Source: Pseudomonas sp. FP198
GTDB taxonomy: Bacteria > Pseudomonadota > Gammaproteobacteria > Pseudomonadales > Pseudomonadaceae
DNA length: 64,000 bases
Direction of reading: 5' to 3'
Assembly: GCF_030687895.1 (NCBI RefSeq)
Contig: NZ_CP117452.1
Location: 3,365,501 to 3,429,500 of the forward strand
Both the position numbers and the translations under genes were made by a program. Shown here in pieces: positions 1 through 64,000 of this stretch. Below the pieces are notes generated by a model, which saw only the letters and a list, made by a program, of their open reading frames with translations, did not search any database and had not been told where the DNA came from. Numbering within the stretch: the stretch's first letter is position 1; each line of letters starts with the position of its first letter.

Positions 1-502
1 CGGTCACCAGCGCCGGCGCCATCTTGCGTGCAATCAGGAAGAACGGGAAGTTCCACGGCAGGATGCCGGCCACCACACCCAACGGTTTGCGCAGCAGGAA
101 GATGCTTTCGCCGGCGCGATCGCTGGTCAGCACTTCGCCTTCAAGGCGCCGCGCCCATTCCGCCATGTAATCCAGATAGTCGGCGGTGAAGTTGACCTCC
201 ACCCGCGCCAGCCCCAGCACCTTGCCCTGTTCGGCGGTGATGATATGGGCGAGGCGCTCGGCGTTGTCGCGCACTTTGCTGGCGATCTTGCGCAGGTAAC
301 CGGCGCGTTCGATGGCCGGGCGGGCTGCCCAGCTTTTCTGTGCCTTGCGCGCCGCGGCAATGGCCGCTTCTACCTGGTCGCCGCTGGCTTGCGGCACCCG
401 CGCCAGCAAGCGTCCGTTGGCAGGGTTGTGCACGTCGATGCTCGGGTCGCTGGGGACAAAGGCGTTGGCGATGAAGTTCTGGTAATCGATGATCTCGGTC
501 AT
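1..502 (-). CDS. Aldehyde dehydrogenase, N-terminal part (cut by window edge)
   Basis: The visible 167 residues are the N-terminal part of an NAD(P)-dependent aldehyde dehydrogenase, which oxidises aldehydes to carboxylic acids in the cytoplasm. The protein starts MTEIIDYQNFIAN and shows the family's N-terminal NPANG strand, the EQGK segment and the PWNFP cofactor-binding motif near the cut. The catalytic Cys and Glu lie beyond the window. Overall it looks closest to the lactaldehyde/glycolaldehyde (AldA) branch. It lies 66 bases downstream of the PQQ alcohol dehydrogenase on the same strand, so it probably oxidises the aldehyde that enzyme produces. Substrate is inferred. Confidence 0.9.
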   Translation of the reverse strand, partial: MTEIIDYQNFIANAFVPSDPSIDVHNPANGRLLARVPQASGDQVEAAIAAARKAQKSWAARPAIERAGYLRKIASKVRDNAERLAHIITAEQGKVLGLARVEVNFTADYLDYMAEWARRLEGEVLTSDRAGESIFLLRKPLGVVAGILPWNFPFFLIARKMAPALVT

Positions 503-568
503 GGGTCTGCTCTCGCGGTCAGTGTCGAAAGCGATGCAGAGGCGCACCGGCCCCTGCGTCGCGGGCGT

Positions 569-2746
569 TCATTTGGCGCTGAAGGTTTTCCAGACGCCGC
601 CTTCCTGCTGCAGGTCGTGGGCACGCTTGATCAGGTATTGATGAATCTGCTCCACCTGTTCCGGCGTGAAGGCATCGGCAAAGGACGGCATGCCGTCAGG
701 TACTCGACCGCCATAAAGAATGCCGAGGAACATCTGGTGTTTTTCAGTGGTCAGCTTGCGCAGGTCCGGCAGCACGCCACCGCTGACGGCATGGATGCCA
801 TGGCACTGCGAGCAGTAGCCGTCATAGAGCTTGCCGCCGGCGTCCACCGCCGCCATGTCAGCAGTCAGTGGCGGCGGTTTTGGCGTGTCGGCAAGTGGCG
901 CCGGCTCGTTGAGTTTCGCGGTGCCGTCCAGTTTGTAGGTCAGCACCTGGGAGAACGGCCGCACCCCGGCACGCAGGGACAAAGCCCCGGCGAACGTCGA
1001 GAAGGCCCCGCCCCAGCCGGCCATGAAGGTGACATATTGCTCGCCGTCCACGCTGTAGGTAATCGGCGCGGCCATGACGCCACTGGCCGCCGGCTGCTCC
1101 CAGAGCTTCTTGCCGGTGTCGGCGGCGTAGGCGATCACCCGGCCGTCGGCGCTGCCCTCGAATACCAGGTTGCCAGCTGTGCTCAATGTGCCGCCGTTGA
1201 AGATCGTCACATACGGCACTTCCCAGGCCGGTTGCTGCTTGACCGGGTCCCAGGCGATCAGTTTGCCCGACCAGCCCTTGGCCATTTCCAGCAGCCCGTC
1301 GGCATCCTCCGGCATCATCCCGGTGCGCAGGCCCAACTGGTACATGCTTTTGAACGGGTTGCGCTTCGGCGCCTCGGGGATGTGCTCGTAGTAGGCCGAC
1401 ATGATGTGCGCCGGGATATACACCAGGCCCGTGTTCGGGTTGTAGGACATCGGCTGCCAGTCGTGGGCGCCCCAGAACGCCGGTGTGACCAGTTTGCGCT
1501 TGCCGTCCTTCCAGTACGCGGCGTTCTCGTCGTCGACGATCGGCCGGCCGGTCTTCATGTCCATGCCCTTGGTCCAGCTTTGCGGCACGATCCCCTTGGC
1601 CGACAGCAGCTCACCCGTGGCGCGGTCGATCACGTAGAAAAAACCGTTCTTCGGCGCCTGCATCAGGACCTTGCGCGGCTTTCCATTGATCGGCAGTTCC
1701 GCCAGGATCATGTGCTGGGTGGCGGTGTAGTCCCAGGCATCTCCTGGCGTGGTCTGGTAGTGCCAGGCGTACTCGCCGGTATCGGCATTGACCGCGACGA
1801 TGGATGACAGGAACAGGTTGTCACCCTTGGCCTGGCTACGCCATTTCGGGTCCCACAGCGAGCCATTGCCCACGCCGATGTACAGCAGGTTCAAGTCCGG
1901 GTCGAAAGCGAAAGAGTCCCACGCCGTGCCGCCCCCGCCCTGGGCCACATAGGCATCGCCGTGCCAGGTCTTGGCGGCGATGGCCATGGCCTTGTCTTCC
2001 GGCGGCAGCTTGGGGTCACCCGGTACCGTGAAGAAACGCCAGGCCTGCTTGCCGGTTTCAGCATCGTAGGCGGTGACATAGCCGCGTACGCCGAACTCGG
2101 CGCCGCCGTTGCCGATCACCACTTTGCCGTTGACCACCCGCGGGGCCCCGGTGATGGTGTAGCTGCGCGAGTGATCGGCGCGGGTGTCCACCGACCAGGC
2201 GCGCTGGCCGGTCTTGGCATCGATTGCCTCCAGGCGGCCATCAAGCACGCCCACGTAGACCTTGCCCTTCCACACCGCGACACCCCGGTTGACCGCATCG
2301 CAACAGGCCTCGCCGGCGCGGTTGCGGTCAGACTTGGGGTCATACTTCCAGATCAGCTTGCCGTCGCGCGCATCCAGGGCGTAGACCACGGAAAACGGAC
2401 CGGTGGTGTACATCACGCCATCAACGACGATCGGCGTGGCCTCGACACCGCGGTCCAGGTCGAGCTTGTAGCTCCACGCGAGCCCCAGCTGGCCAACGTT
2501 CTGGTCGCTGATTTTGTTCAGGGGGCTGTAGCGCTGCTCGTCGTAGGTACGGCCGGTGCTCATCCAGTTACCGGGCTCCTGGTCGGCGGCAATGATGCGC
2601 TTGCCATCGACATTCGCCGGCATGTCCTGCGCCCAGCCTGGGGCGGCATTGAGGGTAAGCGCCAGCACGATAAATAACGTCTTGAGGGGAACGCGCGGGC
2701 GCGCGTCCACAGAAGCAGTAGGCACGGGAAGGCCAATCTGTGTCAT
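569..2746 (-). CDS. PQQ-dependent quinohaemoprotein alcohol dehydrogenase
   Basis: A 725-residue periplasmic alcohol dehydrogenase of the methanol/ethanol PQQ family, with a fused cytochrome c domain (quinohaemoprotein type). Residues 1-39 form a signal peptide: a hydrophobic stretch around 21-37 ending GWA before QD. The eight-bladed propeller follows, with the vicinal cysteine pair Cys148-Cys149 typical of PQQ binding and a GDAWDYTATQ segment matching the catalytic Asp region. The C-terminal domain has a haem c motif CSQCH (645-649) and a likely axial Met near 686 in DGMPSF. Electrons would go from PQQ to haem and on to the respiratory chain. The start is supported by AGGAG about 6 bases upstream. 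A sigma-54 promoter lies just upstream and an aldehyde dehydrogenase follows. The exact alcohol cannot be read from sequence. Confidence 0.95.
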   Translation of the reverse strand: MTQIGLPVPTASVDARPRVPLKTLFIVLALTLNAAPGWAQDMPANVDGKRIIAADQEPGNWMSTGRTYDEQRYSPLNKISDQNVGQLGLAWSYKLDLDRGVEATPIVVDGVMYTTGPFSVVYALDARDGKLIWKYDPKSDRNRAGEACCDAVNRGVAVWKGKVYVGVLDGRLEAIDAKTGQRAWSVDTRADHSRSYTITGAPRVVNGKVVIGNGGAEFGVRGYVTAYDAETGKQAWRFFTVPGDPKLPPEDKAMAIAAKTWHGDAYVAQGGGGTAWDSFAFDPDLNLLYIGVGNGSLWDPKWRSQAKGDNLFLSSIVAVNADTGEYAWHYQTTPGDAWDYTATQHMILAELPINGKPRKVLMQAPKNGFFYVIDRATGELLSAKGIVPQSWTKGMDMKTGRPIVDDENAAYWKDGKRKLVTPAFWGAHDWQPMSYNPNTGLVYIPAHIMSAYYEHIPEAPKRNPFKSMYQLGLRTGMMPEDADGLLEMAKGWSGKLIAWDPVKQQPAWEVPYVTIFNGGTLSTAGNLVFEGSADGRVIAYAADTGKKLWEQPAASGVMAAPITYSVDGEQYVTFMAGWGGAFSTFAGALSLRAGVRPFSQVLTYKLDGTAKLNEPAPLADTPKPPPLTADMAAVDAGGKLYDGYCSQCHGIHAVSGGVLPDLRKLTTEKHQMFLGILYGGRVPDGMPSFADAFTPEQVEQIHQYLIKRAHDLQQEGGVWKTFSAK

Positions 2747-2804
2747 GGGAGACTCCTGGTTCTTATTAGTAGCGAAGCCATTGCGCTGCGCACCAGAAGA
2801 AGAG

Positions 2805-2819
2805 CAACCCCCATGCCAC
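2805..2819 (-). promoter_or_regulatory. Sigma-54 (-24/-12) promoter of the PQQ alcohol dehydrogenase
   Basis: Read on the minus strand the site is TGGCATGGGGGTTGC. It has the GG and GC dinucleotides at the required spacing of the sigma-54 consensus TGGCAC-G-N4-TTGC, differing only at the sixth base. Transcription would start near 2793, leaving a leader of about 45 bases before the ATG at 2746. Such promoters need an AAA+ enhancer-binding protein; candidate palindromic sites lie upstream. Confidence 0.75.
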
Positions 2820-2835
2820 TCTTGTAGATATCACT

Positions 2836-2860
2836 GTAGGCCCCGTGGTACGGGGCCTAC
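2836..2860. other. Perfect 10-bp hairpin in intergenic region
   Basis: GTAGGCCCCG and CGGGGCCTAC form a perfect 10-bp stem around the five-base loop TGGTA. It lies between the sigma-54 promoter and the palindromic sites. No U-tract follows, so it is not an obvious terminator on either strand. It could be a repeat remnant or a DNA-structure element. Confidence 0.5.
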
Positions 2861-2885
2861 ACGCCTGGTTAGCGGTTGCGTCGGC

Positions 2886-2923
2886 GTGCGACAGCTGTCG
2901 CACTGGCCGCGACAGCTGTGCCG
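2886..2923. promoter_or_regulatory. Palindromic enhancer-type operator pair upstream of sigma-54 promoter
   Basis: GTGCGACAGCTGTCGCAC (2886-2903) is a perfect 18-bp palindrome. A second, imperfect copy with core CGACAGCTGTG follows directly. Both lie roughly 90-130 bases upstream of the predicted sigma-54 start site, the usual position of binding sites for sigma-54 activators. The regulator is not in this window. Assignment to the alcohol dehydrogenase rather than the divergent glycosyltransferase gene is inference. Confidence 0.6.
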
Positions 2924-3081
2924 AACCTGACACGCAAACGCCCCGGCACTCAACACGGTGGCATATGACTGCCAGGAGCGCCCACCCGTCCAGAAACTGG
3001 TCGAAGGGCGTGGACCTGCTATCTTGAAATACACACCTGTGTAGTTGCGATTCCATATGTATTCAGGTTGTGCAGGGAGTA

Positions 3082-4029
3082 ATGAATTTGAAAGCAATGG
3101 ATCTGCGCGCTGTCGATGGATCGGCCACATCATCTTTATGCGGCGAGTGCGATGTGATCGTCGTCAATTACAACGCCGGAGAGCTTTTGCTGGCGTGTGT
3201 AGAGTCAGCGTTTGCCGCCGGCGCTTCCAGAGTGATCGTGGTGGATAACAATTCCCACGATGACAGCCTGGTGAGGCTGGCGCGTACCCACGCCGGCGAC
3301 GACAAGCTTGAAATCGTGCGCAATGCCGCCAACCTCGGCTTCGCGGTGGCATGCAACCAGGGTGCCCGCCTGTCGGCGGCGACCAATCTGTTTTTCTTGA
3401 ACCCGGACGCGGTTTTGGCAGCCAATGCCATGGACCGCTTGCTCCTGGCGCTGCACAGCGCGCCGGAAGTCGGCATGGTGGGAGGGTTCCTGTGCAATCC
3501 GGATGGCAGCGAGCAAGCCGGTGGACGCCGGGTCTTTCCGACTCCCAGGCGTGCCTTCATGCGAGCTTTCGGATTCTCGCGGCTCTCGAAGTTTTTCCCT
3601 TCGGTTCTGTCTGATTTTTTATTGCACAAGGATCCCCTACCCAGCACGCCCATTGCCGTTGAAGCCATTTCCGGGGCCTGCATGCTGGTCAAGCGCGAAG
3701 CGATCGAGAGCGTCGGAATGTGGGACGAAGACTATTTCCTGCATTGCGAGGATCTGGATTGGTGCATGCGCTTCCATCAGGCCGACTGGCGTGTCCTGTT
3801 CGTACCAGATGCCCAGGTGATGCATGTATTCGGTGGCTGCAGTCACCATCGTCCGTATTTCGTCGAATGGCATAAACACCTCGGGTTCTTGCGTTTCTAT
3901 CGCAAATTTTTCCGTCGCAAATACTCTGGCGCCCTTTGGATCAGCGTGGTGATCGGGGTCTGGTTTCGATTCGGCCTGATCGTCCTTCGCCACGCGACGA
4001 CCCGGTTTAAAAATGCATGGAACCTATGA
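3082..4029 (+). CDS. Family 2 glycosyltransferase (rhamnosyltransferase-like)
   Basis: A GT-A fold, family 2 inverting glycosyltransferase of about 315 residues. It shows the N-terminal VIVVNYNAGE strand, the nucleotide-binding VVDNNSHDDS, the metal-binding FFLNPDAVL (a D-x-D equivalent) and a C-terminal HCEDLDWCMR segment with the acidic catalytic base. This pattern is typical of WbbL-like rhamnosyltransferases that build O-antigen at the inner membrane. It opens the surface-polysaccharide cluster and overlaps the next gene by 13 bases. The start is uncertain: ATG 3082 has a close GGAG, and GTG 3070 and ATG 3097 are alternatives. Donor and acceptor sugars are unknown. Confidence 0.85.
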   Translation: MNLKAMDLRAVDGSATSSLCGECDVIVVNYNAGELLLACVESAFAAGASRVIVVDNNSHDDSLVRLARTHAGDDKLEIVRNAANLGFAVACNQGARLSAATNLFFLNPDAVLAANAMDRLLLALHSAPEVGMVGGFLCNPDGSEQAGGRRVFPTPRRAFMRAFGFSRLSKFFPSVLSDFLLHKDPLPSTPIAVEAISGACMLVKREAIESVGMWDEDYFLHCEDLDWCMRFHQADWRVLFVPDAQVMHVFGGCSHHRPYFVEWHKHLGFLRFYRKFFRRKYSGALWISVVIGVWFRFGLIVLRHATTRFKNAWNL

Positions 4030-4898
4030 CAACAGACTTGAATTTGCGGGTAGGCCTATTGGGCGGCTCCAGTTTCCTGGGCCAGCGCCTCCTGCCATTG
4101 CTGGTACAAACCGGTCATTCGACAAGCGCCTTCACCCGAAGCCTGTCGAAGGTTTCGTCCTGCCCGGGCGTGACCTGGCGAGAGGCTAACGACTGGCGGG
4201 AACTGACGCTGGACACCTTGCTGTCCTTCGCTCCCATCTGGGTGTTGTCCGACTATCTGGAGCGCCTTGCCAGCACCCAGGTCAAACGCGTTGTCGTCCT
4301 GTCTTCCACCAGCCGTTTTGCCAAGCACGCGTCGCCTGACCCTCGGGAAAGAGACGTAGCGCAACGCTTGATACGTGCGGAAGAACAACTTGAGCAGTGG
4401 GCGACCGAACGGCAGATCGAATGGGTGATCCTGCGACCGACCCTGATCTATGGCTTTGGTGGCGACAAGAATATTTCGGAAATCGCTCGTTTCATCCAGC
4501 GCTTTGGATTTTTCCCACTGATCGGTGGCGGCACCGGGTTGCGCCAGCCGGTGCATGGTGATGATGTTATCCAGGCTTGCCTGTCGGCCATGAACATGCC
4601 TGACTTGCCCAGTGGTGGCTACAACCTGTCGGGGGGAGAAATCTTGCCGTATCACACCATGGTGCGACGCATCTTCCAGGCGATGGGACGTCCGGTTCGA
4701 ACAGTGCCCCTCCCAGCCAAGGCATTGGGTTGGGGCGTTTCGATCATGCGCTGCCTGCCACGCTACCGGCACCTTTCCAGCGCGCTTGTGGCGCGGATGA
4801 ACCAGGACCTGGTGTTCGACCACTCGCCGGCCAGTCAACGGTTTGGCTTTGCCCCCAAGGCGTTTCAGCTGCTGGATGAGGATTTGCCTGGACGCTGA
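4017..4898 (+). CDS. NAD(P)-binding SDR / sugar-nucleotide epimerase-like protein
   Basis: A 293-residue extended short-chain dehydrogenase/reductase. The Rossmann motif GLLGGSSFLG is near residue 13, followed by VVVLSSTS and LRPTLIYGFG segments resembling NAD-dependent epimerases. The usual YxxxK catalytic pair is not evident; after the SSTSR segment the region reads RERDVAQRLIRAEEQL. It may therefore be an atypical SDR (NDUFA9-like) with a binding or non-canonical role. It overlaps the preceding glycosyltransferase by 13 bases, so the two are probably cotranscribed. The nucleotide-sugar substrate is not identifiable. Confidence 0.75.
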   Translation: MEPMTTDLNLRVGLLGGSSFLGQRLLPLLVQTGHSTSAFTRSLSKVSSCPGVTWREANDWRELTLDTLLSFAPIWVLSDYLERLASTQVKRVVVLSSTSRFAKHASPDPRERDVAQRLIRAEEQLEQWATERQIEWVILRPTLIYGFGGDKNISEIARFIQRFGFFPLIGGGTGLRQPVHGDDVIQACLSAMNMPDLPSGGYNLSGGEILPYHTMVRRIFQAMGRPVRTVPLPAKALGWGVSIMRCLPRYRHLSSALVARMNQDLVFDHSPASQRFGFAPKAFQLLDEDLPGR

Positions 4899-4948
4899 AA
4901 CGGCCTGGGCGATAGGTAGGATGTTTGTGTCCGCCTGCCGAAAACCCA

Positions 4949-4979
4949 ATGTGGGAGCGAGCCTGCTCGCGATGGCGGG
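4949..4979. repeat. Single REP unit (Pseudomonas type)
   Basis: ATGTGGGAGCGAGCCTGCTC and the following bases match the REP sequence common in fluorescent pseudomonads, with its internal GCGAGC/GCTCGC hairpin. It lies between convergent genes, just after the SDR gene. No inverted partner is obvious nearby, so it is a singlet. Confidence 0.8.
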
Positions 4980-5028
4980 GTTGCTGTCGACGAGGATGTC
5001 GAGGGGGATGACCTATCGCGCCCTACCC

Positions 5029-7188
5029 CTACCCATCCTTTGCCGCGCCGGGCTCGTCGCGATGTGCGTGGGCTTGCCACGCTCCCCATTTGCTTTCGAA
5101 GTACGCCTGGTTTTTGTCCCAGAGGGCCTGGTATTCGCCGCTGGCGATCAGCTTGCTGAATGAGGCCTGCCCGTAGTGATGGATAAACGCATCTTCAGCG
5201 CAGACCGTGCGGTAGCCGGCAGCCTGGATGCGACGGCTGTAGTCGTCATCTTCGAACAACCCGATACCGAACGTTTCATCCAGATACCCCACCTCATCGA
5301 AGGTGGTTCGGCGAAAGGCGACACAAAACATTGCGAGCATGGAGATATCGAACGACTGCCCCTTACGGGCTTCGGTGTAGTGGTCTGCAAACGCTTGCAT
5401 CTGTTGGATGTCGGTATAGGAAATCTCGATCTTCGCTTCGTTTCCTACCGCATTCGTGACCGGCCCGACCAGGCCGATGCTCGGATCACGCAAATGCCTG
5501 ACCAGCGGATCGAGCCAACCGCCCGGCACCACCGTGTCGTTATTGAGCAGTAGCAGGACGTCACCGTCGGCTTCTCGCAAACCCTGGTTATTCGCCGCAG
5601 CGAAGCCCCGGTTGTCCGGGTTGAGGATGATCTTCGTGAACGGCACCTCATGGCCAAGACATTCAAGATAGTCTTGTGTGCCATCGTCCGAGCCGTTGTC
5701 GACGACAATCAGTTGGTAATTGGGCCAGGTGGTATTACGCAAAATACTGTTTACACATTGAATCGTCAGATTGAGGTTGTTGTACGTCACGATCACGATG
5801 GAGACTTTCTCGTACAGCCCGACGATGGCAAGTTGCATGCTATTAAATCGATCCTTCCAATCGTTGGCCCGAGCGAGCTCCACACGCCGCTTGTAAAGGG
5901 CCAGATCGCGCTCGGCCAGGGCACGCTCGATCTGCTCGATGAACTCATCGACTCCGGTTGCAAAGTACAGCAGGTCCTTGTAGATGGCGATCTCCGCCAG
6001 TGGCGTGGAGATCACCGGTTTGCCGGCGCTGATGTACTCGTAGAACTTCACCGGATCGACCGCATGGGTCACGTTGTAAAGCCTGAAGGGAATCAGGCAC
6101 GCATCGAAATGATCCAGGTACAGCGGCATGTCGGTGTACGGCTTGCGGCCCAGCAAGCGCACATTGGGCTTGTGCTCGAGCCCCGCCAGGTCCTCGACGA
6201 AAATATCCCCCACCAGGATGAAATTCCACGTCGGCCGCAGGTCCGCCAACGCCGCTAGCAGTGGATAATCGAGCCATTGCGCCAAGGCGCCGTAATAACC
6301 AATCACCGGGCCGACCAGCCCGCTCAGCACATCGTTGGTAAAACAGTGCTGGTGGAAAAAAGCGAAATCCACAGCGTTTCGCACCAGCACGCAGCGAGGG
6401 TTATGAGCGCACCATTTCTGGTAAAGCAACGCCGCGGAAACGGTCACCAGATCGGCCTGGGGGATCAGGGTCTTTTCCTCGCTCAGCAACTGTTCGCCAA
6501 TGTTCGGAAAACCATCCCAGTCATCCATGCAGTCATAGTGAATGCGCCAGCCATGCAGCGTGCGCAGGCTCAGTACCACAGGGCTCCAGTAGGCAATATG
6601 CACCACCGAAAGGGCGGTTCTGATTTGCATGTCGGTGACCAATGCAGCAATCGCACGCAGCAACGCCTGATGGTTCTCAGGCGTCACTATCTTTTCGTAA
6701 TAGGCCATTTGCACATCGCGATGCAGCGCCACCTCGAAAAGGTTGGACGCCACTGAGGTCACTCGATAAAGCTGTCCCTGCTCCGGCACACTGGAAGGGA
6801 CGATATAAAACACCCGATAACCATTGCTCGCGAACTGGCTCATCAGTTGCTGCGGTCGCTGGAAGCGCGCGGCCCAGTCGATATTGGCGAAGCAGAGAAT
6901 ATCCAGCTGCCCTCTGGTGGCGAAATCCGCTTGTACCTCAACCTTCGGCAACGGTTCCGGCGCTGCCGGGTAGACGATTGCCGGAGCCGTTTCGGGAAAC
7001 TCCCGGTAGGCGGAAAATCCATAACGCAGCACCCGGAACAGCGTACGCAGTGGCCGGGTGAAGCGCCACGAACGGGTGTTTTGCAGGAAGTCGACTTTCG
7101 CCAGCGCGGTATCGCGCTCATTGACGGCCGCATCTCGCTGAGCCAAGGCGGCGTCCCGGTCGATCAAGGGGCTGTCGGGCTTAAGCAT
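5029..7188 (-). CDS. Double-domain glycosyltransferase (GT4-like plus GT2)
   Basis: A 719-residue fusion (729 if started at ATG 7218). The N-terminus is a short helical stretch of repeated RD(A/T)AL units ending in the tail-like motif NTRSWRFTRPLR. A GT-B-type domain follows (about 95-440) with the RFQRPQQL, YDCMDDWDGF and VDPVKFYEYISAGKPVIST segments. The C-terminal GT2 domain (about 460-700) has VSIVIVTYNN, VVDNGSDDGT, LLLNNDTVV and FEDDDYSRR. The same architecture recurs in the gene at 11709-14183, so the two are paralogues. It probably adds two sugars, or works as a bifunctional transferase, on the cytoplasmic face before ABC export. ATG 7188 overlaps the upstream stop by 8 bases. Confidence 0.85.
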   Translation of the reverse strand: MLKPDSPLIDRDAALAQRDAAVNERDTALAKVDFLQNTRSWRFTRPLRTLFRVLRYGFSAYREFPETAPAIVYPAAPEPLPKVEVQADFATRGQLDILCFANIDWAARFQRPQQLMSQFASNGYRVFYIVPSSVPEQGQLYRVTSVASNLFEVALHRDVQMAYYEKIVTPENHQALLRAIAALVTDMQIRTALSVVHIAYWSPVVLSLRTLHGWRIHYDCMDDWDGFPNIGEQLLSEEKTLIPQADLVTVSAALLYQKWCAHNPRCVLVRNAVDFAFFHQHCFTNDVLSGLVGPVIGYYGALAQWLDYPLLAALADLRPTWNFILVGDIFVEDLAGLEHKPNVRLLGRKPYTDMPLYLDHFDACLIPFRLYNVTHAVDPVKFYEYISAGKPVISTPLAEIAIYKDLLYFATGVDEFIEQIERALAERDLALYKRRVELARANDWKDRFNSMQLAIVGLYEKVSIVIVTYNNLNLTIQCVNSILRNTTWPNYQLIVVDNGSDDGTQDYLECLGHEVPFTKIILNPDNRGFAAANNQGLREADGDVLLLLNNDTVVPGGWLDPLVRHLRDPSIGLVGPVTNAVGNEAKIEISYTDIQQMQAFADHYTEARKGQSFDISMLAMFCVAFRRTTFDEVGYLDETFGIGLFEDDDYSRRIQAAGYRTVCAEDAFIHHYGQASFSKLIASGEYQALWDKNQAYFESKWGAWQAHAHRDEPGAAKDG

Positions 7189-7867
7189 GCGGGTACCGAT
7201 GCAGCGGCGTGCTGTCATCCGGCGGCCACATGGAACTGCGCGAGCCCGGCCGGTAGAACGTTGCGGTCAGGCTACGACGGGAAGAATGGCAGCCACTGAC
7301 TACGGGCGTGACGGCATGCCAGGAATTATCCGAGCGCACCAGGATCGCCGAATTACCCACCAAGGGCTCGATCTCGGCCGCCACTGCGCTGGGATCGTTG
7401 CGGTGCAGGATGTTCAGGCAACCGCCGTCGTTACGGTCCCAGGACTCATTGAAATAGAGGATATGGGTGACCAGTTTATCGGGCAGGTCCGGATGGGCGC
7501 CCAGGCTCGCACCCGGACCGTAATGAAAGACATTGACCTCCATCGGCACGCTGCGCAGATCGATTCCGGTCATTTGCGACAGGGCTTCGCGATAACCAGC
7601 CGAGCCAAGATCCCGAGCCAGCCGCAACCATGCCTCGCTCAATTCCTGCGCATGAGCGATGGTATCGTCGCCCATGCCCAACAAGGCTCGTGCCTCGTAG
7701 TCATAGTTTTTTTCGCCGCCATAACCACTCACCGTCTTGAAGTGATCATGAGGAAAGGTAGCCGCCAACGCGGCGGCATCCTCGGCCGAGTACAGGTTGC
7801 CGATTTCAGCCCATGAGAACGGCTGATCCTTTAGCGCCGCTGGCGTGAGACGAGAGAGATCTAGCAT
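7181..7867 (-). CDS. 2-oxoglutarate/Fe(II)-dependent oxygenase
   Basis: A 228-residue cupin-fold dioxygenase of the 2OG-Fe(II) superfamily. The iron triad is visible as His125-x-Asp127 (GAHPDLPDK) and His184 (SWHAVTP), and Arg197/Arg198 (SSRRSLTATF) should bind 2-oxoglutarate. Such enzymes hydroxylate or desaturate substrates at the expense of 2OG and O2. It sits between the Wzt-fusion gene and a glycosyltransferase, overlapping both by a few bases. The likely substrate is therefore a sugar or lipid-linked glycan of this cluster, which is inference from position only. Confidence 0.85.
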   Translation of the reverse strand: MLDLSRLTPAALKDQPFSWAEIGNLYSAEDAAALAATFPHDHFKTVSGYGGEKNYDYEARALLGMGDDTIAHAQELSEAWLRLARDLGSAGYREALSQMTGIDLRSVPMEVNVFHYGPGASLGAHPDLPDKLVTHILYFNESWDRNDGGCLNILHRNDPSAVAAEIEPLVGNSAILVRSDNSWHAVTPVVSGCHSSRRSLTATFYRPGSRSSMWPPDDSTPLHRYPHA

Positions 7868-10584
7868 TGTCGGTTCTTGTTCGCTGTCAGGTTTCTGATA
7901 CCACGGGCGATGGAGCGCAGTGGCGCGGTCATTCGGAATGAATTGGAGTTCTGCAGCTCACGCATCCTGGCATCGCTGCGAGCCAGTTGCTCACGAAGCT
8001 GGACGATCCGTTGCTGTTGGGCAAGCTCCCGTGCCGCCAGTTCCTGCGCGGGTTCGTTGATCTGCGGCACAGGCATGACCGGACTCACCGGCGATTCAGC
8101 CGGCACTGGGTTGCACGTCTCGGCCGCGGCTTCGAGCAGATTCGGCAGGTGCTGCAGAAAAGCCCCCAGCACCGGCTGCGACGCCGTTTTACCTTGGCGA
8201 ATGATCTCAGCGACCCGGTCCCAATGCTCCACCAACTGATCCGCCGCCGCACGCGCCGCGGGCGATGCACGGGTCTTGCCCACGCGGGCGAGGAACCATT
8301 GCGGATCGACCGTCGCGACATTCGGCAACGCATGCAGCGTGTCGAACCCAGCCAGCGCCGTGTACTTGCCCGTGGTCAGGTCCGCCGAACAAAACACCGG
8401 CACGCCAAACGCCAGGGCGGTGATCGCCAGGTGATAGCTATGGCCGATCACCGCTTGGGCCTGGCTGAGAATTTCGGCCATGAGCAACGGCTCCGGCCAG
8501 AACGGCAAGGTGATGGATCCGGGCAGCCGCCCGGCAATCACTGACGGATCGTCACCCAGGACCGGTCCAATCGGCACCACCAGGAACTGGTAGCCCAGGA
8601 ATGCCTCGGGGTGGTCTTCGAACAATTTTACAAAGGACTCCACCACATGAATCGCGTGGATCACGATGTAGGGCCCGGTCAGCCCGGCATGCTCGCGCAG
8701 GCGAACAAACTCGGCCGAGGGCCGTTGCTCATCGATCAGGCGCGGTAAGCCGAACGCGGTGTCGGGCAGCACTTCGATCTCGATTTGCTGGCTGAGCGCG
8801 CCGAGGGTATCGCGCGACAGGGCATCACGGACGCGCACATACCGGCTCTGCTCAAGGGCCATCGTCAATAACGGCCTGGCCCAATCGGGGATACTGTTGC
8901 AATGCATCCCCGGTGCATTCCACATGACCGGAACCGCATGCTGCAGCGCGATGAGCGCGGGGGTCAGCCAATAACCGCTAGGGTGATGGATGTCGGCAGT
9001 GGTCGGACCATAACCATGGGCAACGACTTTATCGAATCGGATCAGGAAACCACCGCCGATCAACACGCCATCCAGGCCTGCCGCTACAGTGGGCAGCTCT
9101 GTCAGCGACGTCACCGCATAGGGCCATTCGGATGGGGTTTTCCCGTGATAGGAAAACCGCTGCAGATTGACCGAACCCAAGCGCCGGGCCAGTTCTGCCT
9201 CGGCGATGATGGGAAACAGCAGGTCACCATAGTTTTCAACGTCGAAGGTGCCGAAGATAGCCACCTGCCATGTGCGCTCATCCAAGTGTTCCGCCAGATC
9301 CCCCTTTTCTTGAATCCCGCAGGTCTTGGGGGGCGACTCCGCCGCTCGCGGTTCGACGCTCTGCAATCCCAGGTCAACCATGCCCAGGAAATGCTTGTGG
9401 CTGGGCAACATGTCGAACGCCAAGGGCGCGACTTGCTTCTCGATCAGTTGCGAGGTGTCTTCCGTCGCGCCATGCAACAGTTTGAGCGTGACGTGGTAGC
9501 GCCCCTCGGCGAGGTTAGCCGGGAAGCGCACCGTAATGGCCGTATGCCGCCAGCCGTTTTCGACCGGTCCCGGTTGCAGGGCGAAGTTGCCCCCGCCGAT
9601 CACCAGTAGCCTCGCCTCTTGGATAGTGAAGCTGATGTTGGGTTGAGTGATCGACTCATGCAGTAACGCTTCAACGCGAATCTCGATGTCGTCGCCATAC
9701 AGGTAACTCGACGAAAGCTGCCGGGTGTTGGTGAAGCAGGCGGCGCTGATGTGTCCCTCCCCGGTTCCAAAGGCCATCCCCTGCTGACCGCCAATAAAGG
9801 ATTTTTGGGTAACCGGTATGGCCCCGCCACTGGCCCAGCGACGTTGCTCGTCACGCATGTCGAGCAAGTGCAGCTCGGCCATTTCATCGGGAGAGCCGCT
9901 GGCAACGACGCGGCCCGCGCGCAGATAGATGACCCGGTGGCAAAACCGTTTGACCATGCTCATGTCGTGGGAGACGAACAGCAGCGTGGTGCCTTTGGCA
10001 GCCAGTTCTTCCAGCCGGTTCAGGCATTTGAATTGAAAAGAGGCATCGCCGACGGCAAGGGCCTCGTCGACGATCAGGATCTCCGGTTCCACACAGACCG
10101 AAACGGCGAAGGCCAGCCGTACCAGCATCCCGCTGGAATAGATTTTGGTGGGCTGGTCGATGAAGTCGCCGATGTTGGCGAAGGCGATGATGTCATCGAA
10201 ACGAGCATCGATTTCCGCGCGACTCAAGCCCAGCACCGCTGCGTTTACATAGACGTTCTCGCGGCCGCTGAACTCCGGATTGAAGCCCGACCCGAGCTCA
10301 AGCAACGCTGCGATCCGGCCATGCCCGCGGACGCTGCCCCGGGTCGGCATCAACGTTCCGCAGATCAGTTGCAACAAGGTGGATTTGCCACTGCCGTTAC
10401 GGCCGATGATGCCGACGGTCTCCCCCCTTGCGATGGTCAGGGAAACATCATCCAGGGCCCAGAATTCGCGGTAGAAACGCTTCCTGCCGCGCACCAGCAT
10501 CTGCAACAGGCGGTCCTTGGGCGCATCGTAGATCTGATAACACTTGCTCAGGTTCTCGGCGCTGATGGCCACTTCAAACGACAT
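7861..10584 (-). CDS. wzt: Wzt-type polysaccharide ABC ATPase fused to pyruvyl transferase
   Basis: A 907-residue multidomain protein. Residues 1 to about 245 are an ABC ATPase of polysaccharide exporters: Walker A GRNGSGKST, signature YSSGMLVRLAFA, Walker B ILIVDEALAVGD, then FVSHD. Roughly 255-400 is a beta-rich Wzt C-terminal domain that in relatives recognises the glycan end. About 440-775 is a polysaccharide pyruvyl transferase (PF04230-like), with GTFDVENYGD, IGGGFLI, VRVRDALSRDTL, LPDTAFGLP and GHSYHLAITALAFGVPVF. A short coiled coil then leads to NSNSFRMTAPLR, the same tail motif seen at the start of the neighbouring glycosyltransferase. The start ATG 10584 has AAGGG 8 bases upstream; longer in-frame starts exist at 10614 and 10623. 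It is divergent from its permease. Confidence 0.9.
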   Translation of the reverse strand: MSFEVAISAENLSKCYQIYDAPKDRLLQMLVRGRKRFYREFWALDDVSLTIARGETVGIIGRNGSGKSTLLQLICGTLMPTRGSVRGHGRIAALLELGSGFNPEFSGRENVYVNAAVLGLSRAEIDARFDDIIAFANIGDFIDQPTKIYSSGMLVRLAFAVSVCVEPEILIVDEALAVGDASFQFKCLNRLEELAAKGTTLLFVSHDMSMVKRFCHRVIYLRAGRVVASGSPDEMAELHLLDMRDEQRRWASGGAIPVTQKSFIGGQQGMAFGTGEGHISAACFTNTRQLSSSYLYGDDIEIRVEALLHESITQPNISFTIQEARLLVIGGGNFALQPGPVENGWRHTAITVRFPANLAEGRYHVTLKLLHGATEDTSQLIEKQVAPLAFDMLPSHKHFLGMVDLGLQSVEPRAAESPPKTCGIQEKGDLAEHLDERTWQVAIFGTFDVENYGDLLFPIIAEAELARRLGSVNLQRFSYHGKTPSEWPYAVTSLTELPTVAAGLDGVLIGGGFLIRFDKVVAHGYGPTTADIHHPSGYWLTPALIALQHAVPVMWNAPGMHCNSIPDWARPLLTMALEQSRYVRVRDALSRDTLGALSQQIEIEVLPDTAFGLPRLIDEQRPSAEFVRLREHAGLTGPYIVIHAIHVVESFVKLFEDHPEAFLGYQFLVVPIGPVLGDDPSVIAGRLPGSITLPFWPEPLLMAEILSQAQAVIGHSYHLAITALAFGVPVFCSADLTTGKYTALAGFDTLHALPNVATVDPQWFLARVGKTRASPAARAAADQLVEHWDRVAEIIRQGKTASQPVLGAFLQHLPNLLEAAAETCNPVPAESPVSPVMPVPQINEPAQELAARELAQQQRIVQLREQLARSDARMRELQNSNSFRMTAPLRSIARGIRNLTANKNRQC

Positions 10585-10767
10585 CGGCAAAGCCCTTCCA
10601 TGAGTCACTTCCATTAGCGGCACTACAGAATCATTCCTTCGCTGGGCACTGCCGATGAGTTAAGCACAAACGGGGAAAAAAACTTCGAATGCCCTGAACT
10701 TGGCCTACCCTCCATGAGGATGCGATTCACCGAGTTTCGATTTTTTGTCTTGAGGGCCCTAGTACCA

Positions 10768-11586
10768 ATGCAGTCGTTCAGCACCTCCCCTGCCGCCATG
10801 ATCAAAAGTGTGCTGGTCAATCGAATCCTGATCTACGTGTTGATCCGCAGGGAGATCATCGGTCGTTATAAAGGCTCGATGCTCGGTATCCTATGGTCGT
10901 TCTTCACCCCGGCGTTAATGCTGGTGGTCTACACGTTCGTGTTCAGCGTGGTCTTCAAGGCCCGCTGGTCGGGTGGCGGCGAGTCCAAGAGCGAATTCGC
11001 CCTGGTGCTGTTCGCAGGCCTGCTGGTGTTCAATCTGTTTTCCGAATGCCTGAACCGCGCGCCGGGCCTGGTGCTGGCCAATACCAACTACGTCAAGAAG
11101 ATCGTCTTCCCGCTGGAAACCCTGCCGATGGTGTCGCTCGGCGCGGCGCTGTTCCACATGGCGATCAGCATCCTGGCCTGGCTGCTCTTCTATATCGTCC
11201 TGTTCGGAACCCCTCCGGCAACCGCCCTTCTGCTGCCGTTGGTGCTGTTTCCGTTGGTGTTGTTGACCCTGGGAATTTCCTGGTTTCTCGCCTCGATAAG
11301 CGTGTACCTGCGCGATATTGGCCAGTTCATCGGCATCGTCATAACGGCGATGCTCTTTCTCTCGCCGATTTTCTATCCGCTTTCGATACTTCCGCAAAGT
11401 TATCAGGCCGCCTTGCAGGCGAACCCTCTGACGCTGCCGGTGGAAATGGTTCGTGACGTACTGTTCTGGGGCAGGACGCCACAATGGGCGCACCTGGCAA
11501 CTTATTCGGCAATTTCCTTGTCGATTGCCTGTGCCGGATTCGCCTGGTTCCAGAGGACACGCAAAGGCTTTGCCGATGTCATCTGA
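10768..11586 (+). CDS. wzm: Wzm-type polysaccharide ABC transporter permease
   Basis: An ABC-2 family inner-membrane permease of 272 residues with about six membrane helices. The cytoplasmic connecting segment RREIIGRYKGSMLGILWSFF is hallmark Wzm sequence. With the Wzt fusion it would export an undecaprenyl-linked polysaccharide across the inner membrane. ATG 10768 has GAGGG about 11 bases upstream; an open frame extends back to 10714 and ATG 10798 is also possible. It is divergent from the ATPase gene and followed by a glycosyltransferase on the same strand. Confidence 0.9.
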   Translation: MQSFSTSPAAMIKSVLVNRILIYVLIRREIIGRYKGSMLGILWSFFTPALMLVVYTFVFSVVFKARWSGGGESKSEFALVLFAGLLVFNLFSECLNRAPGLVLANTNYVKKIVFPLETLPMVSLGAALFHMAISILAWLLFYIVLFGTPPATALLLPLVLFPLVLLTLGISWFLASISVYLRDIGQFIGIVITAMLFLSPIFYPLSILPQSYQAALQANPLTLPVEMVRDVLFWGRTPQWAHLATYSAISLSIACAGFAWFQRTRKGFADVI

Positions 11587-11708
11587 GTTTGTTGACGTGG
11601 CGCCTCGTCCAGCAGCCGCTATGCTGATGGGTGGCACGGCTGGAATCTGGGCCTGCCTGGTTATTGAAGTCGACAACACACCTGCAAGAGCCGGGGTGCG
11701 TTGCCGTA

Positions 11709-14183
11709 ATGTCCAAGGGACTGGAAGAACGCATGGATCAGATCAACCGTCTTGTCGATCACATTGACAAACTGACTCGCTCAACACAGTCCAGATCCAT
11801 TGAAGCCTTGCAGTTGGTCAAGGAAATCGAGAATCGGGACCGGCTGATCAAGCAACTGAACCTGGGTTCACAAGCGCTTCGCACTCGCCTGTCACTTCAG
11901 GAAGGCAAGGCCGGGCGACTGCGCGAGCAATTGCAGGTGACCGAACGGCGCCTCAAAGACACCCAGACGTTGCTCCGGGCCAAAGAACGCCAAGCGGTGG
12001 AGCTGTCCGATTGGGCGGTGGATTTACGCGCACAACTGGCGGCGAAGCAGACTGAGCTGTTCAAGCTTTCTGACTGGGGCAACGCCATCGAACGCGCACC
12101 GCTGCGTTATTCGATACGCAAGCAGCTGTATAAATTATCGCGCCGGATCTACGCCTGGTTGCCGCTCACCGCACAGCAGAAAAGCAGGCTGGCCCAGCGG
12201 CTTCGAAGCTGGCTGAAACGCACCAGGGCGACAGCCGGCGAATCATCGGCGTCCCCAAGCCTCGCGCCGCTGCAACCCCTGCTACCACCGATTGACCTTG
12301 CCGTGCCATCCAGTCACGGGCAGCCGACGATCCTGATGTTCGGCGTGATCGATTGGCACTTTCGCATCCAGCGCCCACAAAACCTGGCCAAGGAGTTGTC
12401 GCGGGCGGGACAAACGACGTTTTATATTTCCAACCACTTTATCGACGATGATGCTCCCGGCTTCGAGGCGGAGCGCCTGGAGGGCTCCGAGCGGCTGTTC
12501 CAGATCCGTTTCAAGGTGCGCGGGGCTCCGGCCATTTATCATGCCCCGCCTTCAGCGGCCGCGATCAGCCAGTTGCGCCAAGGCCTGGCCATGCTGCTGG
12601 ACGCGGCGAACGTCGCCGCCGTGGATTGCATCGTCCAGCACGCCTACTGGTTCCCGCTGGCAATACGTGTCCCCAACGCCACGCTGGTCTATGACTGCAT
12701 GGATCACCACGAAGGTTTCGGCAATGTTGCCCAGGAACTGCTCGACCTGGAAATCGCCTTGATGCGCCGGGCCGATCTGCTGGTGGCGACTTCCGACTGG
12801 ATCGAACAACACGGCAAGCGGGAAAACCGCAACGTAGAGGTGATCCGCAACGCCTGCGAATACGGTTTTTTCAGCCAACGTCCCGACAAGATCTACCGGG
12901 ACCCGGCCAACAGAAAGATCATCGGCTACTACGGCGTCATCGCCGAATGGTTCGACCTGGAACTGGTCAAGCGCGTCGCCCAGTCCTTCCCGCAGCATCT
13001 GATCCTGTTGATCGGCAGCGATATCGTCCAGGCGAAAAAATATTTCAAGGCCTGCCCGAATGTGGTCCTGGAGGGCGAAGTCCCGTATGCCTCCCTGCCC
13101 TACTACCTCCACGCCATAGACGTTTGCCTGCTTCCGTTCAAGGTCATGCCCCTGACGCTCGCCACCAATCCGGTCAAGGTCTATGAATACCTGAGCGCGG
13201 GAAAACCGGTGGTCTCGGTGAAACTGCCGGAGTTGAGCCAGTTCGGCAAACTGGTCTGGACGGTTGAACAGCCCTCTGAATTCATCTCGGCCATACGCCG
13301 TGTACTCGACGCTCTGCCAGAGGCCGGCGCAACGCCAAAGGCGCGTCAATCGTTCGCTCAGGGCCAGACCTGGCAGCATCGGGCCGCCAGCCTGCGAAAG
13401 GCCGTCGCGTCATTGCCCCTGCCCAAGGTCAGCGTCGTGGTGTTGACCTACAACAACCTCGAACTGACCAAGGCTTGCCTCGACAGTCTGTTGACCCAGA
13501 GCCAGTACCCGAACCTTGAAATCATCGTGGTCGACAACTGCTCCAGCGACCAGACCCCGGCCTATCTCACTGCCTGGGCCAAGGGACATCCCGAACGGAT
13601 CGTCATCCTCAATCCGGATAACAAGGGATTCGCCGCAGGGAACAACCAAGGGCTCGCGGCAGCCAGTGGCGACTACCTGGTCATCCTGAACAACGATACG
13701 GTCGTCACCGCCGGCTGGATCAGGGGGTTGATCCGTCATCTGAAGGACCACGAGGAAATCGGCATCATCGGCCCGGTCACCAACAACATCGGCAACGAAG
13801 CCAAAGTCAGCACCCGTTATGGCCGGATGGAGGACATGCCCGCCGAAGCCGCGCAAATGACCCGTGCCCGCATGGGCGAGTGGTTCGAAATAAACACCCT
13901 GGCGTTTTTCTGCGTGATGTTCCCGCGTTCGACCTACGAGCAGATTGGCGGCCTGTGCGAGGAGTACGGCCTGGGGTTCTTCGAGGATGACGATTACTGC
14001 CGCCGCGTGCAGCGTCGCGGCCTGCGCGCGGCTTGCGCCGAAGATGTATTCGTCCATCACCACCTGTCCGCCTCGTTCAACACCTTGGGTGCCAGGAAAA
14101 AACAGGCACTTTTCGAGAAGAACCGGGCGATCTACGAGAACAAATGGGGGGCCTGGGTTCCGCATACGTATCGAGATGTATAG
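11709..14183 (+). CDS. Double-domain glycosyltransferase with N-terminal coiled coil
   Basis: An 824-residue protein. Residues 1 to about 125 are heptad-rich and predicted coiled coil (MSKGLEERMDQINRLVDHID onwards), and may act as a scaffold or length ruler. The middle domain (about 195-575) is GT-B-like with RIQRPQNL, YDCMDHHEGF and ATNPVKVYEYLSAGKPVVS. The C-terminal GT2 domain (about 580-815) has VSVVVLTYNN, VVDNCSSDQT, VILNNDTVV and FEDDDYCRR. It is paralogous in order and motifs to the gene at 5029-7188. ATG 11709 is preferred because the coiled coil begins there; the frame is open back to 11631. It follows wzm and ends before a REP-like pair. Confidence 0.85.
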   Translation: MSKGLEERMDQINRLVDHIDKLTRSTQSRSIEALQLVKEIENRDRLIKQLNLGSQALRTRLSLQEGKAGRLREQLQVTERRLKDTQTLLRAKERQAVELSDWAVDLRAQLAAKQTELFKLSDWGNAIERAPLRYSIRKQLYKLSRRIYAWLPLTAQQKSRLAQRLRSWLKRTRATAGESSASPSLAPLQPLLPPIDLAVPSSHGQPTILMFGVIDWHFRIQRPQNLAKELSRAGQTTFYISNHFIDDDAPGFEAERLEGSERLFQIRFKVRGAPAIYHAPPSAAAISQLRQGLAMLLDAANVAAVDCIVQHAYWFPLAIRVPNATLVYDCMDHHEGFGNVAQELLDLEIALMRRADLLVATSDWIEQHGKRENRNVEVIRNACEYGFFSQRPDKIYRDPANRKIIGYYGVIAEWFDLELVKRVAQSFPQHLILLIGSDIVQAKKYFKACPNVVLEGEVPYASLPYYLHAIDVCLLPFKVMPLTLATNPVKVYEYLSAGKPVVSVKLPELSQFGKLVWTVEQPSEFISAIRRVLDALPEAGATPKARQSFAQGQTWQHRAASLRKAVASLPLPKVSVVVLTYNNLELTKACLDSLLTQSQYPNLEIIVVDNCSSDQTPAYLTAWAKGHPERIVILNPDNKGFAAGNNQGLAAASGDYLVILNNDTVVTAGWIRGLIRHLKDHEEIGIIGPVTNNIGNEAKVSTRYGRMEDMPAEAAQMTRARMGEWFEINTLAFFCVMFPRSTYEQIGGLCEEYGLGFFEDDDYCRRVQRRGLRAACAEDVFVHHHLSASFNTLGARKKQALFEKNRAIYENKWGAWVPHTYRDV

Positions 14184-14227
14184 GGCCCTCTTGGATGCAA
14201 CGCTGTTCTTGAGGGTGCAGATGAACC

Positions 14228-14359
14228 TGTGGCGAGGGGATTTATCCCCGCTGGGGTGCGAAGCGGCCCTGAACCCAGCCACCACACTGGACCAGGTTGG
14301 TTGCATTCAGCCTTTTGGGGCCGCTTCGCAGCCCAGCGGGGATAAATCCCCTCGCCACA
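14228..14359. repeat. Inverted REP-like doublet (REPIN-type)
   Basis: TGTGGCGAGGGGATTTATCC at the left end reappears as its reverse complement at the right end. Inner GGTGCGAAGCGGCCC and GGGGCCGCTTCGCAGCC arms also pair. The arms are separated by about 50 bases. This is the paired REP arrangement of fluorescent pseudomonads, normally mobilised by a RAYT transposase, which is absent here. It separates two polysaccharide genes. Confidence 0.85.
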
Positions 14360-14408
14360 ATGAATCGAGAAACACCTTAAGCGAAGTTCCTTCAGCAGAG
14401 ACGATATT

Positions 14409-16817
14409 TTGCCCGGATCAAGCCTGAAATACGCAGTGGTGCTGTTGGTTTTACTGGCGAGTACGGCGGTCGGTGTGTACGGTTTTTCGACGCTTGAACT
14501 GGCGTCCATGAACAACAGTAGCCGCACGATACTGCTGTCAGTGGCAGTCCTGGCAGCCCTTACCGCCTTCACTCGCAAGCCGCCGATCATTCTTTGCCTG
14601 GGCCTGCTGGCGTGCCTGACCATTGCCTGCGCGCAGATCTGGCCGGTGGTTGTCGTCACGGTCTTCGCGCTGTCTGCCACCGTGCTCGGCAGGTGGCTGC
14701 TCAGGCAAGAAAACCCGGCCGACTGGAGCATCCATCTGCTGATGGGCACCGGCACGTTCGGTACGCTGACAGGCCTGGCTGCGTATTTGCCGATCAACTA
14801 TCCCTGGCTCTATGGCGCGATGCTAGCAGTGCCGCTTGTATTGGGACACAAACAGGTCCTGTCGATAGGTCGCGAACTGCTGGCCCAAATCCGGGCCACC
14901 CGCTCGGCACATACGCCCCTGCAAACCGGCCTTGATGTACTGATTGGCGGATTCGCCTGCCTCTACGTGCTGGTAGCCTTCATGCCGGAGGTCGGCCACG
15001 ACGCGTTGGCCATGCACCTTTTCGTCCCTTCACACCTGGCCCAGCGGCACCAATGGTCGTTCGATGCAAACACCTATGTGTGGGCAGTCATGCCCATGCT
15101 GGCCGACTGGATCTATAGCATCGTCTATATGCTGGCGGGCGAAACGGCGTCACGCCTGAGCAATAGCGCATTCGCCTTGCTGGTGGCGTGGCAGATTCGC
15201 AACATGACCCTCTGGGCCGGGGGCTCCGCCACGAGCGCTCGCTGGGCAAGCCTGATCTTTCTGTCGACGCCCCTCGCCTTCGCTGAAAGCAGCAGCCTGC
15301 ACATAGAGTCGGCGTGGACCGCCTTCATGCTGGCCGGGACCCTGGCGATCCTGAAGGTCTCGGGCTTCACTGCGGATCCTCGGGAACGCCTGTCGCAATT
15401 GATCCTGGCCGGTGTCCTGTTGGGCTTCGCCATGGCGACCAAGGCGGTGACCCTGAGTGTCCTGCCGGTCCTGCTGGTGGTCCTCTTGTTGCAATACAAG
15501 GCCTGGGCCATGGGAGGAATCGCCAAGGCGCTGATGCTCGGCAGCGCCGGCCTGCTGCTGGCGGGCGCTACCCCTTACGTCTGTGCCGGGTACTTGACCG
15601 GTAACCCGGTGTTCCCGTTTTTCAACGGGGTTTTCCATTCGCCGCTCTGGCCGGACATGAACTTCGAACCGCCCGCCACTTTCGGTACCGGGATGACCTG
15701 GGACACCCTGTATCGAATGGTCTTCCAGTCGCCGCAGTTCATCGAGGGGCGGGTCGGCGCGGCGGGCTTCCAGTGGCTGCTGCTACCCACAGCGGCCGTC
15801 GCCGTGCTGCTGAGCGGCAACAAAAAAGCCCTGTGCATCCTCCTGGTCGGCGCCGGCGCGATGTTCATGACGTTCCAGTCAACGGCCTACCTGCGTTATG
15901 TGTTCCCCTCCTTCGCGCTGTTCTCGGTGATCCTCGCCCTGCCGTTTTCCGACGCCAGGGCCTTCCCCCGCAGCCTCGCCATCGCGGCCGGTGCCGTGTT
16001 GGTCCTGGCCAATACCCGCTTCATCCAGGCCGCGACGTACTATGGTGAAATCAAACCCTCGGCACTGTTGAGCCAGGCCGGTCGGGAGGCCTTTTTGCTG
16101 GAGCGCCTGCCGATCCGGAAAATGGTCGACACCGTCAACGCCTTGAACAGCGGTTATCAGCCCGTGGCGGTTTTTGCGTCGCCCTTGATGGCGGGTTTGC
16201 ATGGCGATGCCCTTTACGCATCGTGGTACAACCTGAAGTGGAAAGGCGAATTCGACGCAGCGACCTCGCCGGCGGAGCTTACCCGGCGCTTGCGCCAGCG
16301 CCAGGTGAACTGGCTGGTGATCGATCTCAAGTCTCTTCCCCAGGCACAACTCGACCGCCTGCTCGCCGTGTCCACGTCGTATTCCAGGCTGGGTAACCTG
16401 GACCTGCGCAAACTCAACGCCACTCACTACGAGCTCCTGCTCAATCCGGACCTGTCCAGCCTCGACGGCTGGAACCTGCTGTCACCCTCGACCTATGACA
16501 CCTCGCGCAAGATCCTCACCGTCAACGTCAACACCCCCGCCACACAGCGCGTCGGCGTGACGCCGGGGCTGACCTACATCAACAGTGTGTCCGCGCGCTG
16601 CACGGAGGCAGCCACTACCGGAAGAATCCAGGCCAACTGGATTGACGACCAAGGCGACTTCATCAGCACCAGCATCGAAACGTTTGATTGCACCACGCAC
16701 TGGGAGACTCATGAGATGAGTGTCGTTGCGCCGGCTAATGCCACGTCCGCGGTCATTTATGCGTCCGGGCATACCGACACTCCCCTGGAGTTCAAATCAC
16801 TTTCATTCAGGCAATAG
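14409..16817 (+). CDS. Large polytopic membrane glycosyltransferase with C-terminal lectin-like domain
   Basis: An 802-residue inner-membrane protein. Residues 1 to about 520 carry at least ten hydrophobic segments. A loop with EVGHDALAMHLFVPSHLA resembles the first periplasmic, catalytic acidic loop of GT-C enzymes that use polyprenyl-phosphate sugars. A soluble region (about 530-680) follows, then a C-terminal beta-rich module from about 685 (DGWNLLSPSTYD onwards) that looks like a carbohydrate-binding fold. Just downstream lie a GtrB-like transferase and a GtrA flippase, so it may be the serotype-specific third component of a Gtr-type glycan-modification set. The start is TTG 14409 with weak purine-rich upstream sequence. 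Exact family is not certain. Confidence 0.75.
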   Translation: MPGSSLKYAVVLLVLLASTAVGVYGFSTLELASMNNSSRTILLSVAVLAALTAFTRKPPIILCLGLLACLTIACAQIWPVVVVTVFALSATVLGRWLLRQENPADWSIHLLMGTGTFGTLTGLAAYLPINYPWLYGAMLAVPLVLGHKQVLSIGRELLAQIRATRSAHTPLQTGLDVLIGGFACLYVLVAFMPEVGHDALAMHLFVPSHLAQRHQWSFDANTYVWAVMPMLADWIYSIVYMLAGETASRLSNSAFALLVAWQIRNMTLWAGGSATSARWASLIFLSTPLAFAESSSLHIESAWTAFMLAGTLAILKVSGFTADPRERLSQLILAGVLLGFAMATKAVTLSVLPVLLVVLLLQYKAWAMGGIAKALMLGSAGLLLAGATPYVCAGYLTGNPVFPFFNGVFHSPLWPDMNFEPPATFGTGMTWDTLYRMVFQSPQFIEGRVGAAGFQWLLLPTAAVAVLLSGNKKALCILLVGAGAMFMTFQSTAYLRYVFPSFALFSVILALPFSDARAFPRSLAIAAGAVLVLANTRFIQAATYYGEIKPSALLSQAGREAFLLERLPIRKMVDTVNALNSGYQPVAVFASPLMAGLHGDALYASWYNLKWKGEFDAATSPAELTRRLRQRQVNWLVIDLKSLPQAQLDRLLAVSTSYSRLGNLDLRKLNATHYELLLNPDLSSLDGWNLLSPSTYDTSRKILTVNVNTPATQRVGVTPGLTYINSVSARCTEAATTGRIQANWIDDQGDFISTSIETFDCTTHWETHEMSVVAPANATSAVIYASGHTDTPLEFKSLSFRQ

Positions 16818-16828
16818 TTGGCGAATCG

Positions 16829-17848
16829 ATGAACACAACAACAGCGATTTTCACGGATGAACTACGCGTTGCCGTCGTCATCCCCAGCTATCGGGTCACC
16901 GCACATATCGTCGGCGTCATCGACGCCATCGGGCCGGAGGTCTGGCGCATCTATGTCATTGACGATGCCTGCCCGGACGGTTCGGGCGGGCATGTCCTGG
17001 CCTCATGTAACGACCCTCGGGTCAAGGTGCTGCCCCATGACATCAACAAAGGTGTCGGGGGTGCGGTCATGACCGGCTATCGAGCCGCCCTCGCTGACGG
17101 CGCAAGTATCATCGTCAAGGTCGACGGCGACGGTCAGATGGACCCGACCCTGATTCCGCTGTTCATCGAACCGATCCTGGCGGGTGAAGCCGACTACACC
17201 AAGGGCAATCGGTTTTTCGACCTGGAGGAAGTCCAGTCGATGCCGCGAATTCGTCTGTTCGGCAATGCCGTGTTGTCGTTGATGGCCAAACTGTCGACGG
17301 GTTACTGGGATCTGTTCGACCCGACCAACGGCTATACCGCGATTCACCGTGACGTCGCCAGGCTGCTGCCCCTGGACAAGGTCAGCCAACGCTATTTTTT
17401 CGAGACCGACATCCTGTTCCGCCTGAACACCGTGCGCGCGGTGGTGGTGGATATTCCGATGGAAGCCCGCTACGGCGATGAAGTCAGTCACCTGAAGATC
17501 TCAAAGATCGTCGGCGAATTCCTCTTCAAGCACCTGCGCAACTTCACCAAGCGCGTGCTCTACAACTACTACTTGCGCGACATGTCCCTGGCTTCGATCG
17601 AGCTGCCGGTCGGCATCCTGATGTTCGTGTTCGGCATCCTGTTCGGCAGTTATCACTGGTTCGAGTCGGCGCAGCATGGCGTCGCGACGCCAGCCGGCAC
17701 TGTGATGCTCAGCGCATTGCCGATGCTCATGGGGCTGCAATTGATCATGGCGTTTCTCGGTTACGACATCGCTTCGGTCCCCAACAGGCCTCGGCATTCC
17801 AGGCGTAGGGCTACTTCATTGCGGGAAGAAAAGTCATTAAAGCGCTAA
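16829..17848 (+). CDS. GtrB/DPM-like polyprenyl-phosphate glycosyltransferase
   Basis: A 339-residue family 2 transferase of the dolichol-phosphate-mannose-synthase type. The N-terminal GT-A domain has VVIPSYRV, VIDDACPDGS and the metal site VDGDGQMD. Two C-terminal membrane segments lie around 265-285 and 295-315. It should transfer a sugar from a nucleotide donor to undecaprenyl phosphate at the inner membrane. It follows the polytopic transferase by 11 bases and precedes a methyltransferase and a GtrA flippase, consistent with a Gtr-type pathway. The transferred sugar is unknown. Confidence 0.85.
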   Translation: MNTTTAIFTDELRVAVVIPSYRVTAHIVGVIDAIGPEVWRIYVIDDACPDGSGGHVLASCNDPRVKVLPHDINKGVGGAVMTGYRAALADGASIIVKVDGDGQMDPTLIPLFIEPILAGEADYTKGNRFFDLEEVQSMPRIRLFGNAVLSLMAKLSTGYWDLFDPTNGYTAIHRDVARLLPLDKVSQRYFFETDILFRLNTVRAVVVDIPMEARYGDEVSHLKISKIVGEFLFKHLRNFTKRVLYNYYLRDMSLASIELPVGILMFVFGILFGSYHWFESAQHGVATPAGTVMLSALPMLMGLQLIMAFLGYDIASVPNRPRHSRRRATSLREEKSLKR

Positions 17849-18627
17849 GAGATTTTTTATCCGACCCATCACTCAAGACGCTGGATGTCGATGGCTGCGA
17901 ACGTCTTGAACTTCACGGCAAAGTGCTTGAGCGCAAGCAAATGCTTCGGGACGTCTTCGTAGAGTTCCACCACGCGTTCCGTCGACTGGCAGACCGCTAT
18001 TTCCAGGCCGGGGGGCTTGAGGTGGAGTTGGGAGCGGGCATCGCGCCCATGCGCGACTCATACCCGCAAGTGTTGGCCACGGACGTTGTCGCCAGTGAGA
18101 AACTCGACATGGCGCTCGATGCCCAGGCAATGAGCCTGGACGATGATTCGGTCAGGGCCTTTTATGGCCAGAACTGTTTTCACCACTTTCCTCATCCCGA
18201 ACGGTTTTTCACGGAGCTGGAAAGGACACTCAGGATCGGCGGCGGGGCCATTCTGATCGAGCCCTTTCACGGCCCCTTTGCCGCGTTCCTCTATAAGCGC
18301 CTGTTCAAGTCCGAAGGCTTCGACATGCACTTCCCCTCTTGGCATACACCGGCGACCGGCCCCATGAACGGCGCCAACCAGGCCCTCAGCTACATCGTTT
18401 TCGTTCGCGACCGGCAGGCGTTCGAGCGTAAGTACCCGGGCCTGGAGATCGTCCACCAGGAAATCTGCGGCAACTACCTGCGGTATCTGGTTTCCGGTGG
18501 CCTGAACTTTCGCCAGCTGTTGCCTGACGTATTCATCCCTGTGCTCAAGGTCATCGAAAAACTGCTGTATCCGTTGCGCCGGATATTGGCCTTGCACCAC
18601 ATCGTGGTGATCCGGAGGACGTCTTGA
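17836..18627 (+). CDS. Class I SAM-dependent methyltransferase (probable ATT start)
   Basis: A type-11 methyltransferase-like protein, with VELGAGIAPM as the SAM-binding glycine loop and FHHFPHPERFFTELERTLR after it. The first standard start in frame is GTG 17923 (234 residues) and has no ribosome site. The frame is open back to 17809 and encodes sensible sequence (LRDFLSDPSLKTLDVDG) that resembles, from memory, the N-terminus of relatives. ATT 17836 has GGAAG 7 bases upstream, giving 263 residues and a 13-base overlap with the preceding gene. I therefore favour an ATT start or a mutated ATG. It probably methylates a sugar of the glycan or a lipid-linked intermediate. Confidence 0.7.
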   Translation: MKALRDFLSDPSLKTLDVDGCERLELHGKVLERKQMLRDVFVEFHHAFRRLADRYFQAGGLEVELGAGIAPMRDSYPQVLATDVVASEKLDMALDAQAMSLDDDSVRAFYGQNCFHHFPHPERFFTELERTLRIGGGAILIEPFHGPFAAFLYKRLFKSEGFDMHFPSWHTPATGPMNGANQALSYIVFVRDRQAFERKYPGLEIVHQEICGNYLRYLVSGGLNFRQLLPDVFIPVLKVIEKLLYPLRRILALHHIVVIRRTS

Positions 18628-19037
18628 CCTTTTTCCGATACGGCGCCATCCAACTCGTGGCCTATGGGCTGGACATGGGGATCTTCTTGCTGCTGGTCGC
18701 GCTATTCGCCGACCAACCCGTGCTGGCCAACGTCGCCGGCAAAGTCGTGGCCGGGACGTTCGCGTTCTTTTCGCATCGGCATTTCACGTTCCTGTCGACA
18801 CGCGTCGGCAGCAAGGCTCAAGCACTGCGCTATTTTTCATTGCTCGCCATCAATATTCCGCTCGCTTCGGTGCTGCTCAGCGCGGGGCTGTACTTCATCG
18901 ACAACCCTGTCCCGGTGAAATTTGTCAGCGACGTGATCTGCGTAGCGCTGACCTACTGGATCAGCAAGCGGTTCGTGTTTCGTACCGATACGCACCCGCC
19001 GGCTCCCGCTGACCGAGCCGAAGGCGCACGACCATGA
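18624..19037 (+). CDS. GtrA family flippase-like membrane protein
   Basis: A 137-residue protein with four membrane helices and the GtrA family signature: a first helix beginning FFRYGAIQLVAYGLDMG, and later FFSHRHFTF and WISKRFVF. GtrA proteins are proposed to flip polyprenyl-phosphate-linked sugars to the periplasm. The start is TTG 18624 with a strong GGAGG 6 bases upstream, overlapping the methyltransferase stop by 4 bases. It overlaps the next gene by an ATGA junction, so translation is coupled across the three genes. Confidence 0.85.
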   Translation: MTFFRYGAIQLVAYGLDMGIFLLLVALFADQPVLANVAGKVVAGTFAFFSHRHFTFLSTRVGSKAQALRYFSLLAINIPLASVLLSAGLYFIDNPVPVKFVSDVICVALTYWISKRFVFRTDTHPPAPADRAEGARP

Positions 19038-20317
19038 CGCTACTGATTACCGGTGCGACCGGCTACATCGGACAACGCTTGAGTGCCCTCGCGGCGGCAA
19101 GCGGTCACGAGGTCATTTGCGCCACCCGCCAGCCGTGCCCTGCCCCCTATGCCTGGCTGCCTTATGACCTGCGGGGCCCGGCGCCCGAATGCCCGGCTGG
19201 CACTCAGGCGCTGATCCATCTGGCGGCCGACACATCACCCGATACTGACACTAACGCGGACGCTGAAATAAACGCGGCCCTGGCGCTGATCGATTGCGCC
19301 CGACAAGGCTCGGCCAGGTTCATCTTCATTTCCAGTCAAACCGCCGAGGCCACGGCCCCGAGCGTTTATGGCCGGACCAAGTGGCGTATCGAGCAGCATG
19401 TGCTTGCCGCCGGGGGCACCGTAATCCGCCCCGGACAAGTGTACGGCGGCCCCGAACGCGGGCTTTTTGGTCTGTTGACCGGGCTGGTTCGCCGGAGCCC
19501 GTTCATTCCGACCCTCATGCCAGCGCCTCGCGTGCAGCCGATCCATGTCGACGACCTCGCGGCCGCGATACTGGCCATCGCCGAGCGGGACGACACTCAC
19601 GGTGAGGTCCTCAATCTGGGCGCCGTGAAACCGATTGCCTTTGGCTTGTTCCTGGGCGCAATCGCGACGCACCGGGTCCGCGCCACTCGCCTGCCAATCC
19701 CCGTGCCGGTGGCATTGCTCAGGCTGTTGCGGCTGATACTCGGACGATCCTTGAGCAGAAAACTCGGCCTGGAGCGGATCTTTTCCCTTATTCATCTGCC
19801 GCCCATGGACACCGAGCGTTCCCTGGAAAAACTCGGCATCGCGTTGCGCCCCCTTGCCCACGGCATGCATCGCTCCGGTCATGGGCAACGTCGAGGCCTG
19901 CTTCAGGAAGCCGCGGTGCTCTTGGGCTACCTGCTCAAACGAGCGCCGCAAAAAAGCCTGGTCAGGCGCTATGCCAGGGCACTGGAGCGTGCGGGCGAAA
20001 CCCGTCCCGTCATTCACTCACGCCTGCTGATGGGCTGGCCGATACTCTTGACGCTGCTGGACAACCCCGGCGTCCTGCGCTCGCCTGAGGGCCAGGAACT
20101 GGCCTGGCGCCTGCAGGTTGCACTCGGTATCGCCGAAGCCAGCCCCCAAGGCGCGCAGGTGTTTCTCGGCACCCAATGGCCGCGCAGCCTTGTCGCCACG
20201 CTGGTTGCGTTGGGACTCACCTCGGTCAAAGCGTTGGCGTGGAAGATAGCGGCGTTGTCGTGCCGTGCTTTTGCCCGCCCGCTGCTGCTTGGAAGTGAAG
20301 CCCACCGTGAAGCCTGA
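19034..20317 (+). CDS. NAD-dependent epimerase/dehydratase family protein
   Basis: A 427-residue extended SDR. The Rossmann motif TGATGYIGQ is at the N-terminus, then LIHLAAD, FISSQTAE and the catalytic tyrosine-lysine in SVYGRTKWRIE (YxxxK). The SDR part ends near residue 290. A further ~130 helical residues have no family I recognise. It may reduce or epimerise a sugar nucleotide or a lipid-linked intermediate. It overlaps the GtrA gene by ATGA and the following oxidoreductase gene by about 10 bases, so it belongs to the same transcript. Confidence 0.8.
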   Translation: MTLLITGATGYIGQRLSALAAASGHEVICATRQPCPAPYAWLPYDLRGPAPECPAGTQALIHLAADTSPDTDTNADAEINAALALIDCARQGSARFIFISSQTAEATAPSVYGRTKWRIEQHVLAAGGTVIRPGQVYGGPERGLFGLLTGLVRRSPFIPTLMPAPRVQPIHVDDLAAAILAIAERDDTHGEVLNLGAVKPIAFGLFLGAIATHRVRATRLPIPVPVALLRLLRLILGRSLSRKLGLERIFSLIHLPPMDTERSLEKLGIALRPLAHGMHRSGHGQRRGLLQEAAVLLGYLLKRAPQKSLVRRYARALERAGETRPVIHSRLLMGWPILLTLLDNPGVLRSPEGQELAWRLQVALGIAEASPQGAQVFLGTQWPRSLVATLVALGLTSVKALAWKIAALSCRAFARPLLLGSEAHREA

Positions 20318-21893
20318 GTTCGATGTGATCATTGTCGGCAGCGGCCCGGCCGGGACTTCAGCGGCCTATCCGCTGGTCAAGGCGGGCCTGCGAGTGCTCA
20401 TGGTCGATGCCCAGGCCAACAGCGCCTCACCGGCGCCGCCAACCCGGCCATTCCTCAGTGCCAGGGCCAACGACGCGCATCAGTGGAAATGGATGATCGG
20501 CGAAAACTTCCACGCCCTGGACCAACTGGACGCCGTATCGCCCAAGCTGAAGACGCCGACCCACGCCCATGTCTTCGAAGGGTTCAGCGCCGGCAATCGC
20601 ATCGAGACCGAAAACTTTATCGGCATCGGCTCACTGGCCACCGGAGGCCTGTCCAATGCCTGGGGTTGCGGCGTGGCAACGCTGGGCGCCGGTGACTTTG
20701 CCGGGCTGCCCATCGATTATTCCGAGATGCGGGCGTCCTACGAAACGGTCGCGCGCCGGATCGGTATCAGTGGCCGGCTCAACGACGATCTCTCCAGCTA
20801 CTTCGGTCTGGATGAGTGGTCGCAACCGCCCCTGCCGCTGGACAGCCTGCATCAGCGCTTGCTCGACCGCTACACCCGGCGCCGAGCAGTGTTTCCCGAC
20901 CTGGGCTTTCGCCTTGGCCGTTCAAGAGTCGCCGCCTTGAGCCAGCCCCTTGAGGAGCGCAAGGCCTGCGATCTTTCTGGAAACTGCTTGTGGGGCTGTC
21001 ACCACCAAGCCTTGTACAGCGCCTCGCAAGAGCTGAGCAAACTCAAGCAATACCCTGGGTTCCAGCACGTCCAGAATTTCCTGGTGGAGGATCTGCTGAA
21101 ACAAGACGACGCATGGACCATCACCGATCATCGCTCCGCCCGGCGCTTGCGCGGTGCGCGCCTGTTGTTGGCGGCGGGCACACTGGCCTCGACCCGGCTC
21201 GTCCTCAAGTGCCTGAACCATTCCGCACCGGTACCGCTGCTGTCATCGCCGACGGCGGCCTTCCTGTTATGGCTGCCAAGAATGCTCGGCACCCCGAGAG
21301 TGCCGGTATTTGGCCTGGGCCAGCTCTCGTTCACCCTGGAGTTGACGCCCGGCACCACGGCGTTCGGTTCGACGTTCAGCACCACGGGCTTGCCCATGAC
21401 CGAGTTCGTCAGCCGGATTCCCATAAGCAAACGCTACAGCATCGAATGGCTGAGGAACCTGCTCAGCGCGTGCGTCGTCGGCAATGTCTTCCTTCCCGGG
21501 CAGTTGTCCAGCAATACGGCGCTGCTGCGCCCCGACGGGTCCTTGAGCATCACCGGCCAAGTGCATCCCGAGCTCCCCGGGGTGATGAAAGCCGCCGAGA
21601 CCAGGCTGCGCCGGATCTATTGGAAGATGGGCGCGCTGTTGATGCCCATGAGTTTCACCGTCGGCCGACCGGGAGCAGATATCCACTATGCGGGAACCCT
21701 ACCCATGCACTCGATGCCGAAGATTGGCCAGACCGATCGCCTTGGCCAGGTCGCAGGCCTCGACGGCGTGCATGTCGTCGACGGCGCCTGTCTGCCCAGC
21801 CTTACCGAGAAATCGCACACGTTGACCCTGATGGCCAACGCGGACCGGATAGCACGCTCTCTGACAACAATGATAGGAAATCAGCAGTCATGA
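20307..21893 (+). CDS. GMC-type FAD-dependent oxidoreductase
   Basis: A 528-residue flavoprotein. The N-terminal FAD site is VIIVGSGPAGTSAAYPL. The C-terminal region DGVHVVDGACLPSLTEKSHT followed by LTLMANADRIA matches the glucose-methanol-choline oxidoreductase end signature. Such enzymes oxidise an alcohol, often on a sugar or sterol. Within a glycan cluster it could oxidise a sugar hydroxyl, perhaps paired with the upstream SDR for an oxidation-reduction epimerisation; this is inference. GTG 20307 is chosen because GAAG precedes it by about 7 bases; the frame is open back to GTG 20265. It overlaps wecB by ATGA. Confidence 0.8.
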   Translation: MKPEFDVIIVGSGPAGTSAAYPLVKAGLRVLMVDAQANSASPAPPTRPFLSARANDAHQWKWMIGENFHALDQLDAVSPKLKTPTHAHVFEGFSAGNRIETENFIGIGSLATGGLSNAWGCGVATLGAGDFAGLPIDYSEMRASYETVARRIGISGRLNDDLSSYFGLDEWSQPPLPLDSLHQRLLDRYTRRRAVFPDLGFRLGRSRVAALSQPLEERKACDLSGNCLWGCHHQALYSASQELSKLKQYPGFQHVQNFLVEDLLKQDDAWTITDHRSARRLRGARLLLAAGTLASTRLVLKCLNHSAPVPLLSSPTAAFLLWLPRMLGTPRVPVFGLGQLSFTLELTPGTTAFGSTFSTTGLPMTEFVSRIPISKRYSIEWLRNLLSACVVGNVFLPGQLSSNTALLRPDGSLSITGQVHPELPGVMKAAETRLRRIYWKMGALLMPMSFTVGRPGADIHYAGTLPMHSMPKIGQTDRLGQVAGLDGVHVVDGACLPSLTEKSHTLTLMANADRIARSLTTMIGNQQS

Positions 21894-22897
21894 CCCACAA
21901 GGTACTCTGCATCGTCGGTACACGCCCCGAAGCCATCAAGATGGCCCCGGTGATCAATGCCCTCAAGGCCGAGAAAAACATCGAGTGCCGGGTGCTCGCC
22001 ACCGCCCAGCACCGCGGCCTGCTGGACCAGATACTGAAGGGCTTTGCGATCAATGCCGACCTCGACCTGGACATCATGCGTCCCAACCAGTCTCTGGCAG
22101 CCCTGACCTCACGCCTGCTGCGTGAACTCGACGGCGTTCTGCAAGCCGAGGAACCGGATGTCGTACTGGCTCAAGGTGACACGACCACCGTCATGAGTGC
22201 CGCACTGGCGTGTTTCTACCTGCGAATTCCCTTCGGCCATGTCGAAGCGGGCCTGCGTACCGGGGACCTGTACAATCCGTTCCCCGAAGAGGCCAACCGG
22301 GTGATCGCCGGCAAGCTGGCCCGCTGGCATTTCGCGCCGACCCAGGGCGCCGTGGCTAACCTGCTGGGCGAAGGTGTTGCCGCCAGTGATATCACCCTGA
22401 CCGGCAACACCGTCATCGATGCCTTGCTGATGACCGCGGCACAGGACTCAGCCCTGACCGTCCCACTCGATGCGCACAGACGCATGGTGCTGGTGACCTG
22501 CCATCGTCGGGAAAACTTCGGCGAACCGTTCCAGGATATCTGCCAGGCACTCAAGTGCCTGGCCGAACGGAACCCGGACATCCAGATCCTCTATCCCGTC
22601 CACCCCAACCCCAACGTCAAGGACGTCGCGCATCAGTTGCTCGGCCGAACCCCGAACATCATCCTCTGCGCACCGCTGGACTACGCTCCGTTTGTCGCGG
22701 CAATCAAGCGCTCATACCTGATCATCAGCGATTCCGGGGGCGTGCAGGAAGAAGCCCCTGCCCTGGGTAAACCGGTACTGGTACTCAGGACAGAAACCGA
22801 ACGCCCCGAAGCGGTCGACCTCGGCGTGGTCAAGTTGGTGGGCGCCAATCGGGACACCATTGTTGAACAGGCACAGCATCTCCTGGATGACCCATAG
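21890..22897 (+). CDS. wecB: UDP-N-acetylglucosamine 2-epimerase, truncated by an in-frame amber codon
   Basis: The non-hydrolysing epimerase interconverts UDP-GlcNAc and UDP-ManNAc for surface glycans. It shows GTRPEAIKMAP, HVEAGLRTGD, TCHRRENFG and SDSGGVQEEAP. The frame stops at TAG 22895-22897 after LLDDP, giving 335 residues. The same frame then continues for 31 codons of typical WecB C-terminal sequence to TGA 22991-22993. That TGA forms the ATGA overlap with the next gene, like the other junctions in this operon. The full gene was thus 21890-22993 (367 residues counting the amber position). Most active-site residues remain, but the final helices are lost, so activity is doubtful unless the stop is suppressed or a read error. 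Confidence 0.9.
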   Translation: MTHKVLCIVGTRPEAIKMAPVINALKAEKNIECRVLATAQHRGLLDQILKGFAINADLDLDIMRPNQSLAALTSRLLRELDGVLQAEEPDVVLAQGDTTTVMSAALACFYLRIPFGHVEAGLRTGDLYNPFPEEANRVIAGKLARWHFAPTQGAVANLLGEGVAASDITLTGNTVIDALLMTAAQDSALTVPLDAHRRMVLVTCHRRENFGEPFQDICQALKCLAERNPDIQILYPVHPNPNVKDVAHQLLGRTPNIILCAPLDYAPFVAAIKRSYLIISDSGGVQEEAPALGKPVLVLRTETERPEAVDLGVVKLVGANRDTIVEQAQHLLDDP

Positions 22898-22993
22898 GCC
22901 TATCAGGGCATGGCGCGGGGCGTTTCCCCCTACGGCGACGGCAGGGCCGCAGCGCGTATTGCCGACGTCCTGCGCCAGCACCTTCAGTCATGA
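22895..22993 (+). pseudogene. wecB: Severed C-terminal tail of wecB after premature TAG
   Basis: After TAG the uninterrupted frame encodes AYQGMARGVSPYGDG and AAARIADVLRQHL. These match the conserved end of UDP-GlcNAc 2-epimerases, where GVSPYGDG is a family hallmark. A single C-to-T change of CAG to TAG would explain the stop (LLDDPQAYQ in an intact protein is my reconstruction). The tail has no start codon with a ribosome site. Confidence 0.85.
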
Positions 22994-24117
22994 GAATGAT
23001 CTACCTGTCCCCGGTGCCATGGGCCAGTTTCAGCCAGCGCCCCCATCATTTCGTCAACTGGTATCACCAGCAGACTGGCGCACAGGTGCTCTGGATCGAC
23101 CCCTACCCGACGCGCTTGCCCACGTTGAACGACATCAGGTCCAAGCCGCCTGTTGCCGATCAGCACAGCGTCACCGTTCCCCCCTGGTTGCACGTTTGCA
23201 AACCCCGGAGCCTGCCCATTGAGCCGCTTCCAGGCTCGGCAATGCTGCTCAAGCGACTGTGGCGCAACCTGTTCAAGGAGACTGCGGCTTTTGCCGCCGC
23301 CGGCCCCTGCCTGATAGGTGTCGGAAAACCTTCCGAACTGGCCTTGCAACTGCTGGCGCGCATGCCTGCAAGCCCTGCCGTCTACGACGCGATGGATGAT
23401 TTCCCGGCCTTTTATCAGGGCCTGTCACGCCGGTCCATGGAGCGTCGCCAGGCGCAGCTTATTCGACGGGTAGACAGAGTGCTGGCCTCCTCCAGCCACC
23501 TGCGCAATAAACTCCTGGGCATGACCGACCAGGTAGAACTGGCTCTCAATGCCTGTGATGTGCACGGACTTGCGCCAGTTGAAAGCCCGGACCTGAGCGC
23601 CAAACAACCGGTGCTTGGTTATGTCGGCACCCTGGGTCGCTGGTTCGACTGGGACCTGGTCACCGCGCTGGCCCAGGCCAACCCTGGACACCGGATCCGG
23701 CTGATCGGCCCCGTCTTCACACCGGCGCCCTGCGTATTGCCTGCCAACATCGAGCTGCTACCCGAGTGTTCCCATGCCGATGCAATGACGGCCATGGCAA
23801 CGTTTTCGGTAGGCCTGATTCCGTTCAAGCTCAACCGCCTGACTGCCTCGGTCGACCCGATCAAATACTACGAGTACCGGGCCCTCGGCCTGCCTGTCAT
23901 CTCGACCCGCTTCGGTGAAATGGCCCTGCGCGACCGTGAGCCGGGCGTCTGGATCGTGGATCAAGGCACTGACCTGCGCAACACCGTCGCTGCAGCGCTC
24001 GCCAGTCAAAGCGACCATGCAACCGTTCAGCAATTTCGTCAGGCGCATCTCTGGGCCAAGCGTTTTTCGGCGGTAGACCTCATGCCTGCCGCATTGGAGA
24101 AACCAGAAGTCTGGTAA
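22990..24117 (+). CDS. Glycosyltransferase, GT4-like
   Basis: A 375-residue GT-B-type transferase. Motifs FSQRPHHFVN near the N-terminus, YDAMDDFPAFYQGL, VLGYVGTLGRWFDWDL and SVDPIKYYEYRALGLPVIST match those in the middle domains of the two double-domain glycosyltransferases in this cluster. The three thus form one family, here without a GT2 partner. It overlaps the ancestral wecB stop by ATGA and is the last gene of the rightward run, ending one base before the convergent rhodanese-lyase gene. Donor and acceptor are unknown. Confidence 0.85.
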   Translation: MRMIYLSPVPWASFSQRPHHFVNWYHQQTGAQVLWIDPYPTRLPTLNDIRSKPPVADQHSVTVPPWLHVCKPRSLPIEPLPGSAMLLKRLWRNLFKETAAFAAAGPCLIGVGKPSELALQLLARMPASPAVYDAMDDFPAFYQGLSRRSMERRQAQLIRRVDRVLASSSHLRNKLLGMTDQVELALNACDVHGLAPVESPDLSAKQPVLGYVGTLGRWFDWDLVTALAQANPGHRIRLIGPVFTPAPCVLPANIELLPECSHADAMTAMATFSVGLIPFKLNRLTASVDPIKYYEYRALGLPVISTRFGEMALRDREPGVWIVDQGTDLRNTVAAALASQSDHATVQQFRQAHLWAKRFSAVDLMPAALEKPEVW

Positions 24118-24118
24118 A

Positions 24119-26866
24119 TCATCCGGCAGCCACAAAACTCCGCTGCAGGTCCTCGATCAACACCTCGACATCCTCCAACCCCACATGCAAGCGCACCACC
24201 GGGTTCAACGCCCGATCCTCGGCGCTTTGCCGATCCTGGGTATCGGCAACGGTCACCAGACTCTCGAACCCACCCCAGGACGCCCCCAACCCGAACACCT
24301 GCAACGCATCGATAAAGCGCTCCAGGTACGCGTCGTCATTTTCGCGAAGCTCAAAAGACAGCAGTCCATTGCTGCCCTTGAAGTCCCGCAGCCATAAACC
24401 GTGACCGGGATGATCGGGCAACGCTGGGTGGAAGACCCGTTTCACCTGCGGCTGCGCCTGCAACCAATGGGCGATTGCCAGTGCCTGACGCTCATGGGCG
24501 TCGAGGCGTGGCGCCAGGGTGCGTACGCCGCGCAGGACCAGATAGGCGTCGTCGGGGCTGACGGTATTGCCGAAGGTGTCGCTCATGGCCGCCAGTGCTG
24601 GCCAAACCTCCTGGCGCGTGCAGACGCTGCCCATGACCACGTCGCTGTGGCCGCTCAGGTATTTGGTCAGGGCCATGATCGAGATGTCTGCGCCCAACGC
24701 CAGCGGCCGGTACAGCACGCCCGAACCCCAGGTATTGTCCACGGCCAGGAGGATGCCGCGCGGCTTGCAGAGCGCGGCGATGGCCGGCAAGTCGCAGAGC
24801 TCGTACAGCAATGAGCCGGGCACTTCGGTGTAGACCATCCGGGTGTTGGCTTGCAGCCGTCCGGGCAGATCACTGCCATCGGGGGTGAAATAGCCGACTT
24901 CTACGCCGAAGGCTTCGAGGAAATCCCGGGCCACGCGGCGTACCGGCGCATACACCGCATCGGTGATCAGCACATGATCGCCGGGCCGCAGGTAGGCCAG
25001 GAAGGTTTGCGCCACGGCAGCCAACCCGGTACCGAACAGCCGGGTGCGGTAGCCGCCCTCCAGTTCGGTGACGAGGTCTTCGAGGGCGAAGGCGGTCGGG
25101 TTGCCGCGAGCGCCATAGGTCAGCACTCGCTCGCTGTCGCGCCGGGAACGGGCGTCACGCATCTGTGCGAGGTTGTCGAACAACACCGTGCTCAAGCGAC
25201 TGACCGGCACGTTGACGGTCCGGGCACCGGTGCCCTTTTCGCTGCGCGCGCCATGGACCAGACGGGTGCGAAGCCGCGCATCGACAGCGCTTTGAGGCGG
25301 GCCCTGCAGCGGGTTGAGGCTGGCGATCTCCGCTTCGTTCATCTGCGCCAGCAAGCCGATTTCCCACGCCAGGTACTGGCGCGCCGCGTCCTTGTTTCCG
25401 GAATGGCGGTCGTGGGTGAAAAACAGGAAATCAATGCACTGTTCGTCCGGCAACGTGTCGACGCCTTCTCGTAGCGCCAGGCCGGCCGAGCGCCACGCAT
25501 CGACCCCGCCAGCGAGCCAATGAACGTCGGTTCGCGATAGCTCCAGCGCCGCCAAGGCCGCGAGCCGAGGATCATCGGCGACCAGCACCAGCGGCCGCCG
25601 CTCGCCCGCCAGCGCACCGGCCAGCAAGGGTCGGATCGACCAGCGCGCCCCGGCAATGTGACCTTTGCGATACGCGCTGCTCGAACGCAGGTCGATCAGC
25701 GCCACCGCGTCATCCCTCAGGGCATCCGCCACGGCCTGCGCGCTGATCCCGGGCAGTTCCGCAGGCGCGAAGACGGCTGGAAGCGGTAACGCCAGGCCAC
25801 TGCTCAATCCGCCCGACAATACAAAAGCTTCATGCCCGAGCTGCCGCAGCCAACTGGCGATGATCGGTGCACGCACGCCGTCATCGTCAAACAGCACCAC
25901 CCGCGCCTGACGAACGCCCACATACAGATCGGTGGATTGAATCAACTGTCCGCCCGGCGTGTGCTGCGCGCCCGGCAATGTACCGGCGGCAAACTCCTCG
26001 GCGGTGCGCACATCGCAGAGAAACAGGCTGCGCCCGGCCTCTGCCGCCCACCGCTCGACCTGGGCAGCGCCGACCGTAGGCACTCCGGCCCAATCGGCCA
26101 GGCGTGTTGCCGCCAGACGCTGCGTAGACAACGTGGCGCTCGACACCTGGTCGGCATAACGCCGTTGGCTGCCGTGCTCCAGGTGAAAATCTTCCAGATG
26201 CCAGCCCTGCGTGCCGTTCTCCAGCGCATAGATCGGATTTTTCAGACCGAGGTCGATCAGCGTCTGGGCGCCGATGATGCTGCGGGTCCGGCCGGCGCAA
26301 TTGATCACGATGGGGGTGTGCTTGTCCGGCACCAGATCATGCACGCGGTACCCCAGTTCGCCATTCGGGCAGCAGATCGACCCGGGAATGGTCATCTTGC
26401 GATACTCCTCCAAGGGCCGGCCGTCGAGTATCACCAGCGGCTCACCCCGCGCCTGCCATTGCGCCAGTTGGCGGGCGCTGACGTGAGGCGTATGACGGAC
26501 CGCCTCCACCTGCTCGCCGAAAGCCTTCGACGGCACATGCACGCCAGCGAACAGCTGATAGCCAGCGGCCTGCCAACCGTCGGCGCCACCCTCCAGGACG
26601 TGCACGTTGGCGTAGCCCAGCGCGTGCAGGCGCTGCGCCGCGCGTGTCGCCAGGTCTCCGCCATCCTGGTCATGGAGCACCAACCGGACCTGAAGGTTCG
26701 GCGCCAGCCGTCGAACCTCCAGCTCCAGGCGGCTATAGGGCAGGTTCACCCCGAAAAACAGATGGGCTTCGCCGTACTGGCCGTGCTCACGCACGTCAAA
26801 CAGGGCGATTTCCTGCCCGTCGAACAACCACTGCTGCAGTTGCTGGGGAGTCAAGGTCTGGCTCAT
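24119..26866 (-). CDS. Four-rhodanese / cystathionine beta-lyase fusion
   Basis: A 915-residue cytoplasmic protein. Residues 1 to about 510 are four consecutive rhodanese-like domains (about 1-108, 125-230, 262-362, 373-466). Only the second keeps a catalytic cysteine, Cys190 in NCAGRTRS; the equivalent loops of domains 1, 3 and 4 read HDQDGGD, FDDDGVRA and VADDPRLA. Residues about 525-915 are a PLP-dependent Cys/Met-metabolism lyase, with Lys735 in ALTKYLSGHSD as the Schiff-base lysine and a VDNTWGSG segment. A beta-C-S lyase yields thiol or persulfide, pyruvate and ammonia, and an attached rhodanese could pass sulfane sulfur on. It is the last gene of the downstream ABC operon. The usual layout is, to my knowledge, two separate genes. 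Confidence 0.9.
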   Translation of the reverse strand: MSQTLTPQQLQQWLFDGQEIALFDVREHGQYGEAHLFFGVNLPYSRLELEVRRLAPNLQVRLVLHDQDGGDLATRAAQRLHALGYANVHVLEGGADGWQAAGYQLFAGVHVPSKAFGEQVEAVRHTPHVSARQLAQWQARGEPLVILDGRPLEEYRKMTIPGSICCPNGELGYRVHDLVPDKHTPIVINCAGRTRSIIGAQTLIDLGLKNPIYALENGTQGWHLEDFHLEHGSQRRYADQVSSATLSTQRLAATRLADWAGVPTVGAAQVERWAAEAGRSLFLCDVRTAEEFAAGTLPGAQHTPGGQLIQSTDLYVGVRQARVVLFDDDGVRAPIIASWLRQLGHEAFVLSGGLSSGLALPLPAVFAPAELPGISAQAVADALRDDAVALIDLRSSSAYRKGHIAGARWSIRPLLAGALAGERRPLVLVADDPRLAALAALELSRTDVHWLAGGVDAWRSAGLALREGVDTLPDEQCIDFLFFTHDRHSGNKDAARQYLAWEIGLLAQMNEAEIASLNPLQGPPQSAVDARLRTRLVHGARSEKGTGARTVNVPVSRLSTVLFDNLAQMRDARSRRDSERVLTYGARGNPTAFALEDLVTELEGGYRTRLFGTGLAAVAQTFLAYLRPGDHVLITDAVYAPVRRVARDFLEAFGVEVGYFTPDGSDLPGRLQANTRMVYTEVPGSLLYELCDLPAIAALCKPRGILLAVDNTWGSGVLYRPLALGADISIMALTKYLSGHSDVVMGSVCTRQEVWPALAAMSDTFGNTVSPDDAYLVLRGVRTLAPRLDAHERQALAIAHWLQAQPQVKRVFHPALPDHPGHGLWLRDFKGSNGLLSFELRENDDAYLERFIDALQVFGLGASWGGFESLVTVADTQDRQSAEDRALNPVVRLHVGLEDVEVLIEDLQRSFVAAG

Positions 26867-26911
26867 GGGAGTCCCGCTGGAAAAATTTAAAGACTGGAAG
26901 GCAAGAGGCTG

Positions 26912-27508
26912 TCAGGCATAGGCCTTGATCGACGGCGCCATCTGCGAGGCGTTGTAATTGAGGATTCGCCCATCGGCTTCGACGCCGTAACGGCCGTTGA
27001 GCGACTCCAGCGGCAGGCCATAAAGATGGAAATGCAGGGTCGGTTGCTCGCCTGCGACCCGAATGCCATGCAGGTCCTCGCCGAGGAAGGCGATGGAGGT
27101 TCCGGGCTGTACGATCACTTCCTTTTCCAAGTACAGCGTGGTGAATCCGGGCTCCCGTCCTTCGTCATCGCGTTGATAGACGTAGTTGATTTCCTGGCCT
27201 TCGATGGCGCTGATGATGGCCCAAGTCTCATGGTTGTGAGGGATAGTGCTCTTGCCCGGCAGCAACGAGTTCAGGTACAGCGTCGGGGTGTCGCCGTCAT
27301 CGTTGAGACGATAGCGAAACGCGCTGCTGCCCTGCCCCGGCTGCGGCGCCGGGAACGCCTCGAAATTGAACAGATCGCGGCGTTCCGCCAGGCCTTCCAG
27401 CAGCATGACGATCTGCTTGAGCGCGGCGCGGTCGACGCCACGCTGATGGATGACGCGCACTTGCTTGAGGAAGTCCTCGATGACATCGGCACGGTTACGG
27501 GTGTTCAT
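26912..27508 (-). CDS. Cysteine dioxygenase-type cupin
   Basis: A 198-residue thiol dioxygenase of the cysteine dioxygenase family, which adds O2 to a thiol to give a sulfinate. The three iron histidines are visible as PHNHETWA (two) and TLHFHLYG. Relatives act on cysteine, 3-mercaptopropionate or mercaptosuccinate, and the choice cannot be read here. It lies 45 bases upstream of the rhodanese-lyase and 14 bases downstream of the ABC ATPase gene, so it is part of the same operon. Its product would feed sulfinate degradation of an imported sulfur amino acid. Confidence 0.85.
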   Translation of the reverse strand: MNTRNRADVIEDFLKQVRVIHQRGVDRAALKQIVMLLEGLAERRDLFNFEAFPAPQPGQGSSAFRYRLNDDGDTPTLYLNSLLPGKSTIPHNHETWAIISAIEGQEINYVYQRDDEGREPGFTTLYLEKEVIVQPGTSIAFLGEDLHGIRVAGEQPTLHFHLYGLPLESLNGRYGVEADGRILNYNASQMAPSIKAYA

Positions 27509-27521
27509 GGCAGGTTCCTTT

Positions 27522-28361
27522 TCAGACGGACAGGCTGTAGCGGCTCAGGTTGGTCAACAGATACGGATCGTCCCGGGCGAGGGGCGGCCGTCGCCCAGGG
27601 TCGCCCAAGGCGTGGCGCAGGAATTCGCGGGTGCGCTCGCTGGTGGGCTGCTGGAAGACCTGGGCGGCGCTTCCGTGCTCGACGATCACGCCGTTCTCGG
27701 TGAAATAGACGACGTCGCTGATCTCTTCGGCGAAGCGCATTTCATGGGTCACCAGCACGCAGGTCATGCCCTCCTCGGTCAGCTCGCGAATCACCGTCAA
27801 CACTTCGCCGACGGTTTCCGGATCCAGGGCCGAGGTCACTTCATCGAACAGGATCAGCTCCGGGCGCATCGCCAGCGCGCGGGCGATCGCCACGCGTTGC
27901 TGCTGTCCGCCCGAGAGTTGCCCCGGATAGGCGTCTGCCTTGTGCTCCATGCGCACCTTGGCGAGCAAGGCCCGCGCATCCTTTTCGGCATCGCTGCGGT
28001 TGCGGCCGAGCACCTTGCGCGGAGCGATCACCAGGTTCTCCAATACCGACAGGTGCGGGAACAGGTTGTACTGCTGGAACACGAACCCGACGCGCTTGCG
28101 CAATTCGATGCGCTGGGCCTCCTGGGCCAGTGTATGGACCTCGGTGGCACCGACACGGATGCGGCCACGCTGGGGCTGCAACAGCCCGGTGATACAACGC
28201 AGGATCGTCGATTTGCCCGAGCCGGAGGGCCCGATGATCGACACGGCTTCGCCACGGCGAACGTCCAGGTCGATGCCCTTGAGCACCGGGTTGCTGCCGA
28301 ACGACAGGTGCAGGTCGCGCAGGCTGACGAGGGGCTCGGCGACGGTTTCAGTAGAAGGCAT
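27522..28361 (-). CDS. Amino acid ABC transporter ATP-binding protein
   Basis: A 279-residue polar-amino-acid-type ABC ATPase. Walker A is GPSGSGKST, signature [15 protein letters not shown], Walker B LILFDEVTSALDPE, and H-loop VLVTHEM. It is longer than usual at the C-terminus by about 30 residues (from GDPGRRPPL). It drives uptake through the two permeases encoded upstream and overlaps the second permease gene by 14 bases. Confidence 0.9.
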   Translation of the reverse strand: MPSTETVAEPLVSLRDLHLSFGSNPVLKGIDLDVRRGEAVSIIGPSGSGKSTILRCITGLLQPQRGRIRVGATEVHTLAQEAQRIELRKRVGFVFQQYNLFPHLSVLENLVIAPRKVLGRNRSDAEKDARALLAKVRMEHKADAYPGQLSGGQQQRVAIARALAMRPELILFDEVTSALDPETVGEVLTVIRELTEEGMTCVLVTHEMRFAEEISDVVYFTENGVIVEHGSAAQVFQQPTSERTREFLRHALGDPGRRPPLARDDPYLLTNLSRYSLSV

Positions 28362-29136
28362 AACGTCGCTCCAGGTATTGGGTAAGACGGGAAATCGGGT
28401 AGCAGTAGGTAAAGAACAGCACCAGCAGGCTCAGGTAGATCACCACGGTGAAACCCGTCAGGTTCACGGTGTTGCTGGCGATCTGCGCGGTGTCGATCAC
28501 GTCATGCACGCCCACCAGCGAGGCCAGCGCCGTGCCCATGGTGATCACCGCATAAAGGTTCATCCACGGCGGCAACATGCGCTTGAAGCACTGGGGCAGG
28601 ATGATCGAGCGAAAAATCTGCCCACGGGTGAACGCCAGGGAACGCGCGGCCTCCCATTGGGTGCTGGGGATCGAGGCGATGGCGCCACGGAAGATTTCCG
28701 CGACATTCGCGCTGGCCGGCAGGGCCAGGCCCAGGGTCACCTTGACCCAGTCGGGAAACGCGACATAGGCCGTGCCGATGCGAATCTCGAACGGGAACAC
28801 ATAGGTGGTGAAATAGATCAGCACCAGCCAGGGCGCATTACGAAAGACCTGCACCCAGATCCGCGCCGGCCAGCGCAACAGACGCAGCGGCGACAGCACC
28901 ATCGCGCCCACCAGCAGCCCCATCACCGAGCCCAGCCCGGTGGCCACCAGACTGATGAGGATGTTCTGGCCAAACCCTGCGACCAGTGCCGGCGACCATT
29001 GCCACAGCGCCTTGAGCACCGTGCTGTTCGGCGCAAGATAGGCCAGCCAGCACAGCGCTCCCAGCCCCAGCAGCAACTTGCCGAGATGGCGACGCGGCCA
29101 GGCCAGGGGCAGCACAGCGGACGAATCAATGGCCAT
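28348..29136 (-). CDS. Amino acid ABC transporter permease
   Basis: A 262-residue inner-membrane permease of the His/Glu/Gln family. It has about five helices and the EAA loop AARSLAFTRGQIFRSIILPQ. The segment FRNAPWLVLIYF is the typical conserved N-terminal motif. It overlaps the other permease by 11 bases and the ATPase gene by 14, and probably forms a heterodimer with the other permease. Confidence 0.9.
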   Translation of the reverse strand: MAIDSSAVLPLAWPRRHLGKLLLGLGALCWLAYLAPNSTVLKALWQWSPALVAGFGQNILISLVATGLGSVMGLLVGAMVLSPLRLLRWPARIWVQVFRNAPWLVLIYFTTYVFPFEIRIGTAYVAFPDWVKVTLGLALPASANVAEIFRGAIASIPSTQWEAARSLAFTRGQIFRSIILPQCFKRMLPPWMNLYAVITMGTALASLVGVHDVIDTAQIASNTVNLTGFTVVIYLSLLVLFFTYCYPISRLTQYLERRYAFY

Positions 29137-29860
29137 AACCGGGCATCCTCAGGCGGGCTTCGAGCCAGCGCCCGACGCAATTGACGGTAAAACTCAGCAG
29201 ACCGAAAAACGCCAGGATCAAAATCATCAGTTCCAGCACGTTGTCGCTCTGGGTCCAGATCATGATCGCCGCGTAGGTGATGTCGCCCACCGCGATGGCC
29301 GAGGCCACGGCAGTCATTTTCACCAGGTCGATCAGGTTGTTGATCAGCGACGGCAAGGCAAAACGCATGGCCAGCGGCAGTTGCACGTTCCACAACAATT
29401 GGCGATGGTTGAAAGCCAGTGAACTGGCCGCCTCCAGGGTCACCGTCGGCACCGCTTCGATGCCCGCACGCAGGGCCTCGGCGTGGAAGGCGCCTTTGTG
29501 CAGCGAGATCACGATCACCACCCACGCGAAGGGCGTCAGCGGGTTGGCCGCGCCGACGGCCTGGGTCAGCAGCATGTTCAGCACCAGGAAGGCGCAATAC
29601 AGCTGCACCAGCGTCGGGGTGTTGCGGGTGACTTCGATAAACACTCGCGCAGGTCTGGCCAGCCAAGGCTTGCCGGAGGTCAACAGGGCGGCCAATCCGA
29701 CACCGGCCAGCAAGCTCCCGGCAATCGTCAGCAGGCACAACCACAGGGTGGTCAGCGCGCCCTGCTCCAGCGTGCCGCGCTGATAGGCGTCGAGCAGGAA
29801 GTTGTAGTTGAGGCCGAGCCCGGCGCTCCACTGGACGAGTTGCTCCAGCCAATGGCTCAT
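29126..29860 (-). CDS. Amino acid ABC transporter permease
   Basis: A 244-residue permease paired with the one encoded downstream. It shows VTRNTPTLVQLYC and the EAA-type loop AASSLAFNHRQLLWNVQLP. ATG 29860 has GAGGAGCG a few bases upstream and begins MSHWLEQL. The longer open frame to 29953 encodes arginine-rich non-membrane sequence and is rejected. It overlaps the aminotransferase stop by 4 bases. Confidence 0.9.
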   Translation of the reverse strand: MSHWLEQLVQWSAGLGLNYNFLLDAYQRGTLEQGALTTLWLCLLTIAGSLLAGVGLAALLTSGKPWLARPARVFIEVTRNTPTLVQLYCAFLVLNMLLTQAVGAANPLTPFAWVVIVISLHKGAFHAEALRAGIEAVPTVTLEAASSLAFNHRQLLWNVQLPLAMRFALPSLINNLIDLVKMTAVASAIAVGDITYAAIMIWTQSDNVLELMILILAFFGLLSFTVNCVGRWLEARLRMPGYGH

Positions 29861-31068
29861 GGCTCGCTCCTCAATTGGCCGCAGGCGTGGGCGATACGCC
29901 GACCCGCTTCGGCGACGGTTTCGGTCGCCGTGGCGATGGACAGGCGAAACCACGGCGACAAGCCATAAGCACTGCCCGCGACGCCGGCGACGCCCTCCTC
30001 CAGTAGATACGCGACTACATCGGCGTCGTGCTGCAGGCGCTGGCCGTCCGGGCGATAGCGCCCCAGCAGCCCGGCGCAGCAGACAAAAACGAAAAAGCCG
30101 CCTTGAGGCTCAAGTACTTCCAGGCCCGGGACATCGCGCAAGCGGCTCACCAGCACATCGCGGCGCTGACGATAGGCCGCGACCTGTTCCGGCAGAAAAT
30201 CCAGGCCACCCTCGAACGCCGCCAGCGCCGCCGCCTGGCCGACCGAGGAAGCGCCGGAGGTGGATTGCGATTGCACCACGGTCATCGCGTCGGTCAGCAC
30301 CTGCGGCCCGGCCCCGAAACCGATCCGCCAGCCGGTCATGGCATAGGTTTTCGACACCCCGCCCACCAGCAGGCACCGTGATTGCAAATCCGGCGCGACA
30401 TTGAGCAGGCTCTGGACGGCAAGCCCGTCGAAACGAATATGTTCGTAGAGTTCATCCAGCAGAATCAGCACGTCGGCATGCCGGCGCAGCACCTGGGCCA
30501 GGCCTTGCAGTTCGGCCGCGCTGTACAGCGCACCGCTGGGGTTGCCAGGGCTGTTGAGGATCAGCCAGCGCGTGCGCTCGCCGATATGCTGTTCAAGCTG
30601 TCGTGGCGTGAGCTTGCAGCCCTGCTCCAGCCCGCACTCGATGAAAACCGGCTCGCCTCCATTAAAACGCACGCTGTCCGGAAAAGATGGCCAGTACGGC
30701 GTCGGTACCAGCACTTCGTCGCCGTCATCGAGGGTCGCGGCGAAGGCGTTGAAAATGATCTGCTTCGCACCGTTGGCAATCACGATGGAGGCCAGCGGAT
30801 AGTCCAGTTGGTTCTCCCTGCGCAGCTTGTGTTGCACCGCCACACGCAAGGCCTTCACGCCCGGCGTCGGGGTGTACTTGGTGGCCCCGGCTGCAATGGC
30901 GGCAAAGGCCGCCCGCTTGATGTGCGCTGGCGTGTCGAAATCCGGCTCGCCGGTGGTCAGGTCGAGAATGTCCCGACCGGCTTCACGCAGCGCCGTGGCC
31001 CGGGACTTGGCGGCGGCATTGGCGGACAGCGAGACACGCTGCACGCGCTGGGACAGATGAAGCGTCAT
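29857..31068 (-). CDS. PLP-dependent class I aminotransferase
   Basis: A 403-residue fold-type I aminotransferase similar to aspartate/aromatic aminotransferases. It has LTTGEPDFDTP, the pyridine-ring aspartate region, NSPGNPSG, and the Schiff-base lysine in GGVSKTYAMTGWRIGF. It would convert an imported amino acid to its 2-oxo acid; in this sulfur-linked operon mercaptopyruvate or a related oxo acid is an attractive product, by inference. ATGA-type overlaps link it to the FAD oxidase upstream and the permease downstream. Confidence 0.9.
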   Translation of the reverse strand: MTLHLSQRVQRVSLSANAAAKSRATALREAGRDILDLTTGEPDFDTPAHIKRAAFAAIAAGATKYTPTPGVKALRVAVQHKLRRENQLDYPLASIVIANGAKQIIFNAFAATLDDGDEVLVPTPYWPSFPDSVRFNGGEPVFIECGLEQGCKLTPRQLEQHIGERTRWLILNSPGNPSGALYSAAELQGLAQVLRRHADVLILLDELYEHIRFDGLAVQSLLNVAPDLQSRCLLVGGVSKTYAMTGWRIGFGAGPQVLTDAMTVVQSQSTSGASSVGQAAALAAFEGGLDFLPEQVAAYRQRRDVLVSRLRDVPGLEVLEPQGGFFVFVCCAGLLGRYRPDGQRLQHDADVVAYLLEEGVAGVAGSAYGLSPWFRLSIATATETVAEAGRRIAHACGQLRSEP

Positions 31069-32489
31069 GGTCGCGCCTCCTCCAGAACCTTGCCCGGATT
31101 GAGCAGATTGCGTGGGTCCAGCGCTTGCTTGATCCGGCGCATCAGGTCCAGCTCGACGGCACTCTTGTAGCGCCCCAACTCGTTCACCTTACGCTGGCCA
31201 ATGCCGTGTTCGGCACTGATCGAGCCACCATGGGCATGGGCACTGTCGTGCACCCGCTGACTGAGCGCGGCGTAATGGGCCATGTGTGCATCAATTGTGG
31301 AGTCCAGCGGGTGGGCAACGTTGTAATGCAGGTTGCCATCGCCCAGATGCCCGAAGGTGTAATGCCGCACGCCGGGAAAATGCTGCTGGAGCAACGCATC
31401 GGTATGGGCAACGAACGCGACGACCTGAGAAATCGGCACCGAGATGTCATGCTTCATGTTGCGACCGGCACGCTTTTGCGCATCGCTCATGTTCTCCCGC
31501 AGCCGCCAGAATGCCTGGCTCTGGACGAGGTTCTCGGCGATCAGCGCATCGGCCAGCAGTTGCTGTTCGAAGGCTTCGCCCAGCACCTGCTCAAAGATTT
31601 CCCGGGCATGGTTTTCGCTGTGGTTATCCGACAGCTCCAACAGCGCGAACCAAGGCTGGCGAGCATTGGCGAAGGGCCGCGGGCCGTCGGGAAATTGCTC
31701 GCGCAACAGCGCAAGACACTCGGCGCTGAGCAACTCGAACGCCGTCAGGCTGGCACCAAAACCGGCGCGGGCATGGGACAACAACGCCACCGCCTGCTCC
31801 AGGGAGTCGAACGCCAGTAGCGCGGTGGCCTGGGCCTTGGGCAGCGGGAACAATTTCAGCGTCGCGGCGGTGATAATGCCGAGCGTGCCTTCGCTGCCGA
31901 TGAACAGGTCCCGCAGGTCGTAGCCGGTATTGTCCTTGCGCAAGCCGCGCAAACCGTTCCAGATTTCACCCTCGGCGGTCACGACTTCCAGGCCCAGGGT
32001 CAGTTCGCGGGCATTGCCGTAGCGCAGCACCGCAGTGCCGCCGGCGTTGGTCCCCAGGTTGCCGCCGAGGGTGCAACTGCCTTCGGCGCCGAGGCTCAAA
32101 GGGAACAGGCGTCCGGCCTGGCGGGCAACGTCCTGGACGGTTTGCAGGATGCAGCCCGCCTCGACGGTGAGGGTGTCATTGTCGGTGTCGACGGCGCGAA
32201 TCCGGTTCATCCGATCGAGCAACAGCAACACCGAGCGGCCGCTGTCGTCCGGGGTGGCGCCGCCCATCAGTCCGGTGTTGCCGCCCTGCACCACCACCGG
32301 CGTAGCTGTCGCGGCGCAAGCCCGGACTACCGCCGCGACTTCTTCGGTGCTGCCCGGATGGACCGCGGTGATCACTCGCCCGACGTAACGCCCCTGTCTG
32401 TCTGTCAGGTACGGCGCGGCTTCCTCGCCGCGTTGCACATTCCCGGCGCCCAGCAGGGCCTGCAAGGTCGAAAAGAGTGAATGGCTCAT
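31065..32489 (-). CDS. FAD-linked D-2-hydroxyacid dehydrogenase/oxidase
   Basis: A 474-residue FAD-binding (PCMH-type) oxidoreductase like D-lactate and D-2-hydroxyglutarate dehydrogenases. The FAD domain has VVVQGGNTGLMGGAT and LGGNLGTNAGG. The C-terminal cap has FGHLGDGNLHYNV, AEHGIG and DPRNLLNPGK. It oxidises a 2-hydroxyacid to the 2-oxo acid and passes electrons to a quinone or cytochrome. Between a binding protein and an aminotransferase, it may interconvert hydroxy- and oxo-acid forms of the same carbon skeleton. It overlaps both neighbours by 4 bases. Confidence 0.9.
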   Translation of the reverse strand: MSHSLFSTLQALLGAGNVQRGEEAAPYLTDRQGRYVGRVITAVHPGSTEEVAAVVRACAATATPVVVQGGNTGLMGGATPDDSGRSVLLLLDRMNRIRAVDTDNDTLTVEAGCILQTVQDVARQAGRLFPLSLGAEGSCTLGGNLGTNAGGTAVLRYGNARELTLGLEVVTAEGEIWNGLRGLRKDNTGYDLRDLFIGSEGTLGIITAATLKLFPLPKAQATALLAFDSLEQAVALLSHARAGFGASLTAFELLSAECLALLREQFPDGPRPFANARQPWFALLELSDNHSENHAREIFEQVLGEAFEQQLLADALIAENLVQSQAFWRLRENMSDAQKRAGRNMKHDISVPISQVVAFVAHTDALLQQHFPGVRHYTFGHLGDGNLHYNVAHPLDSTIDAHMAHYAALSQRVHDSAHAHGGSISAEHGIGQRKVNELGRYKSAVELDLMRRIKQALDPRNLLNPGKVLEEARP

Positions 32490-33335
32490 GGCTGCGAGGC
32501 CAAGGGAGCCGCATCTTGATACCTGGCGTGCAGATCACGCAGGGCCTGGGACGGTGCCATGCCGGTGCGCTCGCCGAGGTCGATCAGCCAGCCGCTGCGA
32601 TGCCAGTCGCGCACGATGGCATCGAGTCTGGCCTGGGTGTCGTGCTCGCCCTTGCGCAGCCAGATCACCGAATTCGATGGGATCAGGTCCCCCGGCAGTG
32701 GGATCTCAAAGCCCGACCACTCGGCTTCGCTCAACAGTGCGTGCATGGTCGGGCTCACGTGCACCGCGGCCACGCAGCCATTGCCGCGAAGCGATAACAG
32801 CGACTCGGACTGGCTGCGAAAAGCCTTGATCTGTGCGCCATAGGTTTCTTGCAGCGGCTTGATGAAGTTGCTGCCCTGGGACACGCACACCGGTTTGCCC
32901 TTGAGGTCGGCCCATTGCGCTATGCCGGCGCCCTTGCGAATCAGCGCCGCGCCACCGACCTCTTCATAAGGCGTCGGCACGTAGTCGAGAATCTCCCCGC
33001 GCTCCTCCGTGAACTGCATGTTGGCGATCAGGATGTCGACTTTGCCCTGCTGCAAGAATTGCACGCGGTTCGGCGCAAGCACGGAAACGGTCTGCGTCTC
33101 CACCCCCAGCGCCTTGCCGATGCCCTGGGCCAACTCGACGTTGCCCCGGTGCTCGCCGGTCTTGGGGTCGATGGTGCCGAACGGCGCGCCACTGAGCATC
33201 ACCCCCGACGCTGATGGCGTGCCGCTGCTCGATCTTGTCCAGTGTGGCGTCCGCCTGGGCCAGGCTGGCAGCGCAGCCGGCGGTCAAGGCCAGGCACAGA
33301 GCGGTCAGGGTTCGAGGGGAGAAAAATGAAGACAT
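32486..33335 (-). pseudogene. ABC transporter substrate-binding protein, frameshifted
   Basis: A periplasmic amino-acid-binding protein paralogous to the next gene upstream. A signal peptide and first strand (to ATLDKIEQRHAISVG) are in one frame. The remainder, from MLSGAPFGTIDPKTGEH to the end, is in another. The switch falls at a run of five C on the plus strand (33202-33206). Removing one restores GVMLSGAPFG, matching GVLLSGGPFG of the paralogue, and gives an 849-base, 282-residue gene. It is either a recent frameshift or a homopolymer sequencing error. The stop is coupled by ATGA to the FAD oxidase. Confidence 0.85.
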
Positions 33336-33394
33336 GGGCGATTACCTTGCGCGTCGGTCGTGAGTCGTTGAGAAAGCTGCAGGTGCGCCGCTGC

Positions 33395-34237
33395 TCAGGC
33401 GCCGTTGGCCTGGAACTGCTTTTGCAACTCGACCAAGGCGGGTGACGCCGGGGTGATGCGATTACGGGTCTGGGCGTCGATCAACCAGCCGCTGCGGTGC
33501 AATTGCTTGATGATCGGATCGAGCCTGGCCTGGGTATCGTTTTCGCCCTTGCGCGTCCAGATCACCGAGGGGGCCGGGTTCAGCTCCGGGCTCAGGGCGC
33601 GGTAGCCCTGCCACTCGGCGTTGTCGGCGATCAGCGGATTGATCAACGTGGCGTCATGCACGGCGGCAACGCAGTTGTTGCCCCGTAACGCCAGCAGCGA
33701 TTCCGAGGAGCTCTTGAAGGCCTTGATCTGCACGCCCAGCTCGGTGAGCGGCTTGATGTAGCTGCTGCCCTGGGAAGTGCATACCGGTTGATTTTTCAGG
33801 TCTTCCCAGCGGCTGATCTGGCTGTCCTTGAGCACCGCCGCGGTGCCGCCGACTTGGTAGAACGGCGTAGGCACGAATCCGAGGATTTCACCGCGCTCGG
33901 TGGTCCATTCCATGTTGGCGATCAACAGATCGACTTTGCCCTGTTGCAGGAACTGCACGCGGTTGGCGGGCAAGACCGGCACCAGTTGCACCTCGGCGCC
34001 GAGTTGCCGGCCCAGTTCCTGGGCGAGGTCAACGTTGAGTCCGCGAGGTTTCTGGGTAGCGGGATCGATGCCGCCAAACGGGCCACCGGACAGCAGCACG
34101 CCGACCACCAACTCGTGGCGCTGCTCGATCTTCTCCAGGGTAGCGTCGGCCTGGGCAATGTCGACAGCTGCCAACGAGGCCAAGGCGCCCAGCAATACAG
34201 GCAGGAGATGTTTGACAGGTGAGCGCTCGAACAACAT
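33395..34237 (-). CDS. Amino acid ABC transporter substrate-binding protein
   Basis: A 280-residue periplasmic solute-binding protein (family 3). It has a signal peptide ending around DIAQA, then TLEKIEQRHELVVGVLLSGG and a NRVQFLQQGKVDLLIANMEW ligand-pocket region. It is the first gene of the leftward operon and the closest relative of the frameshifted second binding protein. GGGG precedes the ATG. The family binds polar amino acids; the ligand is unknown. Confidence 0.9.
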   Translation of the reverse strand: MLFERSPVKHLLPVLLGALASLAAVDIAQADATLEKIEQRHELVVGVLLSGGPFGGIDPATQKPRGLNVDLAQELGRQLGAEVQLVPVLPANRVQFLQQGKVDLLIANMEWTTERGEILGFVPTPFYQVGGTAAVLKDSQISRWEDLKNQPVCTSQGSSYIKPLTELGVQIKAFKSSSESLLALRGNNCVAAVHDATLINPLIADNAEWQGYRALSPELNPAPSVIWTRKGENDTQARLDPIIKQLHRSGWLIDAQTRNRITPASPALVELQKQFQANGA

Positions 34238-34332
34238 GGATTTCCCCTCATGGATGATCGGCGTACCCCGACCTGATGAGTGGGCATCCTAGGTACCGCT
34301 TGAAGCCAACGGAAATGCAAATATCTCATATC

Positions 34333-34382
34333 GTTATAACTCGCCCGGTTTGGTTTCCAGGCGAAAAACATATAACCGTTAT
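34333..34382. promoter_or_regulatory. Candidate LysR operator sites in divergent region
   Basis: GTTATAAC (34333-34340) is a perfect palindrome, and ATAACCGTTAT (34372-34382) is palindromic around its centre base. They share the half-site ATAAC, lie about 38 bases apart, and sit in the 228-base gap between the binding-protein operon and the divergent lysR gene. This is the usual arrangement for LysR recognition and activation sites, but the assignment is inference. Confidence 0.4.
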
Positions 34383-34465
34383 TTTATTGGCCCACAGCGC
34401 AGATCACGTAAAGGGAGTGCAATCAATACATAAAAAACTGTAATGTTTAGGTTTTCAGTCTTGAT

Positions 34466-35332
34466 ATGAAGCAAATAGCCATGGCGACCCTGGATCTCGA
34501 ATTGCTGCGCACCTTCATCGCCGTGGTCGACCACCATAGCTTTGCCGAAGCCGGCGCCCAACTGGCCCGCACGCAATCATCGGTCACCCAGCATATGCAG
34601 CGCCTGGAACAGCAGGTCGGGGTCACGTTGTTCGAAAAACGTGGCCGGCAAAAGCAGCTCACCGAAGCGGGCCAGCAGTTGCTGCGGCACGCGCGGCAGA
34701 TGCTATCGCTCAACGACGATGCGCTCAATTCCCTGCGCGAAAGCAGCCTGAGCGGTGTATTGCGTATCGGCTCGCCCCACGATATTGCTGACACGATCCT
34801 GCCGCCGATCCTCAGCCACATCGCCCGCTCGGCCCCGCGCCTGCGCCTGGAAATCGATGTCGGCCGCAGCCCGTTCCTGATGGACGACCTGCATCGCGGC
34901 AAGGTCGACATGGTCATTTCCACCCGCCAGGATCCGAACCTTGAAGGCTTCGCCTTGCGCACCTCACCGGTGTGGTGGATCTGCTCGGCGCAGTACCTCC
35001 ACAATCCCGGCGAACCGCTGCCGCTGATCCTCGTGGATGAGCCGAGCATCTATCGACGCTATGCCCTCGAAGCCCTTGAGCGCGCCAATATTCCCTGGCG
35101 CCAGGCCTACCTGGCCTCGAACCTGATCGGCATCAAGGCCGCCACCCGCGCCGGCCTGGGCGTCACGCCCCGCAGCATGGAAATGCTCGGCCCGGACATG
35201 CGGGTGCTCGGCGAGAACGATGGGCTGCCGCGACTGCCGGATGTGACCTATTACCTGTGGATCCGGCCGAATACCGTCAACGCACTGGTGCGTCGGGCTT
35301 ATGAGCTGATCAGGAACAATCAGGGGCATTGA
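34466..35332 (+). CDS. LysR family transcriptional regulator
   Basis: A 288-residue LysR protein. The N-terminal winged helix-turn-helix is typical (LDLELLRTFIAVVDHHSFAE then QSSVTQHMQRLEQQVG), followed by a periplasmic-binding-protein-like effector domain from about residue 95. It is divergent from the organosulfur/amino-acid operon and probably controls it in response to the imported compound. ATG 34481 (MATLDLELL) is an equally plausible start. Confidence 0.9.
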   Translation: MKQIAMATLDLELLRTFIAVVDHHSFAEAGAQLARTQSSVTQHMQRLEQQVGVTLFEKRGRQKQLTEAGQQLLRHARQMLSLNDDALNSLRESSLSGVLRIGSPHDIADTILPPILSHIARSAPRLRLEIDVGRSPFLMDDLHRGKVDMVISTRQDPNLEGFALRTSPVWWICSAQYLHNPGEPLPLILVDEPSIYRRYALEALERANIPWRQAYLASNLIGIKAATRAGLGVTPRSMEMLGPDMRVLGENDGLPRLPDVTYYLWIRPNTVNALVRRAYELIRNNQGH

Positions 35333-35414
35333 GGAGACAGCCCTCGTCGCTTCGCTTTATGCTGCCGGGCAGCAGATAGCCCTGCATCGCGTTCGGACCT
35401 GATACGGAGATCCC

Positions 35415-36125
35415 ATGTCCTTTGTTCCCGCCTTTACCGATTTTTTGTTGACCCACCTGCAACAGGAAGAACGCAAGCGCATTCTCAAATCGATCGTGGT
35501 CACGGTAGCGCCGGAACTGTGGCTGAGCCTGGAGTCCGCGGCGCTACTCGACATCCAACGCAATCAGTTCGGCCTTGGCGGCCAGTTGGACGATCGCGCG
35601 GCGTTCAAGCCGGACGGCGCACTGGCTGACCGCGTCAACGTTCCCCGTTGGTTGATCGCTGCCGAACGGCGCAAAGTCGATATCTGGGTCGAGGACAGCT
35701 ACGGAGAAGAACCCTCGACAGCCATCGAATTCAAGATCGTTCACAACAACAAGAACGCCTACGAGAAAATAAAGGGCATCCGCCAGGACCTGGTCAAACC
35801 TGTTCCCTGGACCGAGCCCGACGAGCCCATCGAACGCTGGGGCATCGTATTGCTGGTCTACACGCGCTTTTACAAGGACCAGCAAGGCGGTTACACCTAT
35901 GGAAAATTCGCGACCTGCGAAGAGTTTCTAGGCACCTTTGCCACAAACCTGAGCGAGACCACGCCCTGGTACGCATCGGCGCCGCCACTTGAGCTGGCCA
36001 TGGCGCCGACCCTGGTGACAGATCTCTGCGACGCCAACTACATTGCGCCTGGCAACGGTGCGGGGGTTTATCTGGCGTTGGTCAGACCCAGGCAGGCGGT
36101 TTTCGCTTCAGGGCAAACGGAATGA
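35415..36125 (+). CDS. Uncharacterised protein with PD-(D/E)XK-like motif
   Basis: A 236-residue soluble protein I do not recognise by name. RRKVDIWVED followed about 10 residues later by STAIEFKIVHNNKNAYEKIK has the spacing and strand pattern of the PD-(D/E)XK nuclease-like fold (Asp ... Glu-x-Lys). Residues 1-75 look helical and the C-terminus has alternating strands. ATG 35415 has GGAG about 6 bases upstream. It stands alone between the lysR gene and a sulfonate transporter. A nuclease or defence role is only a possibility. Confidence 0.7.
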   Translation: MSFVPAFTDFLLTHLQQEERKRILKSIVVTVAPELWLSLESAALLDIQRNQFGLGGQLDDRAAFKPDGALADRVNVPRWLIAAERRKVDIWVEDSYGEEPSTAIEFKIVHNNKNAYEKIKGIRQDLVKPVPWTEPDEPIERWGIVLLVYTRFYKDQQGGYTYGKFATCEEFLGTFATNLSETTPWYASAPPLELAMAPTLVTDLCDANYIAPGNGAGVYLALVRPRQAVFASGQTE

Positions 36126-36332
36126 CGACACACGTTGCGAGCCAATGACCAACATGCGGCGCTCTGCTCGAAAATCATAAGTGCATGGTCACCAGCGGCC
36201 ACTGTCCGTGACGCAACACTGCCGCAACAGACTGTTCGCCGGGCAACATCGCCCTCGAAACTTCCACCCCCTCGCGTCCCCGTCAGCCGCCCTTTCTCCG
36301 GCTGTGGCACAGAGCCTGCAATATTCCATTTC

Positions 36333-36351
36333 AGCGGGATTACTTCCCGCT
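36333..36351. other. Short inverted repeat upstream of sulfonate transporter
   Basis: AGCGGGA and TCCCGCT form a perfect 7-bp inverted repeat around a five-base spacer, about 60 bases before the start of the sulfonate transporter operon. It could be an operator or a small hairpin in the leader. The rest of the 284-base gap shows nothing I can name. Confidence 0.35.
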
Positions 36352-36409
36352 TGCCGATCTTTCGGAAATAAGAACATTGCCTTCTTGCCGCCTTGCCTGG
36401 AGCCGCTCG

Positions 36410-37402
36410 ATGAAACCCGCCCTCCGTTATTCCCTGGCCCGCGCCAGATACCTGCTCAGCGCCTGCGCCCTGGCGCTGGGCCTGCCGTCCATGACCCTGG
36501 CCGCAGAGAGTCCACCGGCTGAAGTGCACCTGGACTACGCCTATTACTCGCCGGTCAGCCTGGTGCTCAAGCACTTCGGCTATCTGGAAAAGGCCCTGCC
36601 CCAGACCAAGGTGAGCTGGGTTCTGAGCCAGGGCAGCAACCGTTCCCTGGAGTACCTCAACAGCGGCGGCGTCGACTTCGCTTCGTCCGCCAGCCTCGCC
36701 GCCGTGCTGAGCCGGGCGAACGGCAGCCCGATCAAGTCGGTGTACATCTACAGCCGCGCCGAATGGACCGCCCTGGTGGTGCGCAAGGATTCGCCATACC
36801 AGACAATCGCTGACCTCAAGGGCAAGAAAATCGCCGCCACCAAGGCCACCGATCCCTACCTGTTCACCTTGCGCAGCCTGCAACAGGCCGGGCTGGACAA
36901 AGACGATGTAGAACTCGTCCACCTGCAGCACCCGGACGGGCGTACCGCCCTGGAAAAAGGTGACGTCGACGCCTGGGCCGGCCTCGACCCGCACATGGCC
37001 GCCAGTGAAGTCCAGGCCGGATCGCGCCTGCTCTATCGCAACCCCGGCTTCAACAGCTACGGCGTGGTCAGCGTCACCGAAAAATATGCAAAGGAGCATC
37101 CGCAGACCATCAACACCGTACTCGCCGCTTATGAACAGGCCCGTGAGTGGGCGGTAGGACATCCGCAGGAGCTGGCCAAACTGCTGGCCGAAGAATCGGG
37201 CCTGCCGCTGGAAGTGGCCAGGTTGCAACTGTCGCGTACAGATCTGGGCAACCCACAACTGAGCGCCAAGGACGTGCTGGCCTCGAAGGCCGCCGCGCCG
37301 ATTCTGGTTTCCGAGGAACTGGTGCGTCGCGGGGTGAATGTGGACCAGGTCATCGAGCAACTGCTCGACACCGGCCGCCAGCAGGCCGTGGCCCTTAAAT
37401 AA
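36410..37402 (+). CDS. ssuA: Sulfonate-type ABC transporter substrate-binding protein
   Basis: A 330-residue periplasmic binding protein of the aliphatic sulfonate/nitrate/taurine family. It has a signal peptide ending MTLAA, then LDYAYYSPVSLVLKHFGYLE, YLNSGGVDFASSASLA and DVDAWAGLDPHMAASE. ATG 36410 is preferred because GGAG lies 8 bases upstream and a proper signal peptide begins there; the open frame starts at 36377. It is the first gene of a three-gene ABC cassette. The pseudomonad ssu genes sit elsewhere with ssuD, so the substrate here may be a different sulfonate or ester. Confidence 0.85.
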   Translation: MKPALRYSLARARYLLSACALALGLPSMTLAAESPPAEVHLDYAYYSPVSLVLKHFGYLEKALPQTKVSWVLSQGSNRSLEYLNSGGVDFASSASLAAVLSRANGSPIKSVYIYSRAEWTALVVRKDSPYQTIADLKGKKIAATKATDPYLFTLRSLQQAGLDKDDVELVHLQHPDGRTALEKGDVDAWAGLDPHMAASEVQAGSRLLYRNPGFNSYGVVSVTEKYAKEHPQTINTVLAAYEQAREWAVGHPQELAKLLAEESGLPLEVARLQLSRTDLGNPQLSAKDVLASKAAAPILVSEELVRRGVNVDQVIEQLLDTGRQQAVALK

Positions 37403-37464
37403 CCATTGCCCAGGCGACAACCGATCCGCGCCTGGCGCGGATTCGGCGTTGCCGGAGAACCGCC

Positions 37465-38307
37465 ATGAGCAGTAACAGCAAAGACCTTTCCAGCCCGCGC
37501 CTGGCCTTGCCCACAACAAGCAAGGCGCCCTTGTTCAATGCCGACTGGCGACTGCGTCTCAAGGGGCTGGCCCTGCCGGTGCTGATCATCGTGTTCCTGG
37601 AGATCATCGTGCGCATCGGTTGGCTGCCCTCCTACCAGATGCCAGCCCCCAGCGACATCGCCCTGACCCTCGGCGACCTCGCCGAAGGGGCGCTGTGGAA
37701 ACACATCAGCGCCAGCCTGTTGCGGGTATTGCTGGGCTTCGCCATCGGCGCCGGCCTGGCCTTGGTATTCGCCGCCTGGGTTGGCTTGAGCCAGGAAGCC
37801 GAAGCCTATCTGGAACCGACCTTCGCCGGCCTGCGCTCGATCCCCAGCCTCGCCTGGGTACCGTTGCTTCTGCTGTGGCTGGGCATCGACGAAACCTCGA
37901 AAGTGGTGCTGATCGCCATCGGCGCGTTTTTTCCCGTCTACCTCAATGGCGTGGCAGCGATTCGCAACATCGACCGCAAGCTGGTGGAAGTCGGCCATAT
38001 GTACGGGTTCAACCGCCGCCGCCTGGTGCGGCGGATTCTCCTGCCGGCCGCCCTGCCCGGCCTGTTCACCGGGTTGCGCAGCGGCATGAGCCTGGCCTGG
38101 ATGTTCCTGGTGGCCGCCGAACTGATCGCCGCCACCAAAGGCCTGGGCTATCTGCTCAGCGATGGCCGCGAAACCTCACGGCCGGACATCGTCCTGGCGG
38201 CCATTATCGCGCTCGCCGTGCTCGGCAAGCTCAGCGACGGCATCCTTGCCGGCCTGGAAAAACGCTTCCTGGCCTGGCGCGACACCTTCAACGGCACCGA
38301 GGACTGA
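37465..38307 (+). CDS. ssuC: Sulfonate-type ABC transporter permease
   Basis: A 280-residue inner-membrane permease with about six helices and the cytoplasmic EAA-type loop GHMYGFNRRRLVRRILLPAA. The conserved LRSIPSLAWVPLLLLWLG segment is typical of SsuC/TauC. It is flanked by the matching binding-protein and ATPase genes, with CGGAGAAC before its ATG. Confidence 0.9.
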   Translation: MSSNSKDLSSPRLALPTTSKAPLFNADWRLRLKGLALPVLIIVFLEIIVRIGWLPSYQMPAPSDIALTLGDLAEGALWKHISASLLRVLLGFAIGAGLALVFAAWVGLSQEAEAYLEPTFAGLRSIPSLAWVPLLLLWLGIDETSKVVLIAIGAFFPVYLNGVAAIRNIDRKLVEVGHMYGFNRRRLVRRILLPAALPGLFTGLRSGMSLAWMFLVAAELIAATKGLGYLLSDGRETSRPDIVLAAIIALAVLGKLSDGILAGLEKRFLAWRDTFNGTED

Positions 38308-38310
38308 GCC

Positions 38311-39024
38311 ATGACCCAAGCCCTGCTGGATATCCACGTCGAGCGCAAGACGTTCGCCGCCACCACCGTGCTCAATAATATCCACCTGCAGCTGCAGCCC
38401 CGGGAAACCGTGAGCCTGCTGGGGCCCAGCGGCTGTGGCAAAAGCACCTTGCTGCGCATCGTCGCCGGCCTGGAAAAAGACTTCGAAGGGCAACTGCTCA
38501 GCCACACCGAACAACTCGCCTTTGTGTTTCAGGAAGCGCGATTGATGCCGTGGCTGACGGTGCAACAGAACATCGGCTTCAGTGATGACGATGATTATGA
38601 CAAGGCCTGGGTCGCGCAGTTGATCGACGAGGTAGGCCTCAACGGTTTTGCCGACGTCTTGCCCAAGGCGTTGTCCGGCGGCATGGCGCAACGCGTGGCG
38701 ATTGCCCGCGGCCTGTACTCGCGACCGCGGGTGCTGTTGCTGGACGAACCCTTCAGCGCGGTGGACGCCTTCACCCGGATGAAACTGCAAGACCTGTTGC
38801 TACAACTGGCCGAGCGGCACGCCATCGCCCTGCTGCTGGTGACCCATGATGTGGATGAGGCGCTGTACCTGAGTGACCGGGTATTGGTGATGGACAAACG
38901 GCCCAGCAGCATTCGCCAGGAGCTGACGGTACAGCTGGACCATCCGCGGGATCGACGCGACCCGTTACTGGCGCAGCTCAAGGCGCTGGCGCTGACTGAA
39001 TTGCAGCGTGCGCATGTGATTTGA
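38311..39024 (+). CDS. ssuB: Sulfonate-type ABC transporter ATP-binding protein
   Basis: A 237-residue ABC ATPase. Walker A is GPSGCGKST, signature LSGGMAQRVAIARGL, Walker B VLLLDEPFSAVD and H-loop LLVTHDVDEAL. It follows the permease by three bases and completes an uptake system for sulfonates or a related compound. No desulfonating oxygenase is present in the cassette. Confidence 0.9.
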   Translation: MTQALLDIHVERKTFAATTVLNNIHLQLQPRETVSLLGPSGCGKSTLLRIVAGLEKDFEGQLLSHTEQLAFVFQEARLMPWLTVQQNIGFSDDDDYDKAWVAQLIDEVGLNGFADVLPKALSGGMAQRVAIARGLYSRPRVLLLDEPFSAVDAFTRMKLQDLLLQLAERHAIALLLVTHDVDEALYLSDRVLVMDKRPSSIRQELTVQLDHPRDRRDPLLAQLKALALTELQRAHVI

Positions 39025-39078
39025 ACAGGCGTCCAGCCAGCAGTGGCCGGCATCACCTGCCCAGCGTAGCAAGCCCGA

Positions 39079-39843
39079 TCAATGCAGGATCTGGCTCAGG
39101 AACAACTTCGTACGGTCATTCTGCGGGTTGTCGAAGAAGTCATTCGGCGCGGCCTGTTCGACGATTTCGCCCTTGTCCATGAAGATCACGCGGTTGGCCA
39201 CGGTGCGGGCGAAGCCCATCTCGTGGGTCACGCAGAGCATGGTCATGCCGTCTTCGGCCAGACCGATCATGGTGTCCAGAACCTCTTTCACCATTTCCGG
39301 GTCGAGGGCCGAGGTCGGCTCGTCGAACAGCATGATTTTCGGTTTCATGCACAGGGCGCGGGCAATCGCCACGCGCTGTTGCTGACCGCCCGAGAGCTGG
39401 CCCGGGTACTTGTGCGCCTGTTCCGGAATGCGCACGCGCTCCAGGTAATGCATGGCGATTTCCTCGGCCTTGCGCTTGGGCATCTTGCGCACCCACATCG
39501 GCGCCAGGGTGCAGTTCTGCAGGATGGTCAGGTGCGGCAACAGGTTGAAATGCTGGAACACCATGCCGACTTCACGGCGGATCGCTTCGATCTGCTTGAG
39601 GTCGTTGGTCAGCTCGACACCGTCGACCACGATGCGGCCCTGCTGGTGCTCTTCCAGGCGATTGAGACAGCGGATGGTGGTGGACTTGCCGGAACCCGAA
39701 GGGCCGCACAGCACGATACGCTCGCCCTGCCTGACGTTCAGGTTGATGTCTTTCAACACGTGGAACTGGCCGTACCATTTGTGGACAGCCTCCATGCGGA
39801 TCACGCCGTCGGTGCCCACAGGCCCGGTGATCAGTTCATTCAT
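39079..39843 (-). CDS. Amino acid ABC transporter ATPase, AapP-like, second ATPase of the operon
   Basis: A 254-residue polar-amino-acid ABC ATPase very like AapP/BztD. Walker A is GPSGSGKST, signature [15 protein letters not shown], Walker [18 protein letters not shown] 39843 (MNELITGP) has GGGAG upstream. It follows another ATPase gene of the same family by 59 bases at the end of the operon that runs left from 44359. One operon thus encodes two ATPases for one pair of permeases. It may be a displaced copy of the ATPase of a general amino-acid transporter. Confidence 0.85.
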
Positions 39844-39902
39844 CACAAACTCCCATGCTGCAGGCCCGCTCATGTCGAGCAGTGACCTGAAATATCTGCG
39901 CT

Positions 39903-40643
39903 CTAATGAAGGACGGCTTGCAGGAACTGTCGCGTCCGCGCTTGTTGGGGCGCGGAAAATATCTGCGACGGCGGCCCCATCTCGACAATCCGCCCTGCGT
40001 CGAAAAATATCACCCGGTCCGCCACTTCCCGGGCAAAGCCCATTTCGTGGGTCACGACAATCATGGTCATGCCTTCGGCGGCCAGCCCCTTCATCACGTT
40101 CAGCACGTCGCCAACGGTTTCCGGGTCCAGCGCCGAGGTGGGCTCATCGAACAGCAGCAGCTTGGGCTTCATGGCCAAGGCACGGACGATCGCCACGCGC
40201 TGTTGCTGACCACCCGACAGTTCGGAGGGGTACCCGTCAGCCTTATGCCGGAGTCCGACGCGGTCCAGCAGTGCCAGCGCAGCGCTTTGGGCCTCGGCCT
40301 TGGTCGCGCGCTTGAGCTTTACCGGCGCCAGGATCATATTGGCCATCACCGATAGGTGCGGGAACAATGTGTAGTCCTGGAACACCATGCCCACCTCCTC
40401 CCGCAACTTCGCCAGTGCCTTGCGATCACCCGCCTTGATCGACTCGCCACTGCCGATCACCACACTGCCAGCCGAGGGCACTTCGAGGCTGTTGAGGCAG
40501 CGAATGAAGGTGGATTTTCCGGAGCCGCTGGGACCGATGATCACCACCACTTCGCCTTCGGCAACATCCAGGTTTACACCCTTGACCACTTCATGGTCAC
40601 CGAACCGCTTGTGCAACCCACGTACCGTCAACATGCTTTTCAT
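39903..40643 (-). CDS. Amino acid ABC transporter ATP-binding protein
   Basis: A 246-residue ABC ATPase of the polar amino-acid family. Walker A is GPSGSGKST, signature [15 protein letters not shown], Walker [15 protein letters not shown]. It overlaps the upstream lyase gene by ATGA and should energise the two permeases encoded upstream. ATG 40634 (MLTVRGL) is an alternative start. Confidence 0.9.
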
Positions 40644-42142
40644 AGTCCCGCCCGCGCCCGGGTCGCCGCCTGCAGACGTTCATGGGCAGCCGCCAGGCGA
40701 TCACGACGGGCCTGGTTGGCTTGACGCTCGGTGGCGATTCTGGCGTTAGCGCGCAGCAGGCTCGGTTTGAGTGACGCCATCGACGGACCGCCCGCCGAAA
40801 TCCGCGCCTGGACGTTGGCGGTCGGATCAAGGCAGTCGCGCACCTTCTGGGCCGGCAGGTTCAGTGCATGCCCCAGCTGCTCCAGGGCACAGACATCGAC
40901 CATCGCGCTATCGATCTGGTGCGCCAGCATGCCCGCATCCATGGCCATGCGCACGACCCCACCGACAACATGATGGGCCTCGCGGAACGACAGGTCCGCT
41001 TCCTGCACGATCAGGTCGGCCAGGCCGGTGGCGGTTGAAAAATCCTCGCCCGCCCGGCGTACCGCCAGCTCGATATTCGGCGTCGCGGTGCGCAATACCA
41101 GATCCAACAGTTTCAGGCAGCGCAGGCTTTCTTCGGCGGCCTCCCAGAAGCCACGGATGCCCTCGCGATTACCGTCGCCGGTATGGGAGAAATTGCTTCC
41201 CTTGATGCTGATGCTCGCCCCCATCAGCAGGCCGACGATATGCCCGCTGCGGCCTTTGAGGTACTCCAGCACCGTGGGGTTTTTCTTCTGGGGCATGATG
41301 CTCGACGTCGCGGCCACGCTGTCGGGAAAGTCGATCAGGCTGAATTCGTGAGTGCTCCAGACGAAATAATCCTGGGCCACGCGGCTCCAGAACACCGCCA
41401 ACAGGCTCAGGTGCGACAGGCTTTCGAGAATGAAATCCCTGGAGCCGACCGCGTCCAGGGCGTTGTCCAGATAGCCGTCGAAACCCAGCAGTTCGGCCGT
41501 GCGCCCCCGGTCGATGTTGAATGGCGTCCCGGCAAAGGCCGCCGCGCCCAGCGGACTCTGGTTCATCGATTCCAGGGTCTGGGTCAGGCGCTTGCAATCG
41601 CGCGCCAACGCCTGTTCCACCGCCGACAGGTAATAGCCATAGGTGATCGGCTGCGCCGGTTGCAGATGGGTATAACCCGGCATCACCACATCGGCGAACA
41701 CTTCGGCGTTGTTGACAGCTGTCTGGCGGACTACCAGTAATGCCTCGACCAGGTCCATCAGCACCTCACGGCAGCGCAGCCGGTCGAGCGTGGCGAGGAT
41801 GTCGTTGCGGCTGCGCCCGGTGTGCAGGCGCCCGCCAATGTCGGTGCCAATTTGCCCGATCAGGTGGGCCTCGTAGTTGAAGTAGGCATCCTCACGGGAC
41901 GGATCGAGGGCCACCTCGCCAGGCCCGGCCTTCTCCATTTCGAGCACGCCCCTGGCCAACACGGCGGCGTGCTCATCCTTGATCAGGCCTTGCTCGGCAA
42001 GCATCACGATGTGGGCCTTGTTGATATTGCCCAACAGCTCGAAACCCTCGGCGAAGCCCTGCAGGCGCGGCCGATAGATGTACTCGTTGACTTCCGGCGC
42101 GGTGGCTTCCTTCAGACGCCGGCTGACTTTGGATGCTTGCAT
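40640..42142 (-). CDS. Argininosuccinate lyase family enzyme (EDDS-lyase-like)
   Basis: A 500-residue member of the aspartase/fumarase superfamily, nearest to argininosuccinate lyase. It has HTGRSRND (107-114), [11 protein letters not shown] (156-166) and the flexible signature loop [10 protein letters not shown] (280-289) with catalytic Ser280/281. These enzymes eliminate fumarate from N-substituted aspartates. After SRND the sequence is ILATLD, where housekeeping ArgH normally has QVATD, so arginine biosynthesis is unlikely to be the role. It is encoded inside an amino-acid ABC operon, overlapping a permease gene by 31 bases and the ATPase gene by 4. That context suggests catabolism of an imported aspartate adduct such as EDDS, aspergillomarasmine or an opine-like compound; this is inference. 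Confidence 0.85.
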
Positions 42143-42831
42143 GTTGAAACCTCTTCAGGAGTGGCACGCGTCACTGGGCGACCCAGCCGACGTTCGAGAT
42201 AACGGCTGAGCCAGCTCAGCAGGGAACAGATGACGAAATACACCAGCAACACCAGGCCGTAGACCGTGAACGCAGGGCTCACGCCGGTCATGACGGTGTC
42301 CCGTTCGATGATGATCTGGCCGACCTTGAGGAACTCGCCGACACCCACCAGCGCCCCCAGGGACGTGGCCTGTACCAGCATGGTCAGCAGGCCGGTGTAC
42401 GCCGGAAGGATGGCGCGCATCGACTGTGGCGCGATCACGTAGAGATAGATTTGCCAAGGCCGCAGGCCCAGTGCCCAGGCGCTTTTCCATTGGTGGCGCG
42501 CCACCGACTCCAGGCCACCGCGCACGATCTCGATGCCGTTGGCACTGCCCCAGAGAGTCAGGCCGGTGGTCACCGCCACGAACGGGCTCAAATCCAGGCC
42601 CAGCATCGGCGCGCCGAAAAAGATGAAGAACACGTTGACGATCAACGGGATCGAACGAAACAGCTCGACGTAACCATGGATCGTCCACTGCAACAGACGA
42701 TTCTTCAGCGTCGCCAGCACCCCGAGAACGACGGAGATCAGGGTAGTGAACAGCAGCACCACCAACGCCAGGCGCAAGGTCATCCACAGGCCCTTGCATA
42801 CGAAGGCCCAGTTTTCGATCAGAAAATTCAT
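42112..42831 (-). CDS. Amino acid ABC transporter permease
   Basis: A 239-residue inner-membrane permease of the polar amino-acid family, with FRSIPLIVNVFFIFFGAP near the second helix and an EAA loop KSAWALGLRPWQIYLYVIAP. It overlaps the lyase gene by 31 bases and follows the partner permease by 7 bases. The C-terminal tail of about 20 residues is encoded within that overlap. Confidence 0.9.
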   Translation of the reverse strand: MNFLIENWAFVCKGLWMTLRLALVVLLFTTLISVVLGVLATLKNRLLQWTIHGYVELFRSIPLIVNVFFIFFGAPMLGLDLSPFVAVTTGLTLWGSANGIEIVRGGLESVARHQWKSAWALGLRPWQIYLYVIAPQSMRAILPAYTGLLTMLVQATSLGALVGVGEFLKVGQIIIERDTVMTGVSPAFTVYGLVLLVYFVICSLLSWLSRYLERRLGRPVTRATPEEVSTCKHPKSAGV

Positions 42832-42838
42832 ACCGGCC

Positions 42839-43501
42839 TCAGTGTTGGAAAGGTCGTTGCAAGCGGGCCGAGAGCCGTCCCGTCAACAGCGCCAGGATCC
42901 CCACCAGCGCCAGGTAGATGACGCAAATGGCGCTGAACATTTCGATGGCACGAAAATCCGTGGCAATGCGATCCACCGCGACGAAAGTCAGTTCGGCCAG
43001 GCCGATGGCCTGCAGGTAGGACGAGTTCTTGAGCAACGAAATGGCCGTGTTCAACATGGCCGGCAAACTGGTCCGAAAGGCGATCGGCAAGGCCACCAGG
43101 CAAAAGTAATGACTGGGCTTGAGGCTCAGCGCCACGCTGGCTTCACGCATGCCGTGCTCCACGGTCGCCAGCCCTCCCCGCACGTTCTCGATCTGATAGG
43201 CCCCGGCCCAGAGCGACAGGCACAACACCCCCGACCAGAACAGCGACAGCCCCATGCCGATGGCGGGCAACCCATAGAAAATGAAGAACAACTGCACCAG
43301 GATCGGCGTGTTGCGGATCAGTTCCACGTACAACGCCACGACCTGCGCCAGCACCGGCACTTTCATTACCCGCGCCGCGCCGCCGAGGACACCCACGAGC
43401 AATGAGCAACCGATGGCGAGCACCGACACGCGCAACGTCATCTGCACGCCATCGAGCAGCGCCGGCCACTGGGCCAACAGATAATTGAAGTCAAAATCCA
43501 T
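42839..43501 (-). CDS. Amino acid ABC transporter permease
   Basis: A 220-residue permease with the family motif ELIRNTPILVQLFFIFYGLP and EAA-type loop EASVALSLKPSHYFCLVALP. It pairs with the next permease gene. It follows the binding-protein gene by 12 bases in the same operon. Confidence 0.9.
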   Translation of the reverse strand: MDFDFNYLLAQWPALLDGVQMTLRVSVLAIGCSLLVGVLGGAARVMKVPVLAQVVALYVELIRNTPILVQLFFIFYGLPAIGMGLSLFWSGVLCLSLWAGAYQIENVRGGLATVEHGMREASVALSLKPSHYFCLVALPIAFRTSLPAMLNTAISLLKNSSYLQAIGLAELTFVAVDRIATDFRAIEMFSAICVIYLALVGILALLTGRLSARLQRPFQH

Positions 43502-43513
43502 GGTGACGTCCGC

Positions 43514-44359
43514 TCAAAGGGCTTCGGCAGGCTTGGGCTGCTCGAAGACGCTTATGTAGTAGCTCTGGATGCCCTGGGGCACGAACTGCTGGATCCAGCC
43601 ACGGAACAGTTTTTCCTCATGCATGCGCGCGATGGCGGCGCTGAGGTAGTCGCGCCATGCCTCGTCGTTCTTGCGCACGCCGATCGCCGCATCGGAAATC
43701 TGGAACGGCTCGTTGAGCAAGCGCGCGTCCTTGTCATTGTCTGCCACCACCACAAGCGTCGCCGCATCATGGGTGTAGGCATCGGCGCGGCCCTGGCGGA
43801 AGGTCTGCAACGCATCGGCGGCGCTGTTCATGCGCAAGGTCTTGACCCCTGGCATGTGGTCTTCGAACCACTTGGCCTGCACCGAGCCCTTGAGGGTGGC
43901 GAGGGTCTTGCCGTTGAGGTCGGCGATTTTCCTGATCGGGCTGTCCTTCTTCACCACCACGTCGCTGGCGCCCCACCGATAAGGCGTGGTGAAGTCGATG
44001 ACGCGCAGGCGTTCAGGGGTGACGCCCAAGGTCGCGATCAGGAAATCAACCTTGCGCCCGAGCAATTGCGGGACGCGGTTTTCCGCCGTGACGCAGGTGA
44101 ACGTCACCTTGTCTTTCGAGCCCAGCGACCACAGCGCGATCTGCCTGGCCATCTCCACTTCGACGCCGGCGAACTGGCCACTGCTGTCCTGAAAACCGTA
44201 GGGCGGTTGGTCGCAACGCACGCCGGCACGCACCTGGCCGGCCTCCTTGATCTCATCGGGAACCGCAGGCAATCCGCTTGCCCGGGCCTGGGCAACGCCA
44301 CCCAGCGTCAGGCACGAGAACGCCAGCGCACTGCCAAGAATCTTGAATGAAAACGACAT
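43514..44359 (-). CDS. Amino acid ABC transporter substrate-binding protein
   Basis: A 281-residue periplasmic family 3 binding protein, first gene of the lyase-containing operon. The signal peptide runs to about GVAQARA. It then shows VRAGVRCDQPPYGFQDSSGQ and DFLIATLGVTPERLRVIDFT, the ligand-binding core. ATG 44359 has a strong AGGAGG upstream; the longer open frame to 44512 lacks signal-peptide character. The ligand is probably the substrate of the argininosuccinate-lyase-family enzyme. Confidence 0.9.
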   Translation of the reverse strand: MSFSFKILGSALAFSCLTLGGVAQARASGLPAVPDEIKEAGQVRAGVRCDQPPYGFQDSSGQFAGVEVEMARQIALWSLGSKDKVTFTCVTAENRVPQLLGRKVDFLIATLGVTPERLRVIDFTTPYRWGASDVVVKKDSPIRKIADLNGKTLATLKGSVQAKWFEDHMPGVKTLRMNSAADALQTFRQGRADAYTHDAATLVVVADNDKDARLLNEPFQISDAAIGVRKNDEAWRDYLSAAIARMHEEKLFRGWIQQFVPQGIQSYYISVFEQPKPAEAL

Positions 44360-44598
44360 GATGCCTCCTGGTTTACCTATCGGTATCGAGCGGCTGAGGC
44401 GGCACGACACCGTGAAAATACAAGGGCAGAAATGAGATAAAGAGCGGCGTTTTTTTATGCTTATGACTGCCGTATGCTCGAACCGCATCGCCGTTCCCGC
44501 CTTCGCGCTCACGTCGATGGAAAGATTTATAAAGCCTGTGGCTCATGCAAACAAATGACAATTCATCAGTCATTCATACCAAATTGATATGGGACGCC

Positions 44599-45501
44599 AT
44601 GAACTTCAAACAAGTCGAAGCCTTTCGCGCAGTCATGTTGAGTGGCTCGATGACCGCCGCGGCCGAGTCCCTGCATACCTCCCAGCCCAACATCAGTCGT
44701 TTGATTGCCCAACTTGAGCGCAACGCTGGTTTCAAGCTGTTCGAACGGGTCGCCGGACGCTTGCTACCCACCGATGAGGGGGCCGCGCTGTTCGCCGATG
44801 TCGAGCGGGCGTTCATCGGGCTGCACAGCCTGGAGAAAGCCGCGCAGAACATCCGCCGCGTCGGCACGGGGCGCTTGCGTATCGCCGCGGTCCCCTCCCT
44901 GTCGCTGACAGTGTTGCCTCGCGTGATCCAACGCTTTCGCCAGGAGAACCCGGACGTTGCGATCTCGCTCCATACCAACGACTCACCGATGGTTGCCCAT
45001 TGGACGGCCTCGCAATTTTGCGATCTGGGGCTGGTGTCCTACGTCGGCGAGGACATGCCGGGGGTGGCGACCCGGTTGATCTGCGACGTGCCAGGCGTGT
45101 GCATATTCCCCAAGGGTCATCGCCTGAGCGCACTGGCCTGCGTCGGACCGGAGGATCTCAAGGGCGAGGAATTCATTTCTCTGTCGCAAAACGACGGCTC
45201 TCGTGCCCGGGTCGACCGGGCGTTCCCCGAAGACCGGGGCCATCGGAAACTGAGCCTGGAAACGCCCTACGCCGCCACGGTTTGCTCGTTGGTGGGTCTG
45301 GGCCTGGGCGTCAGCATCGTCAGCCCGATCGTGGCGCTGGAGTACCTGCATACGGGCATCGAAATTCGCCCCTTTCGCCCACAGATACGCTTCTCGACCT
45401 ACCTGCTGCTACCGGCAGACAGGCCGCAAGGCTTGCTGACACAACGGTTCGGTCAACTGATTCATGAGATGCTCACTGCCGTTGCGAAGGATTGGCAGTG
45501 A
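44599..45501 (+). CDS. LysR family transcriptional regulator
   Basis: A 300-residue LysR regulator. The helix-turn-helix is at the N-terminus (MNFKQVEAFRAVMLSGSMTA then SQPNISRLIAQLERNAGFKL), with the effector domain from about residue 90. It diverges from the ABC-lyase operon across a 239-base gap and is its likely regulator. ATG 44599 gives the standard N-terminus; the frame is open to 44545. Its 3' end overlaps the convergent MFS gene by 29 bases. Confidence 0.9.
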   Translation: MNFKQVEAFRAVMLSGSMTAAAESLHTSQPNISRLIAQLERNAGFKLFERVAGRLLPTDEGAALFADVERAFIGLHSLEKAAQNIRRVGTGRLRIAAVPSLSLTVLPRVIQRFRQENPDVAISLHTNDSPMVAHWTASQFCDLGLVSYVGEDMPGVATRLICDVPGVCIFPKGHRLSALACVGPEDLKGEEFISLSQNDGSRARVDRAFPEDRGHRKLSLETPYAATVCSLVGLGLGVSIVSPIVALEYLHTGIEIRPFRPQIRFSTYLLLPADRPQGLLTQRFGQLIHEMLTAVAKDWQ

Positions 45502-46744
45502 GCGGCGCCGTCGTGGCCTGGGCACTGCCATGGGCAGAACCAACCTGGACCCGCAACGCAATCAGCAATGCGGCCAGCAGCATCAGCACAGCCGCCGCGA
45601 CGAATACGCCGGCGCTGCCACCGAGGCTGAACATCGCACCGCCAGCGGCGGCGCCCGTTGCGATGGCCGACTGCACGGACGCCACCACCATGCCCCCGGC
45701 GCTTTCCGCCTGATCAGGCACCGCGCTGGCGACCCAGTTCGACCACGCCACCGGCACACCGCCAAAGGCCAGGCCCCAGATCGCCAGCAGCACCGCCTGA
45801 CCCGGCACCGAGGCCGGCAACAGCACCAACGCCAGTGCGGCAACGCCTACCAGCGCCGGCATCAATACCAGGGTGGCCAGCGGATGACGCTCAAGCAGCC
45901 AACCGGCCAACAGCGTGCCGGCGAAGTTCGCCACACCGAAACCCAGCAGCATCAGCGACAGCCCTTGCGCGTCGATGCCGGTAGTCCCTTCGAGAAATGG
46001 CCGGACATAAGTGAACATCGCGAAATGTCCGCTGTGCACCAGCACGCAAGCGAACATGCCCATGGCGATGCCCGGGCGCCGCAACACTTCAAGTACAGTG
46101 CGCAGGCGTGCCGGCTTGCGTGGCGCAAGGCGCGGCAGCGTGAACGACTGGAAAGCCAGGGTCACCACACCTACCGCCGCCGCTGCAAAGAACGCGCTGC
46201 GCCAACCATACAGGCCGCCCAGGTAGCTGCCCAGCGGGACCGCAACCACCGTCCCGATGGCGATGCCGCTGAAAATGATCGAGAGCGCTCGCGGCAACGA
46301 AGCCGCCGGTACCAGGCGCATCGCAACCGCTGCCGCCATGCTCCAGAACCCGCCAAGGGCAATCCCCAGCAAGATCCGCATCAGCAACAGCACCGCGAGG
46401 CTGGAAGAAACGGCGACCAGTAGATTGGATGCGATCATCAACGTGGAAAAACCCAGCAGCACCCAGCGGCGATCGATGCCGCGGGTCAGGCCAGGCACCA
46501 ACAGGCCAGCGAACAACGCGACCACGGCGGTCACCGTTACCGCCTGGCCAGCCAGCGCTTCGGACACTCCCAGGTCGATCGCCATCGGCGTCAACAGGCT
46601 GGCCGGAAGGTACTCGGCGGTCAGCAATCCGAACACGCCCATTGCCAGCGAGAAAACGGCCATCCACGCGGGGGTTGTCGGCTCCACATCCGGCCCGACG
46701 CCGGAACGGCTGCCGGGTACGGCATTACACACACAATCAGTCAT
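45473..46744 (-). CDS. MFS transporter (AraJ/sugar-efflux type)
   Basis: A 423-residue major facilitator with 12 hydrophobic segments. The loop 2-3 motif LVPGLTRGIDRRWVLLGFST is characteristic of the DHA1/AraJ-type drug or arabinose exporters. It exports small molecules by proton antiport; the substrate is unknown. It is divergent from an AraC regulator 101 bases away, a common pairing for inducible exporters. Confidence 0.9.
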   Translation of the reverse strand: MTDCVCNAVPGSRSGVGPDVEPTTPAWMAVFSLAMGVFGLLTAEYLPASLLTPMAIDLGVSEALAGQAVTVTAVVALFAGLLVPGLTRGIDRRWVLLGFSTLMIASNLLVAVSSSLAVLLLMRILLGIALGGFWSMAAAVAMRLVPAASLPRALSIIFSGIAIGTVVAVPLGSYLGGLYGWRSAFFAAAAVGVVTLAFQSFTLPRLAPRKPARLRTVLEVLRRPGIAMGMFACVLVHSGHFAMFTYVRPFLEGTTGIDAQGLSLMLLGFGVANFAGTLLAGWLLERHPLATLVLMPALVGVAALALVLLPASVPGQAVLLAIWGLAFGGVPVAWSNWVASAVPDQAESAGGMVVASVQSAIATGAAAGGAMFSLGGSAGVFVAAAVLMLLAALLIALRVQVGSAHGSAQATTAPLTANPSQRQ

Positions 46745-46845
46745 TACACGGATCTCCGAATTTCATTGCGACCCGCAGTCTAGGCGCGCGAACCCGGATG
46801 ATCTATGATCGAAAACCTCGACTTTTTGACCGAAACACCTGAACC

Positions 46846-47811
46846 ATGCCCACCGATCAGTTTGCCCTCTCCTCGGATCTCATCAACGAGCTGTTGCGCG
46901 GTATGCGCCTGCGTGGTGTCGAGTACCGGCGTATCCAGGCCGGTCCAGCCTTCGGCCTGGGCTTCGCTGCCAAACCCGGACACGCCTGGTTCCACTTCCT
47001 GGCGGTCGGCAATGCACTGCTGCGGATGGAAGACGGAACCACCTATGCGCTGTCGGCCGGCAATGCCGTGTTCATTTCCCATGGGGCGGCCCACCAACTG
47101 CTGTCCCATGTGGACGCGCCGGTTCAGGACATCGATCGCCTGGACGGCGCTCCCCTCGGCGATGCCGTCAGCGCGGTGAATACCGGAAACGATGCCAGCC
47201 CCACGCCGACGACCATTCTGTTCAGCGGCTGCATGGAGTTTGAACTGGGCAGCATCCATGGCCTGGGCAGGCTGATGCCGGGCCTGATGCTGATTGATGC
47301 CGGCGGCCAGCGATACCCCGGACTGATGCCTATCCTGACCACCATGGAACGCGAAGCCAGCGCCGCACGTGTCGGCTTCGCCGGCATCCTCGCGCGGCTG
47401 GCCGACGTGGTGGCCGCCATGGTCGTGCGCGGTTGGGTGGAGTGCGCCTGCGGCAATGCCTCTGGCCTGGTCGCCGCATTGCGCGATCAGCGCCTGGCCA
47501 ACGCACTTCTCGCGCTCCATCAACAACCGGGCCGCGACTGGACCGTTGCGCAGCTGGCGGAACAATGCAATACCTCGCGCTCGGTCTTCGCCGACCGTTT
47601 CCAGGCGACTATCGGCATGGCCCCGCTGCGCTACGTCACCGAACTGCGGATGCGGCTCGCGAGCCAGTGGCTGACGCTCGAAAGGCTGCCGATCGAAGAA
47701 GTGGCGCAACGCCTGGGCTACACCTCCCAGGCCGCTTTCAGCCGCGCATTCAAGCGCGTTACGGGCAAGACGCCTGGGTTGAGTCGTCAGTCGAGGCAGT
47801 CGGCTCTCTAG
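46846..47811 (+). CDS. AraC family transcriptional regulator (cupin-type)
   Basis: A 321-residue AraC/XylS protein. Residues 1 to about 200 are a cupin-6-like sensor domain (AGPAFGLGFAAKPGHAWFHF). The C-terminal 100 residues hold two helix-turn-helix motifs, including WTVAQLAEQCNTSRSVFADR and EEVAQRLGYTSQAAFSRAFK. It probably regulates the divergent MFS gene. Confidence 0.9.
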   Translation: MPTDQFALSSDLINELLRGMRLRGVEYRRIQAGPAFGLGFAAKPGHAWFHFLAVGNALLRMEDGTTYALSAGNAVFISHGAAHQLLSHVDAPVQDIDRLDGAPLGDAVSAVNTGNDASPTPTTILFSGCMEFELGSIHGLGRLMPGLMLIDAGGQRYPGLMPILTTMEREASAARVGFAGILARLADVVAAMVVRGWVECACGNASGLVAALRDQRLANALLALHQQPGRDWTVAQLAEQCNTSRSVFADRFQATIGMAPLRYVTELRMRLASQWLTLERLPIEEVAQRLGYTSQAAFSRAFKRVTGKTPGLSRQSRQSAL

Positions 47812-47871
47812 CCTTGACAGGCGGATAGGACGACGTGGTTGATTTTTCACGTCGGCAGTAACGAAAGTGAT

Positions 47872-47940
47872 ATGCAGCGCAAACGCGTAGTTGTCATTGG
47901 CGCGGGCATCGTGGGCGCGTCAGTGGCCGATCGCCGCTGA
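47872..47940 (+). pseudogene. Remnant of a FAD-dependent oxidoreductase N-terminus
   Basis: A 22-codon frame MQRKRVVVIGAGIVGASVAD ends at TGA 47938-47940. The first 20 residues are an unmistakable dinucleotide-binding fingerprint (GAGIVGAS) of the DAO-type amine/amino-acid oxidases. Nothing after it continues such a protein. It is the stub of a deleted gene. The next ~110 bases encode LSVAVAEGYLQGSPLYD in a different frame, which I cannot assign. Confidence 0.7.
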
Positions 47941-48056
47941 ACGAGCTGTCCGTCGCGGTTGCGGAAGGCTATCTACAAGGATCTCCGCTCTATGATTGTT
48001 GCAACGGCGTTATGGACGGGATCATAAATGCTGTGACTGAAGGTAGTGGATCGAAC

Positions 48057-48113
48057 GCCGCTTTTGGCCGGTTGGTGCCCTTCGCAACCGGTGACTTTCG
48101 GCCAGAAGTAGAC
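48057..48113. repeat. Intergenic palindromic repeat
   Basis: GCTTTTGGCCGGTTG and CAACCGG...CGGCCAGAAG are complementary arms of an imperfect hairpin of about 55 bases, a type of short palindromic element I associate with Pseudomonas intergenic regions. It lies between the oxidoreductase stub and the lipoprotein gene. The rest of the 410-base gap (47812-48221) holds only the stub and unassigned sequence. Confidence 0.55.
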
Positions 48114-48221
48114 GTATTGCTGCTCTTTAAGCAAAGCTTAAGGACCGAAATATCAGCCCGCTACTCGGCAGTCCCAAGCCCAGGGATGCCTAGGGCACCC
48201 AATATAATCAAGGAGAGATGG

Positions 48222-48743
48222 ATGCACCTCAATCAAAAGCCCAGTCAATGTATCTTGCTGGCCGGCGTGTTGGTCATTAGCGGTTGCACTTCGTTTTTGC
48301 AGGGCAAGCAGTATGTCGTTCCCGCCCCCGGTGAACCCTCCGCAACGGTTCGCCTCAAGGCTGGAAATGGTGCGAGACTGGATGCCATGACGTTCAGCGA
48401 CAATGGATGCTATGCGGGTTACACCATCCTGCCCTCTAACGGCGACCATATCGAATCTCGGGTCGCCGTTAATAAGGAGCTGATCCTGACCTATGGGCGG
48501 GTGGCAGGAGGCAGCGTTTGCCAGATACCGTTCTCTTTCACTCCACAGAACGGCGCCACGTATACCTTGGTCCAAGGCTCTTGGAGCAAGCCCAGGACAG
48601 GCATTCTTCCTATCTTCAATCGCGACGAATATTTTTGCGGCGTAGGCGTCGTCAAGAAAGTCGGCGACCAGGAAAGCGTCGAACCCATTCAACAGCTGCA
48701 AATCAAGACTGGGTTCGCATGCCTGAAGTTCGTTAAAGAATAG
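48222..48743 (+). CDS. Small lipoprotein of unknown function
   Basis: A 173-residue protein with a lipoprotein signal, a hydrophobic stretch ILLAGVLVIS before the lipid-attachment cysteine in ISGCTSF at about residue 24. The mature part is beta-rich with four further cysteines (DNGCYAGY, GSVCQIPF, EYFCGVG, GFACLKF) that could form disulfides. AGGAGAG lies 6 bases before ATG 48222. The open frame continues upstream to 48012 but lacks a start with a ribosome site. No named family recognised. Confidence 0.75.
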   Translation: MHLNQKPSQCILLAGVLVISGCTSFLQGKQYVVPAPGEPSATVRLKAGNGARLDAMTFSDNGCYAGYTILPSNGDHIESRVAVNKELILTYGRVAGGSVCQIPFSFTPQNGATYTLVQGSWSKPRTGILPIFNRDEYFCGVGVVKKVGDQESVEPIQQLQIKTGFACLKFVKE

Positions 48744-48859
48744 GGACACCGCACGGCATCCGTTGCGAGTTGGATACCATCACGGGCGGATAACGCCCTC
48801 CCGGGCAACGACACCGATTACCGACCACTGTTCTGCAGCGAAAGCGGTGAAAAGCGCTG

Positions 48860-48906
48860 AAAAGGGGGACAGATTTGTTGGCTGGAAATAAATCTGCCCC
48901 TTTTTA
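48860..48906. repeat. Inverted-repeat element with GGGGACAGATTT arms, copy 1
   Basis: AAAAGGGGGACAGATTT and AAATCTGCCCCTTTTT are nearly perfect inverted arms around a short spacer. A degenerate copy in the same orientation is at 56352-56400. The motif resembles intergenic repeats that I recall near Y1-type transposases in gamma-proteobacteria. It could also work as a terminator because of the T-run. Confidence 0.6.
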
Positions 48907-49025
48907 AGGCTGCTTGCCAATCTCATCGGCCAGAATGTCATGCTTCCTGCGTCAACCGAACCTTTGCCCCCAAGCATCGTCCGAGCTTAAGCGTTTAAGC
49001 TAACTGCTCGCCACGAGGTTTCCGT

Positions 49026-49928
49026 TTGAAAGCTGCCATCGTCAAAAATTATCGTCTGATCGTCAAGACCATGGGCTACGTGGGCTGGGCTTTGTTCTGG
49101 TTGTTGCTCTGGGACATCGCCGTCACGGTGGACTTCATGCTGTTTCTCAACGCCAAGTTGAACCTGCCGCTGATGCCGCTGACCTTGCTCGGCTCGGCGT
49201 TGGTGGTGTTGATCAGTTTCCGCAACAGCAGTGCTTACAACCGCTGGTGGGAAGCACGGACGCTGTGGGGGACGATGATCAACAATTCACGCAGCTTCGC
49301 CCGTCAGGTGCTGACGCTGCTGGACGACCCCGGCAGCGAGGTGAATCCGGTCAAGTCGACCCTGTTGCGTCGCCACGTCGCTTATGTGAATTGCCTCGCC
49401 GCGCATCTGCAAGGCCAGCCTTGTCCCGAGGAGGTGCGGGCGTTTATTCCGGACGAAGAGTTTGCCCGCAGTGGCACGACCAATAACTTTGCCAACGATA
49501 TCCTCACCGGCTCGGCGACGTTGCTGGCGCGCGAATACAAGGCCGGACACTTGGACAGTATTCGCCTGGCGCGTCTTGAGTCGACGCTGGTGGACCTGTC
49601 CAACAGTCAGGGCGGCATGGAGCGGATCGCGAATACGCCGCTGCCCTATCCTTATGTGTATTTTCCACGGCTGTTTATTTCGCTGTTCTGCCTGATTGTG
49701 CCGGTTGGACTGGTGGAATCCCTGGGCTGGTTCACGCCGCTGGCTTCGACCGTGGTTGGGTTCATGCTGCTGGCCATCGAGCGCATCGGCACCGATCTGC
49801 AAAGCCCGTTCCGCCACAGCGAACATCAGATTCAGATGGATGCGCTGTGCGAAACCATCGAAAAGAACCTGCAGTCGATGCAGCGCGATTCGCTGGGTGA
49901 TGTGCGCAGGATTGAAGAGAACGCTTGA
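49026..49928 (+). CDS. Bestrophin-like (UPF0187) membrane channel
   Basis: A 300-residue membrane protein of the bestrophin/UPF0187 family. It has LISFRNSSAYNRWWEARTLW, the strongly conserved motif, and a C-terminal PFRHSEHQIQMDALC region. Bacterial relatives are pentameric ion channels in the inner membrane. The start is TTG 49026 with CGAGG upstream, and the sequence from there (MKAAIVKNYR) looks natural. It stands alone between repeat sequence and a convergent lysR gene. Confidence 0.9.
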   Translation: MKAAIVKNYRLIVKTMGYVGWALFWLLLWDIAVTVDFMLFLNAKLNLPLMPLTLLGSALVVLISFRNSSAYNRWWEARTLWGTMINNSRSFARQVLTLLDDPGSEVNPVKSTLLRRHVAYVNCLAAHLQGQPCPEEVRAFIPDEEFARSGTTNNFANDILTGSATLLAREYKAGHLDSIRLARLESTLVDLSNSQGGMERIANTPLPYPYVYFPRLFISLFCLIVPVGLVESLGWFTPLASTVVGFMLLAIERIGTDLQSPFRHSEHQIQMDALCETIEKNLQSMQRDSLGDVRRIEENA

Positions 49929-49958
49929 AGAAAAACTCTGTAATGGCCCCTCAAGTCA

Positions 49959-50846
49959 TCAGTGTTGTTGAACTCGCAGCGCTACTTCACATAGCCACTG
50001 GCGCAACAGTTGGGCTGCCTCACCCAGCACCACATCTTTGGCCTGTACCAAATAATAGCCCTTGCCAGTCTTCAATACAGCGTCAACGACAGGTACAAGA
50101 AGGCCTTGCTCCATGTCGTCCTCAACCAGCCATGGGCTGGTGAGCACCAAACCTTGATCGCGCCGCGCCGCGTCGATTGCCAACTCGGACTGATCGAATT
50201 TGAGACTGCTGGAGAAGCTATCGGGGGACATGCCGACCGATGATAGCCATTGAGACCAGTGGGCATGAGAAGTCGTATAAAGCAAGGTTGCTCCCGGCAG
50301 ACAATCAAGGTCATGCAACTGGAGCCGTTCGCGGTAGGCCGGGCTGCAATAGACCCTTACCTCGTCTGGCAAGAGCAGTTCTGCGTGCACGTCACTGGCA
50401 TATCCATCGAAATGGCGCACTGCCAGGTCGCAGGCGGCCTCATTGAAATCCACGGTATCGGTAGATGCACTCAGGTGCAGTCGCACTTCTGGATAGCGCT
50501 CGGTGAACAACGGCATGCGTTTTGCGAACCAGGACTTGGCGAACGCCGGCGGCAGACTCAACCGTACCTGCCTGTCTCTAAGACCCCGGACCGCCAGGTT
50601 GGCTGTCTCCAGCTGGCGAAGAGCCGGCTTCACCTGCTCCCAGTAGCTCAGAGCCTCCGCCGTTGGTTGCAGCCTGCGCACACTGCGTACGAACAGTGGC
50701 GTGCCTAGCCAACCTTCCAGTTTGCGGATCTGTTGCCCGACTGCTCCCGGCGTTACGAACAACTGGGTTGCAGCGACGCTGACGCTGCCAGTGCGCATGA
50801 CCGCGTCGAAGCAAGCGATAGCCTTGAGGGGCGTGTCAGCTCTCAT
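49959..50846 (-). CDS. LysR family regulator, GcvA-like
   Basis: A 295-residue LysR protein of the GcvA/AmpR branch. The start MRADTPLKAIACFDAVMRTG is followed by VTPGAVGQQIRKLEGWLGTP. The open frame extends to 51230 over the next gene, but that part is not LysR sequence, so ATG 50846 is used. It is divergent from an EamA transporter gene across 208 bases, presumably its target. Confidence 0.9.
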   Translation of the reverse strand: MRADTPLKAIACFDAVMRTGSVSVAATQLFVTPGAVGQQIRKLEGWLGTPLFVRSVRRLQPTAEALSYWEQVKPALRQLETANLAVRGLRDRQVRLSLPPAFAKSWFAKRMPLFTERYPEVRLHLSASTDTVDFNEAACDLAVRHFDGYASDVHAELLLPDEVRVYCSPAYRERLQLHDLDCLPGATLLYTTSHAHWSQWLSSVGMSPDSFSSSLKFDQSELAIDAARRDQGLVLTSPWLVEDDMEQGLLVPVVDAVLKTGKGYYLVQAKDVVLGEAAQLLRQWLCEVALRVQQH

Positions 50847-51054
50847 GACGTAGTTTTTCTCTTCTATAGATCGAAAACACATGATTTGTAGCGGCTTGCG
50901 TACATTCCCACAATCGAATTTCGCCACAGCGCAGAGCGAATTCCGATTTCCAAAGGAAAAACCAATGCCGATCGTCCGGCAGGTGGCCGGCCGTACCCAA
51001 CCGAGTGAGGAATAAATGGTTGTCCAAATCATCAGCAATAAAAGGTGCCAATAA

Positions 51055-52017
51055 GTGAGGAAGTCAGTAGACGGGGCTGCCACGGCGGTGATGGTGCTGC
51101 TGTGCCTCATTTGGGGCGCCCAGCAAGTGGCAATGAAGGCGGTTGCTGGTGACATGGCGCCTATTATGCAGGTCGCCGTTCGCTCCGGAGTCGCTGCAGC
51201 CTTGGTCTGGTTGATCGGAAAATGCATCATGCGGGAGATGTGGTTGCCAAGTGTCTGGTGCCGCTCCGGGCTGGTCGTGGCCGTTCTGTTCGCCAGCGAA
51301 TTTCTGTTTATCGCGCAAGGGCTACGCTGGACAAGTGCTTCACATATGGCGGTTTTCCTTTATACAGCGCCCTTGTTCGCCGCCATTGGTCTGCATCTAC
51401 GCTTGCCGGAGGAGCGCCTTAGCGCGACTCAATGGTCTGGTATGTCTCTGGCGTTCGCAGGGATTGCCATCACCTTCCTCATGCCACGGGACGGGACAGC
51501 GATTCAAATCACCAATGCAAACAGCCTTCTGGGTGACCTGCTGGGCTTGTGCGCGGGTGCTACTTGGGGATTTACGACGGTAGCGGTGCGTACCAGTCGC
51601 CTTAGTGAAGCTCCGGCAACCCAGACCCTGTTTTACCAACTGGCAGGGGCCTTTCTCTTTCTGCTGCCTATAAGCCTGGTAGCAGGCCAAAGCTCGATGA
51701 CTTTCTCTACCGGCGCAGTGGCCAGCCTGGTTTTCCAGACATTAATCGTGTCAGTGGCAAGCTACTTGATCTGGTTCTGGATGCTTCGTCGCTACTTCGC
51801 AGCTCGTCTTGGAGTGCTGGCCTTCATGAGTCCGCTGTTTGGCGTACTGATGGGTTATCTGTGGCTCGGAGAGCAAACGAGCTCCGGATTTCTGCTGGGC
51901 GCAAGCCTGACTATTGTCGGCCTGCTCGTAGTGAATCTCAGCAAAGCGGTTGGGCAGACAGGGGATGATAAAAGTTGCCCGACACTGGAAAATCGCAAGG
52001 AGAAGATGCAGTCATGA
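51055..52017 (+). CDS. EamA/DMT-family transporter
   Basis: A 320-residue drug/metabolite transporter with ten membrane helices in two EamA repeats (VMVLLCLIWGAQQVAMKAV and LLGLCAGATWGFTTVAVRTS). It probably exports an amino acid or metabolite. The start is GTG 51055, with AAAAGG upstream. The divergent GcvA-like regulator is its likely controller. Confidence 0.9.
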   Translation: MRKSVDGAATAVMVLLCLIWGAQQVAMKAVAGDMAPIMQVAVRSGVAAALVWLIGKCIMREMWLPSVWCRSGLVVAVLFASEFLFIAQGLRWTSASHMAVFLYTAPLFAAIGLHLRLPEERLSATQWSGMSLAFAGIAITFLMPRDGTAIQITNANSLLGDLLGLCAGATWGFTTVAVRTSRLSEAPATQTLFYQLAGAFLFLLPISLVAGQSSMTFSTGAVASLVFQTLIVSVASYLIWFWMLRRYFAARLGVLAFMSPLFGVLMGYLWLGEQTSSGFLLGASLTIVGLLVVNLSKAVGQTGDDKSCPTLENRKEKMQS

Positions 52018-52039
52018 AGGCGTGTCCAGGCATGCCGAA

Positions 52040-52705
52040 TCACCCCTTGCTGTGCCTGGCCTCCAGCTTGTTGAACGTCACCTGCCCGCCTTCGCTCTTG
52101 TAGCCGGTATTATCCAAGGTGTATGCGCCAGCCTTGAAATACAGCTGTTTGCCCTGCCAGCTTTTGCTGAGCTGCCTGCCCCACCGATTTCCTTGCGAAA
52201 TCACATGCAGGTAGCCCGCCGAGCTCAAACGAACCTCGTAGGTGAACCGCTTGTTCAACTCGACATCCTCGACAATCACCACCTTGGTGTCCGTACTGCC
52301 CGGCTTGAGGCGATAGTTGGCAATCACGCTGCCGGTCTTCCTGGCTTTATCGTAGACATATTCGACCTTCAACAGCGGGCCCTTGCCCTGGTAGGTATGA
52401 ATCTGGCCGATCACCACCCTGCCTTCCGACGGCACCTGGTTGACGGACAGGCTGGCCGTCATCCGGTGATCCGCTTCGGGGTACGTCCAGTTGCGCAGCT
52501 CACCGTTCTTGTACGTCTCGCGAAGTTCACTACGGGGAAACTCGGATCTTGACGTAGTCCCGCCCGTCACCGGCGCCCAGAAAAACAACGTATTGCCGGA
52601 GCGGAAATACGCATCCGAGTAACCGTCCACCAAGCGTGGCGTCTCGATGACTCGGGCAGGCGTGCCGACCGGGATGGTCAGGTTCCAAGTGCTTAGATCG
52701 ATCAT
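52040..52705 (-). CDS. Alginate lyase, polysaccharide lyase family 7
   Basis: A 221-residue PL7 jelly-roll lyase that cleaves alginate by beta-elimination. The three family motifs are present: RSELRE (58-63), QIH (101-103, catalytic His103) and YFKAGAYTLDN near 188. No signal peptide is present (MIDLSTWNLT), as in the PA1167-type enzyme, so export is either non-classical or absent. QIH suggests activity on guluronate-containing links, by family knowledge. It is divergent from a large RTX protein whose C-terminal modules resemble those of AlgE epimerases. Confidence 0.9.
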   Translation of the reverse strand: MIDLSTWNLTIPVGTPARVIETPRLVDGYSDAYFRSGNTLFFWAPVTGGTTSRSEFPRSELRETYKNGELRNWTYPEADHRMTASLSVNQVPSEGRVVIGQIHTYQGKGPLLKVEYVYDKARKTGSVIANYRLKPGSTDTKVVIVEDVELNKRFTYEVRLSSAGYLHVISQGNRWGRQLSKSWQGKQLYFKAGAYTLDNTGYKSEGGQVTFNKLEARHSKG

Positions 52706-52875
52706 GGCATGGGCTCCCTGATGGGTCGTGGCTCAATTTGCAGGTATGGCAAAAGCCCTTGTGGACAGGACTTCTGTCGGGCAGTGCCAAAAACCTCCCT
52801 TCGTTCCATAAAGTGGCAACCTGATTGAGCCCTGTCTATAGTTTTCGGCGCCAGATAGCTACCGGAGGCATGGAC

Positions 52876-54857
52876 ATGAGTCAGAGCATTTCGCCCGCCG
52901 CTTCAGTTGCGCGGAACACCGGCATGGTAACCACGACCTTATGGGGCTCGGACACCGTCGCAGGTATTACGGTCGATCCGGACGGTGCCATCTGGCTTGG
53001 CGCCTACAGTCGCCTGGGATTAGGAGGCGAAGAGGATTCAGGCTTCACCGGCAGCCTGGTCCGGTTCAATGCCGACGGTAGCCTGGATCGCAACTTCAGT
53101 GGAGACGGTAAGTCCCTCCTCCCTGTGTCGCTCGATATCGAGGACGGTGGTAACGCTGCGGTGCAGCCGGGAGGGGGCTACCTGGCGGCGCTCTACGTGA
53201 AAGTGGGCGATGCCTGGGTTTCGGGTGTAAGCCGTACCTTGGCTGACGGCAGCCTCGATACCAGTTTCGGGAATGGCGGCACCGCGACGGTGCCTTTCTA
53301 TTGGAATGACGATCTAGGCCAGCAAGCGTCGTTCTCCGTACAACGCGACGGCAGCTTTTTCGCAAGCGCCGGGTATCCCTCCGGGGAGATCCATATCGCT
53401 CGCTTCGACGCGACGGGGACCTTGGTCTCGTCTTTCGGCGAGGCTGGGGTCCTGCACCTGCCAGCGTCCGTGGGCATTCAACCCGGCAGCGCGATCGACG
53501 TTTCGCTGCAGGGAGACGGGAAGGTATTGGTCACCGGGCGAGATACCCTGACTCGCCTCAATCCGGACGGCACTCTGGATAGCAGCTTTGCGCACGGGGG
53601 CAGCCTCGCCCTGGATGTTCACCCAGACGCCCTCGTCATCCAGGATGACGGCAAAATCCTGCTGGCGGGCGCCTCGGGCGGCGTGGCGAGCGTCATCCGC
53701 CTCAATGCCGACGGCTCGCTCGACAGCGGTTTCGGTGATCAGGGTAAGGTGAGTTGGGGCTCACAAAGCGCTCCTTTCGCAGTCGCCGACATGATCGTGC
53801 TGGCCAACGGCAAGCTATTGATTGGCGGAAGCCAAGGGACGAGCGCGGACGGCTATCTGGCCGCCTTGGTTCAGTTGAACCCCGACGGTAGTCTGGACCT
53901 CGGCTTTGGCAATCCCGACGATGGCTATCACCACCTTGACGGTGGCCGCGAGGATGACTTCCTGCTCGGTACCGCCTCGTTCGACGACGCGATCTCTGGC
54001 GGGGCCGGTGACGATCTGCTCGATGGCCAGCAAGGTCGTGACCTGCTGACGGGCGGCGCCGGGGCCGATACGTTCCGTTACCAGTCAGCCGCAGACAGCT
54101 ACCGAACCGCAACCACGGCCCATAGCGACCGAATCACCGACTTCGACCCCAGCGCCGATACGATCGACCTCTCCTCCCTCGGTTTCCTCGGCTGGGCAAT
54201 GGACATGACGGAACGCTGGCGATACGAGTCAATGAAAGCGGGACCCGGACCTACCTCAAGAGTTTCGAGGCCAACGCGGATGGGGAACGCTTCGAAGTGA
54301 TCTTCGACGGTAACCTGGGCCAGACGCTGAATGAAACCAACATCCTGTTTCAGCAAGCCAGGTTGATAGGCACCGACGGGGCTGATCGTCTACAAGGCAA
54401 CGCTCGCGGCGAAATCATCGAAGGATTCGCCGGAGATGACCGCCTTAATGGCGCGCTGGGGAATGATGTATTGGTTGGCGGAAATGGTCGGGACCTATCG
54501 GCGGGTGGCGGCAACAACGATGTATTCCGCTTCGACGCTTTGAGCGACAGCTACCGTACCGCCACCGAAAACCACACTGATCGCCTGATTGACTATACCG
54601 GTGAAGACACGATCGACTTGTCCGCCTTGGGCTTCACCCGACTGGGAAATGGTTACAACAGCACGTTGGACGTGGTTTTTAATCAAGCCAAGAACCTGAC
54701 TTACCTGAAGAGCTACGAAGCCGATGCATCTGGGGCTCGATTCGAATTGAGCCTGGCAGGGGATCACTCCGGTTACCGCGACTTGAACATCATCTTCGCC
54801 GAGTCTTTGGAGGAAGACGTTTTTCAATTGGTTGGAGTGGTTGACTCCTTGGTGTGA
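52876..54857 (+). pseudogene. RTX protein with delta-60 repeats and AlgE-like R-modules, frameshifted
   Basis: Residues about 1-350 contain at least six delta-60-type repeats (RFNADGSLDRNF, RLNPDGTLDSSF, RLNADGSLDSGF and others). Two tandem modules follow, each with Ca-binding GGAGDD-type nonapeptides and a FRxxxxxDSYRTAT...DTIDLSxLGF unit like AlgE R-modules and serralysin tails. The first frame stops at 54300. At 54192/54193 one base is missing: restoring CTG in place of TG continues into TYLKSFEANADGERFE and the second frame to 54857, an exact 661-codon gene. The TYLKSYEADASGARFE of module two confirms the reconstruction. ATG 52876 has GGAGG 7 bases upstream. It is probably a type I secretion substrate. 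Confidence 0.85.
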
Positions 54858-54997
54858 AACGCAAGCCTGGATAGTTCCTGTCTTAGGCAGTTAGCACTCC
54901 TGACGCGGGAATGTCATCCAACGGAACAGGTCGCTCTTGGTTGCTCTCGCAGTCGTTCTTTCGCGTAACGAAGCTTAACGTCATCCGATGCGCAAAT

Positions 54998-56242
54998 TTA
55001 CTTCAACGCAGCTACCACGGCATCGAAGAATACCATCGGGTCGATCGGCTCTTTGTCCACCGGCTTGGGCTGGGCACCGAAGGTGACGATCACGACGTTA
55101 TTGGCAGGGTTGACGTAGATGTTCTGGCCCTGGATACCGACCGCCGAATAGGCGCCGTCTTTCACCGACGGCTCGGTCCACGCCGTCCACCACATGTAAC
55201 CGTAGTCCAGGGACTTGCCGCCTTTGAGGGTGGTCGGCAGCGTCGCCTCCTTGACCCAGCCTTCGGGGAGAATCGAGGTGCCATTGATCTTGCCGCCGTT
55301 CATGAAAAACAGCCCGAAGCGTCCATAATCGCGCAGTGTGGCGCTGATACCACTGCCACCGATTTCCACGCCGTCAGGCGAATCGAGCCACCACCGGGCA
55401 TCACTCTCCATACCGAACGGCTGCCAGATCTTCTGCGATAGATAATCGGCCAGCGGCATCTTCACAGCGCCACGGACGATCTCGCCGAGTACCTGCGTTT
55501 CGCCAGTGCTGTAAGTGTTGGCCGTGCCGGGCTCGGCCGCTCGCGGCAAACTTGCCATCAAGGCCATGGCCGAATGCGGTTTCTGCGATATCTGCGCCTT
55601 GAGTAGCGCGCGACGATCGGACGCCGGATCGGTGTAGGTCTCGTTCCACTTCACGCCCGAAGACATCATCAGCACGTTGCGCACGGTCACGCCTTCATAG
55701 GCGCTGCCCTTGAGCGCGGGAACGTAATCCACCACTTGCGCATCAAGGCTCTTGATAAGGCCGTCTTTGATCGCTGCAGCCGCCAGCGTGGAGGTAATGG
55801 ACTTGGCTATCGACATCGACATCCATCGGGTTTTCTCGGTGTTGCCTCGCTGGTAGGTCTCGAACACGATCTTGCCGTCCTTGAGCACAAGCATCGCCGT
55901 AATGCTGTCCAGTGCGACGAAGTCATACAGGTCGTACTTTTTGTCTCCGACAGTGAAGCGAACGTTGGACAACTGTTTGTCTGATTTCGGCAGCGCATAC
56001 GGGTGATCGCCGGCTTTGATCCTGTGGGTAGGGAACAGCCGGTCGATGTTGCGGTAGGTACTGACCGCCAGATCGGGGAGCATGGCGCCGTCATAGATCT
56101 GCTCCACGGTGCCAATCGGTTCCTGGGCGTGGGGATAATCCTCAGCCCATGCGCCCGCGGTGCCCCCCGCAGCGAGCAGACCGAGCGAGAGAAGCAGCGA
56201 GCGACCAGCCGCAGCCACACCAAAAATAGCGGATGAGTGCAT
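54998..56242 (-). CDS. Serine hydrolase, beta-lactamase/6-aminohexanoate-hydrolase-like
   Basis: A 414-residue exported hydrolase of the class C beta-lactamase superfamily. A signal peptide (LLLSLGLLAAGGTAGAWA) precedes the mature protein. The catalytic SxxK is Ser144-Ile-Ala-Lys147 (MSMSIAKS), and a YSTG segment supplies the second-motif tyrosine. The overall pattern resembles NylB-like esterases and amidases more than true beta-lactamases. Its substrate is not predictable. It is monocistronic. Confidence 0.85.
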   Translation of the reverse strand: MHSSAIFGVAAAGRSLLLSLGLLAAGGTAGAWAEDYPHAQEPIGTVEQIYDGAMLPDLAVSTYRNIDRLFPTHRIKAGDHPYALPKSDKQLSNVRFTVGDKKYDLYDFVALDSITAMLVLKDGKIVFETYQRGNTEKTRWMSMSIAKSITSTLAAAAIKDGLIKSLDAQVVDYVPALKGSAYEGVTVRNVLMMSSGVKWNETYTDPASDRRALLKAQISQKPHSAMALMASLPRAAEPGTANTYSTGETQVLGEIVRGAVKMPLADYLSQKIWQPFGMESDARWWLDSPDGVEIGGSGISATLRDYGRFGLFFMNGGKINGTSILPEGWVKEATLPTTLKGGKSLDYGYMWWTAWTEPSVKDGAYSAVGIQGQNIYVNPANNVVIVTFGAQPKPVDKEPIDPMVFFDAVVAALK

Positions 56243-56351
56243 AACCTATCCTTATTTCGATTTGCTATTCACGCACGTCAAGACACGCGCCCGCATGAAC
56301 CATAGCCTACTCATTGAAATCACGCCCGGGCTGAAGGACGCTGCTGTTGCA

Positions 56352-56400
56352 GAAAAGGCGACAGATTTATTTGCTGGAGATAAGGCTGCCCCCCTTTTAC
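56352..56400. repeat. Inverted-repeat element, degenerate copy 2
   Basis: AAAAGGCGACAGATTTATTT, then GCTGGAGATAAGGCTGCCCC with a following T-run, matches the element at 48860-48906 in the same orientation. The arms are less well paired here. The two copies bracket about 7.5 kb. Confidence 0.55.
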
Positions 56401-56764
56401 CGCCTTTTACTATCAGCATCCATCGGTCGTTCAAGCGAGGCCGCCCCCCCCGGCCATGGGTTTCGATGAAGAGTTCGGAGATCTACATCCCTGGCCTCAC
56501 CCGATAGTTCGTAACACTTTGTCATTACATAATTCCGTTCCGTTGATGGTGCAAACGCTACCAAGTCCCAGCATTTTAAGAACAACAGTTGGGTTTATCG
56601 GAAGTTTCTTACAGACCCTAGAAGTTGCATACTCAGCAATACCTTTGTAACTGGACGAATAATGTTTCACGATGTGCAAGTCACATGCTAGCCTTCGTAG
56701 GCGCTCAGGATTTTATTCCACACGGCGCTTAAGGACGAAATTTATATATTTTCAGGAGATAACT
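56401..56764. other. AT-rich non-coding upstream region of the small RTX gene
   Basis: No convincing gene is seen here. Base composition changes from GC-rich to clearly AT-rich near 56510. Close to the gene, TTTATATATT followed by CAGGAG gives a plausible -10 and a good ribosome site. ATGTG/CACAT form a short inverted repeat around 56662-56680. The region belongs with the AT-rich genes that follow. Confidence 0.5.
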
Positions 56765-57454
56765 ATGGCTATGGCTATTGTTAAGGGCGACAACAGCGAC
56801 AATAACTTGTCGGCTATTGAAGCTTCTTTCATGTATGGTTTCGGAGGAAACGACACCATAAATGGAAGTAATTTCAATGACATCATTGAAGCAGGAACAG
56901 GCAATGATGTGATATACGCCAATGCTGGAAACGATATGGTAATCGGCAACGAGGGATCTGACCGATTATATGGAGGGGATGGAGACGATTTTATTGTCGG
57001 AGACAATACTCTCGATGCTACCGGAGCTGGAAACGACTCCCTATCCGGTGGCGCCGGCAATGATCGTTTACATGGCAACTACGGCAATGATGATTATCGT
57101 TATTCCGTGAACTCGGGGGTTGATATCATCAATGATGGTCTCACGGCAGCCGGAATCGCGGGCTACGGCGGCGGAACTGACACGCTTGGATTTTCCAACG
57201 CAACTTTTAACGATATCTATTTTCAGCACCTCGCCTCCAGTAATGATCTTTTGTTATTTACATCGGCCGGCGTGGACGAAAATGGATCGATCCAGCACGG
57301 CGTTATCATTCAAGACTTCTACTTGAATGATGAAAACACCAATATTGAATATTTGACGGACAGCACTGGCGCCAAATTTGATCTATCCCAACTATTGACT
57401 CCTGACGAAACTTCGTACACCGATTCCTCTCTGCATAGTTTGGTATTGGCGTAA
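56765..57454 (+). CDS. Small RTX-type calcium-binding protein
   Basis: A 229-residue protein whose first half is RTX nonapeptide repeats (GGNDTINGS, NAGNDMVIG, GGDGDDFIVGD, GGAGNDRLHG) that fold as a Ca-bound beta-roll. The second half (YRYSVNSGVDIINDG then DTLGFSNATFNDIYFQH) matches the domain often following the roll in haemolysin-type proteins. It ends SLHSLVLA, plausible for a type I secretion signal. AGGAG is 6 bases before ATG 56765. No secretion genes are in the window. The gene is AT-rich compared with all neighbours, suggesting transfer. Confidence 0.85.
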   Translation: MAMAIVKGDNSDNNLSAIEASFMYGFGGNDTINGSNFNDIIEAGTGNDVIYANAGNDMVIGNEGSDRLYGGDGDDFIVGDNTLDATGAGNDSLSGGAGNDRLHGNYGNDDYRYSVNSGVDIINDGLTAAGIAGYGGGTDTLGFSNATFNDIYFQHLASSNDLLLFTSAGVDENGSIQHGVIIQDFYLNDENTNIEYLTDSTGAKFDLSQLLTPDETSYTDSSLHSLVLA

Positions 57455-57499
57455 CTTTCCAGCGGCAGGCATTATTTAAACAAAGGAGATATATTTTAC

Positions 57500-57910
57500 A
57501 TGGACATTTCAAAAGGCATAAGTTTAACCACAAATATGTCGCGCAGCATTGCAGACATGAACCTTTCGCCAGTGAAAGTGACTGATGATTTCGCTCGTAG
57601 GTTACGGGAGATTGATGAAGGCGCTCGCAAGGCGGAAGCGATAGAACGAGGTGAAATTCGGTTTGTTGCTGACAACGACCCCGAGAACGCGGTTCAAACT
57701 GTTATGAAAGGCAACCAGGTTGTTGCCACAATCTATAAATCCGGCGTAGTAACAATTTCCGGTGAGTTCGCCGGACATATAGGCAACCTCAGTCTTCCTG
57801 AATCAGGAGCGATGCGCGCCAAAGTAATAGCAGAGGCTGTGGGCGGAAAGATTGTAGATGTATCTCCCGACTCTCGCTCTTCGAAATTTCCGTTTTCAAC
57901 AATCGTATAA
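57500..57910 (+). CDS. Uncharacterised 136-residue protein paired with RTX gene
   Basis: Not recognised. An amphipathic helical region (DDFARRLREIDEGARKAEAI) is followed by beta-rich sequence (MKGNQVVATIYKSGVVTISG). There is no signal peptide or membrane segment. It lies 45 bases after the small RTX gene with AAAGGAG before its ATG and shares its low GC, so the two are probably cotranscribed and ended by the terminator at 57944. A role as a partner, chaperone or protective protein for the RTX product is only a guess from position. Confidence 0.7.
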   Translation: MDISKGISLTTNMSRSIADMNLSPVKVTDDFARRLREIDEGARKAEAIERGEIRFVADNDPENAVQTVMKGNQVVATIYKSGVVTISGEFAGHIGNLSLPESGAMRAKVIAEAVGGKIVDVSPDSRSSKFPFSTIV

Positions 57911-57943
57911 GAGAAGATTTTCTGGATACCCGCACACCGCGCT

Positions 57944-57977
57944 AAAAAAAAGCCCAGCTTCGGCGGGGCTTTTTTTT
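57944..57977 (+). terminator. Rho-independent terminator
   Basis: AAAAAAAAGCCC pairs with GGGCTTTTTTTT around a small loop containing TTCG, followed by an eight-base T-run. It ends the AT-rich RTX pair. Because of the A-run it could also work on the minus strand. Confidence 0.9.
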
Positions 57978-58003
57978 GAAATCTTCGAAGAAGAGAGGTT
58001 GCC

Positions 58004-58084
58004 ATGCAGAAGGCTATCGTTGCACTGCAAGACAAGATTGATTATTACCGTGCCCTTGAGGCCAAGGGAGTCGTCCAGCACTGA
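58004..58084 (+). CDS. Possible 26-residue small protein
   Basis: A short frame MQKAIVALQDKIDYYRALEA plus GVVQH, with AGAGAGG 6 bases upstream of its ATG. The sequence is a plausible single amphipathic helix. It sits between two terminators and uses GC-rich codons unlike the preceding genes. It may be a genuine small protein or the tail of a degraded gene. Confidence 0.4.
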   Translation: MQKAIVALQDKIDYYRALEAKGVVQH

Positions 58085-58086
58085 CT

Positions 58087-58114
58087 GAACGGGCCCACCG
58101 CAGTGGGCCCGTTC
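58087..58114. terminator. Perfect 12-bp hairpin between convergent genes
   Basis: GAACGGGCCCAC and GTGGGCCCGTTC form a perfect 12-bp stem around CGCA. It lies just beyond the small frame and four bases from the stop of the convergent DUF3604 gene. No long T-run follows, so it is a stabilising or weak bidirectional terminator. Confidence 0.75.
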
Positions 58115-58117
58115 ATG

Positions 58118-60490
58118 CTATTGCAGGCCAAGAAACAGCGCAGACGTCCAGACCCGTGACTGATCCCGCTGCCGGGCACAGATGAACAACGGATGTTCTC
58201 GCCCAGCTTCAAGTCCCAACCGCGCCAGTTCGATGCTGCCCTGCAACTCACGGGGCAACAGCGCAGCGGTCATCCGTTCCAGGGACATTTTCAACTCCGC
58301 GCCGGGCAAAATTTCAACCACTTGCGATTGCGCCAGCAGTTTTTCGCCGGTGAGCTCCATGACCACCGTCGGCGCATGTACGTATGGTTGCGGTTCGGAC
58401 GGGTCGCCAACCTTGACGTAGTTGTCGATACGGCTGTGAATCTGCAGCGTCGCGCCGGCCAGTTGCGACAGGTCGATTTCGATGCTGTCGGTATCGCCAT
58501 TGGTGTCGGTGCGAAACGCCAGGACCGTTGCGTCCTTGCGCCATACGGTCTGCTCGGGATGATCGAGGCCCATGGCGCGAAAGCCGTTGATGACTGCGCC
58601 AGTGATACGGATTTCGCCGGACCAGTAGGCGCCGCGATAGCGATCCTTGATCCGTGCGCCGCCCAGGCGCAGGCGAATGCGTTGTGTGCTGTAGCCCAGT
58701 TCCTGGTGCAGGTTGCGTGACCAGACCAGTTGGTCGCCGTCGAACAGATCGACCTGCTCCCAGCCCGCCTCGCCCAAGAGTCGATAATCCAGAATGGCAT
58801 TCGAATCGGCGGTGAAGACTTCGCCCATGAAGTGCTTGCCCTGGCGCAGGCTGGCGAACGAGCGCTCGCCGGTCGTGGCGAAGGTGCGACGGGCGCGCAG
58901 GGCCTTGCCGACACTGGCGCGGTCGAAAGCCTCGGCGACCACGCCGGTCAGCCCGCCACGGGAGCCGAACACTGCCGTCGCTGGAACGCCACCACCGCAG
59001 CGGCCTTGATGCTCGTCGCTGTTCGCCGCGGCGCCGACCCGATAGCCACGCTGCAGCGCTTCGGCGTAGACCCAATGGAACTGGCCCCAGGCCGAACCGA
59101 CTTCGATCAGCCGTTCGAGCTCCGGGTGATGCCAGTCGAGGTTGCACCGACGGCCGCCGACGTGGGGCATCATCAGATGGCCTTCGGGGTCCTTGGCATA
59201 GGCGGCGTACAACTCGTCCACCGGCCAGGCGCCGGGCTTGATGGTGCCGGCGGTGAACTCGTTCCATTCGAAGGAGCGCACCAGTCGGCCCTGATTGTCG
59301 AAGGGGAATTCGGGTTTGCGGTCATGCAGGAACACGACGTTGCGGTCGCCACCGGCGCAGGAGTTACCGCACCATTCGGTGCCGGGATAACACACGAATC
59401 GGCCCGGCTCATTGAGTTCATGGATCAGCTTGACCGCTTGGTCCCAGCGCTGCTCGGTGATGTTGAAGTCGTTGGCGGTGTAGCCGAGTACATCGAGCCC
59501 GGCGACATCGCGGCCGTAGCTGAGGTTGTACAGGGTGTCGTTGGTGCCCACCGTGTCATCGGAGTGCACATGCAGGTCGGCATAGAGTGGGCGCAGCGTG
59601 ATACCGGCAGGGTCGACAGTGACGAAGGCCAGGGCGCCGTCGACAAAAGGTGCTGCCACCTCAGCGGACAGACGCCACTCACCCACGGCGCCGAGATCAA
59701 GCGCCTCGATACGGGCCGTCGCCCAACCTTCGCAGGCCAGCGTGAACGGCCGTTGACGCTCGCCGCCCTCCGGGTCAAGCAAGGTCAGCACACCCTCGAG
59801 CGGCAAGTTCCGGCAGGTATTGCCCCAGGCATCGTCCACCCGCAACAGCACATCGAATGCCTCGCCGGCGCTGACCAATCGCGGCACGATCACTTGCACA
59901 CGCTGCGCCGGTCCCGGCACGATGTCCACCAAGGGATCGCCCGGCACCTCGGCAAATTTCGAGCTGCCCAACGGGTCGATGAACAGGCGGAAACGGAAGT
60001 CCTTTTCGACGAAACTCTGCACCCGTGTCCCTGCTCCGCCCTGCCGTCGATCGCCCAGGCGGATGATGACTTTATCTCCAGGGTTCAGGTAGCCGTCGAT
60101 GATGTCGATGATGATCGCTTTCTGGAACGGCCGTTCGTGGCCCTTCTGGTCGAAGCGCACTTTCAAGTGCTGCACCGTGGCCTGGCTCTGGCCGGGGACC
60201 AACTCACCGGCCTGGTATTCGGCGCTGACGTAGTTCGGACCGGCCGGGTTCGAGGTCTGGAACAAGGCCCAGTCGGAATAGAACTTGAAGGCCAGCTTGA
60301 GCCACGCACCGTCGGCCAAGCCGCTGCCACCGACCTCATAGACCAGGGTGATTTCATCCCACTGCCCGGCGACCAGCGTGTCACGGTCGCAGTGGACGCT
60401 GCCCAGGAATGGACGTTTCTTGTTGCGCTCGTACAGGCCTTGCGGGGCGATGTAGTGCCCGGCTTCGCGTGGATCGAAAACGTTACTCAC
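58118..60490 (-). CDS. DUF3604-type PHP-like metallohydrolase
   Basis: A 790-residue protein. About 1-330 are beta-rich domains. The central domain has YADLHVHSDDTVGTND, a PHP-like metal motif, with LMMPHVGGRRCN and AAANSDEHQGRCG further on. This pattern matches the DUF3604 family of predicted metal-dependent hydrolases; relatives have been linked to phosphoester or sulfated/organo-compound breakdown only loosely. GTG 60490 is preferred, with CGAGG upstream; the frame is open to 60514. It is the last gene of an ABC transporter operon, so it probably hydrolyses the imported compound. No signal peptide is seen. Confidence 0.8.
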   Translation of the reverse strand: MSNVFDPREAGHYIAPQGLYERNKKRPFLGSVHCDRDTLVAGQWDEITLVYEVGGSGLADGAWLKLAFKFYSDWALFQTSNPAGPNYVSAEYQAGELVPGQSQATVQHLKVRFDQKGHERPFQKAIIIDIIDGYLNPGDKVIIRLGDRRQGGAGTRVQSFVEKDFRFRLFIDPLGSSKFAEVPGDPLVDIVPGPAQRVQVIVPRLVSAGEAFDVLLRVDDAWGNTCRNLPLEGVLTLLDPEGGERQRPFTLACEGWATARIEALDLGAVGEWRLSAEVAAPFVDGALAFVTVDPAGITLRPLYADLHVHSDDTVGTNDTLYNLSYGRDVAGLDVLGYTANDFNITEQRWDQAVKLIHELNEPGRFVCYPGTEWCGNSCAGGDRNVVFLHDRKPEFPFDNQGRLVRSFEWNEFTAGTIKPGAWPVDELYAAYAKDPEGHLMMPHVGGRRCNLDWHHPELERLIEVGSAWGQFHWVYAEALQRGYRVGAAANSDEHQGRCGGGVPATAVFGSRGGLTGVVAEAFDRASVGKALRARRTFATTGERSFASLRQGKHFMGEVFTADSNAILDYRLLGEAGWEQVDLFDGDQLVWSRNLHQELGYSTQRIRLRLGGARIKDRYRGAYWSGEIRITGAVINGFRAMGLDHPEQTVWRKDATVLAFRTDTNGDTDSIEIDLSQLAGATLQIHSRIDNYVKVGDPSEPQPYVHAPTVVMELTGEKLLAQSQVVEILPGAELKMSLERMTAALLPRELQGSIELARLGLEAGREHPLFICARQRDQSRVWTSALFLGLQ

Positions 60491-60542
60491 ATGACACCTC
60501 GTGCAGTGGTCCACTGAAGGGTTCGAATACGTGGGGCGATGC

Positions 60543-61292
60543 TTATTGCACGCGCCATTTCTGGTAATGACGCTCGATGCGCCGGAACACGAAGCTTTCC
60601 ATGAGCCAGGCGATCAGGCCGATCACGACGATGCCCAGCAGCACCTGACTGCTGTTGCCGATCTGCCCGCCGGTGGAGACCATCCAGCCGATGCCTTGGG
60701 AGGCGCCGATCATTTCCGCCGCGACCAGCGCTCGCCAGCCCTGGCTGAAGCCGATGCGCAAGGCGGCGGTCACAAACGGCAACGAAGCCGGCAGATAGAC
60801 ATGGGCCAACAGCTGCCAGGCGTTGGCGCCCAAGGTTCGCGCCGCACGAACTTCACCGCCGCGAATGCTTTGCACGCCCTCCTGGATCGTCACCGCCATG
60901 GGGAACATCGCGGCAATGAAAATCACCAGCACGATGGAGACATACCCCAGGCCGAAAATGATCATGATCAGCGGCGCCCAGGCAATCGGCGGAATAGCCA
61001 TGAACAGACTGTTGAGCGGCGAGATGAAATCGCGAAAGCGCGAAGACAGGCCAGCGGCCGTGCCCAGCAAGGCCGCCACGATGACCGCCGCGCAAAAACC
61101 ACCCAGCTCTTCCAGCACGCTGGCTTGCAGGTGCTGCCACAGCGAACGATCCCCAAGCCAGCGCAGCGCCTCGCGGGCAACGTCCCAGGGCTGCGGCAGG
61201 ATGTAGGTGGGAAAGCGGCTCGCCAGGGCGATCCAGATCAACAACAGGAATGGCAGCGATGCCCATCCCCAATTCGGTTTTGGCAAGGACAT
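60543..61292 (-). CDS. Nitrate/sulfonate-type ABC transporter permease
   Basis: A 249-residue inner-membrane permease of the SsuC/TauC family. It has AIPPIAWAPLIMIIFGLG and the EAA-type loop AARTLGANAWQLLAHVYLPA. ATG 61292 (MSLPKPNWGW) lies 7 bases after the binding-protein stop; the longer open frame to 61379 is arginine-rich and is rejected. It is part of the operon with the DUF3604 hydrolase. Confidence 0.9.
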   Translation of the reverse strand: MSLPKPNWGWASLPFLLLIWIALASRFPTYILPQPWDVAREALRWLGDRSLWQHLQASVLEELGGFCAAVIVAALLGTAAGLSSRFRDFISPLNSLFMAIPPIAWAPLIMIIFGLGYVSIVLVIFIAAMFPMAVTIQEGVQSIRGGEVRAARTLGANAWQLLAHVYLPASLPFVTAALRIGFSQGWRALVAAEMIGASQGIGWMVSTGGQIGNSSQVLLGIVVIGLIAWLMESFVFRRIERHYQKWRVQ

Positions 61293-61299
61293 GACGGGC

Positions 61300-62301
61300 T
61301 CAGTACGCGGCTTTTTCCAGGTAGGAGGTATCCACGATCTGTTCGGTCTTGAGCGTGGTGTCGATAAAACCCAGGTCATGGGAGTAATTCATCAGGCGCT
61401 GGATGAACTGGATGTCCGATTCTTCCAAGTCCGCCGACCAGCCCAGCCGGGTCCGCGCCTGGGCGACGATGGCCTCCGGCGCGATGGTCTTGCCGTCGAT
61501 GCCCTGCACCGCTTGCAGCTTGAAAGCCTCGGCGATGAGCCGGTTCGATTCGACGGGTTGCTCATTGAGGAAGGCGATCGCCTTGCGGTGGGCACGTAGC
61601 AGCTTCACCACGTCCTCCGGGCGCTCCTGCAAGGTTTTTGGCAAGGCGATCACCACGTACCATGGGTACTGGGGCAGCGCCTGGTTGACGTCTAGCAGGA
61701 TCCGGCTCGAACCGCGCAGCACCGACTGGCTGACGAAGGGCTCCCAGGAAAATGCCGCATCGACGATGCCGCGCTCAAGGGCGGCGTTCATGTTGCCCGG
61801 CGGCATGTCGATGATGTCCAGGTCCTTGTCAGGATCGAGCCCGGCCTTTTCCTTCAGGACGTAACCGCGCAGCAGCACATCCATGCCACTGCCCTTCTTG
61901 ACCCCGGCGAGCTTTTTCCCCTTGAGCGCTTCCAGCTGGGTGATGGGACTCTTGGCGTCGACAATCACCGCGGCCTGGCCGTAATTGACCTTCGCCAGGA
62001 TCCGGCTTTGCAACCCACGGGAAAACCACTGGTACACCGGCGGGGTGCCGACATAAGCCACGTCCAACTCGCCGGCGGCCAGTGCCTGCTGGATCACCGG
62101 GCCATCGCCCAACGCCTTGAGGTCGACATTCAAGCCCTCGTCACGGAAGTAGCCCTGTTTTTCAGCGATCAGCGCCGGAGCGTTGGCCATGGCGAAGACG
62201 TAGCCCACGCGCAAGGGTTTCGCCTCACCGGCCACGGCGAAGGCGCTGCCGGCCAACGTGGCGGCAGACAAGGTAAGGGCAAGCAGCGAACGTTTGATCA
62301 T
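61300..62301 (-). CDS. Nitrate/sulfonate-type ABC transporter substrate-binding protein
   Basis: A 333-residue periplasmic binding protein of the SsuA/TauA family. It has a signal peptide ending AFAVAGEA, then RVGYVFAMANAPALIAEKQG and GELDVAYVGTPPVYQW. It delivers a small anionic solute to the permease. It overlaps the ATPase gene by ATGA. The solute is unknown and may be the substrate, or a precursor, for the DUF3604 enzyme. Confidence 0.9.
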   Translation of the reverse strand: MIKRSLLALTLSAATLAGSAFAVAGEAKPLRVGYVFAMANAPALIAEKQGYFRDEGLNVDLKALGDGPVIQQALAAGELDVAYVGTPPVYQWFSRGLQSRILAKVNYGQAAVIVDAKSPITQLEALKGKKLAGVKKGSGMDVLLRGYVLKEKAGLDPDKDLDIIDMPPGNMNAALERGIVDAAFSWEPFVSQSVLRGSSRILLDVNQALPQYPWYVVIALPKTLQERPEDVVKLLRAHRKAIAFLNEQPVESNRLIAEAFKLQAVQGIDGKTIAPEAIVAQARTRLGWSADLEESDIQFIQRLMNYSHDLGFIDTTLKTEQIVDTSYLEKAAY

Positions 62302-63137
62302 GCTGTCAGCTCAAGTCGAGGGGTGGGGTAAACCGTGGCGTCGCCCGCGTTCATCACCTGGGCGATACGCGTCATCAGCTCATTGCGGTAATCAAGGAAC
62401 GCCGGCAGGCGGCGGGTCTTCAGGTTGGTTCGGGGGCGCGGCAGCTGGATCTCCAGTTCGCTGTGAATCCCTCCTGGGGCAATGTTCAGTACGATGACCC
62501 GATCGGCCAGGAACACCGCTTCGTCGATGTCGTGAGTAATGAACAGCACCGTCTGGCCCAGCTCGGCCCAAATGCGCAGCGTCTCTTCATTCATGCTGTT
62601 GCGACTGATGGCATCGAGCGCGGCGAACGGTTCGTCCATCAGCAACACGCTGGGCTCCAGGGCCAGGGTCCGGGCCAGGGAGACGCGTTGTTGCATGCCA
62701 CCGGAAAGCTGGTGCGGCAGCCGATGCGCCGCGCTCTCCAGACCGACCAGGCGCAGGTACTGCAAGGCCTGTTCGCGCTGCTGCGATGCGTCGATGCCAG
62801 CGCTCATGCGCAGACCGAAACGGACATTTTCCAACGCGCTCAACCAGGGAAACAATTGCGGCGACTGGAACACGTAACCCAACTCCGAACGCTCCGGCCG
62901 CACCGCTGTCTGGTTGATGGTGATCTGGCCGGCCTGTGGCTGCATGAAACCCGACAGCAAGTTCAACAGCGTGGTTTTCCCGCAGCCGGATGGCCCGAGA
63001 ATCGCGACGAATTCACCGGGCTTGGCGTTCAGGCTGAACGAGGAAAACACCGTATGCCCATTGGGGTAACGAAAGCTGATATCAGCGACTGTCAGGGCAT
63101 CGGCTTGCAGCTGTGGGCGCGGAAGGGTTTTGAGCAT
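62298..63137 (-). CDS. Nitrate/sulfonate-type ABC transporter ATP-binding protein
   Basis: A 279-residue ABC ATPase. Walker A is GPSGCGKTT, signature LSGGMQQRVSLARTL, Walker B VLLMDEPFAALD and H-loop LFITHDIDEAV. ATG 63137 (MLKTLPRPQL) is chosen; the frame is open to 63206 but runs into the intergenic operator region. It is the first gene of the leftward operon. Confidence 0.85.
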   Translation of the reverse strand: MLKTLPRPQLQADALTVADISFRYPNGHTVFSSFSLNAKPGEFVAILGPSGCGKTTLLNLLSGFMQPQAGQITINQTAVRPERSELGYVFQSPQLFPWLSALENVRFGLRMSAGIDASQQREQALQYLRLVGLESAAHRLPHQLSGGMQQRVSLARTLALEPSVLLMDEPFAALDAISRNSMNEETLRIWAELGQTVLFITHDIDEAVFLADRVIVLNIAPGGIHSELEIQLPRPRTNLKTRRLPAFLDYRNELMTRIAQVMNAGDATVYPTPRLELTA

Positions 63138-63147
63138 GGCAAGTGTC

Positions 63148-63190
63148 GTCAGGTCGTTTACAATGGCAATGCCTGACATAATACGTATTA
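63148..63190. promoter_or_regulatory. Candidate GntR operator and divergent promoter
   Basis: TAATACGTATTA (63179-63190) is a perfect 12-bp palindrome. GTCAGG (63148) and CCTGAC (63172) form a second inverted repeat overlapping it. TTTACA (63157-63162) with TAATAC 16 bases later would make a rightward promoter for the gntR gene. The palindrome would then cover the -10 region, fitting repression. Experimental support is absent. Confidence 0.5.
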
Positions 63191-63271
63191 ATACAAGCAG
63201 TCCCAATAACCTATTTTTATAACCTTAGAAGTGAAGGCGCCCTGCCCCACTCAAGGCCATGGAAGCTGACA

Positions 63272-64000
63272 GTGTCCACCTCCATTCTTCGCGACAGCAG
63301 CACCTCGCTCTACGAACAGATTGCCCATCAACTGCTGGAGGAAATCCAGCGCGGCGACTATGAACCCAGCGGCAAGCTGCCGTCCGAGGCGCAGTTGGGC
63401 GAGCGGTTCGGGGTGAGCCGCGTTACGGTTCGCCTGGCGGTGGGCAAGCTCAGCGACGACGGCGTGGTGGAACGCAAGCAAGGCAAGGGCACCTTCGTCG
63501 CAGCCAAACAGGTACGCCACGGCCTGGATGCGTTGCGCAGTTTTCATGAGGCGTTGTTGCTGCAAGGGCTGCAACCGAGCATGCGGGTGCTCAGCCATGC
63601 CCTGGTGCCTGTTCCGGAAGCCATGCGGGGTTTGTTTGAAGCAGCAGACGACTGCCTGCTGCTGGAGCGCCTGCACTTCGTCGATGACGAACCGATTGCT
63701 CTGGGACGCAGTCACTTACCGGCGGAGTTGGCCGACGTTACCTGGGGTGAAGTCGAACACCAGCCGATCTATTCCGTCCTCGAATCAATCACCGGCCTCG
63801 CGGTCACCCGCGCCGACCTGGCGATCCGCGCTCAGGAAGCCGACAAAAGCCTGGCCAATGCGCTGCAGGTCAAACGCGGCGCGGCGCTGCTGGTCATGGA
63901 GCGCACATCCTATTTCGCCGATGGCCGCTGTTGCGACCGCACGACGTTCTACATTCGGCCGGAGCGCTATGCGTTTGTTCTCAGTGGGGTTTTCAAGACC
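63272..64000 (+). CDS. GntR/HutC family transcriptional regulator (runs off window)
   Basis: 243 codons are visible without a stop. The N-terminal winged helix is GntR type (SLYEQIAHQLLEEIQRGDYE, then LGERFGVSRVTVRLAVGKL, KQGKGTFVA). From about residue 90 a UTRA effector domain follows, with LLLERLHFVDDEPIALGRSH. The start is GTG 63272 with GGAAG 8 bases upstream. It is divergent from the ABC-DUF3604 operon and presumably represses it until a metabolite binds. Only a few residues are likely missing. Confidence 0.9.
   Translation, partial: MSTSILRDSSTSLYEQIAHQLLEEIQRGDYEPSGKLPSEAQLGERFGVSRVTVRLAVGKLSDDGVVERKQGKGTFVAAKQVRHGLDALRSFHEALLLQGLQPSMRVLSHALVPVPEAMRGLFEAADDCLLLERLHFVDDEPIALGRSHLPAELADVTWGEVEHQPIYSVLESITGLAVTRADLAIRAQEADKSLANALQVKRGAALLVMERTSYFADGRCCDRTTFYIRPERYAFVLSGVFKT

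Follow-up and report, generated by a model that had tools for sequence, protein, structure and literature searches.

A Wzt-type export ATPase, its carbohydrate-binding module and a PF04230 (polysaccharide pyruvyl transferase) domain share one reading frame in Pseudomonas sp. FP198

In the established model, the enzyme that makes a glycan cap and the exporter that reads it are separate proteins. We take the Wzt of E. coli O9a, a capped O-antigen exporter, to be a close known system. Passages of PMC9445017 describe the recognition of caps by the carbohydrate-binding module (CBM) of Wzt. Pyruvate as a chain-termination signal is so far without validating biochemical evidence according to passages of PMC10629545, which name P. 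protegens as a candidate for pyruvate chain termination and give no locus details there. In K. pneumoniae O1, whose pyruvyltransferase has been characterized, pyruvate adds structural diversity and is dispensable for export (passages of PMC10629545 and PMC11231755), and the exporters of Klebsiella O1/O2 work without the mechanism in which a terminal group is bound by a CBM (passages of PMC10629545).

We analyzed a 64,000-nucleotide stretch of the genome of Pseudomonas sp. FP198 (the window), in which a single gene encodes a CBM-bearing Wzt together with a putative cap enzyme. The host, described as a soil Pseudomonas, would export a surface sugar chain through this ATPase. The locus contains the following genes:

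5029..7218, minus strand: GT4-GT2 glycosyltransferase (Pfam), with a short N-terminal coil-like stretch and TRSWRFTRPLR
7181..7867, minus strand: 2OG-Fe(II) oxygenase (2OG; Pfam, HxD...H...R motif), overlapping the 3' end of the fusion gene
7861..10584, minus strand: wzt-PST fusion gene, 907 aa from the ATG at 10584, the ORF being open to a GTG at 10623 (920 aa)
10714..11586, plus strand: wzm, ABC-2 permease (PF01061, E 3.2e-29), divergent from the fusion gene
11631..14183, plus strand: GT4-GT2 glycosyltransferase (Pfam) whose N-terminal stretch is long and coil-like by eye, possibly a ruler or polymerase

The fusion ORF ends with a stop codon at 7861-7863 on the minus strand, and the plus-strand frame of 7861-10584 is interrupted by stops. 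The ATG at 10584 is preceded at about 8 nt by GGAAGGG (by eye), and the 907-aa form has the length of homolog P0004. Residue numbers below refer to the 920-aa form; the AlphaFold2 model, made with the 907-aa form, was renumbered by +13. The parts of the protein are:

9838..10566, minus strand: Wzt nucleotide-binding domain (NBD), residues 20-262 (Pfam; GRNGSGKST, YSSGM, ILIVDEA and SHDM motifs)
9370..9771, minus strand: Wzt_C carbohydrate-binding module, residues 285-418 (Pfam, CBM tree)
9286..9369, minus strand: linker between Wzt and PF04230, residues 419-446, disordered and fast-changing
8134..9285, minus strand: PF04230 domain, residues 447-830, two Rossmann-like halves
9223..9234, minus strand: NYGD motif, N464-D467, D467 aligning with Pvg1p D106
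8827..8829, minus strand: R599 of VRDALS, aligning with Pvg1p R217
8431..8439, minus strand: S729-Y730-H731, H731 corresponding to Pvg1p H339 and S729 standing at the Pvg1p R337 position
7951..8046, minus strand: single coiled-coil-like helix of about 32 residues, 860-891 (847-878 of the 907-aa form; AlphaFold2)
7876..7947, minus strand: residues 893-916, SNSFRMTAPLR (893-903) and a tail helix of about 23 residues (894-916; sequence, AlphaFold2)

The original prediction was that an export ATPase, a glycan-recognition domain and a modifying enzyme share this frame. The fusion is genuine, and the frame proved intact and conserved. A Pfam scan placed ABC_tran at 57-189 (E 2.9e-23) and Wzt_C at 285-418 (E 5.8e-11), both above the curated cut-off, followed by PS_pyruv_trans at 464-745 (profile positions 1-275 of 280, E 1.7e-20, 74.5 bits for a cut-off of 25.3). 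No NCBIfam model reached its cut-off among the best 25 of 184 rows. Walker A, signature, Walker B and H-loop are all intact in the ATPase, and the closest solved chain was 8dku_A ('ABC transporter'; E 7.6e-73, best stretch 25-385), which we take to be the Aquifex aeolicus Wzm-Wzt protein. Structure prediction of the full chain, as had been proposed, showed the NBD, the CBM and the PF04230 domain as folded, the linker as disordered (core pLDDT 27-40), and the two C-terminal helices. Profile search recovered the domain order PF00005-PF14524-PF04230 both in the window and, in a single protein, in 20 of the 120 homologs listed out of 285 found. Purifying selection acts on all three domains (Ka/Ks 0.07-0.10, with 0.097 for PF04230), the linker having a Ka/Ks of 0.32 with 13 of 45 pairs undefined. 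Because the same three domains recur in these homologs and their Ka/Ks is low, the fusion is not due to chance.

Within the genus, the PF04230 subfamily is present in 25 of 398 genomes. It is fused to Wzt in 11 of these and encoded directly after wzt in 13, the last having a broken contig, so that all 24 evaluable genomes have it fused or adjacent to Wzt-CBM. A 2OG gene comes next in 25 of 25. In 6 of the 8 split loci read, a 4-bp overlap joins wzt to PST. Ten other genomes of the genus sample and 10 intact named loci also carry the window's fused frame (the two sets overlap in part). A 2OG gene or domain occurs in 42 of 48 named loci; no Wzt-type ATPase was seen in 18 of the 48 (up to 8 kb on each side, several contigs being short), so the subfamily can exist without this type of exporter nearby. 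Viral contigs gave no match. In the PF04230 tree the Wzt fusion occupies three places and needs three changes. A single fusion clade was rejected (AU p 1.1e-50), as was a single clade formed by the two main groups without P0027 (p 1.3e-5). The fusion was probably reached three times. Together with the strict gene neighborhood in the genus, its occurrence in three places makes the link between Wzt and PF04230 look functional. Other pairings of these modules were Wzt-2OG (P0122), PST-2OG and PST-GT.

The fusion CBM scores low against Wzt_C (43 bits for a cut-off of 30.4 in the Pfam scan; 47.6 bits among the Wzt_C frames, where the best 29 rows reach 100-140). In the CBM tree, 31 PST-linked CBMs formed one long-branched group that took in none of the 41 other rows; its support (SH-aLRT 94) is slightly below the starred level. 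The 31 are what remained of 34 rows labelled 'with PST' after three unrelated ABC ATPases (L029, 567 aa; L006, 470 aa; L007, 447 aa) had been left out, and one gene occurs twice among the 41 (L109 and L146). An AU test on all 34 rows (p 0.563) was set aside because it included the unrelated ATPases.

The PF04230 domain had been predicted to be a complete pyruvyl transferase, and alignment was to reveal any degeneracy of its active site. The full-length profile match and the NxGD, VRDxxS and His motifs agree with this, and three of the four active-site residues of yeast Pvg1p are kept (Asp, Arg and His); the fourth, Arg337, is replaced by Ser729. Pvg1p numbering was obtained by counting on the profile alignment, where an offset of 53 fits D106, R217, R337 and H339 together. 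The motifs listed as conserved in ketal-pyruvyltransferases in a passage of PMC10629545 are N-x-G-D, R-x-x-x-(S/T) and His, Arg337 being absent from that list. N464YGD, R599DALS and H731 satisfy this set, and N, G, R and H did not vary across 19 aligned rows that included other PF04230 members; the motif Asp is not universal among the PF04230 proteins sampled. The Arg337 equivalent is Ser in 119 of 121 proteins checked (both window forms counted, 2 unmatched). Arg was found there in 23 of 29 sampled PF04230 proteins and in WcaK, Ser in 4 of the 29, and Ser or Ala in 6. The S. meliloti pSymB stretch L147 (record unannotated) likewise has Ser there in its PF04230 protein, which is presumably ExoV; a search among plasmids for an ExoV-like relative under a specific name gave generic names only. 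We found no characterized member of this subfamily. Once canonical PF04230 members were included in the profile, a PDB search matched Pvg1p (6e-33) and WbbZ (1e-11), which supports the superfamily and not the subfamily alone. With the subfamily-only profile A1, the PDB matches covered the helical part alone and were taken as chance, and WcaK alone returned nothing. The PF04230 model is GT-B-like: its VIA-align rows were headed by GT-B transferases and UDP-GlcNAc 2-epimerases, and Pvg1p and WbbZ were absent from the best 50. Pvg1p likewise resembles GT-B enzymes (a passage of PMC4872226). Because Arg337 is replaced by Ser throughout the subfamily, pyruvate is no more than the probable group added.

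Beyond the PF04230 domain lies an extension of about 90 residues (831-920). It had been predicted to be a coiled coil ending in a motif; a helix followed by SNSFRMTAPLR is indeed present, the coil amounting to one helix of about 32 residues. As modeled, this is too short for the label of a ruler. The two landmarks were both present in 74 of 121 proteins, 32-260 residues apart, the coil being longer in some relatives, and the tail motif is missing from the P. piscis fusions. Since the coil is short and these fusions lack the motif, we make no ruler claim for the fusion protein. The name 'glycosyltransferase-like tail' had to be abandoned: Pfam found no GT domain in the chain, and the tail helix belongs to the PF04230 protein, a similar element being N-terminal in a neighboring GT. 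The PST-tail pattern occurred in 50 of 74 PF04230 ORFs (near-duplicates counted), and the GT-side pattern in 16 of 46 GT4-GT2 proteins. Several of the remaining 24 PF04230 ORFs had a near form of the pattern, or a cut or broken frame. A chance origin of the motif was countered by the background rate, which was 1 of 1171 other mechanical ORFs for the PST-tail pattern and 0 for the GT-side pattern. Two PST-GT fusions (P0045, L020) carry the element once, at the junction; none was seen in two others (P0102, L041). The tail may be an amphipathic helix that binds the membrane: its charge is +3 to +5 and its hydrophobic moment reaches 0.65 (18-residue windows), but in the one window tested against shuffles, 167 of 2000 equalled its moment of 0.48.

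Fusions of Wzt with other enzymes are common. C-terminal enzymes on other Wzt ATPases were GT2 (P0123), methyltransferase (P0193, L142), sulfotransferase (P0165) and 2OG, the last joined to a Wzt closely related to that of the fusion gene (P0122). Frames of at least 650 aa made up 12 of 98 Wzt_C frames, the window's own included. Of 11 fetched, 10 were scanned, and two had a C-terminal enzyme (the methyltransferase of L142 and a SPASM/radical SAM domain in L136). The other eight had none, and carry about 190-420 residues without Pfam match upstream of the ATPase, perhaps due to over-long starts. A literature search of titles, abstracts and passages gave no account of Wzt-PF04230 or other Wzt-enzyme fusions. 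None of the six terms sought was present in PMC10715155, on the O-antigen clusters of P. protegens.

We give an even chance to the proposal that the fusion is the ATPase half of a glycan exporter of the Wzm-Wzt type, a chain-end modifying enzyme being built into it, i.e., a two-module version of a cap-and-export complex. The GT4-GT2 enzymes would build a lipid-linked chain, whose non-reducing end would be modified in the cytoplasm by the PF04230 domain, probably with the adjacent 2OG, the modification being most likely a pyruvate ketal placed on the last sugar from PEP. The modified end would halt growth and serve as ligand for the CBM of the same protein, which would then release the chain so that Wzm can export it. 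The linker would keep the enzyme tethered at the CBM, and the short coil and SNSFRMTAPLR tail may dock the complex to a glycosyltransferase or the membrane. In P. protegens and others, the split wzt and PST operons would represent the same machine as two chains. The domains above cut-off, the 24 of 24 neighborhoods, the 25 of 25 2OG genes, the 4-bp overlaps in split loci, the three fusion places, the other module pairings, the CBM group, the Ka/Ks values, the kept Asp, Arg and His and the published statements on cap recognition and P. protegens all support this reading. Against it weigh Ser at the Arg337 position, the export of K. pneumoniae O1 chains without control by pyruvate, the short coil and the P. 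piscis fusions without tail motif, the 18 of 48 named loci without a Wzt-type ATPase in the DNA covered, the VIA-align rows, and the absence of an NCBIfam model above cut-off among the best 25 of 184 rows. A bolder version is possible, though doubtful: a one-chain machine whose own enzyme writes a terminal pyruvate-type mark, which 2OG would complete and the CBM of the same chain would read, with coupling in cis. It would be one case of a wider habit of Wzt of acquiring the chain-finishing enzyme (PF04230, 2OG, GT2, methyltransferase or sulfotransferase), so that the fused enzyme would predict the cap.

It is rather unlikely that the PF04230 domain is another GT-B-fold transferase, adding the last sugar or a different group, a reading under which the Wzt fusion and the capping role would stand. 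The match over profile positions 1-275 of 280 (74.5 bits, cut-off 25.3) and the kept N, G, Arg and His argue against it, Ser at Arg337 also occurs in 4 of 29 PF04230 proteins and the L147 protein, and Pvg1p is itself GT-B-like (a passage of PMC4872226). Decoration along the chain, with the CBM reading another end group (made, e.g., by 2OG or a methyltransferase) and the fusion merely fixing operon neighbors at equal dose, seems unlikely. It is favored by the dispensability of pyruvate for export in K. pneumoniae O1 (passages of PMC10629545 and PMC11231755) and by the greater constancy of 2OG as a partner (in 42 of 48 named loci), which in P0122 is also joined to a Wzt of close kinship. However, the Klebsiella O1/O2 exporters work without the terminal-group-CBM mechanism (a passage of PMC10629545) and a CBM is present here; moreover, the CBM type goes with PF04230 in the CBM tree, and the fusion lies in three places of the PF04230 tree.

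These three places also speak against the improbable case of a frame that is read through yet yields two working proteins, Wzt and a free PF04230 enzyme, via an internal start or cleavage of the linker. The disordered, variable linker would allow this, and databases list 506-aa proteins starting at M415 for this genome and related ones (P0002, P0003, P0005, P0008); but the ribosome-binding site ahead of M415 is not convincing (by eye), and forms of about 900 aa are at least equally represented among the homologs listed. An artefact of assembly or annotation, or a PF04230 domain that has decayed and is carried as a passenger, is very improbable: two named relatives (L009 and L044) do have a shifted or interrupted frame, but the same frame recurs in the 10 further genomes and 10 intact named loci (partly overlapping), the PF04230 Ka/Ks is 0.097, and active-site residues are kept.

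That the covalent link recurs is strong genomic evidence for cap enzyme and exporter working as one complex, and the fusion makes the role of pyruvate as a chain-termination signal tractable to test. Should the wider pattern of Wzt fusions hold, the architecture of Wzt could by itself be enough to predict cap chemistry.

Like the capped O-antigen exporters of Aquifex aeolicus and E. coli O9a, the fusion protein has an NBD followed by a CBM, and wzm adjoins its gene; it differs in the PF04230 enzyme after the CBM and the low Wzt_C score. With WbbZ, Pvg1p and CsaB it shares the family match, NxGD, RxxxS/T and His, with equivalents of D106, R217 and H339, but it has Ser for R337 (a PEP contact in the Pvg1p model), the extension of about 90 residues and the fusion to Wzt. 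Terminators of the WbdD/WbbB type, which have a coiled-coil ruler, likewise comprise a modifying enzyme, then a helix and a tail element, and work alongside an exporter that bears a CBM (passages of PMC11231755); in contrast, the chemistry is different here, the coil has about 32 residues and the terminator is joined to the exporter. Other Wzt-enzyme fusions also have the enzyme C-terminal to the ATPase, but a different one. The split P. protegens operon wzm-wzt-PST-2OG-GT has the same modules and order, with a Wzt 67% identical (L025), except that Wzt and PST are separate genes and wzm is co-directional with wzt. Pyruvate capping in P. protegens has already been proposed in print.

The minus strand of the window carries one frame that joins a Wzt ATPase, its carbohydrate-binding module (CBM), and a polysaccharide pyruvyl transferase (PST, PF04230) domain. 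It encodes 907 aa from an ATG at 10584 or 920 aa from a GTG at 10623 (residue numbers throughout refer to the 920-aa form). This three-domain organization had been predicted and was borne out with Pfam, each domain scoring above its cut-off:

residues 57-189, ABC_tran
residues 285-418, Wzt_C
residues 464-745, PS_pyruv_trans

Among solved chains the closest was the ABC transporter 8dku_A (residues 25-385, E 7.6e-73), presumably Aquifex Wzt. None of the 25 NCBIfam matches listed, of 184, reached the model's cut-off. The single PF04230 match and the single PF14524 match of the whole genome (5.86 Mb, one contig), which has Pseudomonas as its relatives, both lie within this gene. Databases also contain a 506-aa protein starting at M415 (window 9381), inside the fusion frame; no convincing ribosome-binding site precedes M415, and this form is likely a start-site miscall.

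Aligned with E. coli WcaK and 29 PF04230 proteins drawn from 100 sampled genomes, the window protein kept NYGD, VRDALS, PDT, and the His; the Asp of NxGD was absent in about a third of the 29. The invariant columns of a 19-row alignment were N, G, R, and H, plus the start Met. Matching the profile of this alignment to the yeast pyruvyltransferase Pvg1p equated D106 with D467, R217 with R599, H339 with H731, and R337 with S729 (Pvg1p numbers are our own count on the profile alignment). Ser occupied the R337 position in 119 of the 121 proteins P0001-P0121 (window forms included; the other 2 were not matched), and the Arg-to-Ser change is therefore a family trait. The 29 sampled proteins had Arg (23), Ser (4: L093, L094, L102, L103), or Ala (2: L097, L104) at this position, and the PF04230 protein encoded on L147, a stretch of S. 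meliloti pSymB, also has Ser there; we take this protein to be ExoV (the record is not annotated). Median Ka/Ks values (45 pairs, ten fused genes) were 0.067 for the nucleotide-binding domain, 0.080 for the CBM, 0.097 for PF04230, 0.32 for the linker (13 pairs undefined), and 0.28 for the coil plus tail. The predicted transferase was checked for degenerate active-site residues: N, G, R, and H are kept, with Ser729 at the R337 equivalent, and together with the Ka/Ks values this indicates that selection acts on the domain, which does not appear degenerate. We infer its donor substrate; pyruvate is the probable group transferred, and a predicted capping function is the best reading. In a few related genes (L009:6666-9508, L044, and L075; P. 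lactucae, P. agronomica) the PF04230 portion is split between two frames or stops early, due to sequencing error or decay; L075 looks like the same gene as L044.

The domain order recurred across genomes. With 20 aligned relatives as query, the PF04230 family was found in 25 of the 398 congeneric genomes searched, where module profiles showed it fused to Wzt in 11 (the window genome included), encoded next to it in 13, and on a broken contig in 1; a 2-oxoglutarate-Fe(II) oxygenase (2OG) gene was next in all 25. Among 59 genomes sampled from the bacterial family, the window genome alone had it. Two peptide patterns identified 48 named loci, from species partly the same as those of the 25 genomes. 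These comprised 12 fused loci (including L009, with an interrupted frame, and L045, cut by the contig), 13 split loci with adjacent wzt and PST genes, 4 from Comamonadaceae in which wzt lies at a distance of a few kb, L046, whose sole ABC match was a distant one, and 18 with no Wzt-type ATPase in the DNA examined (Acidobacteria, Nitrosospira, and others; several contigs were short). A 2OG gene or domain was present in 42 of the 48, and wzt and PST overlapped by 4 bp in 6 of the 8 split loci inspected.

On a tree of 38 PF04230 domains (15 Wzt-fused, 20 free, 3 glycosyltransferase (GT)-fused), the Wzt-fused state needed three changes (bootstrap 5-95% range 3-3), as it did on an 81-row tree. A single clade of all 15 was rejected (AU p 1.1e-50), as was one uniting the P. 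piscis group with the P. brassicacearum/fluorescens group, P0027 being left out (p 1.3e-5). Three gains require fewer steps than one gain with losses, and both histories fit the tree. The junctions also differ, two landmarks being separated by 45-46, 36, and 57 residues; in P0027 an internal Met remains right before the PF04230 start, and the P. piscis fusions have no tail motif (SNSFRMTAPLR). A tree of CBMs placed the 31 PST-linked modules in one group (SH-aLRT 94, branch 4.96) containing none of 41 CBMs from Wzt proteins without PST; the type of CBM thus tracks with the PF04230 family. This pattern would be expected if the CBM reads the product of that family, and a shared operon history would account for part of it.

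The genes flanking the fusion gene are as follows:

5029-7218, minus strand, GT4-GT2 glycosyltransferase, overlapping the 2OG gene
7181-7867, minus strand, 2OG-Fe(II) oxygenase, overlapping the fusion gene
10714-11586, plus strand, wzm, opposite in direction to the fusion gene
11631-14183, plus strand, second GT4-GT2 enzyme, whose N-terminal stretch is long and coil-like

Other glycan-type genes span 3.1 kb to about 22.9 kb, and the region is interpreted as a locus for a surface polysaccharide exported by an ABC transporter. The wzm and fusion genes diverge across a 90-bp gap (10624-10713; 129 bp from the ATG), whereas they run in the same direction in P. piscis and in split Pseudomonas loci where wzm adjoins wzt. 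A large PMT-like membrane protein, a polyprenol-type GT2 (16829-17848), and a GtrA-like protein (18624-19037) lie within 14409-19037 and look like a set for extracytoplasmic addition of sugars to the glycan. A GMC-like FAD oxidoreductase gene followed by a UDP-GlcNAc 2-epimerase gene (20265-22897) probably belongs to the same locus. Just beyond it, at 24119-26866, a Cys/Met PLP-dependent enzyme is fused to four rhodanese-like stretches. The coil of the second GT4-GT2 enzyme, in which APLRYSIRK precedes the GT domain, is a better candidate ruler than the short helix of the fusion protein, for which such a role was not supported.

Related proteins combine the same parts differently. Most listed homologues of 680-780 aa were PST-2OG fusions, and PST-GT fusions were also found (P0045, P0102, L020, L041). 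P0045 and L020 have just one SWRxTxPLR-like element, where separate PST and GT genes have one each; none was seen in P0102 or L041. In P0122, a Wzt-2OG fusion whose Wzt half is 72% identical to the window's, the oxygenase replaces PST; its gene and that of the free PST P0046 may be neighbours, since both are listed with a 925,032-base contig. Pairwise fusion of the same parts suggests that they form a physical complex.

When the Wzt half was searched against proteins at least about 506 aa long, the best 120 of 5405 rows (our own count from precomputed domains, some rows being without a listed Wzt_C) included 20 Wzt-PST and 1 Wzt-2OG fusions, 35 proteins with GT2 but lacking sulfotransferase, 6 carrying sulfotransferase, 6 carrying methyltransferase, and 2 carrying PF00884. 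In five examples rescanned, the enzyme was C-terminal to the ATPase. Wzt_C was found in 85 of 398 sampled Pseudomonadota, which yielded two further C-terminal fusions:

L142:125-2665, Wzt plus methyltransferase
L136:680-3244, Wzt plus SPASM/radical SAM region

Wzt-enzyme fusion is thus recurrent, the window's Wzt-PST being one variant. The sulfotransferase fusions, often also with GT2 (P0157, P0159, P0165, P0173, P0174, P0197), hint at sulfated chain ends.

No account of the Wzt-PST fusion, its recurrence, or the Wzt-2OG variant was found in the literature searched, whose scope left out most subscription journals. The idea of pyruvate caps in such loci is already in print, since PMC10629545 names P. 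protegens, alongside Burkholderia vietnamiensis G4, as a candidate for pyruvate chain termination; this candidate probably corresponds to the split loci L025 and L028 of P. protegens, the passage naming no locus. The same paper describes K. pneumoniae O1, in which the pyruvyltransferase WbbZ adds terminal pyruvate and export does not need it. The original interpretation stands in outline, with exporter and modifying enzyme in one chain; its glycosyltransferase-like tail was not supported. In the prototype capped systems, as described in PMC9445017 and PMC11231755, the cap enzyme is separate from the exporter, whereas in the window Wzt and the PF04230 enzyme are one polypeptide.
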